Below are positions 1-64,000 of a stretch of DNA of 64,000 nucleotides, one piece after another. The position numbers were made by a program, and so were the translations under genes. Each line of letters begins with the position of its first letter. Within the stretch, counting starts at the first letter, position 1. The notes under the pieces were generated by a model, which searched no databases, was not told the origin of the DNA, and saw only the letters and a program-made list of their open reading frames with translations. Source of the stretch: Odontesthes bonariensis (Eukaryota > Chordata > Actinopteri > Atheriniformes > Atherinopsidae); the NCBI RefSeq assembly GCF_027942865.1, contig NC_134515.1, positions 4,125,339 through 4,189,338 on the forward strand, read 5' to 3'.

Positions 1-582
1 CGCAGATGCCTGCAAAAGGCCTCAAGTACAAAGTAAGACTGACAGAGATCAATTTACATGAGTCGTTAAATGTGCTTTATAAATAAGTTTGACTTGACGA
101 ATTATGGCAATGACAGAACGAGCTTTCAGATTAGCTAATGCGTAGTCATGCTATCCTTGTATTGCACTCGTCACCGCTAGTCATTCTACATCACGAAAGC
201 TAGCAATGCCACCAGTGTAATTTTACAACAATAATTTTACAGCACGAGACGTTCTCGTGCTTCAAGGTGAAATGAGAATAGCAAATCAAATAAAAGGTCA
301 ATTGTCATTCTAAATACCGCAAAAATACGATTTATATGATGGCTTATATATGATTTTTTTTTAAACAGCCATTGAATTGGCACGTGTAATACAAAAATAG
401 CAATCTTATATTTTCTAAATATAAAACAATATAACAAAAAAACATGCTGTATAGGCTATTTATGCTGACATAGGTAGTTATAGCCTACATGAGTGATCCT
501 TTAACTTATGTTGTCAGTGTAATTGGCAGGCTGCTTAACTGGTGTTCTCAGCCCCACAACTCTTAAATTCTACTTTTTTCAG
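1..582. other. PLOD1 intron sequence, no gene recognised
   Basis: AT-rich sequence between an upstream PLOD1 exon that must lie off the window and the hAT-derived open frame at 583. I see no exon, long repeat or RNA gene in it. Confidence 0.5.
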
Positions 583-1061
583 GCAGTGATGGTACAGGCA
601 ATGAGGCAGAGATCACAGGGAGAGGAGAAACACCAGGAGATCAGATAGAGATAGAAGAGGAAAGAGGAGGAAATGAAAGAGGACCAACAGAGAATGAGGA
701 AACAGAGAAAGATGAAATAGGAGATGAAGAAACAGGTAGTGCGAGAGGAGTAAGAGAAGAAACAGGGACAGGAGAGATGGAGAGTGGAGAGTCTGAAGTA
801 GAGGGAGATGCAGAATCTGAGACTGAAGACACAGTGAGAGGAGAAAGAGAGAGCAGATGCCATCCCAGTATCTGGACAGAAAAACAACACATACGGTTTA
901 AAAAAGATAACCCTTGGCTTATTGTCAATGGTAAATATCTTGGATGCAAAATCTGCAAAAAAGTGAAAGGCCTTGGAGTGTTTAAAGAAACAGGAATGTG
1001 TCTCTCAAATGAATGGGCCGCAACTAAAGTCACACGCACACACACACCATATCTACTGTAG
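583..1061 (+). pseudogene. Broken transposase-derived frame (acidic tail plus zinc-finger-like segment)
   Basis: An open frame runs from just after an acceptor-like ttttttcag (582) to a stop at 1059-1061, about 159 codons. The first half is Glu/Gly/Thr-rich and acidic. The second half contains HIRFKKDNPWLIVNGKY followed by CKICKKVKGLG, a Cys-x2-Cys finger as found near the N-terminus of hAT-derived proteins of the ZNF862/KIAA1586 kind (recognised by pattern, not searched). Similarity ends at a CA-rich microsatellite (about 1034-1049), after which only a short tail follows. No downstream transposase domain is seen, so this is most likely a decayed fragment in a PLOD1 intron. Confidence 0.5.
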
Positions 1062-1429
1062 ATAGTTCTTACTCTACACATACTTTTCTTTACTGTTGAA
1101 ATTTGAAATTTAATAAACTACAAACTACAAACACATTTGTTGACTGTCATTGATTTAATATGACTTTAACTGATAACGTCATGGAATATGGCCAGGACAG
1201 CCATACAGATTCGCGACACCTTGCGTTGCGTCGCGTCGCGTCACGGTCTATCTGATCAAAAAATTCATAGTTTACCCACCTCTAATTTGACCACTACAGC
1301 CCTGGTGTAAACCCTCTGGTTCCTGGCACGGTTAATGGGAAACATGAGCGTTTATAAACCAGTCAACGTGTCTCCATCAGGGGGCAGAAAGTTTTGTTTG
1401 CTGAGATTTCTTCTTTTCTTCTTTTTCAG

Positions 1430-4400
1430 AAATCCCTGAATATCACCCTGGACAACAAGTGCAGATTGTTCCAGAACCTTCACGGAGCCCTCGGTGAGCG
1501 CTGCGAGTTTTTCTGTCAGACATTTCAACATCTAAACGACTTGTTACTGTCGGCCACAAATGTCTCTGATACCTACGGTGGTGGAAGTTTATCAGGAAGA
1601 CCGAGGCTGAACAACTGTGTCAGGATGTGGGTTAATGCTCAGTTCATAGCCAGTTGATTCCATCACCTGTAAATACAGACAGAATGCAGTGATTTTTAAA
1701 TCTGATAAATCAACTTTTTATTCACAAAAAACATAGAAAACAAATGAAACATTGAAAGTGAGACTTTTTGGAGTGTTTCATGATGAATCTGAGCTCATCG
1801 TGACTCTAACGGCTGAAACACGTCTTTAAAGGAAACATGTAAGCGATCAGGTTAATTGGCAACAGGTCAGTAACATGATTGGGTGTAAAAAGAGCACCTT
1901 AGGGAGGCAGAGTCTCTCAGAAGTAAAGAGGGCAGAGGCTCAGCTATCTGCAAAAAAACTGTGTCAGAATAATGTTCCTCAGAATTAAATCTTCCATCAT
2001 CTGCTGAACATAAAACCATCCAAAGATTCAGACAATCTGGAGACACCTCTGTGACCTTCAGGCAGCTCTCGGGCATGAAAAACAGACCTGATTCTGTCCT
2101 GGAAATCCCTGCCTTGGCCCAGGAACACTTCAAGGAATCATCCTCAGTGAACGCAGCTCAGTTAGATCCAGAGATGCAGGTTAGAGCTCCATCAGGCAGA
2201 GAAGAAGCCAGATGTGAACATGATCCAGGAACTCTGCTGTCTTCTCTGGATCAAAGTTAAGTTAAAATGGACTGAGAATGAGTGGGAAACCATCCAGCTT
2301 GTTAGCAGGTCTCAGTTCAAAGCCTGCATCTCTGATGGTATGTATTAGTATTAGTGCCTCTGGAACTGGAGACCTGCAGGCTCCATCAAAGCTGAGAGGT
2401 ATAAACAGGTGTTAGAGCAACATCTGCTCCTTCTTCAGGGAAGGCCTCGCTTACTTCAGCAGGACAGAGTGAAACCACATCCTGCATCTGTTCCAGCAGC
2501 TTCGTAGTAGAAGAGTCCAGCTGCTGGAACAGATGTTTCACCACCTGAAAACACTTCAAATACAGGAAAGAAGAGCCAGGAATCCTCCATCAGACAGGAA
2601 TGGGACCACATTCCTCTCCCACAGGTCCAGCAGCCGGGCTTCAGCCTCACCTCTGAAGTCTCGGAGCTAAGGGGGTTACAGTTGCAGCAGTTTGCACAGA
2701 GCTGCATGTTTGCACGTGTGCCGGCCTGTCGGTGAATGTTTGAGGAACTTTCTTCCTCTGGCCTGAGGGAGGAATTTGTGAAGTCTGTGTCAGCGCTCAC
2801 AAAGACGACGTCCGGAATTCAGAGACCTGAATGAACCCTCTGAGGCCCTGCTGCTCACCACAGATTCTCACTGTGGAAGCTCTCCTGTTAACTGCTGCAT
2901 CACAGTTTAACTTCTTCACACATTTCTGTGTGCAGTGACACCTGCCTGTGCAACACGATTTAATCCTGAAATCTTTTTTCTTTGATGTTTGCCAAACTTA
3001 AAGTGGTCAAACTGGGAAAAATGTACCAAACGTGAATGAAAGAACCTGGTTTTGGCCCATATCACCGCCAGATTGTGGCAGTTTGAACCGTTTAGGCTCC
3101 ACCTGAAGGCTGAATGTGTTTCTGTTTCCAGATGAAGTGGTGCTGAAGTTCGAGGACAGTCGAGTACGAGCCAGGAACGTGCTGTACGACACCCTGCCTG
3201 TCATCATCCACGGGAACGGGCCCACCAAGGTACGGAGAACTCAAAATCAAATCAAATTTATTTGTAGCTCATTTCATATACAAAACAATTCAAAGTGCTT
3301 CACATAAAGTAAAAGCATTGCAGCAGGGAGTGGAAGAAGCATTAAAAATACATAAAAGAATATAAAGAGAAACAAATAAAATAATTTAAATGAATTTAAA
3401 AACAAGCAACAGTCCAGATAAGTTCAAAGATATCGTGCAGATTTCATGCATAGACACATGAGAAAAGAAATGTTTTTAACCTGGATTTAAAAATGTCTCC
3501 ATTTGGTGAAAGTTTAATCTCCACTGGCAGTTTATTTTTGATAAATAACACAAAATCTTTGATGTAGCTCTGTAGTTTTGCTGTTTATTGCTGCTGACCT
3601 GAGTTTCTGGCAGGATTTTAAAGAGCAAGAGTTTTATTTCTGTGTTGGATGAGAAGTAAAAAGATATTTTCTGTTTTCCAGCTCCAGATCAACTACCTGG
3701 GTAACTACATCCCCAACTCGTGGACATTTGAGACCGGATACAACGTGCGTTGGGAGGATCTACGTCGACTCGCAGACGTGAAGGTCTGGAAAGAGGCTGG
3801 AAAAATCCGCCCAACTGTGTCTGATTGTAGTCATACGAAACCTGTGTTTCCCAACAGGAGAGCGAGTACCCCGCGGTTCTGATCAGCATCTTCATCCAGC
3901 AGCCCACCCCTTTCGTCACAGTGTTCTTCGAACGCCTCCTGAAGCTCCAGTACCCGAAGAACCGGCTCAAGCTCTTCATTTACAACCAGGTAAGGTTTCA
4001 GTGTCTAAAGACACCAAACAAACTGTTTCCACAGTGTAAGAGATGACGAGCAGCCTTAATTTCTCCGGGTTTCCCTGCAGATTAATGCGACCCCTCACAG
4101 TTTCACCAGACACACGTCGTCATAGTTTCACTTATTTAATTATTAAAGTCTGACAGACGCAGTGACATCACTTCCTGTGGTGCACTTCAGCAACAATCAA
4201 ACACGTCAAACAAGCCAAAATAAAAATCAGCTTCTTTTGAGGCTTTTTGTTGAAGATCAGTAAAAATGAACCCAGCGGTGCAGCTCAGAGGTTGCTGCGT
4301 TAAACGTGTTGGTGGTTGGTTGAATGCTCTCAGGGTCTTTTTCCTGCCTTTTGAACATAACTGCTTTGCTCTCACCATCGCTGCTCAGCTGTTGGGAGTT

Positions 4401-7400
4401 TGAGGTCAAAGAAAGCTGATCCTGCTGGATTGTAGGTCACAGAAAAAGTGTCTTTATCACCTTTAATCTTTCCTTTCCCTGCAGGAACCTCACCATGAGC
4501 GTCAGGTCAACTCCTTTGTAAAGGAGCACGGAAGCCTTTATCTGGACGTTAAATCCATCTCACCTGAGGAGGAGATGGACGCCACGGCCGCCAGAGACCT
4601 GGCTGTGTGAGTTCCACGTCGCCGCCGAGCGCCGCCTGTTTGACTCTGTGCACAAAACCACATGTTCAGCAAAGCTTTAGGTTTCAAATCTACCAATCTG
4701 CCTTTTGCTATTTCTTTGTTTTCAGTTCCAAAAGTTAAAAAAGTTTTTGATTTACTTTCAGACTTATTATTTGACTAAAAGTAGTTAAGTTTAGTTTTAG
4801 TGACATTTCTTCAGTATTTATTATGGCTGGGCGAGTTAACTCGTTAATTATTTAACGCCGATAAATATTTTATCGCACATTAACGCAGGTTTTATTATTT
4901 ATTTTATTATTGTAAAAGTCTGTTGCTCACAGGCTTTTATTTTGTAAAAGTCTGCTGCTCACAGGCTTTTATTTTGTAAAAGTCTGCTGCTGTCTGCTGT
5001 GGAACAGGAAAAGAAAGTAATCGGCGGATCCACCAAACATGGAGAAGGGTACGGAACTTTTACTCGGCCATTTTCATTTTAAAGTTCTTCCAGACGACGG
5101 AGTCGACAGAACCAAAGTCATCTGTAAACACTGCCAAGTTGAATTGTCTTCTCAGCGTAGTAGTTCCAGTCTAAAATATCACTTAAAGGCAAAACACACA
5201 ACTGATAGCAGCAAGTCATTCAAGGAAACAGACAGTGGAGCGAGGCTTCTACATAAAAACTACAGAAAGATGCTGATGTTAAAAGTGTGTTTGCACAACA
5301 AATGTTATGGCACTTTCATTCATATGGCAGCACATTTAAAATAAAGCTAAATGCTAAAAGCTATACACTACTTTTGGATTCATTTTTGGATTCTGCGTAC
5401 AAATGCGATTAATCGATTAGATAAAAAGTTTTAATCGTTGCCCAGCCCTAATTTAGTTATTTATTTTAGTTTATTGAAAATGTCTCGGATAGTTCTGGGG
5501 ACGTCCTGAAGGTCACAGGAACCAGGAAGTTCCTCAAAGGCCTGTTGTTGTGTTCGCTCAGTCGGGGTATCGTTAGTTCATCTCAGGCTGCTGGATCATT
5601 GAGCTCTATGAGCTCCGATTGGCTGCAGAGAAAGACCAGAGAAAGCACCTGGTGGGTTACTTCCTGTGGAAAATGTGGCTTCATTGTCAGCAACCCACTA
5701 ACTTCCAGAAGATCCGGAAGTACATTAGTTTTCACATGTGAATGAGACATTAAAAACACTCTCAAGCTGAAGTTTTATCTCTCAAAACGATCTCAGCTTC
5801 ATTATAAATAACTTTTCTCGATGTCCTTCCTTTCAGAGATACGTGCCGGAAGGACAAAGCCTGTGAGTATTTCTTCAGCTTGGACGTCGAGGTGGTCTTA
5901 AAGAACCAGAACACACTCCGAATCCTCATCGAACAGAACCTGTGAGTTCATTTATCAGCGATGAATTATCGATCAGATGTAGGAACGCCGTGTGTTGAAC
6001 TTCTGGAATTGCTCCTCAGGCCGATTGTGGCGCCGATGATAACTCGAGCCGGCCGACTGTGGAGCAACTTCTGGGGGGCGCTGAGCGGGGACGGGTACTA
6101 CGCCCGGTCGGAGGACTACGTGGACATCGTCCAAGCACGGAGAATGTGAGTTAACCCACGTTCCCTGGATAGAGATTCTGGTTTTCACTGTTCGCTTCGA
6201 CTGAAGATGCAGACGGCCTCACAGAGACTGAAGATAGGAACCAAGTATTCAAACTTCTGGTAAATTCGCCTCACAAACAAATAAGAGCTGTATAAGAAGG
6301 TTCTGACAGAGTAATATGGAGCAGAGAAGGGAGAAAACAGAAGAGGAGCTCCTTCATCCGGTGGGAGGGGCTACACCATAGAGGGGGAGGAGCTCCACTA
6401 TCCGGGGGAGGAGCTCCACTATCCAGGGGGAGGGGCTACACCATCCAGAGGGAGGAGCTCCACTATCCGGGGGAGGAGCTCCACCATCCAGAGGGAGGAG
6501 CTCCACTATCCGGGGGAGGGGCTACACCATCCAGGGGGAGGAGCTCCCCTATCCGGGGGGAGGAGCTCCACTATCCGGGGGGAGGAGCTCCACTATCCGT
6601 GGGGAGGGGCTACACCATCCAGGGGGAGGAGCTCCACTATCCGGGGGGAGAACTTACACCATCCGAAGGGAGGAGCTCCACTATCCGGGGGGAGGAGCTA
6701 CACCATCCAGAGGGAGGAGCTCCACTATTCGGGGGAGGAGCTACACCATCCAGAGGGAGGAGCTCCACTATCCGGGGGGAGGAGCTACACCATCCAGAGG
6801 GAGGAGCTCCACTATTCGGGGGAGGAGCTCCACTATCCGGGGGGAGGGGCTACACCATCCAGAGGGAGGAGCTCCACTATCCGGGGGGAGGGGCTACACC
6901 ATCCAGGGGGAGGAGCTCTACTATTCGGGGGAGGAGCTCCACTATCCGGGGGGAGGAGCTACACCATCCAGAGGGAGGACCTCCACTATCCGGGGGGAGG
7001 AGCTACACCATCCAGGGGTGAGGGGCTACACCATACGGGGGGAGGAGCTCCACTATCCGGGGGGAGGGGCTACACCATCCAGGGGGGAGGAGCTCCACCA
7101 TCAGTGGGGAGCTCGGAGTAGAGCCGCTGCTCCTCCACACAGAAAGGACTCGGCTGAGGTGGTTCCTCTGGTCAGGACGCCTCCTGGTCGCCTCCCTTTG
7201 GAAGCTTTTGGGCCCGTCCAGCTGGGAGGAGGCCAACCCAGAACTCTCCAGAAGGATTAAAGCCTCTGGTTCTCCCAGGAGGAGCTGCAGACTGTTGCTG
7301 GGGAGATGGATGTCCGGGTTTCCCTCCTGGACCTGCTGCCTCGGTGACCCGACCTCAGATCAGCAGACGATAATGGATGGACGGATGGCGTATTCTCAGT

Positions 7401-10400
7401 CGTATTCATTTTGTCCCATTTTCTGCTGGTTCAGTGCAAATTAAACAGATTATCATCAACAGCTAAATTAGAACAAGAAGATCAGAAAAGATCACAGAAA
7501 GGGAGCATTTCTTCCTTAAAACCGACGACACTTTATGAATTTGTTGTATCCTGTTCCTGAGATCAGGAACAAGGCGTTGGTGTGTGAGTTTCTTACGGTT
7601 GTGCTGTTTTTTTAGGGGCGTGTGGAACATCCCGTACCTGTCCAACGTGTACCTGGTGAAGGCGAGCCTCCTTCGGTCCGAGCTGAAAGACTACGAGCTG
7701 TTCACCTCGGACAGCTTGGACCCCGACATGGCTTTCTGCCACGCCGTCCGCAGCCAGGTCAGTCCGAGAGGCGAACTCCTCTGAGAAGTCTTACAACAGA
7801 CAAATATAAACGTGAGAATGTCCACGACAACCTGTGACTCTTTCTCTTAGGGGATCTTCATGTATGTGACCAACATGCACACGTTTGGTCGCATCCTGTC
7901 GACAGAAAACTACCAAACCAGTCATCTGCACAACGATCTGTGGCAGATCTTTCAGAACCCGGCGGTGAGGCGGCTTGAATAGAGCCCGAAAATCACACAA
8001 TATTATTATATTAGCAGCTGTTTAGTGGTAGAATAAGTTGGAAAGGTTGGTAATAGAGTGATTTGTACAACAAAAAACCTTCTTAAATCTTCACATTGGG
8101 CAGAAACGTGTCGTGATTGAGTAGAATAGAAAAATACTTTATTCATCCCCCAATGGGGGAAATTCAAATTAGTCAAGTAGCTCAAAAAAATATTAATATT
8201 TACAATGATTGTATATTAACAACAACAAAAATAATACAAATTCTAATAAAAATACTACTACTAAATAATAATAATAATAATAAATGACTAAATAAATAAA
8301 AAAAATAAAAAAATCAATCAATCAATTGATAGATATCAATAGATGATGATCTGTACCAAATGTCGAAGCTAAATCCAGGCTTTAGATTTGCTAAACGTTT
8401 TCACGTATTTGCCCTTTTCAGAATAGACTTTATTATCATCATATATCATGTTTACAGTGAAATTCATCAGAGCTTCTCTCATTTGTGCAATTTAAAAGCA
8501 ATTCTAAAGAAATAAATGAGTTGGACTGACAGTAAAACAGTCATAAAATCCTTCATACATAAATATGTGTGGAAACATTCCCGTATAAACAGAAGCTTGG
8601 AAGTCTGATACTTTTACAGTACAAAAAAAAAAAAACAGTCTCCTCTGATTGGTTAGCTCTGGTGGCCTGATCAGGCTCCGCCTATCATTCTTGATCAGCT
8701 CTGCCGACATTTAAAAAGGACATTTAGCTCCGTGGATCACATGGTGATCACGTGGATCTCTCCAGGATCTTTGGCTGTGTTCGAAACCGCATACTACATA
8801 CTTGCATACTGCATACTACATACTGCATACTACATACTACATACTACATACTGCATACTACATACTACATACTGCATACTACATACTGCATACTACATAC
8901 TACATACTGCATACTACATACTACATACTACATACTACATACTACATACTGCATACTACATACTACATACTACATACTGCATACTACATACTACATACTG
9001 CATACTACATACTACATACTGCATACTACATACTACATACTACATACTGCATACTACATACTACATACTACATACTGCATACTACATACTACATACTGCA
9101 TACTACATACTACATACTGCATACTACATACTACATACTGCATACTACATACTGCATACTACATACTACATACTGCATACTGCATACTGCATACTACATA
9201 CTACATACTGCATACTGCATACTGCATACTACATACTGCATACTACATACTACATACTGCATACTACATACTGCATACTGCATACTACATACTACATACT
9301 GCATACTGCATACTGCATACTACATACTGCATACTGCATACTACATACTGCATACTTCATACTGCATACTACATACTGCATACTGCATACTACATACTAC
9401 ATACTGCATACTGCATACTACATACTTCCATACTGCATACTACATACTACATACTACATACTACATACTGCATACTACATACTACATACTGCATACTGCA
9501 TACTACATACTGCATACTTCATACTGCATACTGCATACTACATACTACATACTGCATACTACATACTACATACTGCATACTACATACTACATACTGCATA
9601 CTACATACTACATACTACATACTGCATACTACATACTACATACTGCATACTACATACTACATACTGCATACTGCATACTGCATACTACATACTGCATACT
9701 ACATACTACATACTGCATACTGCATACTGCATACTACATACTGCATACTGCATACTACATACTACATACTGCATACTGCATACTACATACTTCCATACTG
9801 CATACTACATACTACATACTACATACTGCATACTACATACTACATACTGCATACTGCATACTACATACTGCATACTTCATACTGCATACTGCATACTACA
9901 TACTGCATACTGCATACTGCATACTACATACTGCATACTTCATACTGCATACTGCATACTGCATACTACATACTGCATACTGCATACTACATATTACATA
10001 CTGCATACTGCATACTACATACTTCATACTGCATACTCATCGATCAGACATCATGCAGAGCGTTTACCCTCAATGCATTTCGCTCCTGCCCGAGCCGAAA
10101 TCAGCCGGCCTGAAGCTGATTTCTCTTAAGCTCTAAACTCTGTAAACTTTAGCAACATTTGAAACATTTTCAGGTGAGAAAGTAGTCGTTTAGATCCCCA
10201 ACATGTTGAAAATCTGACTAAATACCGGCTATTTACAATTTTGTTCCCATGAATTCGGCGCTACTAAAGCTAGCCGCAGTGAGCAACGCACTTCCGGTTA
10301 TTTTCACAAAATAAAATACCCGTTGCCTTTTATCATAGGGAAAGCCATTACGATACAATTGGTGCTTTTGTTTTGAAAACAGGAAGTGAACCTACCCTCG

Positions 10401-13400
10401 TTGAAGCTAGCTTGAAACTGCCGTTTTGACAGGAAATGACGATCGGCGACGTCACGTTACGTTGCATCTTGGGTAGTTTGAGTATGAGTAGTAACCTCAT
10501 GATGCATACCCAACATTTCGGCGAATCTAGTATGCATCCGGGAACTTCTCGCTTACTCAAACTCGCATACTAACTCAAAAAGTTAGTATGAGTAGTAGGA
10601 GAAGTATGCGGTTTCGAACACAGCCTTTGTCAGTTTACTACTAGCAGACAGGAAGAAGTTTCCCCCGACCCGGCGGGGTGGTGAAGGGTTCCCCCCCTGA
10701 CTGTGGGCCTTAACTGTGTCCCCTGTGGTGTGTTTCCTGCAGGACTGGCAGGAGCGCTACATTCACGAGAACTACACCCACATCATGAAAGACAAGCTGA
10801 TTGAAACCGTGAGTTGCAACGCTAACGGACCTCGAGTCCCGATTTTAATGGCTACGAGCGCCGCCCGGTTGTGACGTGTGTTCTCTCTGGTGTCCTCCAG
10901 CCTTGTCCAGATGTTTACTGGTTCCCCATCTTCTCTGAAGTCGCTTGCAACCACATTGTTGAAGAAATGGAACACTTCGGGGGGTGGTCCGGAGGAGGCA
11001 ACGTGGTACGTCTGGAAATAATCCCACTGTTAGCGTGTTTTTACTGGTCGTGTTCACCTTCAGGCTAACTGGATATTCACTCATTTGCCAGGACACCAGA
11101 ATCCAAGGCGGCTACGAGAACGTCCCCACCATCGACATCCACATGAATCAAATCAACTACGAAAGGGAATGGCAGAAGTTCTTACTGGAGTTTGTAGCTC
11201 CCATTACAGAGAAAATGTACCCTGGTTACTTCACCAAGGTAAGTTCCTGCCTTCCACGTCTCAACAGTTGATAAAAAAACGACTGTTTACTGTAATTTAA
11301 CCGCCTGCTTTGTTCTCATTCACCCTGTTTTGTCTTCAGAGTAAATCTGTGTGCAGTTTTACCCGTGAACAGACTCAACGAACGTCTCGAATATCTCAGC
11401 AAACAGACAGAAAAATGTCGCTTCCTCCCACCGGGACGCTTGTTTAGTAACGGCTCAGAGAAAAAGAAAGAGGCCTCTGTCTCTCTGGTGTGTTTGAATG
11501 ACCCAGAATATTCCCACTGGACATTTTAAGGAATTTAAAGGGTTTTTTTTATACATAAAGGACAAAAAAAGACTTGTTTAGAGCATAGTTTGGCTCTTTT
11601 TGTCAGTAGATTTAATTTAAAACAGGGGGAATAGTTCTGGAAAGTTTAAAACAACATTTAAAAGATGCTCCGCCAGATAACTTTTCTCTTAAGCTTTAGA
11701 AATGTTAGGAAGTGTGTGCAGCTCAGCTGGTTAAGCAGGTGTCCCGTGGGTTGGAGTCGCGTCCCGGAGCCCTTTGCTTCTCATCTTCCTCCTTTTTTAT
11801 CTACCAACTGTTGGATAAAGGCCACCAGGGTCCTTGTTAGGAATGTGTTTGCCTCCTCAGCCAAAGTAACAGCTGCACAATCACTTTATCTAAACTTTTA
11901 GTTTGAATCTTTTTTAAACACTCTTGAAAAAAGATAACTAAATTGAGTCTTAAAATGATGATTTATCAGGTGGAGAAATGCAGCTGTTTAGGATGAAACA
12001 AACAGAGGTCCTTTTTTTTAAGTTTGATAGAATTTTCTATGGTCTTTATGAGCTGTATGAGACAGGCTTTGACTGAACAGAATATGTGGAATTATATCAG
12101 TTTAAACCGGAAGTCGAGGCGCTCCAGGAGAGGTTCTGCAACAGGACGTTGGTGTTGGTCTCTGTGCAGCGTTACGCTGTGTTTACAGACGTTAGCTCAT
12201 CAACATCTGAACATCTGCTGTGTGATTTAATGCAGTAACACAGACACAATGAAGCTGTTCCTCCAGTAACACCAGAAACACTCCAGCTCTACATACAGAT
12301 ACAGATAGTTACTGTATTGATCCCAGAGGGAAACAGGTTAGCATGTAGCTGTAAGCTAGCAGCAGATGCTAGCAAACAATGCTTTCTTATCAACAGCTGG
12401 ACATCTGCTGTGTGAGAAGTAACATAAGAGAAAATAAAATACCCAGATGTTTTCGTGGAATTAAAGCTGAAATTTTACAGTAATCCACAAGTCAAAACTC
12501 CAAACAAAAACAAAACAAAATCAAACCAAGAGGCTTCAAAACCAGTGTTAGTCAAAATAACATAAAACCAAAACACAGGACTCTTCAAAAACAACCGAGC
12601 TACAAACAGGTTCTAGTAGCGCCTTCAGAACATACAAAAAACATAAGAAAAGTCACAGTCCAGCACAAGCTAATTAAGCTAATTAAGCTAATTAAGCTAA
12701 TTAAGCTAATTAAGCTATCCAAACACTCAAACAAACACCCAGCAAAGAGGCGAGCTGTTCACTTCCGACCTTTTGGAAGGAAGTGGAGGTTTAAATAGGG
12801 AGGCCTCTTCAGTGATTGGTGGAGTCATCAAGGTGAAGAACCAATCAGAGCAAGAGTAGGCCTCAACCAGGAAGTGCCAGGAGTAGTTCCAGTTCCCTCA
12901 GTGGAGACAGCAGGCAGGAACCTACACTGATACAGGAAAAAAGAAACATACAAGGCCACTGGCCGTAACAGTGCAGATAATGTGACGTTTACACATCGAG
13001 AGTGAGGAGAGGGCCGGTGTTGTGTTGGAAACACACCTTATCCACACAGCTGCAGGTTGATGAGTTACAGAACGGAACCGTTCAGCTAACAAAGTAATGT
13101 GGGAACAATAATGTTCATCTTTCAGAAAGGAACAGCAATAACTATGGAAGTTTTTCTGTGCCATCAGTTTGAATATGAATTTCTAATACTGAATTTTTAC
13201 AGCATCAAAATCAGACTTTGAATTTGAAAAACCATCAAATTTCGAGCACCGATTTTTTTTTAATTATGTCTCAATATATTCAGTTTTTCAAATATTGAAT
13301 CAATGTTGAATTTTTTTTTTACATGTCGAATTTTGAAAAACTGAATATTTTGAGACACTGATTTTTTTTTACTGAATTTATTTTAACATTGAAAAAATAA

Positions 13401-16400
13401 ATATTAAAAAAAATTGGTGCTCGAAATTTGATGGTTTTTAAAATTCAAAGTCTGATTTTGATGCTGTAAAAATTCAATATTAGAAATTCATATTCAAACT
13501 CTGATGGCACAGAAAAACTTCCATAAACAACTCCTTAGAAGCTGGTGTACGTCACCTTCATTAGCTAAGCTGTTAGCGTTAGCTGTTAGCTAAGCTGTTA
13601 GCGTTAGCTACTGCTAAAGGAGAAAATAAATAAATAAACCAGGAGGGGTTATTTCTCAGATACTTCCCTGCTCTGAAGTTTGGGTGACTTCAAACTGAAG
13701 GTATTTTTCCATGATACGTCCCCTTTAAAGCTCAGTTTCTGGGTATTATTTGCCGATGTGAGCATTTTAACCCCTCTCGTTGCAGCCTTTCTGACCAGCA
13801 TGTCTTCTCTCATCAGTGTTCCAATCCCTTGAACTTTGTGGTGAGGTACAAACCCAACGAGCAGCCCCTGCTCGTCCCTCACCACGACGCCTCCACATTC
13901 ACTGTTAACATAGCTCTGAACAGCAAAGGCGTGGACTACGAGGTAAATGGCTGCAGGTGGCAGAAGCCACGGGACGGGACGCTGCAGGCGAGCTCTTTCT
14001 CTGCTTCTCTGCTCCCTGAATGCTGGACCAGCTGACGCTTTTCCTCCCCGAGCAGGAGCTGCCAGGCGTGCACGGCGCCCACATCGGCCACCCGAAGCCT
14101 GGAATGCTTGCATGACTGCTGTCTGTCTCTGTGTTTGCAGGCTCAGTTTGACTTGGCCTTTGTAGTTAGATATAAGCCGGACGAGCAGCCCTCTCTGAGG
14201 CCACACCACGACGCCTCCACGTTCACTATAAACATTGCACTCAATGAAGGGGGCCGAGATTACCAGGTGAGTGTTCAGAGACCCCCGAGTTTCATCCTGG
14301 TGTTCAGCTGCTTTCAGACAGGGATGACATGACTATAAAGAGTTTTTAACGAGGAATTAATCACAGATATACCCCAAAAATGGCCTTTATTTTTATTAAA
14401 GGGATAGTTCGCCTCTTTTGACATGAAGCTGTATGACATCCCATATCAGCAACATCATTTATGAACATCTTCTTACCCCCTGCTGCGTCCTGTGAGCAGA
14501 GTTCCAGCCTCGTTTTGGTGTTGATGAAGGTAGTTCCGGCTAGTTGGCTGGGGTTTAAAAAAAAAAAAGCGTTTTTCTTCTCAACAACAATATGCGTTCA
14601 CCCCAACTCTGACCATCTGACCTTAAACGACATTTATATCCATATAAATATGTAGAAATGACTCAAGAAAAATGGCAAAAGCGGCGTGCTGTTTGTACGC
14701 ATTGCCATGAGGACAATTATTAAGAATTATTGTATTAAATCGTATGTAAACATGTTAATTCAGCTAAAAATCATATAAGAATGGAGGTTCTCCAAACCCA
14801 GAGCAGCACTTTGGGTTTAAATAACTCTAAATACACAATAAACCGGAGTCAGACGGTCCCAGAAACTGGTCCCAGCTGCTCTGTTCACGTTAGACGTGCA
14901 GTCAGGTGACGTCGCCAATAAAAGGTTTCAATCGGAAACTTCAACTCAATCAAACTGAATTCAAACCGAAACTGATCCGTCACCATCTGAGCTGAATGAG
15001 CCAGGAAAAAGTCAGACCTCACAATCGCTTGGTCCTATTTTCTCTCCCTTCGTATCACTGCCTGCTGCCGACAGCCGCGCCTGTTACGGTGTTTGCTGCT
15101 CGGTCTGCACAGCAGTCAGTGATACGAAGGGAGAGAAAGTAGCGCCAAGCCATTGTGAGGTCTGACTTTTTCCTGGAGAACGATTTTGTGATGCAAATGT
15201 ATTACTCTGTTGAACGCATATTGTTCTGAGAAGCAAAACGCTTTATTTTTTAAACCCCAGCCAACTAGCCGGACTACTTTCATCAACACCAAAACGAGGC
15301 TGGAACTCTGCTCACAGGACGCAGCAGGGGGTAAGAAGATGTTCATAAATGATGCTGCTGATATGGGATGTCATACAGCTTCATGTCAAAAGAGGCGAAC
15401 TATCCCTTTAATGTAGCACCTTTTTTATAAAAGAATGCATGCTCTTATCAGGCTCTTATTCTACGAATGGGACTAATTTGAACTTTTAATGAATTCCGTT
15501 TGGTTGGTTTATGATTGGCTTGAATTAAAGATCCTCCAGATGACATTTGATTTGGTGCGAAATAAATCAAACTGAACTGAATAAATCGAGTTTAGACGAA
15601 ACGTAGCACGAATGTTCGTTTAGCCGCTGAAATGTTTCTGCAGCATTTTTTGTAATAAGTGACATTTTCATCCTCGATCAGCGCCACACCAGAGCTATAA
15701 CAACCGTGCAATAAAGATTTAATTTGAATTAAATCCTGCTAAAAATAGGAGGTTAAAGATCTTTTAATATGGTGCAGAAACCTCAACTTTCAGTCAGTTA
15801 TGTTTAACTTTACCAGCTAAGATCAAATCGTGACATAATCCCAAAAGAACGGAGATTTTAAAGTGTTTTTGTGGCACTTTTCAGCTCTTATTTCTTCGCG
15901 TTTTAACCCGTCAGATAACGTGTCGGATGGTTAGAGTTCCGGTCCAGCCTGGTGGAGGGTGTACGGAGAGTTAAACCACTCTCATTAAATTAAAACGATG
16001 TTCTCAGCTCATAAAAACTGCAGACGAAACAGTTCAGATCACAGCAGAAATGTTATTTTCTCCCTTTAGCTGAAGCATGATGCTGAGAAATAAAAATCCT
16101 GCAGCTGAAACGGGACCGTCCTCGTGTTTCCGGCATGTGTCGGGGTTTCCTTTCTGTGTTTGTGAGTCTGTCTTCTTTGCATGAAACTCAGACTTTTGAT
16201 GGTTGCTTCCCTGTCGTTTCCCTGCATCCAAAAACAAACTGGACTTTCAGTGTGTTCAGTTCATGCTAAACGGGTCAGAACCGACTTTGTTTCACAAAAT
16301 GTTGGAAAACTGTTATTTTTTATTTGATGCCATCAACATGTTGGACTGTTTCCTGTTTGCAGTCACAGGAAACGACTGGTTTTCATTTGTGGTTCGTTTT

Positions 16401-18199
16401 TATGTTGCTTGGAAAAGAAAAATGGAAGCTGATGATTAACAGTTCCTCAGAATTAAAAGAAAAAAAACCTCAACGGGCCAAAAAACTACTGAGTTACAGT
16501 CAGCTGGGGTTGTAAATTACACTGATGGATCCATAATCCTTCTAGATTATTCATTTCTGGTGGCATAAAACAGTTTAGTCATTTAATTTATATTAATTGT
16601 TCCATAATTAGTCATTAGATTATATCTTATATTCCTTTTTTAAGCTTTAAATTGAATCTTATTTACTTTTTCTTGATGTTGAATAACATATAATTCTTAT
16701 TATTGTCTGTTTATTTCCTACTTTTCTACTTTTAGACGTGATAACGTTCATTATTTTGGGATTAGGATTTTTTTTAAACAAAATTTCTTATATCAATTTG
16801 ACTCTTTTGGTAACTGAAAGCAGTTTTAAACGTAAATGTACAAAAAAGTCGAAGCTATGAAGCTGTTTTTCATAGATGCAGCTAAAGTTTTCAATTATTT
16901 TCAAAAAATGAACCCTTTAGATGCCCATTTGAACTTTTTAGCCCAAATTTTAAGCCTTTAGTTGCCAGTATTTTCAAAATAGGGAATGCAAAGTGGAATT
17001 ATTGAGTGGGGATAATTATGGTCTGGGATATGTCAATGATTAGCAACAACATTGATTTTTAATTTTTTTGTTATGCCTGATTTAAAAAAAAAAAACTCCT
17101 TAATTTCTGAAAAGGGACATTCAAAATTGGCATCTAAAGGGTTAAATTTTTTAAAAATATTTGAAAACTTGATAGTTACGATATAGAACTGAAGTGGAAT
17201 AAAAGATGTATGAAAAAAAAAGTGGAAAACAATATTAATATATGATGTTTTTAGGTCGTTTTAAAAGGGGACAAAAATGTCCCTTTTCAGAAATTAAGGA
17301 GTTTTTTTTTTTTTTTTTTTAAATCAGACATAGCAAAAAAAATTAAAATCCCTAAAAATCAATGTTGTTGCTGATCATTGACATATCCCAGACCATAATT
17401 ATCCCTACTCAATAATTCCACTTTGCATTCCATATTTTGAAAATATAGCAGTTTTTGTGTTGTTTTTTTTACAGAAATTGGCATTTACATCATATTAAAC
17501 CAGTATTTAAAGGGTTACATTTTTTAAAATAATTGAAAACTTGGTAGTTGTGATCAGAACTGAAGTGGAATAAAAGATTTATGAAAAAAAGTGGAAAAAA
17601 TATTAATATATGATGTTTTTAGGTCGTTTTAAAAGGGGACAAAAATTAAGGAGTTTTTTTTTCTACACAATGAAAAATTGCATTGTGTATATGATGTGTG
17701 TTTGAAATTCGAAAAAATAGTCAAAAATGCACAAATATGATGAGGATCACTATTTCCAGTGTGAAATTAGAGAAGAAAGTTCACCAGAAAAGTCCCAACA
17801 ACCTGTTGCTGGCATCAAATTCTAAATGAGCTCCTTTTTTTAGAGGCTGTTTGACGATATTTAATGAAATGTTGGTGTTTGAATGATATTTTCGGGGCTT
17901 CTGTGGCGTCTCTGTTGCTAACGTGGCGTCTCTGTTGCTAACGTGGCGTTCTGTGGCGTCTCTGTTGCTAACGTGGCGTCTCTGTTGCTAACGTGGCGTT
18001 CTGTGGCGTCTCTGTTGCTAACGTGGCGTCTCTGTGGCCGCAGGGAGGCGGATGCAGGTTCCTCCGCTACGACTGCTCGGTGGACGCTCCCCGTAAAGGC
18101 TGGGCGCTCATGCACCCGGGCCGCCTCACCCACTACCACGAGGGCCTGCCCACCACCGCCGGCGTCCGCTACATCGTGGTGTCCTTCGTGGACCCCTGA
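1430..18199 (+). CDS. plod1: Procollagen-lysine 2-oxoglutarate 5-dioxygenase (lysyl hydroxylase, PLOD1-like), 3' part
   Basis: Collagen lysyl hydroxylase: an Fe(II)/2-oxoglutarate enzyme of the ER lumen that hydroxylates lysines in procollagen. Exons read from GT-AG sites and frame: 1430-1493, 3132-3229, 3682-3783, 3858-3989, 4485-4606, 5837-5941, 6020-6145, 7616-7757, 7851-7964, 10743-10808, 10901-11005, 11092-11238, then either 13817-13942 or 14141-14266, then 18044-18199 (stop TGA). All phases join, giving about 534 residues with one of the two alternative exons. Seen: [56 protein letters not shown], the PHHDASTFT iron site and [10 protein letters not shown] near the end. Human PLOD1 has 727 residues, so roughly 190 N-terminal residues (signal peptide and start of the glycosyltransferase-like domain) lie left of the window. 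PLOD1 is preferred over PLOD2/3 because of [16 protein letters not shown] and DIHMNQI (family comparison from memory). Confidence 0.93.
1494..3131 (+). other. PLOD1 intron, unannotated
   Basis: Non-repetitive-looking intron sequence between the first two visible PLOD1 exons. Small open frames on both strands lack domains and splice context. I see nothing else in it. Confidence 0.5.
3243..3532 (-). mobile_element. LINE 3' end (L2/CR1-like), reverse orientation
   Basis: This is the reverse complement of the 3' end of the LINE at 36494-37344. It carries the tail aaatcaaatcaaattta, then the 3' UTR, then the end of ORF2 (the stretch coding [11 protein letters not shown]). It is 5'-truncated, as is usual for LINE copies, and sits between PLOD1 exons 3132-3229 and 3682-3783. 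Confidence 0.75.
4823..5450 (+). mobile_element. Short hAT-like element with BED zinc-finger frame, copy 1
   Basis: The ends are tggctgggcg at the left and cccagccctA at the right, roughly inverted, with helper A/T-rich subterminal sequence. Near the left it carries about three repeats of a unit containing gtctgctgctcacaggc. It holds an intact 101-codon frame (5039-5344). It is too short for a full transposase, so it is presumably non-autonomous. Lies in a PLOD1 intron. A second, left-truncated copy is at 53316-53951. Confidence 0.7.
5039..5344 (+). CDS. BED-type zinc-finger peptide inside a short hAT-like element
   Basis: A 101-codon frame begins [11 protein letters not shown]. It has a Cys29-x2-Cys32...His48-x4-His53 finger (CKHCQVEL...LKYHLKAKH), as in N-terminal BED fingers of hAT transposases. 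It then ends without a catalytic domain. The copy at 53513-53818 differs at two residues that I can see (F/V at 14, D/G at 20). It may be a remnant or a truncated DNA-binding protein; expression is unknown. Confidence 0.45.
   Translation: MEKGTELLLGHFHFKVLPDDGVDRTKVICKHCQVELSSQRSSSSLKYHLKAKHTTDSSKSFKETDSGARLLHKNYRKMLMLKVCLHNKCYGTFIHMAAHLK
6350..7113 (+). repeat. GC-rich minisatellite, about 22-23 bp unit
   Basis: Roughly 33 tandem units of the type ggaggagctccactatccgg, alternating with ggaggggctacaccatccag. Runs of 4-6 G punctuate every unit. It lies in the PLOD1 intron between exons 6020-6145 and 7616-7757. The open frames within it are by-products of the repeat. Confidence 0.92.
8128..8345 (-). 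mobile_element. LINE 3' end fragment and A-rich tail
   Basis: Contains tactttattcatcccccaa followed by tgggggaaattc and a long A/T-rich stretch. This matches in style the tactttattcatccc ends of the copies at 29985 and 34801, but with a different downstream part. The family cannot be assigned. Confidence 0.4.
8773..10625 (+). mobile_element. Inverted-repeat DNA element, family A copy 1, with heptamer expansion
   Basis: It starts ggctgtgttcgaaaccgcat and ends atgcggtttcgaacacagcc, which are exact inverted ends. Directly after the left end comes a CATACTR heptamer array (about 8791-10036), then a unique body of some 560 bp shared with copies at 23967, 45236, 51317 and 56047. There is no transposase, so it is non-autonomous. 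The superfamily is not assigned because no clear target-site duplication could be read. Lies in a PLOD1 intron. Confidence 0.85.
8791..10036 (+). repeat. 7-bp satellite array (CATACTA / CATACTG) inside family A element
   Basis: About 175 tandem heptamers, nearly all CATACTA or CATACTG with a few CATACTT/CATACTTC variants. The heptamer is also present in the element end itself (ccGCATACT). Because 7 is not a multiple of 3 and no stop arises, all three forward frames stay open for more than 440 codons. Confidence 0.95.
11239..13142 (+). other. PLOD1 intron with a possible SINE and a decamer repeat
   Basis: About 11708-11830 looks like a tRNA-derived SINE: agctcagctggttaagc resembles a pol III A box and gggttggagtc a weak B box. 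At 12668-12716 there are five tandem copies of gctaattaag. The rest shows no gene or long repeat. Confidence 0.45.
13143..13525. mobile_element. Palindromic MITE flanked by TA (mariner-like)
   Basis: Arms of about 115 bp: the left begins tggaagtttttctgtgccat and the right ends with its inverse, atggcacagaaaaacttcca. Both ends are flanked by TA, the target of Tc1/mariner elements. The centre is A/T-rich. Intron of PLOD1, just upstream of the duplicated catalytic exon. Confidence 0.7.
13817..13942 (+). CDS. plod1: PLOD1 catalytic exon, copy A (candidate mutually exclusive exon)
   Basis: A 126-bp, phase 0-0 exon with acceptor ...tctcatcag and donor gtaaat. It encodes 42 residues beginning [16 protein letters not shown] and holding [15 protein letters not shown], so the His-x-Asp iron ligand pair is intact. 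Its start (xxLNFVVRY) is more like PLOD2/PLOD3 than the usual PLOD1 start. Copy B lies 198 bp downstream and is identical at 29 of 42 residues. Using both copies would keep the frame but duplicate an active-site strand, so use of only one per transcript is the likelier inference. No transcript evidence is available here. Confidence 0.8.
14141..14266 (+). CDS. plod1: PLOD1 catalytic exon, copy B (canonical PLOD1 version)
   Basis: A 126-bp, phase 0-0 exon with acceptor gtgtttgcag and donor gtgagt. It encodes [16 protein letters not shown] followed by [15 protein letters not shown], the version expected for vertebrate PLOD1. It is the same length and phase as copy A at 13817-13942. Residues that differ include the first four, N/A at position 6, N/D at 14, L/S at 18, V/R at 20, and SK/EG, V/R and E/Q near the end. 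The iron ligands are the same in both. Confidence 0.88.
14396..15411. mobile_element. Palindromic TTAA-flanked element, family B copy 1 (interrupted)
   Basis: The ends are TTAA-agggatagttcgcctc and gaggcgaactatccct-TTAA. TTAA on both sides is the hallmark of piggyBac-type insertion. The left arm breaks off at about 14599 and is replaced until about 15003 by other DNA that includes a repeat shared with 19938-20258. The right arm is complete. Lies in the last PLOD1 intron. Confidence 0.75.
14600..14949 (+). repeat. Dispersed repeat C, copy 1
   Basis: Begins ccccaactctgaccatctga and ends around ggaaacttcaactcaa. The same sequence is found inverted at 19938-20258. There is no coding capacity and the class is unknown. 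It sits inside the left arm of family B copy 1 and replaces part of it. Confidence 0.65.
15412..16970 (+). other. PLOD1 last intron, unannotated
   Basis: AT-rich intron sequence without a recognisable exon or repeat family. Short open frames around 16203-16515 show no domain. Confidence 0.5.
16971..17660. repeat. Fold-back repeat plus direct repeat of its spacer
   Basis: Arms 16971-17130 and 17275-17450 are inverted copies (for example gggatatgtcaatgat against atcattgacatatccc). The spacer (17131-17274, containing gaactgaagtggaataaaag) is repeated in direct orientation at about 17505-17660. Possibly a decayed palindromic transposon; no TSD could be read. Confidence 0.7.
17897..18036 (+). repeat. 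20-bp VNTR abutting the last PLOD1 splice acceptor
   Basis: About seven units of ggcgtctctgttgctaacgt, some separated by ttctgt. The array ends in ggcgtctctgtggccgcag, the acceptor itself. Each full unit has a pyrimidine-rich stretch and tgctaac, which fits a metazoan branch point (yTnAy). Confidence 0.9.
18044..18199 (+). CDS. plod1: PLOD1 last coding exon
   Basis: It begins [12 protein letters not shown] after the acceptor ggccgcag and ends VSFVDP-TGA, the invariant end of lysyl hydroxylases. It holds the distal iron histidine region ([13 protein letters not shown]) and the arginine of VRYIVVSF, which in the family binds 2-oxoglutarate. A VNTR abuts the acceptor (see 17897-18036). Confidence 0.93.
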
Positions 18200-18569
18200 G
18201 CGACCCCCGGCGGCTCGCCGCACCTCTTCGCACCGATCACGTCCTCCAGCATCTCTGTGTTCTGATCCGGAGCGGCGACCACTTCCTCCGGCTTCACCTC
18301 TCGGGAAACACCACGAACTTTCAAACTCACGACCTTTCGACCCAGAAACCAAAGTGTTTGTGTCATGATGTCACCAAAAGCTGCGACTGCTGTGCAAGTT
18401 AAAGATGAAGAAAGCCGACTTATTTTAGAGTTTCACTCGTCGGAGGTCACATGTGCAGCAGGTCGACCTTCAGCTGTTGTTCCCAAAAGCAGCTTAAATT
18501 TAATTTAACTTGGAAGTCGGAGCTGGGAATTACGCCTCACCTGCACCGACCGCGTTCCAGTTTATGAGT

Positions 18570-19940
18570 TAGAAAACCAGTGACGTTTGCTCTCTAACCA
18601 GGTTAACCAAACCAAACCAGTGATGTTTGCTCTCTAACCAGGTTAACCAAACCAAACCAGTGATGTTTGCTCTCTAACCAGGTTAACCAAACCAAACCAG
18701 TGATGTTTGCTCTCTAACCAGGTTAACCAAACCAAACCAGTGATGTTTGCTCTCTAACCAGGTTAACCAAACCAAACCAGTGATGTTTGCTCTCTAACCA
18801 GGTTAACCAAACCAAACCAGTGATGTTTGCTCTCTAACCAGGTTAACCAACCCAGTGATGTTTGCTCTCTAACCAGGTTAACCAAACCAGTGATGTTTGC
18901 TCTCTAACCAGGTTAACCAACCCAGTGATGTTTGCTCTCTAACCAGGTTAACCAACCCGGTGATGTTTGCTCTCTAACCAGGTTAACCAAACCAAACCAG
19001 TGATGTTTGCTTTCTAACCAGCTTAACCAACCCAGTGATGTTTGCTCTCTAATCAGGTTAACCAAACCAGTGATGTTTGCTCTCTAACCAGGTTAACCAA
19101 ACCAAACCAGTGATGTTTGCTTTCTAACCAGCTTAACCAACCCAGTGATGTTTGCTCTCTAACCAGGTTAACCAAACCGGTGATGTTTGCTCTCTAACCA
19201 GGTTAACCAAACCAGTGATGTTTGCTCTCTAACCAGGTTAACCAAACCAGTGATGTTTGCTCTCTAACCAGGTTAACCAAACCAAACCAGTGATGTTTGC
19301 TTTCTAACCAGCTTAACCAACCCAGTGATGTTTGCTCTCTAACCAGGTTAACCAAACCAGGTGATGTTTGCTCTCTAACCAGGTTAACCAAACCAGGTGA
19401 TGTTTGCTCTCTAACCAGGTTAACCAAACCGGTGATGTTTGCTCTCTAACCAGTGATGTTTGCTCTCTAACCAGGTTAACCAAACCGGTGATGTTTGCTC
19501 TCTAATCAGGTTAACCAAACCGGTGATGTTTGCTCTCTAACCAGGTTAACCAACCCGGTGATGTTTCCTCTCTAACCAGGTTAACCAAATCAAACCAGTG
19601 ATGTTTGCTCTCTAACCAGGTTAACCAAATCAAACCAGTGATGTTTGCTCTCTAACCAGGTTAACCAAACCGGTGATGTTTGCTCTCTAACCAGGTTAAC
19701 CAAACCGGTGATGTTTGCCCTCTAATCAGGTTAACCAACGCAGTGATATTTGCTCTCTAACCACGTTAACCAACCCAGGTTAACCAAACTGATGATGTTT
19801 GCTCTCTAACCAGGTTAACCAACCCAGGTTAACCAAACCAGGTGATGTTTGCTCTCTAACCAGGTTAACCAAACCAGTGATGTTTGCTCTCTAACCAGGT
19901 TAACCAACCCAGTGATGTTTGCTCTCTAACCAGGTTAACT
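18570..19940 (+). repeat. Minisatellite (about 30-40 bp unit) just after PLOD1
   Basis: Some 35-40 units of gtgatgtttgctctctaacc followed by aggttaaccaaacc(aaacca). Units vary in length by loss of an aaacc block. It starts about 370 bp after the PLOD1 stop, so it may lie in the 3' UTR if the AATAAA near 20946 is used. Confidence 0.93.
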
Positions 19941-20258
19941 GAGTTGAAGTTTCCAATTGAACCCTTTTATTGGCGACGTCACCTGACTGACCGTCTGACT
20001 CCGGTTTATTGTGTATTTGGAGTTATTTAAACCCAAAGTGCTGCTCTGGGTTTGGAGAACCTCCATTTTTATATGATTTTTAGCTGAATTAACATGTTTA
20101 AATACAATTTAAAACAATAATTCTTAATAATAAACCTGCAACGTGTCCCTGGCGGATATGCGTACAAACAGCACGCCGCTTTTTGCCATTTTTCTCGAGT
20201 CATTAATACATATTTATATGTATATAAATGTAATTTAATGTCAGATGGTCAGAGTTGG
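19938..20258 (-). repeat. Dispersed repeat C, copy 2 (inverted)
   Basis: Runs from gagttgaagtttccaatt to gatggtcagagttgggg and is the reverse complement of 14600-14949. It contains gacgtcacctgac and the same pair of AT-rich blocks. Confidence 0.65.
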
Positions 20259-22024
20259 GGCTAAAGCACGGGGCCGGACGCCATTTAACTGATAAATGTG
20301 TAAACTGGCAACATTTAAAAGGAAAGAGAAACACGGCGTGACTTGGCGTGCGATGACTTCGCCTTTTCACGAGAGCGGGCTGAAACATGGCGTCTGACTT
20401 TAACTGGAACACGGTCAACTCAGGAGGGATTCCCAGCTCCCACTTCTGACTCAAGGTGAAGTCAGAGCCACAGATGCATCATGGGAAGTGTAGTTTATGA
20501 GGTGTCTGTTGTGTTCTGAGGCCCCAGAAGTGAATAAGTTGGTCCTAAATGAACTAAACACACAGTAAAGGTCTCACCTGGTCTGTGTTTAACGCATGCT
20601 GGAGCTCCTGTTCGGGCTGAGTCGGTGCGGATGAGAAATCAGACTCTCAGGAGATCACCGACGGTTCAGCTTTGATCCTTTTTAATTTTTTTTTTTTTAT
20701 ACATGTGACTGTTGGAAAACTTACACTAATCGTGCCTTTTTTTTTTTTTTAAAATATGTCTCCAAAGCAGTTTGTAAACTGAAACGCTCCAAATAGATTT
20801 TATTTATTGTCTGTACACTCGATTTAAAGCCATGCTCCTCACTGCTTTCTCTGAGGTTTCATATTGGAATCAGAGCTCGAGTTTTCTGAAGCTTTCAGTT
20901 TGTATTAGTGCAGCTTTACATTTTTGATGGTGCTTTAAACAACTTGAATAAAAACAGTGAACCCAGCCAAGCTGCTTTACTGACTCAGACCCAACAATGT
21001 GTCTTTAATGCTTCATGTTCAGCCAGGTTGGATGCCAGCTTCTCTTGGGTCATAAACCTATAATCTGGTCTCATCATCTCACCCAGTTTACACTCTGATA
21101 ACCAACCGTGAGACCTTTTATGGGCCTTTCCCAGTTCTGAACAGTGACTGGAAGCTTCATTCAGCTTTCAGGTATAACATGTTTTAAAAGGATATTCTGG
21201 CTTTGTTTTAAGTTGCTTTTACAGTTTGTCAAATAAATGAGGAAAAGATTGTGGAATCACTCAATTTTGAGGGAAAATCTATAAAATAACCCTTTAATTT
21301 ACATTTCTAAAACAAATAGCCTCTCAAGTCTGAATATAGAGATGAGTTCAAAGAAAGTTTAACCACAGAACACCAACATTCAGTGCGTTTTACCCCAAAT
21401 TAAAAACTAATAAAAGGTACCATCAAATTACTGAGAAGTTAGTGTTAACGAGATTCACGAATAATAGAACCACAATCACCCGACGTTAGTGGTTATATAA
21501 CCTGCTGATTGACAGGAAACATGAGCCCCAACACTGGAAAGGATTCTAAAACTCCTTCATTCCTGTCGGATGTTCCCAGCCAGCTAAATGTGGAACATTC
21601 AGATCAAAGAGTTAGGACAGAAAACTCAAAGAAATGAGCCAAAAGAAGTGAAAAACAGCCGTAAACCATCACTGAGACCTAAAGAGGAGAAAACCAGGTC
21701 TCAGACGCGAGCAGCAAACAGTCCAGATCTGAAGCCGGCTTCAGATTTAAGGTGGAAGCTGAAATAAATGTTCATGAAAAGGCTCCTGGAGAAGAAGGTC
21801 GTCGGTATTCAGTTTACTTTCTTCCAAACCAAAAAGGATAAACCTCAGCTCAGTTCTAACGGCTCAGAGAAGTCAAGAAATGGATATTTCAACCTTAAAT
21901 AGAAATCAACTCATACACATGATGAATTATTACATTTTAACACTAAACTTTACACTTTTTCTTCCAACGAATTTCAATCTAAAAATCACCAGTCGAGCCA
22001 GATTTCATGTTAAAAGCGGACACT
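20259..22024. other. Intergenic region between the convergent PLOD1 and TPX2 3' ends
   Basis: It contains a candidate AATAAA polyadenylation signal for PLOD1 at about 20946. Otherwise there is unique AT-rich sequence; I see no gene. Confidence 0.45.
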
Positions 22025-22030
22025 TTTATT
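22025..22030 (-). terminator. tpx2: TPX2 polyadenylation signal
   Basis: TTTATT on the + strand is AATAAA on the - strand, about 78 bases after the TPX2 stop codon. This predicts a very short 3' UTR. Confidence 0.6.
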
Positions 22031-22107
22031 TAAAAACAGCTAGAAAAAGAAAACGAAGACAAAAGAAGATAAAAAGTTTTTTGTAAAACCTGGAGGCTCA
22101 GAAACGC

Positions 22108-25100
22108 TCACAGGCGGCAGCGGTTGGAAAAGTTGGGCGACTCGGGGACCGTGAGAGGAACGTCGCTCTTCTTCACTGCGACAGGTTTGTAGTGTCTGAC
22201 CGGCTGAGCTTTGTGCACCTGAGGAGGAGAAGAAGAAGAGCGGTCAGAAACGAGTCAGAATCTGTGATCACATCATCTCAGAACCTCAGAAGCCGCCTCC
22301 ACCTGTTCCTGCCGCAGCCTGGCGATCTCCTCCCGCTCCCGCTGCTCCTCCTCCTGTCTCTGCGCCTCCTCCATGCGCGCCCTCAGCGCCTCCTTCTCGC
22401 CGTGCCGCCGCTCCACCTCCGCCCACTCGCGGGCCCGGCGCTCCGTGGCCAGCTCGAAGGCGTCCACCACTGCAGAAGAAGGAATGTCTGGGTGGATGAT
22501 GGTGAAGACAAGAACACAGTGAGTCGCAGCACATCTGCAGCTTTCAGACTGTGGGAACATCTGGAGGAAGAACCCGAATAACGGAGGGCTGCGGCTTCAG
22601 GCCGTCTGATCTGAAAGCAGCTGCAGACGCTTTTAAACAAACTTTCATTCGCTTCTGACGGCGCTTTTGACAGCAAAAGCCCACTTGTTGTGTTTTTTTT
22701 CCCCAACTGGGAAAACTGCAGCGGATGATTGTGTTTCAGACGCATGTTTGTTGTGTTGTCGCTTTTAATTGCGACTGTTTTCCAACAAATGCGACACACC
22801 AACTCGCACACGTTCAGCGGTTCACCACCGGCATTCGGTTTAAATCCCAAACGCTCCCACACTCACACAGGGTTCACTCATCGTTACTCTTATGGACCCG
22901 AGAGGGAGAGGAGGAAAAACTAACAAGCATGCAAATGGCATTTATCACGGCCAGAAAAATTATCGAGTTAATTTTGAATTATCATGCGATTAATTGATTT
23001 ATTGAACATTGTGACAGGCCTACTGACATCTTAAACTAAACTGCCGTCGGTCAGAGGTCGTGTTTCTGCCAGATTCTGTGAAACGACCCGAAACTGAAAA
23101 CCAGAACCGCCGATTCTCAGAAAACTGGTCCAAACTGGCTCGTATGTGGACCTGGAAGCTGTGAGCGGCCTCGGTGAGACGCTGAGTTTAATCATTTGAT
23201 TGGTTAGCCTGTCCTCTGGTTTAATAAACACGTCAGATTAAACAGAAAGCTCGGCGGCTCTTCTTACCCACTGCGCTGCGGCCCTCCTTCCGCGGCCTGA
23301 AAGGCACTTTATGAGTGACCGTGTTGGGTCTGGCTTTGAACACGGCCGCCTCCTCCTGGAGCTTCTGCTCCTCCTTCACCTGCAGAACAGAAGCCAGACG
23401 ATGTAAAATACTGTAAAGATAAAAGCAGGCGGTGCAGGCGGCGGGTCGTACCATCTGCTCCCAGCGGCTGCTCTTCACCGCCCCCCGCTCATCCAGCAGC
23501 AGCCTGAAGGGCTCCGGCTTGGTGGGCTCCAGCTTCTTCTTCTCGGGAAGGACCACCGTGTCGAAGTGCGGCAGCAGCTGGGCCTTGAACTGCGGGACCT
23601 GGAGAAGACAAAGAGAGATTCAGCCTTGGCTCTGAGGACGCAGACTCCTGCTTCTGGGACAGAGACTCCACCTCTTCGTTCCGCAGCTCCTCCAGCTTCT
23701 TCTCCTTCAGCGCCCGCCTCTCCTGCTCCCGCTGATCGAAGGAGAACGGGCAGACCTCCACCTGCTGCTTCTCTGGGAGCCGGGGCACGAACGGGAGGCC
23801 GAAGTGCGGCACCGGGGGGACCTTCAGCGGCGAGGGCGGCTTCGCCTGAACAGAACAAAAAGGTTAGAGGAGACGGACCAAGTTGTTAAAACAGTGGGAT
23901 GAAAAGTGGTTGCTGCACATCCACAGTCTTTAGCCAACTCTGCTGAAACATTAGCCTCAGATAAGAGGCTGTGTTCTAAACCGCATACTTCTCCTACTAC
24001 TCATACTAACTTTAACTTTTTTTAAGTTCCCGGATGCATACTAGATTCTCCTAAATGTTGGGTATGCATCATGAGGTCACTACTCATACTCAAACTACCC
24101 AAGATGCAACGTAACGCGACGTCGCCGATCGTCATTTCCTGTCAAAACGGCAGTTTAAAGCTAGCTACAACGAGGGTAGGTTCACTTCCTGTTGTCAAAA
24201 CAAAAGCACCAATTGTATGGTAATGGCTTTCCCTATGATAAAAGGCAACGGGTATTTTATTTTGGTGAAAATAACCGGAAGTGCGTTGCTCACTGCGGCT
24301 AGCTTTAGTAGCACTGAATTCGTGGGAACAAAATTGTAAACAGCCGGTATTTTGTCAGGTTTTCAACACGTTGGGGATCTAAACGACTACTTTCTCGCCT
24401 GAAAATGTTTCAAATGTTGCTAAAGTTTACAGAGTTTAGAGCTTAAGAGAAATCAGCTTCAGGCCGGCTGATTTCGGCTCGGGCAGGAGCGAAATGCATT
24501 GTGGGTAAACGCTCTGCATACTGCATTATGCGGTTTCGAACACACCTTCTGCGTGTCTGTAATTACTGACAGAGGACAGCAAAGCGTTTCTTACTTCCTC
24601 GACCTTGCGGTCCAAACGGATCCTCTTCTTCAGCGCGAACGCCGGGGACTCCGGCACTGTCGGATAGGGAACTTTCTTTTCTGGCAGTCCCTGTAAAGAG
24701 GAAGATTTCCACTTTACCACCAAACGGGAGAGACCTGCAGAAGCTTCGTGTTCTCTGAATAAAACCAGTTTCAGGCGACTGGGACACTCACCGAAACCCC
24801 CTCCAGGACCTTCTTGGGCAGGGGCTTGGCTCTAAAGCCGTGGGGCTTCTCCTCACCCTCTTGGGGCTTCTTTGTGGCCTGTCTCTCCTGGAGCCTTTTC
24901 TCGATCTCCAACTCGAAGCCTTCGGGTACGGTGGGCTCCTTCACCGCCGGCTTCTTCAGCGCCTCGGCACCCTCTAGCATCTTCTTGTTGAGCTCCAGGG
25001 GCTTTATTTTAAACCTGTGATTTTAAACACCGGTTAGTTTATGGCCCCCCCAGAATCTCAACACATTTATAAAAGTTAAGGTTCATACTTCTGGAGCTGT

Positions 25101-28100
25101 TCCAGCTCCTCAGCTTCCACTTCTGCGCTGCTCTTGGTCGCCTGAGGTCGGCCTCTCTGGCGCGTCATCAGCTGAGGGGAGTGGGGCTGCGTGAGCTTCG
25201 GGTGGTTCCTCTTCACCGGAGACGGACCTGAGACGACAGCAGCAGAAACTCAACATCTAACGTGAGGAAACATGGAGCAGTAAGTTTCCTAAATTTGTCC
25301 CCCCCTCCATGGATAGATGAATGTTTGTTTTTTAGGTTCCATATGTTTTAAACATTTCCTTTTATTTATTGAAGTTCTTGAATTTACTTAGCCTGGCTGA
25401 TGCGTCCACAATCTCGATGAGATGGTGGTCTGGGAACCAGGTGTGCATTTTCTCGTATTTGAGGCGTGGTTTACGAATGCCTAGAGCCGTTTATTGGGCG
25501 CTACGAATGTCTATCAAACGGCGTCTGGTTCTTCCCATGCTGCTTTGCGCGCGATTCATACCCAATTCTATCACTTATACCAGATGACGTATGTAGAGCG
25601 ACAGAAATTTGATGAAGAAGAAGAAAAAAAAAAAGTAAAATAAAAGTAAACTTGGGTTCTAAGCTACTTAAAACACTTTCTAAGGCTGCATCGAACGGTA
25701 ACGTTGTGTCCGCTGCCATGTTGGATTAACACTCCACAAGCTTCGGTGTCAACATCGTCTTGCTACCCCCCCGTTCTGTGATTGGTTCCCTAACTCAGGC
25801 AAAAATAAGGGCGGTGGTTTCCAGGCTGCCTTTGCAGTGAGAATGAAATCGCACGCAAAGCAGCATGGGAATTCCCAGGCTAGAATTTACCTGGATTATT
25901 TTAAATTTAAGCTATTTTTTTTTAATTAATTTTATCAACTGGATGAACTCTAATTTGCTTAAAGATGATTATTTAGTATTTTTGTCGGTAAACGGTAAAC
26001 TGTGGCTTAACTGAACATTAAAACAAAAGGACAGCTTTTGTATTGAAGGCTCGAGTTCTTTGGGATAAAATGGACAATAAAACAACTCTTTAAGGTGGAC
26101 GAGCTGTTAAACACGTGCAGTTTCTGCAGTTAAAAACCAGTAAATCGCATCAAAAATTCTCTTTCTGTTGCAGTTCAGCCTTCGTGTCCCTCGCACCTCT
26201 TTCTTGAGTTCTGCGGCTGTGGTAGCGGGTCGGCGTTCGCTTCTGGAACTGCTCGACCTGCTGAGCCATGGAGACGTACGCGGCCGGCTCCTCCCCCTTC
26301 CTCTTCATGCCTTTAGACAGATTGAAGGGCTTTGGCACCGTGGCTCCTCGCCTCATCTTCGTCTTTAAGAGGAAGAGACAAAGACAACAGTTTAAATATT
26401 TATCTTTAGCTCTTTATCAGCTTTCTGCACGCCTCTGATCTGCTTACTGCTGCTGAGGGCTGACGGAGCTGATGGATGAAGTCCACCTCCTTCTGCGAAG
26501 AGTCGGACGTAGCGGACGCCTTAACACGAGAGTCTGTGTTGAAGTGGAATTCTTCCGGCACAGTTGTGGAGATGAGCATCTTCTTTGGTGGGGGATCTGA
26601 AATAAAACGGTGAGTTAGACTCGAAGCCGTCAGATGTGGCATCTTTACTTAAAGGGACAGTTCGCCTCTTGACATGAAGCTGTATGACATCCCATATCAG
26701 CAACATCATTTATGAACATCTTCTTACCCCCTGCTGCGTCCTGTGAGCAGAGTTCCAGCCTCGTTTTGGTGTTGATGAAGGTAGTCCGGCTAGTTGGCTG
26801 GGGTTTAAAAAATAAAGCGTGTTGCTTCTCAAAACAATATGCGTTCAACAGAGTAATACATTTGCATCACAAAATGGTTCTCCAGGAAAAAGTCAGACCT
26901 CACAATCTCTTGGCCCTATTTTCTCTCCCTTCGTATCACTGCCTGCTGTGCAGACCGAAGCGCAGACCGAGCAGCAAACACCGTAACAGGCGCGGCTGTC
27001 AGCAGCAGGCGGTGATACGAAGGGAGAGAAAATAGGGCCAAGAGATTGTGGGGTCTGACTTTTTCCTGGAGAACCATTTTGTGATGCAAATGTATTACTC
27101 TGTTGAACGCATATTGTTTTGAGAAGCAACACGCTTTATTTTTTAAACCCCAGCCAACTAGCCGGACTACCTTCATCAACACCAAAACGAGGCTGGAACT
27201 CTGCTCACAGGACGCAGCAGGGGTAAGAAGATGTTCATAAATGATGTTGCTGATATGGGATGTTACACAGCTTCATGTCAAAAGAGGCGAACTGTCCCTT
27301 TAAAGTGTGACATGAACTCACTGCCAGCCAGCGCCGCCTTGTAGCTGGCCTCGTTCTGCCTGCGGTGCAGCGCCACCTCTCGCTGGAGGCTCCGGATTCG
27401 CTCCATCTCCAGGTCCTCAGAGCTGAGTGGCCTGTGGGGACAGAATCATCACCGTTAGCATTTACTTCTACGGGCTTTGGAGGAGGTCCAAACAGCCACA
27501 CGGGAAGTTCCTTTCAAACTAAACCACCTCGCCTCCACAGCAGAACAATCCTGGCATCACTTAAGTCTTAAATTTCTTTTGGACAATTACAGGAACTTGC
27601 ATATCACACAGGAGCAGAATTAGTCATCATTCTCAGTGTTCCTTATTGTGTTAAAAGCCTTTCAGGCTGTTTTTTGGTGACATCATCTCCAGCTGGATCT
27701 TAATGAAAATAAACTCTTTGGACCAAATTCTGGAGCGAGAGCCACTCCAGGGCAGGTTCTACTTTAGATCAGTTGCAGATCGGTTTGATTTTCCACAGAA
27801 CTGTGCCGTTACATCACTTTAAACATCCCTTCAGCAGATGTTTGAACCCCTCTCCATTTCTTCTGAATTTCTGCAGAAAACCACAGCGCAGAGAGACGTT
27901 CATCTGCACAGATGGTCGGTGTTTGTCTCATTTTCACTGCAAACAAAAGTCCTAAAAATATCTTGCTATGCCCCATTTTTACAACTCTGCACCACTTTCA
28001 GAGGTCTTAAGATGTGACATGCTTAGGTCAAACTACCAGCTGCCCTTCTGACCCTTTTTAACACTTCCTGAAAACGCGCTTTCAGAGGTGCGTAGTAACG

Positions 28101-31100
28101 AGTTACTTTTACTTGAGTAAGTTTTTGAATAAATTATCCTTCTAGGAGTAGTTTTAAATCTCTATACTTTTTACTTTTACCTGAGTAGATGTGTGCAGCA
28201 GAAACTGTCCTCTTACTCCGCTACATTAGGCTACAATGAGCTGGTTACTTTTCTTCTTACCTCTTTGGTATTCTACGCCTCATTATTTTTATCCCCCCGC
28301 GTACGCCTCATTTTAATGTTTTATTCTGACAGAGAGAGAGACTTCAGCCAAAGGCTCTACCACCTGACTGTGTTCCACCAATCAGACGCAGCCGTGCGGT
28401 CTGGTCACGTGACCGTACTCAATCTCAGCGGCGGGACGGGTTAGCTTTAGCATTAGCAGTCGTAGCAAACAAACAAAGTAACAGATGAAAAATGTCAGAA
28501 CCAACGGTGGGAAATGAAGACGCAGACGAGGCCTCATACTGAAAGCATGTTTACCTTACAAAGAGTGAGAAACAGCAGCTACATTATGTGTCTTCTGTGT
28601 CCACCAAAACAAACGCACATTTCAGCAGAAACTCAACATCTAACTTGAGGAAACATGTAGCGCTAAGTTTCCTAAACTCGTTTTTCCCCCATGGATAGGT
28701 GAATGTTTGTTTTTTAGGTTACATATGGGTTACATATGTTTTACACATTTCCTAAATCTCTTTTATTTTTTATTGAAGTTCTTGAATTTACCTGGATTAT
28801 TTTTAATTTAAGCTATTTTGTAATTAATTCATTTTATCAATGGGATGAACTCTAATTCCCCTAAAGATGATTATTTAGTATTTTTGTCTGGCTGATTGAA
28901 TGCTTGTGTTAACAAATAAATCAGACGTTACTCAACATTTACTCAGTACTTGAGTAGTTTTTTCACAGAGCACTTTTTTTACTCTTACTCTAGTAATTAT
29001 TTGGATGACTACTTTTTACTTTTACTTTAGTCATATTATTCTGAAGTAACGGTACTTTTACTTGAGTACAGTTTTTGGCTGCTCTACCCACCTCTGAAGG
29101 TGACCTGGTGAGGTCATCAGCTACTACTTTTAAAAGGTGAAAATACCAGGGTTGTGTTTTTGGGGAGTTTTACACCTGCTGGTGAATTCAGACGCCCTGA
29201 TAGATGCTCCCAGGAACAGGAAGAAGGGAGTAAACAACAACTGAATCCTTCTTTATGCAGCACAGCATTCACCTAACTGGAGATTTTCAAACAGAGAGCG
29301 ATAAACAACAAGAACACTGAGCTCATGTTTTTTCTCCTCTTTGGAATCAGCTCAAAAACACCAAAAAAAGCCATTTAAAGTGATATCGTTTCATCTTCTT
29401 TCCAATAGAAGAACTAAATCCTTCCAATTGTTCAACAAACTTCTTCCATCCGGGCTACACCCTGGACGGGTCCCTGGCACAGACAACCATTCACACTCAC
29501 TCTTTGGGACAATTTAGAGACGCCAAATAACCCAACATGCACGTTTTTGGACAGTGAGAGGAACATGCAGCCCAGCTGGGACTCGAACCAGGAACCCTCT
29601 GGCTGCCTTCTTTCGGTTTTGTGATCACTCACTCTGTACTTGTGGAGGTGGACGCTGGTTCATGGGCCTTTGGTTCCGCCCTGGAGATCAGTCGCTCACT
29701 CTTGCGGAAGCCGCTCCTACATCAAAAAGCTACAGTTAAGAAACTAAGAAGAATAAAACCCGACTCAAAGTGGACGAAGCAGCAAAGTAAACGAGCTTAA
29801 AGGAGGGAAGAGCACAACAGAACAGGAAGAACTCACGCTTTGATCTTCTTTGGCGGTGGTGTGGCTGTACAGCTGATCATTTCCTTGCGTTTTGCAACTC
29901 TGTAATCAATAAAAATGATGTTCAGAGACAATAGAGTTTAGATATTTGATTCCAACTATAATACAGGTTCCCTACACTAATAGATGGATAGATAGATAGA
30001 TAAGTACTTTATTCATCCCAATTTGGGAAAGTATTGTGTTGCAGCAGTGTACAGTATAAAAGATATGTAAACAATTAAAGTAAAAAACAAGCAAATAGAA
30101 TCAAAATGGAGAATAAACATCAGCTATAAACAAATCTACAGTATAGAATAAACATCAAAGAAACATTAGCTATATTTCTTGGATTTCTGGTAAAAATTAA
30201 TCCAAACCAGACTGATAACGGCGAGCCACAGACGGCACAAAAACACCCGGTTTACACTCGATGATTCTTATGTAAATTGTTCTTTATGTGTAAATCTGTG
30301 CAGTTCTGGAATTGGTATTTAAAAATTATGCATTCAGAAACATTAAATTAAATATTTAACACCCTTTTTGAGAAAAAGCTGCACTTTAGACCATGACTGT
30401 ACCTGCGTGGCTGTACAGAGTTGTTGGCGGTCTTTCTCCGGGGTCGGTTGGCGCCTTGAGTGTCGGTCCCCCAGGATGTGACGATGTTTGGCGCCGGAGA
30501 CTCGGACTGGCTCTGAACTGGAATATCTATCAGTCCAGATGGGTATTCAGTAACAAAGTGATCAGGACACATGATCATCTCCAAAAGATTCAGTTATGAT
30601 AAACACAAACTGACCAGGGGCCACGTTCTTCTCAGGGAACACTTCGGCCCCCAACGGATCACCTTCCATGGACACCTGGCTGGGTCTCAAAGGTGTCCTC
30701 AGGTCTGTTCCCCCGACCTCTTCTGCTCATTAAAGGGAAGAATTACAATCAATCATGAGATAAAAGTGATGTTAAAACAGCCAGATTACAAGATGCTTTA
30801 AGAAATTAGAACTTTTTTTTTATTAAATCAGAGATGCCTCATGTGCTGTGATCTTCTAATTTACACCATCAGCCGTTCCTGCCACTGAGGTCATCACATT
30901 CTTTCTGTTTGGCAAAAACTAACAATATCTGACTGAGCACGACTACATTTCCATAAGTTACCGACCGATGCACCGCCTCTATTCACATTCATGCATGTTA
31001 TAAACCAGGCACGTCACCCGACACTTTACCGGGGCCCCTGTAAACATGCGTTGTGCCCCTGTCAAACATCCCAAACACATCCTTCAGACTACTACGACTG

Positions 31101-32698
31101 ATATGTGCCAAGGAAGAATAACAAATAGGGCTGAGTATCGTGGCCAATTTCCTAAATCGATTCGATTCATAAGGTCCTGAATCGATTAATCATGATTCAA
31201 TTCAATCTGCTCTTAAATAATGAAAATGGCTCAACTGTTTTACAAAATACGAATGTATTTTATTCGATCTATTATTTTCACCATAAACAACAAGTTTTAA
31301 GTGCAAACTTGTGAATTGGACAGTTTACTGAAGTTAACTTTAGCTGTGAACACAACTGTCTCAAAAGTGCCGTTTTAAAATTCTAAAGGAATTGCAAGTG
31401 AAAGTGTAACTTGAACTACAACATTCCATCACTGCAAATTGTATTAAGGCATTGTTTCTTAATGTGCAAAAATGATAATGGCAACAAAACTAAAAGTAAA
31501 CTTAAACAATCTAAAGTCAACTCCTGTTATTGTGACTTTCTCACTTGGTAATTGTGAGATTCTTGTGCAGGAAAAGAAGCTCATTGACATGATCTGGGGT
31601 TAGGCAGCTCCTTTTTGCAGTGACAATGTCGTCTGCTGAGCACTTGAATGACAAGCGGACGTAAACGCGCCACTGTTGCATCACGCACGAGACCACTGGG
31701 GTTAACTTCATAGGAAGAAAAAAAAAAAAAAACCAATCTCATGCCCTACAAATCGCTTTTGCAAAATTTTAAATTAAATTTATTTTTTTTACCCAGCCCT
31801 AATAACAAAGGCACGAGTTTCCCTCTTTCAACCACGTAACCTCCTTCAGCCGATGCTGCAGAGGCTTCCAAAGAGTGAAGTGAAGAGGTTGTATTCGCAG
31901 GCGTTGGGACCGTGTGACGCGGTAAGATCCTGCGGCCTGCTCGTCATATTTATCAGCGGACAGTAGCCCAACACATTGTAACAATGGAAGCGTAGCAGGC
32001 CGTATGAACCACTACACACTGATGGACATCAGGAAAGAGTCAGAAGCAACAAGGAGAACTGAGCATGAAGTGGAGGGAGGTGAGGGATTTGTTTTCTACC
32101 TATAGGCCACTGTTATTTCTTACACCATATAAACAGCGTCTGGTTCCATGGCAGATGAAAAATGTGAGACAATATCCTATTCTGCCTATTTACTAAACTA
32201 TCTCAGGCATTATAAATGGGTAAAATGTGGGTAGGCTAGTTTAAACAGCAACCCAATCAGGGGAATAACTTATCAGACCATATCAGGTGCTCTTAATTTA
32301 AGGTTTTAACTTTATTTTGCAATATTCCCTCTCGTAGAAGTATTTATTGACTGTGCTGCAGTAAGATTGAAACATGTTCAGTTCCTGGACTGAAATATTG
32401 TTCATTATTTAGACACTAAACACTGAGCAGACTGGGTTTTTAGTAATATTGCTTCTTGTAAAAAGCTGCCTTGATTATGTTTGATGAGCAACAGAAGGAG
32501 GAATTGAAAAGCTAAATGGCTGAACTCAAAAGTATTTTTATCTGCTTAGATAGCCAATAGCTCTGTTAAACCTGTTGAAGTTCACGCACATTTGAATAAA
32601 TGTTCTTATACTTCCAGTACAGGCTCATTTTCTGTATATGTATATATACATATACAGAAAATGAACCTGTACTGGAAGTATAAGAACATTTATTCAAA

Positions 32699-32734
<36 letters not shown>

Positions 32735-33350
32735 CCCCCATTCAGCTGTATGCCCAGCAACATCCCTGTTGTAAACTACATTTTTTTTAACTGAGTGGAT
32801 GCGTTTAGAGGTTTAAAGTTACAAATCCAAAGAAGCCACAGAACAGTTTATAATCAAGAGTCAAAAATCTGATGATGTGCACAACAAGAAACTTCTTTTG
32901 TCCCAATTATCAAACTTAACAATCAGGAAACTTGGATAAAATGCTTTCACAACATGGCCTGTAAACAGTAAAATTGCCTCTTCTCTGGAGGACACATCCT
33001 GTGAAACAGACAACATCCAGCAGGGCCGCGTTGTTTTTAAATGAGATGGGGCAGGCACTAACAACTCACTTCCTGTGTGGAAGAAACATTTCTCCTTCAA
33101 ATGAAAGCAACCCGCTGAACACAAGACATTTTACACTGAAAGTCCACTTTTCACAGGGAGTGGCTGGAAGCAAAGCAGCAAACAGAGGCTTATAATGTTT
33201 AAAAACATTCAGCCACTGAAGGCCAAAGACATAACAGCTGGATTTAAGACACTTACCAAACCACTTGTCGTCGATTTCGGTCGACTTCAAGTCCACAACA
33301 TGGCTCGGAGCGTCGAACTCGTATGTTTCAGAGTCGCTTTCGGCCATCAT
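22108..33350 (-). CDS. tpx2: TPX2, spindle microtubule assembly factor / Aurora A activator (complete)
   Basis: TPX2 nucleates spindle microtubules under RanGTP and activates Aurora A. Coding exons in transcript order: 33350-33257, 30722-30615, 30517-30403, 29899-29837, 29716-29633, 27431-27322, 26596-26448, 26362-26197, 25227-25089, 25014-24792, 24690-24595, 23845-23672, 23598-23452, 23379-23268, 22469-22285, 22218-22108. Lengths sum to 2076 bp, so 691 residues plus TGA (human 747). Phases join throughout. The start is [16 protein letters not shown]...DKWF, matching the Aurora A-binding YxxDAPS and WF of TPX2. Later landmarks are PFNLSKG...[76 protein letters not shown], a Glu/Arg-rich coiled coil, and the C-terminal [16 protein letters not shown] that corresponds to the kinesin-5-interacting end. 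The donor of exon 23845-23672 (GAG|gtggag) is weak. ATG ATG at the start leaves the first residue open by one codon. Confidence 0.95.
22570..23022 (-). mobile_element. hAT fragment with decayed BED finger, in a TPX2 intron
   Basis: On the - strand it begins taggcctgtcacaatgttca, a hAT-like end, and then encodes [17 protein letters not shown] followed by [17 protein letters not shown] and KHNHP (22862-22725). This is the BED finger of a ZBED-type transposase with part of the His spacing lost. No catalytic domain follows, and the left border is uncertain. Confidence 0.6.
23967..24546 (-). mobile_element. Family A inverted-repeat element, copy 2
   Basis: Starts ggctgtgttctaaaccgcat and ends ggtttcgaacacacc. 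The body is the reverse complement of the copy 1 body (for example gatcgtcatttcctgtcaaa). There is no heptamer expansion: only one or two CATACT units remain. Intron of TPX2. Confidence 0.85.
25236..25990 (+). mobile_element. Family E hAT-like element, internal fragment, carrying a nested insertion
   Basis: Matches the part of copy E1 that runs from cagcagaaactcaacatcta to tttagtatttttgtc (28622-28888). It is interrupted by the element at 25388-25882. The terminal parts are missing. Intron of TPX2, starting a few bases after exon 25089-25227. Confidence 0.75.
25388..25882. mobile_element. 495-bp MITE with perfect 8-bp target duplication, nested in family E
   Basis: The ends are ttagcctgg and ccaggcta, flanked on both sides by gaatttac (25380-25387 and 25883-25890). 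The uninterrupted paralogue at 28789 reads gaatttacctgg once, so the empty site is known. An 8-bp TSD points to the hAT superfamily. Confidence 0.85.
26649..27303. mobile_element. Family B palindromic TTAA element, copy 2 (full)
   Basis: TTAA-agggacagttcgcctc at the left, gaggcgaactgtccct-TTAA at the right. The arms are inverted copies of about 290 bp around a GC-rich centre (gtgcagaccgaagcgcagac). Intron of TPX2. As RNA it would form a very long hairpin. Confidence 0.85.
27432..28082 (-). other. TPX2 intron, unannotated
   Basis: Unique-looking sequence upstream of exon 27322-27431 and before the family E element. No exon or RNA gene seen. Confidence 0.45.
28083..29096 (-). mobile_element. 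Family E hAT-like element, copy 1
   Basis: The ends are cagaggtgcgtagtaacg and gctctacccacctctg, imperfect inverted repeats of the CAGAGGTGGGTAG kind seen in hAT elements. The body is shared in opposite orientation with 61950-62940. The 83-codon frame inside both copies has no recognisable domain. Intron of TPX2. Confidence 0.8.
29432..29592 (-). mobile_element. tRNA-like SINE fragment
   Basis: On the - strand, ggttcgagtcc (29589-29579) matches the pol III B box. It is followed by sequence containing gttgggttatttggcgtctc and gggacccgtccagggtgtag, a dispersed fish repeat motif I recognise only in type. Lies between TPX2 exons. Confidence 0.45.
29985..30180 (-). mobile_element. LINE 3' end with (TATC)n tail, reverse
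   Basis: Short gatagata run, then tactttattcatcccaatt, tgttgcagcagtgtacagta and atatgtaaacaattaaag. This is the reverse complement of the copies ending at 34801 and 39739. The short tandem-repeat tail marks the 3' end of a non-LTR retrotransposon. Family not assigned. Confidence 0.6.
31126..31801. mobile_element. hAT-like MITE with perfect 8-bp target duplication
   Basis: Starts tagggctgagtatcgtgg and ends ttacccagcccta, flanked by ataacaaa on both sides (31118-31125 and 31802-31809). It is non-coding and AT-rich. Intron of TPX2 between coding exons 30615-30722 and 33257-33350. The end resembles the BED-carrying elements (tagggctggg). Confidence 0.85.
31810..33256 (-). other. TPX2 first coding intron, rest
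   Basis: Contains the hairpin at 32586-32703, a (TA)n run at about 32704-32733, and otherwise unique sequence. No further TPX2 exon is needed here, because the flanking exons join in frame. Confidence 0.5.
32586..32703. repeat. 118-bp near-perfect hairpin
   Basis: Two 59-base arms meet at tatata|tacata. The only mismatch I see is ggctcatt against aatgaacc. The outer ends are gcacatttgaataaatg and its inverse. A (TA)n microsatellite follows at once. It could be a miniature mariner-type element inserted at TA, or the source of a hairpin RNA. Confidence 0.85.
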
Positions 33351-34205
33351 CACAGGCTGTTTGTTTGTTTGTTTGTCAACTGATCTAAAACCCAAATTAA
33401 ATACAGATATTCCATTAAAGCATGGGTGTCGCACCCGTGGGGGATGGGGGTGTTTGGACACCCCCACTTTTACAGCAAGATGATTTCATCCCCCCCCACA
33501 CGGTAAACCCGTTTGCCCCATGGATGTATTATATTAACGGTTTGCCGACCCTCGTAGTGCACCAACATACAATGTGTTTTAAAGACCCTGTACCCTCTTT
33601 AGAATAATTCCATCCAGATTTGAGCAGTCTAACTATTGTAGTTTCCATACAGAACCTAGTTTAGGGCGATCAAAATACAAAAAAATGCAGTAAAATGGCC
33701 CTGTTCTGCATTTTCACAAATCAGAAAAAGGTTTCACAAATCCCAAACAAGGTTTTAATTAATCTAAAGCTTCTTTAGAATAATTGTATCCAGATTTGAG
33801 CAGTGTAACTATTGTAGTTTCCATACAGAACCTAGCAACAAAGCTAACGCTAAGCTACAAATACGTGCAAATGTGTTGATGATGGAAAACTGACTACCCG
33901 GTTGCAAAAAAATGTTTATAAAATACGTGGAAAAGGCTAATAACAGATGCATACTACTGCAAAGATAAACTTTAAGGTTGTTAATGTGACATTAATAATA
34001 AAGTTATGGAAAGAAACAACTGTCGGGCTAACGTAAGTCATCCATTAGGCACTATAAAATAAACCAAACCGTGAACCCAAAGCTAATAAAAAAAACAATT
34101 AACGGCAGCACAGTCCGTGTTGCTATCTTCATACGTAATCAGGATTAAGGTAGAAGATATATTTAGCTATATACAGCACAAATAAAACTGTCTGAAAAAG
34201 CTCAC

Positions 34206-34270
34206 CGCTCTCGTCCGTTCCCACAGCGACTCAGAACTAAAACTGCAGCCGTTGCACGAAGTCCGACGTT
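34206..34270 (-). other. tpx2: Probable TPX2 5' UTR exon
   Basis: On the - strand the stretch ends gagcg|gtgagc, a good donor, and lies just downstream of the CCAAT-box promoter. The coding exon at 33350 has an acceptor (aaacaaacag) a few bases before its ATG, so at least one non-coding 5' exon is required. The upstream border is inferred. Confidence 0.45.
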
Positions 34271-34274
34271 ACCG

Positions 34275-34345
34275 TTTAAATTTCCTCTCCATGTTTAAAC
34301 CAGCCAATAGCTGCCACGTTCGGTCAGCAGCTCGCCGCTTATTGG
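34275..34345 (-). promoter_or_regulatory. tpx2: TPX2 promoter with two CCAAT boxes and TTTAAA motifs
   Basis: CCAAT on the - strand at 34345-34341 and on the + strand at 34304-34308 (about 33 bp between), followed towards the gene by TTTAAA at 34294-34299 and 34275-34280. Paired NF-Y sites plus a CHR-like element are typical of G2/M genes, which TPX2 is in other vertebrates. TTTAAA is a variant of the usual CHR TTTGAA, so the CHR reading is tentative. Confidence 0.5.
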
Positions 34346-34654
34346 CTCGTACGATTCAAGTTCCTGTGTTCGGATCACGTGATACGTGCCGAATTCCGAG
34401 CGCATGAACAACAAACAACACGTCGCGCATTTAGTTACCATCTTCACCGTTTCAGACAGAAATATTTGAGTTTTTTTCTCTCTCCTGCTTTTAATAAAAT
34501 TCTTTTACAAAACATCTGACGATGCAGACTTACAAGAGGATAAAATAGCACAATAAAGCTAAATAAAGCAGCTCAATAGGCTTGAAGTCTCTCCTAAAAA
34601 ACAATAACAAAAAAATAAATAAATAAATACTTCATACTGCTAATGTTTATTCAC

Positions 34655-35084
<430 letters not shown>

Positions 35085-35845
35085 TTGACACTGGATTGTG
35101 GTACTTACTTAACACTAAAATTAATATGTGATATTTAAAAACACCATTAAAGATTGTTACTGTTACTTCTTTTTCTCAGTTTGTGCCTTGATTTATTTCA
35201 TTAAATGACTTTATTAAATGACTTTTTCTCCATTTTACGAGGTTTTCTGAGTTATCTTTGATCGGTATTAGTTGTCATATGCAATGTCTACAAAAAATTA
35301 CTATAATTAGAAATTATGTCGAGGACAGCGTATGAAGAACGTGAATGTGTTTCAGCATGTAGAATTAAAATAAGTATTATGATGATATATTCATCATCAT
35401 ATTCATTCTGTCCCATTTAGTCTTTTTGTGTTAAAGGAGTGAAACGATGCCAGAAGTAATTTGCAGTGGAGTGCAGTACATTTTAGGAGGGTGCAACATC
35501 TTTCTTGATATTAAAGTTTGAAACTTTAATGCCGACATTCAAACATTATGTGTCCTCATTATGCAGGGACAAGAGCTGGAGACTATTCAGTGTTAATAAC
35601 AGTGTTAATAACAGTGTTAATAAGGCGGTTATGAGGCGGTAATGAGGATGTGAAGAACAGGAAGGAGGTCCTTAAGTAAAGTTTGAAAGTTCTTTCTTTC
35701 TCACTGCTTTATTCACTTATTTTCTGATTTGTTCTTGCTGTTTCAGAGCAAAATGTCTTCCAGTCTTCATGCAGTCGTGTTGTAGCACTGTCATAGTCTG
35801 GCACTGGTTCGTTTTGCTGTTTGAATCACTAATATATATATATAT
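35085..35845. other. Intergenic sequence
   Basis: AT-rich unique sequence with a triple tcagtgttaataacagtgtt run near 35589. No gene seen. Confidence 0.45.
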
Positions 35846-36180
35846 AAATGTAAATGTACTTTATTAATACAGCCCTTTACAGACAATCCTTACGGTGTAA
35901 CAAAAGTGCTTTACAGCAGGTAATAAATAAAGAGAAGAATAAGTAAAAACAAATAAAAACAAATAAAAACAATAAAAGAACAGTGAAAGCAATAAAATAT
36001 AACAAAATCAAATAAGATAAAATAAGATAAAAGTGTCATCATATTAAAAGCAATCCTAAATAAGTAGGTTTTTAGCCTGGATGTGAAGAGGCCCAGGTCA
36101 GAAATAAGACGCAGCTGGACGGGGGGCTTATTCCAGAGCCTGGGGGCAGCTTTGGGAAAAGGCTCGCTCACCCCAGGGTT
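35846..36180 (-). mobile_element. LINE ORF2 C-terminal fragment, reverse
   Basis: On the - strand it encodes FPKAAPRLWNKPPVQLRLI followed by FTSRLKTYLFRIAF. This is the conserved end of reverse transcriptase ORFs of fish L2/CR1-like LINEs (compare [13 protein letters not shown] and [10 protein letters not shown] in the copy at 36494). A 3' UTR and A/T-rich tail follow to about 35846. Confidence 0.65.
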
Positions 36181-36493
36181 TGTATTCTGATTATTATATA
36201 ATATAATATAACCCTCTGAGTTCAGGTTGAGATGGGTGGGTGTTTCTCTGCCTCCTGGTGGAGTCATGGTGTCCCAATCTTCCCACCCACATCTCATCAG
36301 CTCCGTCACCTGGCGGTGTTTAAGAACCGGCTCCAGCACTCGGTCTCTGCCTCAGACTCTGTCTGCCTCCTCGGAGTGGAAACCAGGGCAGTTTATGTTA
36401 ACGTTTATGTTTCCCTGTCTCCAGTATCTCTTTTCTGTGGCTGAAGAGTGGAATACCTTCCTGTGTTACCTGCCTACAGCCAACAACACCTGA

Positions 36494-37344
36494 ATGAGAG
36501 AGAATTTTCTACAATTAAATGAAGACCAAACTGAGATCATTCTGTTTGGGAGCAAAGAGAAGAGGGTCAGCGTTGGTAAATATCTTGAGACTCGGGCCCT
36601 TACAATCACTGACCAAGTCGGTAACCTCGGAGTGTTGATAGACTCAGATCTGACTTTCAGCAGCCACATCAAAGCTGTCACCAAGGCAGCTTTTTACCAC
36701 CTCAGAAACATCAACAGAATGAAAGGTTTCCTCTCCCAAACAGACCAGGAGAAACTCATCCATGCATTCATCTCCAGCAGACTCCATCACTGTAACGCTC
36801 TTTTAACTGGACTTCCCAAAAAGAGCATTAAACATCTGCAGCTCATCCAGAACGCTGCTGCTGGAGTTTTAACCCGGACTAAGAGATCTGAACACATCAC
36901 AGCAGCTTTAAAATCTTTACTCTGGCTTCCAGTCAGTCACAGAATAGATTTTAAAAGCCTGCTGATGGTTTACATCTGTGATCTGTTCAGAGAATATAAA
37001 CCCAGCAGAGCTCTGAGATCCAAGGACTCAGGTCAGCTGGTCCAGTCCAGAGTCCAGACTAAACATGGAGAAGCAGCATTTAGCTGTTATGCTGCTAACA
37101 AGTGGAACAAACTGCCAGTGGAGATTAAACTTTCACCAAATGGAGACATTTTTAAATCCAGGTTAAAAACATTTCTGTTCTCATGTGTCTATGCATGAAA
37201 TCTGCACGCTATCTTTGAACTTATCTGGACTGTTGCTTGTTTTTAATCATTTTAATGATTTTATTTGTTTCTCTTTATGTTCTTTTATGTATTTTTAATG
37301 CTTCTTCCACTCCCTGCTGCAATGCTTTTATTTCATGTAAAGCC
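36494..37344 (+). mobile_element. LINE (L2/CR1-like) ORF2 3' end and 3' UTR
   Basis: An intact frame of 234 codons (36494-37198) is the C-terminal part of a non-LTR reverse transcriptase. Landmarks are NEDQTEIILFG, LGVLIDSDLTFSSHIKAV, HHCNALLTGLPKK, LIQNAAAGVLTRTK, LLWLPVSHRIDFK and the terminal [10 protein letters not shown]. The catalytic core (FADD) and endonuclease are missing because the copy is 5'-truncated. Its 3' UTR runs into a truncated family B element at 37345. The clade is judged by eye. Confidence 0.85.
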
Positions 37345-37744
37345 TCACAATCTCTTGGCCCTATTTTCTCTCCCTTCGTATCACTGCGTGCTGCCGCCTG
37401 CCGACAGCCGCGCCTGTTACGGTGTTTGCTGCTCGGTCTGCACAGCAGGCAGTGATATGAAGGGAGAGGAAATAGAGCCAAGCGATTGTGAGCTCTGACT
37501 TTTTCCTGGAGAACGATTTTGTGATGCAAATGTATTACTCTTTTGAACGCATATTGTTTTGAGAAGCGAAACGCTTTATTTTTTAAACCCCAGCCAGCTA
37601 GCCGGACTACCTTCATCAACACCAAAACGAGGCTGGAACTCTGCTCACAGGACGCAGCAGGGGGTAAGAAGATGCTCATAAATGATGTTGCTGATATGGG
37701 ATGTCATACAGCTTCATGTCAAAAGAGGCGAACTATCCCTTTAA
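37345..37744. mobile_element. Family B palindromic TTAA element, copy 3 (left arm missing)
   Basis: Starts inside the left arm (cctcacaatctcttggccct) directly at the LINE junction, passes the palindrome centre and ends gaggcgaactatccct-TTAA (37741-37744). Confidence 0.8.
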
Positions 37745-38670
37745 ACTTTCAACGGTTTGACAGAGTCTTGAGGCACCTCCTGCCTGTGACCCAGAATAAT
37801 TCACAACAAAATATTTTGAAGGATGTCTCAAATCTGAAAATGAGAGGAGGGTCGCCAGAGAAGCAATAAGCACTTGCGTTTCCTTAGTGAAGTCTTATTG
37901 GCATCTGTGGCAGGGCAACATGTTTATCTCACACTGTGAACTGAATTAAAAGTAAACGTGTGTGTATATTAAGTACAGGTGTAGCTATGTCTCCCACCAT
38001 GTTGAATAGATCTGTTTAGAATTGTTCTCTTGGTTAAACTCCTGTCTCCTTGCCTCCTAGCATCACACATGTCCTCGCTTCCTTCACTTTTAGACCCAAA
38101 GAGAATCAAGTGTGCACAAACTGGAAAACGGATAAAGGGGACAGAAAGCCAGGTGACAGGTATTTAAAAGAATTAGGTATCTAAATTCGACATCAGTTAC
38201 ATTACGACTAGTGATACAACTGCATCATGTTTGTATATGTATGTTTATATGTATGTTTATATGTGTGTTTATATGTGTGTTTATGTGTGTGTATGTTTAT
38301 ATGTGTGTTTAAATCCTGCAGCATCCTGTGTCCTTGAGAGGAGAGAGAAGGCACAAATTTGACAAATAGGATGTTCGCCTCTGTGCATGGAGCACCACAA
38401 CGTTTACAGTGGCCCTGAAGTGTAAAAAAAACCTCAAATTAACAAAACATTTCTACATATCAGAAAAAAAGAGTTACTTTTAACAAAACACAACAATAAA
38501 AAAAAGTGTATGTATCCCATTTATCCCATGACATTTAAAAGTTCGTTTTGAATTACTTTGAGTGTGAGGGTGAGCAGCGGTGGAGGAAAATTCACATGAA
38601 AACTGAGAAAAATGTATATATATCCTTTATTTTGAGTCCGACAAAACAGTTCTACGTTTGAGCCGTGTTC
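37745..38670. other. Intergenic sequence before the RhoA promoter
   Basis: Unique sequence with a TG/TA-rich simple repeat at about 38229-38312. No gene recognised. Confidence 0.45.
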
Positions 38671-38679
38671 TTGCTCTTG

Positions 38680-38780
38680 ATTGGCCGACATACCCGTCAC
38701 TCACAACGTAGCCGCGTCTCATTGGCTGGAATTATATATTGTGGGCGGCTAGGTTTTTTAACGCACTCTGGGGCGGGACT
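38680..38780 (+). promoter_or_regulatory. rhoa: Candidate RhoA promoter
   Basis: ATTGG (inverted CCAAT) at 38680 and 38721, a weak attatatatt at about 38731, and GC boxes gggcgg (about 38743) and ggggcggg (about 38770). It lies 3.8 kb upstream of the first coding exon of RhoA, whose acceptor directly precedes the ATG, so a non-coding first exon is expected here. The assignment is by position only. Confidence 0.4.
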
Positions 38781-39639
38781 GTTGGGTCCAACAGGAAAAC
38801 TACAGAAAGGCGAGTATCTCACTTAAAACGATAAAACTTTAGAAGTGATTTTCAAGAACGGGTCTTTACTTAGCCGTTTTATGCGTTGGTGTAACTATTA
38901 GATTCGGGTGGGTTCATAATCGTTTGTTGCCGCTTGACAAGAAGCCAGCCGTATTAAAAAGAAAACTATGCAAAGTTAGCATGCTAATAGTTAGCTTCTT
39001 GATTTGGGCTAGGCTAGGTTAGCTGACACTCTACTTCCGTAAGGAACATAAGTCGAACAATACCTTAAATTACAGTTAAAGTAACCTTGAGTTCACGTTA
39101 TGTGTAACTTCAATCGCTTAGCCCAATGTTTAGCTGTTAATTTAAACTGTCTTCAAAGGTAAATGCTAATAAGAGTGAAGAAGAGAAGTTCAAAAGCAAC
39201 GTAAAGTTGCTAAATTCTCCAAATACCACTTAGCTAAAGAGCTCAAGCGTTTATTTATTTTATTTATGTCTTTATTTATTTTATTTATGTATTTATTTAT
39301 TTCAAACAAGTGTCCAGAAATACTGCCATTAATTTCAGAGGGAATTCACATGGAGCCTGTGCTTAAAATATATTTAATTGAATATACAGAAAATATTAAT
39401 TTGATAGAAATACATCCTTATGTTATCTGTTTTTGGAATTAAAGCTATGACAGGGTGAGCCTACAAAAAAAAACTTATAAACACTGAATAATAAAGTCAG
39501 TCTCAAATATATTATCAAATATTTAACAGAGGGAATAAAAATGATGCTACTTTTCATGATAAACAGTGATTTAAGGAAGAAAAAAAAACAAAAAAACCCT
39601 CTTCATACTGTATATAGCTAATGTTTATTTATTTTATTT
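38781..39639 (+). other. RhoA 5' intron, unannotated
   Basis: Probable 5' UTR exon and start of intron 1; no donor could be fixed with confidence. A (TTTA)n stretch lies at about 39251-39300. Confidence 0.35.
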
Positions 39640-39737
39640 ATTTATTCAATTCTATTTGCTTGTTTTAATTGTTTACATATCTTTTACTGTATGCTGCTGC
39701 AACACAACAATTTCCCAAATTGGGATGAATAAAGTAC

Positions 39738-39776
<39 letters not shown>
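39640..39776 (+). mobile_element. LINE 3' end with short (TCTA)n tail
   Basis: Same 3' end as at 34715-34800 (aattgtttacatatctttta ... ttgggatgaataaagtactt), with only about nine TCTA units. Confidence 0.65.
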
Positions 39777-41054
39777 ATTAAAAATGGAGAAAACAGGATT
39801 GTGTTTTGAGGCTTACACACTGAAGAAGGCTGGCTGGTTCTGTCAGCAGAGATTTATGAGGGGTGGAAGTAATAAGAAAGCAGGACACAAAGGTGATGAG
39901 TTAAAAATAGATCAGTGAAATGGGTGTAAATGTGGAGACAAAGGGAGGATTATACGAAAAGGGTTTTTATTAAATCGGTGATGTCATAACGACAGCAGAG
40001 ACGTCACTGGTTATTCAAAAGATGCGACTTTGTGACAGGCTGCTGGTGTAAACTGTAACGTTTCATTGTGAGACAGACGGATAGATTCAGCCTTTTTTTT
40101 CCATCCAGCCAACACAGAACTGCACATTGAGTTGCTGCCGGGTTGTTTTCGCTCCGGTTTGACTGGAGATGCCAGCAGGATGCTGTGAGTTGCAGCAACA
40201 ACACTTTGTTACCAAAGAGCAGAGCAGAGGAACTTGAAATAAGCTGTGGTGAAATCTTCAGAGCATGTGATCGATTTGCTCACAGCTCAACGGAGCTGTT
40301 GGTCAGACATTCGTACAACTTCCAAAACAGCAAATCTGCCTCATTATCACATTTTTTTTTGTTTTCTTTAACAAAACTCGCTTCTCATTTGGGCTTTTTT
40401 TTTTTTTTACAACTTAATTTTTATTCATTTTTTTCACAATGGTAACATGACAAGTCAAATTTCCCTTCATGTACATGTTTTCCCTGTTTACAGCTGCACA
40501 TCATCTTAGCAAAGTCAACAGTCATGAAATATAGTAGTTCAATAAATGAAAACTAATAAAACATAGGAAAACATTTGAAGTGAAAATTAAATAAAGATAA
40601 ATAACTGAACATAATTTAGAAAAAAAATAATGATAATTTTAATAGTAGTGATAATTTGAAAGGGAAAAAAAAGAAATAATATAAGTAGAAAAAATAAATT
40701 ATTTTTTTTAAAGGACACACAGATGACACAGTCATATGTCTCATGTTGTTCATCTGAGGCTAGATTAACTGGGTTTTAGCTCCTGCTGAGGACCAGATGA
40801 TCTTTTATTATGTTCTGAGATGTAAAACATTAGAATTAGAAAGGTGTTTTAAAATAATATTATTGTGTTTGATCAAAACTGGACTTTATAAATGCATATA
40901 AACCCGTTCGTTGGACCATAGTTGTACCAAATTGAGCTTTTCAAAGCTGAAAAATGCAGTTGATGTTCGACTCAATGTGCTCCACAAAGGCTAAAAGTTT
41001 CCATCTTTTTTTCATCTTTCAGTAAAAAAATTAAAGTGTTCATTAATCCAGCTG
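39777..41054 (+). other. RhoA 5' intron, unannotated
   Basis: AT-rich sequence. Open frames such as that at 40143-40445 have no domain or splice context. Confidence 0.45.
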
Positions 41055-41702
41055 CAGGGCTCTAGAGTGCGACCTATTTTCTCAATGGTGCGACCACCCG
41101 TTCCAGGAAAAAAAAGTCTACGCGACTCTGAAAGTCTCCCTGTGGCTCAACAACAGACATTAGACCCATATCGTGGTCTAAACCAATCATCCGAGGGGCA
41201 TGTGACTGCAATGGAGGATAGTCCATAAGACATTGAGCTGTGAGATGTTCAGTTTAAAGCCCTTAAAACACTTGCAATTTTAATTTAGATTTTCTTTTCA
41301 TTTAATTTATCTTGAGATGTTTTAAGTTTAAATTTCAGGCCAGTTAAGCACTTTAAGCACCAACACTTTTTCAGTAAGTTTCAGTAAGTAGTTCAGTAAT
41401 TTTGTAGAATTGTGCTTCAAATAAAGAACTTTATTTTGAACAGATTGCTAGTTAATCATTTACAAGTAAATATTGCCTATATGGACACCGATTTAAATAA
41501 ACATAATAATAATAAAATATAAATAAATAATAAAAAAATTAAATAAATACAATAAAATAATTAAAAAAAAAAAAAAGAACCTGTAAAACTGCGGTGTTAA
41601 ATGCAATGCGGTTGAAAATTTGGGTGCACCTAACTTTTGTGCTGGTGCACCTAAGAAAAAAAAGTTGGGTGCACCAGTGGAAAAAGTTAGGCTAGAGCCC
41701 TG
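41055..41702. mobile_element. DNA element with CAGGGCTCTAG ends and 5-bp duplication
   Basis: Left end cagggctctagagtgcgac, right end ttaggctagagccctg, flanked by agctg on both sides (41050-41054 and 41703-41707). The interior is AT-rich with repeated ggtgcacc motifs near the right end. Class II by structure; hAT-like ends, but the TSD I can read is 5 bp rather than 8. Confidence 0.65.
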
Positions 41703-41779
41703 AGCTGAATTCCCAGTAAAGCTGCTCTGATTCACACATTTTTCTGTTTCTTTTGTCAGAAACTGGCACTGAAAATCAG

Positions 41780-42230
41780 CCCATTAAACCCTGGTTTATA
41801 GTCGGCAACGCAAGACGCAACGCAAGCCCTTGGGCGGTTGCAAGCCCCCCCTTGCGTGCTTCACCTCAATTTTCTAAAGTTCACGCAAGACCCGAGCAGA
41901 GCTATAGAGTAGCCACTCTGGACACGAGCACAAGCCACTATCTACATCACATCCGGCAGCGTGTTCATCTTCCGGTTTCATCCCCTAATAAAAGACCGCT
42001 GTTTTCAAACGCCAAGGTAGAAAGCGAAGAGGAAGAAGTATGAATCCCATAGACATAATATATTATGTCTATGGGATTCACTCGAAGAGAGACTTGCCGA
42101 AGAGGTCCTGGGGGTGAATTTCCTTTCATCGTAGTAGGCTTGTCATTGAAAAAACCCGCTACTCCACCTACTGTCCTGGCGGTGAATCGCCACGCAGCAC
42201 ACGCAACCGCTGGCAAAGCTAAATGAAGGA
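41780..42230. repeat. GC-richer repeat-like stretch with a 40-bp perfect palindrome
   Basis: Starts ccctggtttatagtcggc followed by repeated aacgcaag. It contains the perfect palindrome 42041-42080, tgaatcccatagacataata followed by its exact inverse. It may be a decayed DNA transposon with a tiny palindromic insertion; no coding meaning seen. Confidence 0.45.
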
Positions 42231-42500
42231 TAAACGTCTCGAGCCATTAACATAAACGCCAGGGCAGTTAAAAGAAGTATAACTCAGCCCATTAAGACTA
42301 CGTGTCGGCTCACTTAAAGCATTTCCAGGCTGTCGCTCTGCTCTAATAAAATCCTGATTTTTATAACCACAGAATCAGCTGACAGAACCTCCATTAAAGT
42401 AACTTAAAGCCAGTCCGACTCTGACTGTACTCGGTCCGACTCTGTATAACACGAGCATGAGTTTGTGCATTTTGAGCTCGGCTGTAAACGCTGTGTCTGA

Positions 42501-46110
<3,610 letters not shown>

Positions 46111-47268
46111 AGCGTCGGGTCTCAGAGGTGGAGGGAGGGAGGGAGGGAGGGAGGGAAGGGAAAACAAACAAACAAACAAACATTCCTTCTGGGTCTTTGT
46201 GTGACGTCAGTCGGCAGATTTGAATCCAAACCAGGTCAAAGGAGAAAAAAGGAAGAAAAAAAACAGTAAAAAAGGGAAAATATACGTTCAAGTCCAACGT
46301 TGGACAGATTTTTTTTAGGATTACTTGTAGCTGAATTAAAGAAAACCCAGAAATAGAAACATCTCAGTCGTCGCCCTAAACTGAAGGAGATCCCGGGCGT
46401 TCCCACAGATGTGCGCCGGCATCGGTAACGGTTGTAAGACTTGGACGGCGTGCAGCGTGACCACGCCCGTCGCTCAGTAAACCCGTGAAGGCGTGAGGTC
46501 ATTTCCACATTTTCTGTTTCCTTTATTTCCCTGCAGACACAAATCTGCTTTATATCTTCCATGGACATAAAAAACAATTTAATGGGAACATTTTGATTAA
46601 ATTTCAGATGAACGTTGCTTTCAAGCCAGAAAACTTTGCGATTTTTAATTGATTTTATTCGACCGAGACTTGTTTTAAGTGTTTAAAAAACGGTTTTAAC
46701 GTACAGTTTTTTCTTCAAACCGCAAAAAGTATTTATATAGAAAAGTAAATGATACTTAATTAATCTCCAAAGGCGCATTTTAACGATGGTTTGAATCAAA
46801 TGGAAACAGATTTAAAAGAACAGCTGTGACCGAAGCTGAAGGAGCCAAAAGAAAAATAAATAAATCTTATTTGTTTTACGCAGCTGGAATTTACATCCGC
46901 TTCCACCGTAACAAAGACAAAGCTCATTATTAACAGCTGTGATTTGTGCTGTTTCAGCCTTTTTAAACTTAAAAAATAATCAGATAAAAACTGTTGGGAC
47001 AACCTGAAGCAACTCATCATGTTTCAAACTGCTCGTTAAAAATTACTTTTAGTCACATTTATTTCTGTAAAGCGACTCTACGATAACTTTGCAATAAGGA
47101 ACGCGTGTCAAACGGAGGGAAAAATAACCCGGCAAGAACAAAAAGGTGACTTCAGAAAGATCTTTGGACCTTTTATGTTGAGTCCCTGGTTCTGAAAGGC
47201 CAAACTGAGCTTCAGACAGTTTCCTTATAATCATCGTTTTCTTTGTGGGAAGAATTAATTGATCGTAA
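46111..47268 (+). other. rhoa: Probable RhoA 3' UTR and flank
   Basis: Starts with (GGGA)n and (AAAC)n runs at about 46132-46180, then AT-rich sequence. Several AATAAA-like signals occur (for example near 46855); the real end could also be the AATAAA at about 48783. Confidence 0.4.
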
Positions 47269-48300
47269 TTATCTCTTTCTTTACGCTCGGGGGGGAAACA
47301 AAATGGGGTCCCGAAAAGGCAAAAAAAAGGTGTAGATTTGAGTTTTAAAGAGTTAAAACGTCAATGCTTTAAAAAAAAATGGCCAAAAGTTTAAAATAAC
47401 GCAGCAAAAAAGCTGGAAATTGGCTTCAAATGTCTCTGAAGTTTGTTCTCAACTGATTCTTTAGTGAAGGCAGGTTGGCGTTGACTCTTGCAACCGAGCG
47501 GTGGATTGATCCTGGGTACAGAACTGCCCGTCTTCCTGTTGAATGAACGCCACTCGGGCCCAAAACATGTGGGAAAAAGCGATAAAATGGAAGTTCTCGC
47601 CATTTGTGGCCAAACTCGGCTCTAAAGTTCTCATCGGCCTTCTTTTAACCGACAGAAAGGCGAGACACACGCAGATAATCTTTAATAGTTTTCAGCTTTC
47701 AGAAGTCTGATTCCTTTTGGTTATTTTTGAGTAAACGCAGCTTCTGAAGCTGTATTTGTTCCCTTTTTTTGAGTGAAAAAAGATGTTTAATAACCTGAGA
47801 TTTGGACGTAAAACCGGCTCCTTGAAGCACGAAGGCGGCGATTCTGATCGTAATCATCTCTTTCTTTACGCTCGGGGGCAACAAAATGGCGTCCCCGAAA
47901 AGGCAAAAAAACCCGTGTAGATTTGAGTTTGAAAGAGTTAAAACATCAATGCTTTTATAAAAAATGGCCAAAAGTTTAAAATAACGCAGCAAAAAAGCTG
48001 GAAATTGGCTTCACCTGACGCGGACACACGCAGATAATCTTTAATAGTTTTCAGCTTTCAGAAGTTTCAGATTCTTTTTGGTTATTTTTGAGTAAACGCA
48101 GCTTCTGAAGCTGTATTTGTTCCCTTTTTTTTGAGTGAAAAAACACTTCAAATGTGTTTTTATATCCTGAGATTTGGACGTGAAACCTGCTCCTTGAAGC
48201 ATGAGGCTTTCTTTACGCTCGGGGGAAACAAAATGGCGTCCCCGAAAAGGCAAAAAAAATGTTTAGATTTGAGTTGTAAGGAGTTTAAAACATGGATGCT
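47269..48300 (+). repeat. Imperfect tandem triplication downstream of RhoA
   Basis: Three copies of a module that contains ctttctttacgctcggggg, caaaatggcgtccc(c)gaaaagg and tagatttgagtt begin near 47275, 47865 and 48207. The block agctttcagaagt...gtaaacgcagcttctgaagc occurs twice (about 47693 and 48051). The units differ by internal deletions. Confidence 0.75.
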
Positions 48301-48912
48301 TTAAGCAGCTTTTGGAATCTCTCAAAGCAGGTCATATTTAAGGCGAACGGGTGGAAGAACCTGATCAGTTCAGCACGTTTCCACAGCATTAATGATCATG
48401 TCGTGACGTTTAACTGTGATTTTAGACCTTTTGTTAAGCTGCCACCACTGAAACGAAAACACTTTATTTCAACATTAAAAGACAGATCTGTTCTTGTTGC
48501 CAGATCTGTTGTGGTTGCCAGATCTGAAACGTTTGCAGGAAGTGTTGAAAGTCTGTGTCAAAACTTTTAAAAACCAGCAAAGTGGATTTCTTACGGCTGA
48601 GATGAATTCTTCTGATTTTAACTTCTGCTTTTATTTAAGAATCAACCTCTGATTTGAACACTTATGGTGGAACGATGCTTTTCTTTCCTGTCGGCTCACT
48701 TTTTTCTGCTTTTTATTCCATTCTATGTTACTTTAATGTGATATTCTACTGGCTTGCCTGGTATTATTTGCACAAAAGGGTTAATAAATAGGTCAGCGCA
48801 CGTATGAAAACATGTTCTGATGAATTCTGAAATACAAACGGCTCCTAAAGAATTGGTTATTTGTAAGAGTTGTTCTTTTATATATAAATTTATCCTCAGA
48901 TTTCTGCAGTTG

Positions 48913-48950
<38 letters not shown>

Positions 48951-49001
48951 GTATTCTAAAGGAAATAAATTGAACAGAGAATAACCCAAAATTCTGCTTT
49001 A
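48301..49001 (+). other. RhoA downstream region
   Basis: Unique sequence with a candidate AATAAA at about 48783 and a T34 homopolymer at about 48914-48947. No gene seen. Confidence 0.4.
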
Positions 49002-49537
49002 TTGACTGAAAAGGTGTCAAAGCGAAGCCATAAATCAAATATGGACATAAAACATCTTTAAATCACAGAAGAAATTAGTTGATTTTTATCCATACAGATG
49101 TATTTTCTCAAATATTCCAAATTTTCTTACTTTTATGGCCAAAATAATTAACAAAACAAACATGATGATGGCGTTTAACCACAGGAAAGTGAAGGATATC
49201 ATTTAATTCCTCCCAAAACTTTACTTTAATTAGACCCTAGGTTTGTTTAAAAGTATAATAAACAACATTAGATAGAATTCTTTATGCATTACTGTCTCAA
49301 TCCACTGATATCACCACAGAAAACTTTTAAATTTTTCCAATATTTTCCTTCTAATTTTGACCATTTGTTGATGGTAATGCAGATATTTGATCACATTATT
49401 GTTCTTACACATATTTTAAGGCCCAAAATGAATTAAATCTAATTAACATTTCCCATCGACTGTCCAGGAATTAGCCACATCTGGGCCGAACATCTGTGTG
49501 AGGATGTATTTCAAAGCCTTTGTGGCCCCACATTGAT
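49002..49537 (-). repeat. Inverted duplication, arm 2 (downstream of RhoA)
   Basis: Reverse complement of 44688-45210. Shared blocks include aaagtaaagttttgggagga and atatctgcattaccatcaac when read on the - strand. It carries an extra stretch (about 49432-49485) not present in arm 1. Confidence 0.8.
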
Positions 49538-50336
49538 CACGTCAGTCACTCTGTGCGTCTGCAGATGCCTCAAAGATAAAACTGGGTGAGATCTTCTTTA
49601 AAGAAAACGTATGAAGAGGAAGTCATTTAATATAAAGAGCAAAAAAAAGGTTTATTTTGAGCAGAAATGTGCATGTTTAGATAAAAATTACATTTTCATT
49701 TGAGCTTTTTAGATCCCAAAACTCTTAAAAAATACACAATAAGTCAATTATGGGGGAAAATGACAGAATCATCTTCTAATTTGCATCTTTTAAAACAAAT
49801 ATCTGCAAAAGTCTAAATACAGATGTGCCACCAATGAACCAATCAGAAGCTTTGAAAGCTCTGGAATCATCTGGAATCTTCCACGTTGTTTAAAGACGTG
49901 ACTCTCTCTTTATTCTGAGACTGAACAAAGAAGTTTAGGTGACCCAAACTGACCCAAAACAGACAAAAGTGTTTGGAAACTTCTGGTTTTAACCGTATTT
50001 ATTTGATTCATATTCCCAGCACATCACAGACATTTAAAAATCTCACATCGGCTGCAACAAAGAGGACAAAAACGGCTCGAGTTACACTTTTCAAGCTCAT
50101 TCAGTCAAAACTTTGAGCACAGAGACTCATTCAAAGATTTTTCTTTACATTGTAGAACAAAACTCTTATTTTTTTTAATCAATTTAAACAGAAAAAATCT
50201 GCGTCCCAGGGTTCGTGTCGACTAAAAAAAACGTCATCGTTCAGATAAATACACATAAAATCAGCGCACAGACTTATGGTTTGGTGTTAAAAATCAGGCT
50301 TTAATCAGAGAAGTGAATACATGTCGACATGTGGGC
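49538..50336. other. Intergenic sequence
   Basis: AT-rich unique sequence between RhoA and the Nudix gene; nothing recognised. Confidence 0.45.
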
Positions 50337-50738
50337 TTAAAGGGATAGTTCGCCTCTTTTGACATGAAGCTGTATAACATCCCATATTAGCAACATCATT
50401 TATGGGGTTTAAAAAATAAAGCGTTTTGCTTCTCAAAACAATATGCGTTGAACAGGGAGAGAAAATAGGGCCAAGAGATTGTGAGGTCTGACTTTTTCCT
50501 GGAGAACCATTTTGTGATGCAAATGTATTACTCTGTTGAACGCATATTGTTTTGAGAAGCAAAACGCTTTATTTTTTTAAACCCCAGCCAACTAGCCGGA
50601 CTACCTTCATCAGCACCAAAACGAGGCTGGAACTCTGCTCACAGGACGCAGCAGGGGGTAAGAAGATGTTCATAAATGATGTTGCTGATATGGGATGTCA
50701 TACAGCTTCATGTCAAAAGAGGCGAACTATCCCTTTAA
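50337..50738. mobile_element. Family B palindromic TTAA element, copy 5 (partly deleted)
   Basis: TTAA-agggatagttcgcctc at the left and gaggcgaactatccct-TTAA at the right. The left arm has a large deletion from catcatttatg to gggtttaaaaaataaag; the right arm is complete. Confidence 0.8.
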
Positions 50739-51153
50739 TGGGCTGCTTTTCAGTCCCAGTTTCACTCATTTTTGTTCTCTGACGACAGAAACGGAGCTTA
50801 AATAACTCCTGAAAACATGTTTCATGTTCAGATCTGAGAGCTCAGGGGCCTCAAACGTTGCCTGCGCCCTGGTCTCACGCACCTTTCCTCTGGAAAGCTC
50901 CATAAACAGACAGGAGATAATCATCATCTCGTACAGTAACACACCCTCCCGTCACCTGTCGTCCAACCGACAACCGCAACAGATGGTGAGCAGTCGGAGA
51001 AAACGGAGGGAGGACCATCGGAGGGAGGACCATCGGAGTGAGTCTGGCGTCTATAAGGCGCGATGGAGACCTGCCACGAGCTCCTGGTAGCACGGCTCTG
51101 CAGAAGGAAAACAGGCTCGTTTAAAGAGATCCGCGGCGCTCTCAGTTCTGCTT

Positions 51154-54100
51154 TCAGATGCTGTAATTCTGCACAGAACCTGCGTCGGGCTCGATGAGCG
51201 AGTGTCTGATGAGGAAGTCCAAGACCACCATGGCGGAGTTGGGTTTGAAGTCGTCGGTGGCCAGCAGCTCCTTCACCTGAAACAGGAGGCGGCGTGCTCA
51301 GAACACTGAAATATTTGGCTGTGTTCCAAACCGCATACGTCTCCTACTACTCATACTAACTTTTTGAGTTAGTATGCGAGTTTGAGTAAGCGATAAGTTC
51401 CCGGATGCATACTAGATTCTCCTAAATGTTGGGTATGCATCATGAGGTTACTACTCATACTGAAACTACCCAAGATGCAACGTAACGTGACATCGCCGAT
51501 CGTCATTTCCTGTCAAAACGGCAGTTTCAAGCTAGCTACAACGAGTAGCGCCGAATTCGTGGGAACAAAATTGTAAATAGCCGGTATTTTGTCAGATTTT
51601 CGGCACGTTGGGGATCTAAACGACTACTTTCTCGCCTGAAAATGTTTCAAATGTTGCTAAAGTTTACAGAGTTTAGAGCTTAAGGGAAATCAGCTTCAGG
51701 CCGGCTGATTTCGGCTCGGGCAGGAGGGAAATGCATTGTGGGTAAACGCTCTGCATACTGTCTGATCGATCAGTATGCAGTATGGAAGTATGCAGTATGT
51801 AGTATGCAGTATGTAGTATGCGGTATGTAGTATGCAGTATGCAATATGTAGTATGCAGTATGCAATATGTAGTTTGCAGTATGTAGTTTGCAGTATGTAG
51901 TATGTAGTTTGCAGTATGTAGTATGTAGTATGCAGTATGCAATATGCAGTATGTAGTTTGCAGTATGTAGTTTGCAGTATGTAGTTTGCAGTATGTAGTT
52001 TGCAGTATGTAGTTTGCAGTATGTAGTATGCAGTATGTAGTTTGCAGTATGTAGTATGCAGTATGTAGTATGTAGTTTGCAGTATGTAGTATGCAGTATG
52101 TAGTTTGCAGTATGTAGTTTGCAGTATACAGTATGTAGTATGCAGTATGTAGTTTGCAGTATGTAGTATGTAGTATGCAGTATGTAGTTTGCAGTATGTA
52201 GTATGCAGTATACAGTATGTAGTATGCAGTATGTAGTTTGCAGTATACAGTATGTAGTATGCAGTATGTAGTTTGCAGTATGTAGTATGCAGTATGTAGT
52301 ATGCAGTATGTAGTTTGCAGTATGTAGTATGCAGTATGTAGTATGCAGTATGCAGTATGTAGTATGCAGTATGTAGTTTGCAGTATACAGTATGTAGTAT
52401 GCAGTATGTAGTATGTAGTTTGCAGTATGTAGTATGTAGTATGTAGTTTGCAGTATGCAGTATGTAGTTTGCAGTATGTAGTATGTAGTTTGCAGTATGT
52501 AGTATGTAGTTTGCAGTATGTAGTATGTAGTTTGCAGTATGTAGTATGTAGTATGTAGTTTGCAGTATGCAGTATGTAGTATGTAGTTTGCAGTATGTAG
52601 TATGTAGTATGTAGTTTGCAGTATGCAGTATGTAGTATGTAGTTTGCAGTATGTAGTATGTAGTTTTGCAGTATGTAGTATGTAGTATGTAGTTTGCAGT
52701 ATGCAGTATGTAGTATGTAGTTTGCAGTATGTAGTATGCAGTATGTAGTATGCAGTTTGCAGTATGCAGTATGTAGTATGCAGTTTGCAGTATGCAGTAT
52801 GCAGTATGTAGTATGTAGTTTGCAGTATGTAGTATGTAGTATGTAGTTTGCAGTATGCAGTATGTAGTTTGCAGTATGCAGTATGTAGTTTGCAGTATGC
52901 AGTATGTAGTATGTAGTTTGCAGTATGTAGTATGTAGTTTGCAGTATGTAGTATGTAGTATGTAGTTTGCAGTATGTAGTATGTAGTATGTAGTATGTAG
53001 TTTGCAGTATGTAGTATGTAGTATGTAGTATGTAGTATGCAGTATGCGATTTCGAACACAGCCTCGGACTGTCAGAGAAACTCACCCTCTGTATTGGCAG
53101 CAGGTAGAAATCCTGCACCTCTCCATCTCCGACTCTGGGCTTGAACTCGAGAGGAAGTTCCAGATCGAAGACGAACTGGCTCTCTGCGAACACCCCCTCT
53201 TCATCCTCGTACGTGTAGCTAAAGAAAATGAGACTGAAATGCTTAATAAAAAAGGCTAAACTGCTAATTTACTGCAGTATTAAAGCTGGAGGAGTTAAAA
53301 AGTGATTGCAAAAAAAAATGTAAAAGTCTGTTGCTCACAGGCTTTTATTTTGTAAAAGTCTGTTGCTCACAGGCTTTTATTATTGTAAAGGTCTGTTGCT
53401 CACAGGCTTTTATTATTGTAAAGGTCTGTTGCTCACAGGCTTTTATTTTGTAAAAATCTGCTGCTGTCTGTTGTGGAACAGGAAAAGAAAGTAATCGGCG
53501 GATCCACCAAACATGGAGAAGGGTACGGAACTTTTACTCGGCCATTTTCATGTTAAAGTTCTTCCAGACGGCGGAGTCGACAGAACCAAAGTCATCTGTA
53601 AACACTGCCAAGTTGAATTGTCTTCTCAGCGTAGTAGTTCCAGTCTAAAATATCACTTAAAGGCAAAACACACAACTGATAGCAGCAAGTCATTCAAGGA
53701 AACAGACAGTGGAGCGAGGCTTCTACATAAAAACTACAGAAAGATGCTGATGTTAAAAGTGTGTTTGCACAACAAATGTTATGGCACTTTCATTCATATG
53801 GCAGCACATTTAAAATAAAACTAAATGCTAAAAGCTATACACTACTTTTGGATTCATTTTTGGATTCTGCGTACGAATGCGATTAATCGTGATTAATCAG
53901 ATAAATCATGTGATTAATTAGATTAAACATTTTAATCGTTGCCCAGCCCTAGTTATTTTCAATCGATTTAGACAGAAAAAAATGAAACTATGTCAAATAT
54001 TATGTGTCCATTGATGAGCCGTGTTATTTATCAGCGTTTGTTTTTGGACCAAAGGGATGAACAACCCCAAACTGGAGTAAGCTGGGATGGTGTGGAGAAC

Positions 54101-57100
54101 ATGCACGGTGATTCCTGCCTTTAATTTCACCGAAGTTGGTGCAAACCCAAAATGTTCTGTCAAAATCAACTTTATTTAATCTCTTAATTTTAATCCATTC
54201 CTTGCTTTTGTCCCCAAAAAAGTTGGGATGAGACAATTTAAGGTAAGAAATGAGGAAAATAAATGAACAAAACATGTGACTGGAACCATGATCTGGTCCT
54301 AAATCAGCCTCCATGACGAGTGAAAAGAGTTCCTTTTCTGATTTGAGGTTTAATTTACAGCAAAGTCGAAATAGAATAAACTGAGTTTCCAGTGAGCTTG
54401 TGACCAGTTTCTGCTTTATTTGAACAACTTGGTGGCATGCGGTAACTCCTCAGTCGATTTAATTCTCAGCAGCAGCTGGAGCAGCTGCATCAGTCTCAAT
54501 GTTCCAGCTGCTCGTTTGTTGCTGTTTTTCTGCCGCCAAGTTCTGAGAATGTGGGCAGTTTTAGCAGGAAAACGTCTAAGGAAGGGGGGCTCCAGTCTCA
54601 GTTTGATGTAAATGAGGAATCTGGAGACTCAGGAGGAAGTAAGGCCCCGTTCACACGATAGGAAGACGCAGATATTTTTCTGCGGTTTGGCCTCTCAATT
54701 ACACCAAAACCCCGTTTTTATCACAGAAAACGATTATTTCTAAAACCTCTGGCCAAAGTGGAGATTTCTGATAACGCCGGTTATGTGTTGCCGTGTCAAC
54801 TGGGAGAAACGGCGTTTTAGGTTCTTAAACGTCACATTATGCGCCAGAAAATACTTAACGTCATGCGAGCGCCTTGTGTTTACAGTTTGTTTGGCTACTG
54901 ATCAGGATTATCATGGATGATGTTAAAGTTCTACTAATTTCTACGTTTGTGGCCTTATTGCATTTGCCACCCAAACCTGCTCGCACAGTTCAAAATAGAG
55001 GAGCACCACTCTTCCGTGGCCGCTCCTGCGTCCAGTATCCACTGACTGTCTATATTTCCCTCTCATTGCCTTCAGTTTTGTTGTGATATTTGCTCGCGTT
55101 ATCTCCTCCTTCACATGAGGAAAGTCCTCGATTCTGAGGGTTTTGATTGGCTTGCATGGCTTTATTCCTTTCCCTACACTGGTTTGGCAGAGTTATTATG
55201 GCGCTTGACGGCGTATTTATGCGGGTTGATGTAAATGACAAGTTTTTTGAAAACGATGTTGTGTGCACGATGTTATTATTGTAAACGGAGGGGGGGAAAT
55301 ATTAGTTTCTCTAAATACCCGGCTATGTGTAAATGTGGCCTAAAAGGTGTTAGAATAATAACGAGCTCACCTGACTGTGGCCACAGGATGAGCCTTCGCA
55401 GCAACGTCTGCAGGGACGCAGGCTTCCTCCTCACATTCTTTAATCAGGGTGTGTTTGATTCCAACGCCTGCCGCCAGACCGCCGGCCGCCTGACAAAAGA
55501 CACGACACGGTGCTTCATCCTGCAGAACTCTGACGGCTCAGATCCAACCGCCTGATGTGGACACTCACCATGTTGTCCAGCAGTCCGGGGTACGTCTGCT
55601 TGGTGCTGGAGCGCCGTGCCAGCCACATGCTAACTTCACCACTGTCGCTCACCGTGTACCCGTTTATGTGGACTCCGTACCGCTTCACCCCAAAGAGGCC
55701 TGCAGTGAATCAGCAGAATCAGCTCACAAACCCCCCAAAGAAGAGGGGAAAACACTCGGAGCCTCAGCTTACTTGTTGCTGCTCTTTCCATCCACATCAC
55801 AGGCGGGTCAGAGAATCTGGGCTTCACGCTGTACTTCTGAAAGATGGAGTTGATTCAGATTTAAGTTGAATATTTCTTTTGTAACAACATAAAATATACA
55901 GAGAAACATAAAACAAACAGTTGTTCACCTACACATTCAAACAGACATTATGCTGATGATACAAGTCGGTTCATACAGTAATGGCTCAGTGAGCATCTCT
56001 TGTGGCCACAAACACAATCCATTTTTCCCAGTATTGCGAATACTTAGGCTGCGTTTGAAACCGCATAATTCTCCTACTACTCCCACTACTCCTACTACCT
56101 TTTTTCCCGGATGCATACTAGATTCTCCGAAATGTTGGGTATGCATCATGAGGTTACTACTCATACTCAAACTACCCAAGATGCAACGTAACGTGACGTC
56201 GCCGATCGTCATTTCCTGTCAAAACGGCAGTTTCAAGCTAGCTACAACGAGGGTAGGTTCACTTCCTGTTTTCAAAACAAAAGCACCAATTGTATGGTAA
56301 TGGCTTTCCCTATGATAAAAGGCAACGGGTATTTTATTTTGTGAAAATAACCAGAAGTGCGTTGCTCACTGCAGCTAGCTTTAGTAGCGCCGAATTCGTG
56401 GGAACAAAATTGTAAATAGCCGGTATTTTGTCAGGTTTTCAACACGTTGGGGATCTAAACGACTACTTTCTCACCTGAAAATGTTTCAAATGTTGCTAAA
56501 GTTTACAGAGTTTAGAGCTTAAGAGAAATCAGCTTCAGGCCGGCTGATTTCGGCTCGGGCAGGAGCGAAATGCATTGTGGGTAAACGCTCTGCATACTGT
56601 CTGATCGATCAGTATGTAGTATGCAGTATGCAGTATGTAGTATGCAGTATGTAGTTAGGGGTGGGCGGTATGCACGGTATCATACCTTATGCGGTATTTT
56701 TCACCAACGGTAGAGATTTTTTTGCCATACCTTATACCGCAATAGCTCATGAGTCCTGTAGATGGCAGTAATGCAAAGTTTTGAACATCCGCTTGGATAT
56801 GCCGGGCGACAGTAATCGCAAGACAAGATAACACGAGTAATTTGTTTTACCACCTGCGGGCTAACCATGCTCCGGAATATGAAACGAGTCCAAGCCGGTG
56901 TTCTGTTGAGAATTGCTACTTTGTGGTTTTCTTATTTTTTAAATATAAATATAACGTATATATTTTTTATATTTCCTGTGTTTTCCGTTTTTCACAATAC
57001 ATTTCATTTAATATTGCTGCAAACATCCTTATTGAAAGGGTTTATTTGGTGCTATGGTAACCACTGAGAAACTGCTCTGTTGTAATTTATATACAAAAGT

Positions 57101-57945
57101 ACCATACTGCGATATATACCGTATACCGTCAGTGGCTCAAATTTTACCGGGGTATACATTTTAGGCCATTCCGCCCACCCCTATATGTAGTATTTGGTTT
57201 CGAACACATGTACAGAAACATGTGGCATGTATACACAAAGGTAAATCGGGTTGTACATGGCACATATAAGGTTATAAGATGAAAGAAAAAACGAGCCAAT
57301 CACAATGTACTCCCATTCAAGCGTACAGCCATATTGTGTAATCAGCAGACGACAGACTCCGAGCCGATCTGGTATCTACACCGGGTCATAAAGGTTACAT
57401 AAAGTAGGTTTGACTGAAGAAGACAGAACATCCAGCACCGGGCCCAGAACAGAACCCTGAGGAACTCCCTACGAGTTCAACAAGCTGTTGGATCGTGTTG
57501 TTGTTGTTTTTTTTACACACTTTTAGACAGAAAATCCAGCCAAAGTTTGCCAGCCTCACCTCATCCCTCCATCCTCTGAGGCAGGTCAGAGACTCCTCCT
57601 GTCTGAGGGCCTGCAGGACGCCGTCCACAGCCGCGGATCTGCTCTCGTAGGAGTCCAGACTGGGACAGAGGCTCACAGCGCCCCCGCGCGGCGGGCTGAA
57701 CACCTGCGGGTGCCGCGTCAGCAGTGACGCAACGTGAGGAGGAATCCAGCCTACCTGCGCTCCGTCCACCTCAAACCTCAAACAGCTGGTCCGGCAGGAG
57801 CCTGTGGGAGCAAGCGGGACTCTTTAAACACTTCTTCCACACGTTCAGACAAAATGAACGTTTAACTTTCACTACCTGCGAGGTAAAAGTTGTTCATCCG
57901 GTGGAGCAGCTGCAGGATTTTCTCTGACCAGGCGGCCGAAGACAT
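51154..57945 (-). CDS. Nudix hydrolase with DUF4743 N-terminal domain (Nudix 24-like), complete
   Basis: Nudix enzymes cleave nucleoside diphosphate-linked substrates; the substrate of this branch (plant Nudix 20/24, yeast Tnr3 N-terminal half) is thought to include damaged thiamine diphosphates, and is not known for this protein. Coding exons in transcript order: 57945-57876, 57801-57560, 55836-55773, 55699-55569, 55489-55371, 53218-53086, 51276-51154; 882 bp, 293 residues plus TGA, with all phases fitting. The start is MSSAAWSEKILQLLHRMN. The N-terminal domain contains FEVDGAQVGWIPPHVASLL. The Nudix part contains GVHINGYT, MWLARRSSTKQTYPGLLDNM and AAGGLAAGVGIKHTLIKECEEEA. In the last, the Nudix box REUxEE is KECEEE, and the usual Glu of Gx5E is Val. 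No transit peptide is evident. The last intron holds a 1.3 kb satellite. The gene is recognised from family patterns, not from a search. Confidence 0.88.
51317..53063 (-). mobile_element. Family A inverted-repeat element, copy 4, with heptamer expansion
   Basis: Left end ggctgtgttccaaaccgcat, right end atgcgatttcgaacacagcc. The body is shortened by a deletion (no gggtaggttcacttcc to actgcggct part). It sits in the last intron of the Nudix gene, ending 22 bp before exon 53086-53218. Confidence 0.85.
51766..53044 (-). repeat. 7-bp satellite array inside family A copy 4
   Basis: About 180 heptamers, read on the - strand as CATACTA, CATACTG and the variant CAAACTA, often as a 14- or 21-mer higher-order unit (for example agtatgtagtttgc on the + strand). 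The CAAACTA variant is absent from the array at 8791-10036. Confidence 0.95.
53316..53951 (+). mobile_element. Short hAT-like element with BED zinc-finger frame, copy 2
   Basis: Starts within the repeat zone (four units containing gtctgttgctcacaggc) and ends gttgcccagccct(a). The left terminal repeat is missing. From gtggaacaggaaaagaaagt onwards it is nearly identical to copy 1 at 4823-5450. Intron of the Nudix gene. Confidence 0.7.
53513..53818 (+). CDS. BED-type zinc-finger peptide, second copy
   Basis: A 101-codon frame that differs from the copy at 5039-5344 by Val14 for Phe and Gly20 for Asp. The Cys29/Cys32/His48/His53 finger is kept. It is antisense to the host Nudix gene. Confidence 0.45.
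   Translation: MEKGTELLLGHFHVKVLPDGGVDRTKVICKHCQVELSSQRSSSSLKYHLKAKHTTDSSKSFKETDSGARLLHKNYRKMLMLKVCLHNKCYGTFIHMAAHLK
53952..54639 (-). other. Nudix gene intron, unannotated
   Basis: AT-rich sequence with aaccccaaactggagtaagc and similar low-complexity stretches. No exon seen. Confidence 0.4.
54640..55345. mobile_element. Probable MITE with GGCC...CACA ends
   Basis: Left taaggccccgttcacacgat, right ctatgtgtaaatgtggcct. These are approximate inverted repeats of the kind ending many fish hAT-type MITEs. Inner inverted matches include aaaacgatt and ttgaaaacgatgttgtgtgc. Borders approximate. Intron of the Nudix gene. Confidence 0.45.
56047..57208 (-). mobile_element. Family A inverted-repeat element, copy 5, with nested hAT MITE
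   Basis: Left end ggctgcgtttgaaaccgcat, right end ggtttcgaacaca. The full body is reverse to copy 1. The satellite part is only about six heptamers and is interrupted by the 528-bp element at 56656-57183. Intron of the Nudix gene. Confidence 0.85.
56656..57183. mobile_element. hAT-like MITE with perfect 8-bp duplication inside family A copy 5
   Basis: Starts taggggtgggcggtat and ends ccgcccaccccta (inverted), flanked by tatgtagt at 56648-56655 and 57184-57191. The target is the heptamer array itself. It contains several ggtat/atacc motifs near both ends and has no transposase. Confidence 0.88.
57209..57559 (-). other. Nudix gene intron
   Basis: Unique sequence upstream of exon 57560-57801; nothing recognised. 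Confidence 0.45.
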
Positions 57946-58050
57946 GTTAGTTTTCCGACTGTCAGACTGTGCAGGTGTCAAATATCCAACCGGGTGAACG
58001 AGCTAACCCACATTATTCACACAACTGTAGCGAACACTTCGCGGGCTGAC

Positions 58051-58062
58051 TGCGCATGCGCG
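58051..58062. promoter_or_regulatory. NRF1-type site in the Nudix gene promoter
   Basis: tgcgcatgcgcg is a perfect match to the palindromic NRF1 consensus (YGCGCAYGCGCR). It is about 106 bp upstream of the start codon at 57945, in a locally GC-rich stretch. NRF1 drives many mitochondrial and housekeeping promoters. Confidence 0.6.
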
Positions 58063-58234
58063 GATTTTCCGTTTTCATCGAACTTTATTGACAAATTAAA
58101 AAGCTACAAACTCAGTCCAGGTAAACACTGGACTGAATGAAAACATTACCAGCATTTTTTATGGAAAACAAGTGGTTTTTAATGTTTAATCTTTGTTTTC
58201 CAGATGTTTTTGTTTGTAATATCTATATGCTTCA

Positions 58235-58733
58235 AACAAGTGGAACAAACTGCCAGTGGAGATTAAACTTTCACCAAATGGAGACATTTTTAAATCCAGG
58301 TTAAAGACATTTCTTTTCTCATGTGTCTATGCATGAAATGTGCACGATATCTTTTAACTTATCTGGACTGTTAATTGTTTTTAAATTAATTTATCCAAAT
58401 CAAATCAAATTTATTTGTAGCACATTTCATATACAAACAATTCAAAGTGCTTTACATAAAATAAAAGCATTGCAGCAGGGAGTGGAAGAAGCATTAAAAT
58501 ACATAAAAGAATATAAAGAGAAACAAATAAAATCATTTAAATGAATTTAAAAACAAGCAACAGTCAAGATAAGTTTTAAATTATTTTATTTGTTTCTCTT
58601 TATATTCTTTTATGTATTTTTAATGCTTCTTACACTCCCTGCTGCAATGCTTTTATTTTATGTGAAGCACTTTGAATTGTTTTGTACATGAAATGTGCTA
58701 CTAATAAATTTGATTTGATTTGATTTGATATTT
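58235..58733 (+). mobile_element. LINE (L2/CR1-like) 3' end interrupted by an opposite copy
   Basis: Two forward parts, 58235-58394 and 58574-58733, together match the 3' end of the LINE at 36494-37344 and finish in (tttga)n. Between them a reverse copy of the same 3' end is inserted (58395-58573), starting with caaatcaaatcaaattta. The insertion is flanked by 16-bp direct repeats (58379-58394 and 58574-58589) with one mismatch, as expected for LINE target duplication. Confidence 0.85.
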
Positions 58734-59046
58734 GCCTTTAACAACAATCCTAATCACCATATTTGACCTCTTGTTTGAATTATAAAGGAATGTTTTTCCA
58801 CCAAAACTGAATTAAATCTGGAATAAATGAGTAAATGCCAAAATATGAAGTCTTAAATCTACTAGATTCTGCCACTTAAATTACAGGCTCGAAATACTCG
58901 AGTCACCCCACTTTTATTTGGATATTTTTGCCGAACTTTGAGGACTAAATTTGAATTTTGTTTGCAGCTATAATGTTGATCAAATCCTCATGACACGATC
59001 AGCTGGTCCTGCTCTCTTGGACCTCTTGGACCTCCTTTTCTTTTAA
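58734..59046. other. Intergenic sequence
   Basis: Unique AT-rich sequence; nothing recognised. Confidence 0.45.
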
Positions 59047-59160
59047 ATATTGTAATGTAATAATTATGATGACAATTAATTGAATTCCAATTGGCTTGAA
59101 TTGAATGTGTTGTATTTGGCGCTATATAAATAAAAATGAATTGAAAATGAATTGAATTAA
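59047..59160 (+). mobile_element. LINE/SINE 3' tail
   Basis: ttgtatttggcgctatataa followed by ataaaaatgaattgaa repeats, the 3' tail type of fish L2-like elements ending in (TGAAT)n. Only the tail is present. Confidence 0.5.
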
Positions 59161-59474
59161 TTGGGCAGTGATGAGGGTCAAATACCATAAAACTCAAAAT
59201 ACGTTGTCGAAGAAAAATGTTTTTAAACAAAAGGTTTGTTAAAATTAAGGATTTCGTCTGAATGTCATTATGCAGATGGTGCAGAAGCCGGTGTTAGTAA
59301 ACATTATGGAAGTTACTGAGTGAGAAATTAAACAATGTTTCGCGTTTTCTTTGACTTTATGGCTGCTTTTGCATTCTGCCGTCTGGGGTGCAGTACCACT
59401 CCTGTCCAGTCTGAAGGGGGCAGCAGAGCGGCGTCTACTCTAGCCGACAAGCGAAGAAGAAGAAGAGGGGGAGG

Positions 59475-59540
59475 ATGAGCAGGCGAATGTACACAGAAGA
59501 GGAACGCCAATTTATCCGTATGCATGCAGGGAATGAGAAA
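59475..59540 (+). other. Possible 5' exon of the GMEB gene
   Basis: An ATG-initiated 22-codon stretch, MSRRMYTEEERQFIRMHAGN..., runs exactly to a strong donor (gaaa|gtgagt). It does not join in frame to the small open piece near 59752, and the next sure exon (60283) has its own ATG. It may therefore be a 5' UTR exon with an upstream ORF, or an exon of an unrecognised gene. Confidence 0.3.
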
Positions 59541-60282
59541 GTGAGTTTAATTGTTCTTCTCTAACCGTTTAGTTTAAAATATATTTAATTGTGTTTTTTA
59601 TATAAAGAGACGCCTGCAAGCTAAATGGACCCGTTTACGGCACTTCTGTTTTGGTTGGTTTGAGTGCATCAGGCTACATTCAGTATCTAACTAGCAACCT
59701 CTGTGGCGGGATAAACGTTCACTTTACCTGCACGTTTTGCCCACAAGACGAGGCATCATTAACCAGCTAACGACTGACTGGAGTAAAGGTAAGATTTGTT
59801 CAATATCTCGAATAATTTCTGCCTTCAAAGTTGAGAGAACCGGACAAATTACAGTCAAAATTTGTGCAAGTTTCCATTTGCTCGTTTTTGTTTTTCAAAC
59901 AAACAAACTCACGTTTTAAAGACATTAGCAGTAAATGAGATATCTCTGGGGTCTATTCGGTGAGCTCAGACTACATAAAAAAACGTTCTTATTATATTAA
60001 ATGTCGTTTTTGGTAAGAAGTTGGTAACACTCAGTGTGTATGGAATGCCATTTGAGTCCAAATAGAGTAAAAAATACGCTTAAATGAAAATCTATAAGCT
60101 GATGAAAGGCATGCAGTTGGCCATGAAATGAATCCTGAAAGACAAAAACTTATTTTATCCTGGATTGGTTTGGATGCTGTCTAATTTTGCTGCGAAGAAA
60201 CCTCCATCAGAAGCAGGAAGGGTGTTTTTTAAACATTAATAATTACTGTAATTTTCCTGCTGTCACACGATTCGTCGCACAG
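59541..60282 (+). other. GMEB 5' intron
   Basis: AT-rich intron. A possible small exon ends at a gtaaga donor near 59788. Nothing else recognised. Confidence 0.4.
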
Positions 60283-60296
60283 CTCCTCTGATCTTC

Positions 60297-63200
60297 ATGG
60301 CTTCATCGGATGACGGCATGCAGGAGATGAACGAGGTGGTTATCGTCACCATCCCAGAATCTGTGGGCGATGACCTCCCGTCCGTGGTGGAGGAGGACAA
60401 AGCCGTGCTGGTGACCGCGGAGCTGACGTCTCAGGCTGAGTAAGCTGTGTGCACCACACACACACACTTAGACTACATTTACACTGTCAGTTAAATGTTA
60501 CCCAATTCCGATTTTTTTTTTGCTCTCATGTGACATAGATCGGACCATGTAAATAGGACAAGGACGCATGCTTTCGGATATTTTGAGATCGGATACAGGC
60601 CTCCTTCATATGTGGAAATTTATCAGATACGAATCGGATATGTGACAATGCGACCGCCGTGTAAACAGGCAGATCGGATATTTTTACACATTGCGTTCCA
60701 CGCGTCATTAAATATGCGAGAATCTGGGATCGGTCTCGCACCCAGACACTCCTCTGAACAGCTGAGGAGGCAATAATTGCAGCGTGTGCACAGGATGCAA
60801 TAATGGCCCTTTTCCTCCTTCTCTGCCTTAAAATCCTGCCAATGTTGGGCGAACTTCTCATGTACCGCAACACTAGCATCACACCTATGTCAACGTCGTC
60901 CATTAGCCTCAGCAGTAGAGTTTGGTGAACACTTAAGTAGGCATGCGCGATGTTTCAGGTCATAGGCAAGTGTAATCGCGTGAATCAGATATGAGTCACA
61001 TTATTAAAGTACGTGTAACCACACGTAAAAAAACAATCGGATTTAGCCCAAAAAAAATCAGATCTGGGCATCAAGACTTTCAGTGTAAATGAAGCCTTAG
61101 ACTTTGTGGTCATCAGCAAAGACAAATTTAGGGGGTTTTCCTCACATTTAAAATGACAAAAAGAAAAACAGAGGAAAGTCTGTATGTTTTTCATTAAAAA
61201 CTTTTATCCGAAGAAATGCAAAGAGACGATAAAAGAACGTAACCAAATTACCACAAAGACACCTGATTGCAAAGACCATAAAGAGACTAACTGCAAGGAC
61301 ATGCAAACCAAGAGCAAAGATCAACAACTGAATATGCAGAATGTTTATAAGAGATGCTAAAGATATAAATAGGGATTCAAAATGGCCGTTACTAAGGTTA
61401 TTTTTAGTTATTTTCTAAAGATGTTTGGCTGGACATGTATGAACATAAAGCAGTAAGACAGCCTAAAACAGAGCTGCTTCTTCATCACTGTAGCTTTATG
61501 ATCAGAATATTAAAGTAGTGTTTGATCTTATCCTCCCAGCGCTTATATATTCTGTACCTGGATTAAAACGTTTGAACTCACCAATATCGCTGAGTCAATG
61601 GGAGCCGACGGCTTTTTTCCCTGTAAGTAGACAGAAAAGAGACAGAAAACTAGAGTAAACTTGGCTTTAACAGAAACAATGAGAATAGTTTTTAAAGATT
61701 TTCACATTTTTCTGACTAAAAACACATTTTTTACATGCAAATGAGAGGCGCAAACGCAGAAGAAACAGTTTATTTAGCAAAACATCCGTCTTCTGAGAGG
61801 AATAAACGTAGGGGCTGCATTTAGAGGTAAAAATGGCGGATAGTTTTCAAGATTATCTTCTAGAGAAAATGTCACTGCACAGTGAAGTGTGGTGGTGTCG
61901 ATGGCGTGTTTTATCTGACGGCGTGCACCTCACCGGTAACGGATGTCGTCAGAGGTGGGTAGAGTAGCCAAAAATTGTACTCAAGTAAAAGTAAAAAGTA
62001 GTCATCCAAATAATTACTTGAGTAAGAGTAAAAAAGTGCTCGGTGAAAAAACTACTCAAGTACTGAGTAACTGTTGAGTAACGTCTGATTTATTTGTTAA
62101 CACAAGCATTCAATCAGACAGACAAAAATACTAAATAATCATCTTTAGGCCAATTAGAGGTCATCCAATTGATAAAATAAATTAAAATTGATTAATTAAT
62201 TACAATATAGCTTAATTTTAAATAATCCAGGTAAATTCAAGAACTTCAATAAAAAATAAAAGAGCCTTAGGAAATGTTTAAAACATATGTAACCCATATG
62301 TAACCTAAAAAACAAACATTCACCTATCCATGGGGGAAAAAACGAGTTTAGGAAACTTAGCGCTACATGTTTCCTCAGGTTAGATGTTGAGTTTCTGCTG
62401 AAATGTGCGTTTGTTTTGGTTGACACAGAAGACACATAATGTAGCTGCTGTTTCTCACTCTTTGTAAGGTAAACATGCTTTCAGTATGAGGCCTCGTCTG
62501 CGTCTTCATTTCCCACCGTTGGTTCTGACATTTTTCATCTGTTTCTTTCTTTGTTTGCTACGACTGCTAATGCTAAAGCTAACCCGTCCCGCCGCTGAGA
62601 TCGAGTACGGTCACGTGACCAGACTGCACGGCTGCGTCTGATTGGTGGAACACAGTCAGGTGGTAGAGCCTTTGGTGGAAGTCTCTCTCTCTGTCAGAAT
62701 AAAACATTAAAATGAGGCGTACGCGGGGGGATAAAAATAATGAGGCGTAGAATACCAAAGAGGTAAGAAGAAAAGTAACCAGCTCATTGTAGCCTAATGT
62801 AGCGGAGTAAGAGGACAGTTTCTGCTGCACACATCTACTCAAGTAAAAGTAAAAAGTATAGAGATTTACAACTACTCCTAGAAGTATAATGTTTTCAAAA
62901 ACTTACTCAAGTAAATGTAAGTCGTTACTACCCACCTCTGTGTGTCGTACACAGCAAGTGTGTACGAATGTGTGAGAACTTTTCCTCCCCTTCATTGGCC
63001 GAAGGCCCCCAGGAAACTGTTTGGAGCCGCCCGGGGAGGCCCGGTTTTCTAACCTGAAACCTTGTGGCTTTTCCAGGGAGGATGTTCTCACCGTGGCTCC
63101 AGTGGAAGCCGAAGCTGAGGCCATCGGAGCAGATTCTTTGTCAAAGGAAGAGGCGGTTATCGGTAATAAAACGAGTCCTATTTCTGTTTCTGTGTGACAT

Positions 63201-63605
63201 GTTGTTGGTAAATAATGAAAAACTGTGGTAAGATTCTTCTCTTCTTGCACTGTAATGGTGTTTTTAGATCATTTTCCTGTGTTCTATGCAGTGAAGTTAT
63301 CTGAGGAGGTGGATGTAGAGGCCGACATCTTCTACCCGATCACATGTGGAGATGCCAAAGCCACTTTGGTCTGGAAGAAGTTCGTCTGCCCCGGCATCAA
63401 CGTGAAATGTGTCCAGGTGTGCGTTTGGTTGTGTGGAGTCCCGGTTTCTCTGCACGCTGAAAGATGGCGTTGGTGATAAACTTTCTCTGCTCTTTGTTCA
63501 GTTCAGCGAGCAGCTCATCAGCCCCAAGGAGTTCGTGTGTTTGGCTGGAAAATCCACCTTAAAGGACTGGAAACGAGCCATCCGCCTCAATGGCACCATG
63601 CTCAG
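60297..63605 (+). CDS. Glucocorticoid modulatory element-binding protein (SAND domain), 5' part
   Basis: Nuclear DNA-binding factor that tunes glucocorticoid receptor-driven transcription. Exons: 60283-60439 (ATG at 60297), 63077-63162, 63292-63416, 63502-63605, the last ending in a donor (CTCAG|gtcagg). The gene therefore continues off the right edge. Phases join. It starts MASSDDGMQEMNEVVIVTIPE, followed by an acidic/hydrophobic region, then the SAND domain: FYPITCGDAKATLVWKKFV, CPGINVKCVQ, ISPKEFVCLAGKS, LKDWKRAIRLNGTMLR. The KDWK core that contacts DNA is present. The N-terminus looks like GMEB2, while FSEQLISP and RAIRL look like GMEB1, so the paralogue is left open. About 152 residues are visible of some 530-570 in mammals. 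Confidence 0.9.
60468..61101. mobile_element. Probable MITE in the first GMEB coding intron
   Basis: Left cttagactacatttacactg and right cagtgtaaatgaagccttag are approximate inverted repeats. The interior has several inverted atcggat motifs. No transposase. No TSD could be fixed. Confidence 0.55.
61102..61949 (+). other. GMEB intron, unannotated
   Basis: Unique sequence; nothing recognised. Confidence 0.45.
61950..62940 (+). mobile_element. Family E hAT-like element, copy 2
   Basis: Ends cagaggtgggtagagtagcc and tactacccacctctg, flanked by gatgtcgt (61942-61949) and tgtgtcgt (62941-62948), an 8-bp duplication with the last six bases intact. It is the reverse complement of copy 1 at 28083-29096. 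No transposase. GMEB intron. Confidence 0.85.
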
Positions 63606-63648
63606 GTCAGGGTTCAGGTTCAGACGCACGCCGCCTGTTACGGGCTCC

Positions 63649-63720
63649 TTAAAGGGACAGTTCGCCTCTTTTGACATGAAGCTGTATGACATCCCATATT
63701 AGCAACATCATTTATGAACA
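63649..63720. mobile_element. Family B palindromic TTAA element, copy 6 (left end only)
   Basis: TTAA-agggacagttcgcctc up to catttatgaaca, then the similarity stops. It lies in the GMEB intron right after exon 63502-63605. Confidence 0.75.
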
Positions 63721-63724
63721 TTGA

Positions 63725-64000
63725 CTTAACCCTTGTGCGGTCTTAACATTGTGTTTACTCCCTTTGTCCTATGGGTCAAAAATGACCCGCCCTACCAAAA
63801 CCCCAAAATAAAGCAACTTAATTGAATTTTAAATCCAAAATTCAATTCAATTAATTTTTATTGATATAGAAAAATTTTGTATGATGAGACCACCTGTTAT
63901 TTATCTATTCAACTCAATTCAATACATTTTTATCTTATATTTTTTGTTACACAATACAAAAAGATAATCAACAGTTTTCAGGATTACACTTTTTTTTTTT
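63725..64000. mobile_element. Start of a second TTAA-type element and A/T-rich LINE tail
   Basis: ttaacccttgtgcggtctta begins with TTAA-CCCTT, as piggyBac-like elements do, and holds gggtcaaaaatgaccc, an inverted motif. From about 63835 an aattcaattcaatt tail of LINE type follows. The window ends before any right border. Confidence 0.35.

Follow-up and report, generated by a model that had tools for sequence, protein, structure and literature searches.

The 64,000-nucleotide stretch of Odontesthes bonariensis DNA analysed here (the window) carries two adjacent and similar exons of the lysyl hydroxylase gene PLOD1, each encoding a His-x-Asp motif. The locus raises the question of whether an mRNA takes one of these exons or the other and, if so, what the exchange would alter in the enzyme. 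We consider it probable that the two are ancient, tandemly duplicated exons used as alternatives, in a swap that would most likely tune the choice of collagen or of lysine while the catalytic chemistry is kept.

The window contains 15 PLOD1 exons on the + strand, extending from 1430 to 18199 and followed by a stop codon; more of the gene lies 5' of these exons, beyond the window. A gene model was checked against the public O. bonariensis PLOD1 protein (P0127) and starts with exons at 1430-1493, 3132-3229, 3682-3783, 3858-3989, 4485-4606, 5837-5941, 6020-6145, 7616-7757, 7851-7964, 10743-10808 and 10901-11005. These are followed by a constitutive exon at 11092-11238, which ends in codon phase 0 with ...YPGYFTK, its last residue being lysine. 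Next come exon A (13817-13942; 126 bp, phase 0-0), of an exon class common to jawed fishes, the A-B intron (13943-14140; 198 bp) and exon B (14141-14266; 126 bp, phase 0-0), of the class to which the public O. bonariensis protein and the listed tetrapod records belong. The last coding exon (18044-18199) reads GGGCRF...SFVDP before the stop codon, and carries the counterparts of LH3 His719, the third of the iron ligands, and of LH3 Arg729, the arginine for 2-OG, following the numbering in excerpts of PMC6082870. The B-containing gene model equals P0127 at 534/534 residues. This protein is of the B form, and a second O. bonariensis isoform was not seen among the matches listed. The gene was identified as PLOD1 by the 100% identity of the B form over 534 residues to P0127, a record named PLOD1, and LH3 rows fall outside both A and B in an exon tree built from sequences that did not include PLOD2.

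The introns of the gene and the rest of the window hold numerous repeats. An inverted-repeat element at 14395-15412, in the intron after exon B, has 140-nt arms that are 99% complementary, then 53-nt arms at 79%. It looks like a non-autonomous DNA transposon, and a translated likeness of it is found at 26712-27035 and at 37275-37679. Two further inverted-repeat elements lie at 13143-13525, 290 bp upstream of exon A (95-nt arms, 97%), and at 16969-17445 (93-nt arms, 97%). A 7-bp satellite, CATACTA, in ~178 copies fills a PLOD1 intron at 8790-10037, and an array resembling it, flanked by sequence with the same translation, is present on the minus strand at 51673-53193. Tandem arrays occupy 6343-7111 (65-bp units, in a PLOD1 intron), 17899-18035 (50-bp units, directly up to the acceptor of the last exon) and 18574-19939 (35-bp units, ~36 copies, starting ~375 bp past the PLOD1 stop codon). 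Near-identical reading frames with a BED zinc finger (PF02892), at 5021-5340 inside PLOD1 and at 53513-53815, are probably transposon pieces. Elsewhere in the window there is a Ras-family GTPase gene of at least two exons at 42516-44737 (PF00071), which we take to be RhoA-like, and on the minus strand a weak TPX2 match below the cut-off at 22273-22557 and a DUF4743 match at 57395-57778.

An initial sequence-only reading of this DNA had described two adjacent 126-bp exons of phase 0-0, 198 bp apart and identical at 29/42 residues, and the coordinates, lengths, phases and translations were all reproduced here. At the nucleotide level, the exons agree at 82/126 bases, and different codons are used at 14 of the 29 residues that they have in common. 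The flanking exons at 11092-11238 and 18044-18199 join in phase 0 with A or with B alike. The same reading had credited both exons with good splice sites. This is true of B (acceptor ...TTTGCAG/GCT, donor CAG/GTGAGT), the donor of which scored 12.5 bits and was the best of the 14 donors scored with a weight matrix, but A (acceptor ...CTCATCAG/TGT, donor GAG/GTAAAT) has only a fair donor of 7.8 bits. Read-through of A's donor, giving Val-Asn, was observed in five annotated proteins from four species (Dicentrarchus, Larimichthys, Pampus and Anguilla). Since such read-through requires GTNAAY, an A at position +5 of this donor is common from eel to silverside, and a weak donor that is conserved fits a regulated exon with B as the default.

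Other signals in and around the A-B intron were also recorded. In three percomorph genera the read-through of A's donor yields VNEEE (P0080, P0082, P0083, P0086), hinting at a conserved intron start GTNAAYGAR after exon A in these fishes; the A-B intron of the window starts GTAAATGGC, without the purine stretch of GTNAAYGAR. A motif search of this intron for a predicted branch point of B within ~50 nt of A's donor found none, the motif-predicted branch points lying 93 and 173 nt away. At these distances steric exclusion of the type described for OGDH is not indicated, and a steric block as the cause of A/B exclusion was therefore not supported. The intron also contains TGCATG at 14109, presumably an RBFOX-like motif, for which a chance occurrence would be expected in 5.5% of introns of this kind, and GCATG occurs just upstream of A at 13798. 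As a lead only, the TGCATG at 14109 could favour A and repress B.

What the exchange would alter is suggested by the position of the exon in the catalytic domain. By alignment, A and B each correspond to LH3 residues 646-687. When both exons are removed the match to Pfam 2OG-FeII_Oxy (PF03171) is lost, and either exon restores it, with A scoring 41.3 bits and B 47.6 bits against a cut-off of 23 bits. The His-x-Asp in each exon, proposed earlier to bind iron, does align with LH3 His667/Asp669 as numbered in excerpts of PMC6082870. The same excerpts assign His667 and Asp669 to iron, Tyr656 to the 2-OG pocket, and Thr672 and Phe673 to a pocket that receives Leu715 from the other subunit of the dimer. 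All five of these positions are invariant in 24/24 A and 29/29 B segments. The differences between A and B are located at exon residues 1-6, which form the largest cluster, and at residues 14, 18, 20 and 36-39. As the iron ligands, the 2-OG tyrosine and the dimer-pocket residues do not vary, the switch of the iron site that had been suggested is better described as one around an unchanged iron site.

The two classes are separated by a small set of marks. Residue 6 is N in 24/24 A and A in 29/29 B segments, residue 3 is S, T or N in A versus F in B, and residue 4 is acidic (D or E) in every B and in no A. Residue 20 is R in 21/29 B and in 0 A segments, and cysteine is the first residue of bony-fish A segments (20/24 A rows). 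The cluster at residues 1-6 directly follows the lysine that ends the exon at 11092-11238. In the viral enzyme L230 this lysine is matched by K804, to within one residue owing to an alignment gap; the K804 numbering is that of L230 chain residue 144 plus 660, anchored by His825 and Tyr814. In the excerpted parts of PMC5802723, the charge reversal K804E increased the collagen Km of L230 from 2.6 to 9.6 uM, with dimerisation and short-peptide activity kept. Because the A/B differences adjoin this collagen-cleft lysine, we infer that A and B hold collagen differently. In AlphaFold models of the both-exon protein P0003 (alignment of 52) and of P0019, an A-form protein (alignment of 42), most of the catalytic domain scored below 50 in pLDDT, which is too poor for placing the differing residues or for judging the folding of the tandem form.

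The invariant residues also bear on the idea that A, though a conserved exon, encodes a poor or inactive hydroxylase that lowers activity, for example via mixed dimers with the B form. LH activity needs dimerisation (PMC6082870 and PMC5802723, in the parts drawn on here), A has the weaker donor, and A is the rarer form among the transcript-like contigs listed (1/23; see below), all of which would suit such a role. Against this, none of the A segments compared (24/24) has lost any of the three iron ligands, the tyrosine for 2-OG or the residues of the dimer pocket, and A scores above the 2OG-FeII_Oxy cut-off, so that we regard a dampening function of A as improbable. A working enzyme with altered handling of collagen is the reading that we favour for the A form.

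Evidence on whether one exon or both are used came from annotated isoforms. A-form and B-form records were paired by species name in 20 species; these records are annotations, many of them computed. In 17/20 paired species, the A and B isoforms had the same length and differed at 10 to 12 residues, all of them within the exon. In the Myripristis, Lates and Pygocentrus pairs the N-terminal lengths differed too, and the C-terminal part after the exon was the same. The mutually exclusive splicing put forward in the sequence-only reading draws support from these 17 pairs, but the tandem of A and B was also found in at least 19 annotated proteins among the matches listed, indicating that A-to-B joining may occur. 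Nine of these are NCBI 'isoform X' records from eight species, and double-exon records designated 'isoform X1' were seen for Sphaeramia, Solea, Labrus, Lepisosteus, Tachysurus, Mobula, Scyliorhinus and Hippocampus.

A second view was provided by the 'lgn' records, which stem from contigs of 1,070 to 5,450 bases. The last 15 PLOD1 exons span 16.8 kb in the window, too long for such contigs, and the lgn records were therefore taken as transcript assemblies. Among the 23 PLOD1-type lgn proteins in the matches listed, 22 were B (a lower bound for this form; at least two of them look like tetrapods), one was A and none had both exons. The A-form lgn protein (P0025) has 730 residues and is 97.8% identical to Melanotaenia P0020; its contig, at 3,890 bases, is very unlikely to be genomic.

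These counts argue against both exons being commonly spliced in together to give a 774-residue protein with tandem copies of the segment, in which A would be an insert and not an alternative. Such a product is compatible with the annotated proteins in which A is directly followed by B, with exon lengths that are multiples of three and so keep the frame, and with an A-B intron that at 198 nt is long enough for splicing. On the other hand, 0/23 PLOD1 proteins on transcript-like contigs listed carry both exons, Solea and Dicentrarchus have A-only and B-only forms besides the double form, and a catalytic core in which a strand is duplicated and HxD occurs twice would be unlikely to fold. We judge common double inclusion to be very improbable. 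One-at-a-time use of A and B remains our preferred reading, under which an O. bonariensis mRNA would normally take A or B, giving two LH1 enzymes that differ within a 42-residue catalytic segment. B would be the commoner form, and A, with its conserved weak donor, would probably be the regulated one.

Both exons are under selection. Between A and B, dN was 0.31 and dS 1.80, with synonymous sites saturated, giving a dN/dS of ~0.17 (Nei-Gojobori). When B was evolved neutrally to an equal nucleotide divergence (n=20000), no simulation retained as many as 29 identical residues (the mean was 16.2 and the maximum 25), and a stop codon arose in 14245/20000. Between species, differences per site, calculated on gap-free segments of 18 species, were 0.157 for A, 0.133 for B, 0.165 for the 42 residues upstream and 0.087 for the 51 residues downstream. 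The constraint on A is therefore about as strong as that on the 42 residues upstream (0.157 vs 0.165). In a pairwise comparison of 19 species, A was the more different exon in 102 and B in 48 of 171 species pairs, and A evolves somewhat faster than B between species. The dN/dS value and the constraint on A between species bear out the earlier view that A is not a decayed copy, as does the age of the A class described next.

The distribution of the two exons was examined at the protein level. Searches listed 120 of 415 matches for the A segment, 120 of 926 for the B segment and 120 of 567 for the A-B junction; the lists collapse similar proteins, and 269 different proteins were present among the matches listed. 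In this set, 64 proteins have the A segment joined to the next exon (including P0077, an A/B hybrid), 155 have the B segment joined to the next exon, 19 have A then B, and six A and four B segments have another continuation; 19 proteins are LH3-type and two are odd. The pair is not special to this one fish. A-type exons occur in many teleost orders and, beyond the teleosts, in gar, sturgeon (in a record marked unverified), paddlefish and bichirs (Polypterus and Erpetoichthys), as well as in the sharks and rays Scyliorhinus, Chiloscyllium, Pristiophorus, Mobula and Rhinoraja and in P0084, which we take to be a chimaera. B-type exons were found in the tetrapod PLOD1 records among the matches listed (e.g. 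Varanus, Agelaius, Xenopus, Bombina and Equus), in the cypriniform records listed (Cyprinus, Sinocyclocheilus, Ctenopharyngodon, Puntigrus and others) and in the cyprinodontiform records listed (Cyprinodon, Xiphophorus, Poeciliopsis and Nematolebias). No A was present among the listed matches of these three groups, which suggests that A was lost there.

An exon tree was built from 60 segments (24 A, 29 B and 7 outside) over 42 columns; the bootstrap was unsettled and the support values are accordingly rough. The 24 A rows formed one clade (support 94/92) and the 29 B rows another (96/93), with lamprey and LH3 rows outside both. Shark A grouped with the A segments of bony fishes, and shark B with the B segments of bony fishes and tetrapods. 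As each of the separate clades contains sharks and bony fishes, the duplication is older than the split between them. At residue 6, A segments and LH3 both have N where B segments have A, suggesting that exon A may keep the older state; against this, residue 20 is R in 7/7 outgroup rows and so resembles ray-finned-fish B, and viral L230 has A at residue 6. With a dN/dS of 0.17, no match in retained residues among 20000 neutral simulations, a near-same A exon in Leuresthes (40/42 residues) and Melanotaenia (39/42) and A found again as far back as sharks, the notion that A is confined to one fish, as a duplicate in decay, a fault of the assembly or a pseudo-exon without use, which the weak donor of A and the B-only state of the sole O. 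bonariensis protein found might have encouraged, is almost certainly wrong.

Two records among the matches have unusual segments. In P0077, a UniRef record from Gasterosteus, the PLOD1 segment starts A-like and ends B-like (...NQVGPDYQ), reflecting either an annotation artefact or an exchange between the exons. P0125, an 851-residue PLOD record from Fasciola gigantica, has two copies of the segment. Each copy is followed by its own GGG[TI]RF, and what is repeated in this record is therefore a longer portion of the domain and not a tandem exon pair; it may be an assembly fault.

On the reading preferred here, the differing residues would sit around the active-site entry, beside the collagen-binding cleft, and the swap would most likely tune which collagen or which lysines are hydroxylated, leaving the iron chemistry as it is. 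The type of cross-link depends on which collagen lysines are hydroxylated. Two LH1 forms that occur naturally in both sharks and bony fishes, and differ at 10 to 13 residues next to the collagen cleft, amount to a ready-made experiment on how LH enzymes choose their sites. If the swap alters that choice, the specificity of LH1 could be set by splicing, as has been proposed for its paralogue LH2. The pair may have gone unnoticed because A is missing from the listed tetrapod and cypriniform records, the groups of mouse, human and zebrafish. More speculatively, and in our view doubtfully, LH1 worked in two modes in the ancestor of jawed vertebrates, with the exon swap as the switch between them, tetrapods and, separately, cypriniforms and cyprinodontiforms lost A, and human LH1 is the B-only remainder; A would then serve fish collagens or lysine sites, e.g. 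those of the fin and dermal skeleton.

Within the same enzyme family, the paralogue PLOD2 is also alternatively spliced, at exon 13A (LH2a/LH2b). That exon is a small cassette which is either in or out; it is not known to be swapped for a homologous exon or to lie at the iron ligands. Exons 9a and 9b of P4HA1 lie outside the iron-binding motif, whereas the swapped exon of PLOD1 has two of the three iron ligands inside it, and P4HA1 is a prolyl hydroxylase of another gene and family, PLOD1 being a lysyl hydroxylase. Human P4HA1 is likewise a 2-OG/iron collagen hydroxylase that uses one of these two mutually exclusive exons, according to excerpts of PMC11868403. LH3 (PLOD3) and viral L230 have solved structures that align over the whole exon and are the source of the residue roles used above. 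One version of the segment is present in the chains found for them, and no A/B pair is reported in the parts of these sources drawn on. A search of the open-access literature at the level of titles and abstracts found no published description of the PLOD1 exon pair; the excerpted part of PMC5983119 concerns skipping of a mouse Plod1 exon. The A and B isoforms are already in public protein databases and, as far as we have seen, unremarked.

OGDH, which also encodes a 2-oxoglutarate-using enzyme, has mutually exclusive exons 4a/4b that are conserved in fishes and separated by a short intron (PMC7969005, excerpts). Exclusion there works through branch points below ~50 nt from the donor (same source), in contrast to the 93 and 173 nt predicted for PLOD1. 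Events in which homologous exons are used in a mutually exclusive way are already known as tandem duplicated exon substitution, as set out in excerpts of PMC9741552. The survey in that paper starts from 236 human events, and a pair missing from the listed tetrapod records would not be included; the string 'plod' occurs 0 times in its main text. The PLOD1 pair resembles the events described in those excerpts in being adjacent, homologous, equal in length and phase and ancient, with isoforms that differ only in the segment. What makes it stand out is how old it is, that it sits at the iron ligands and that tetrapods have apparently lost it.
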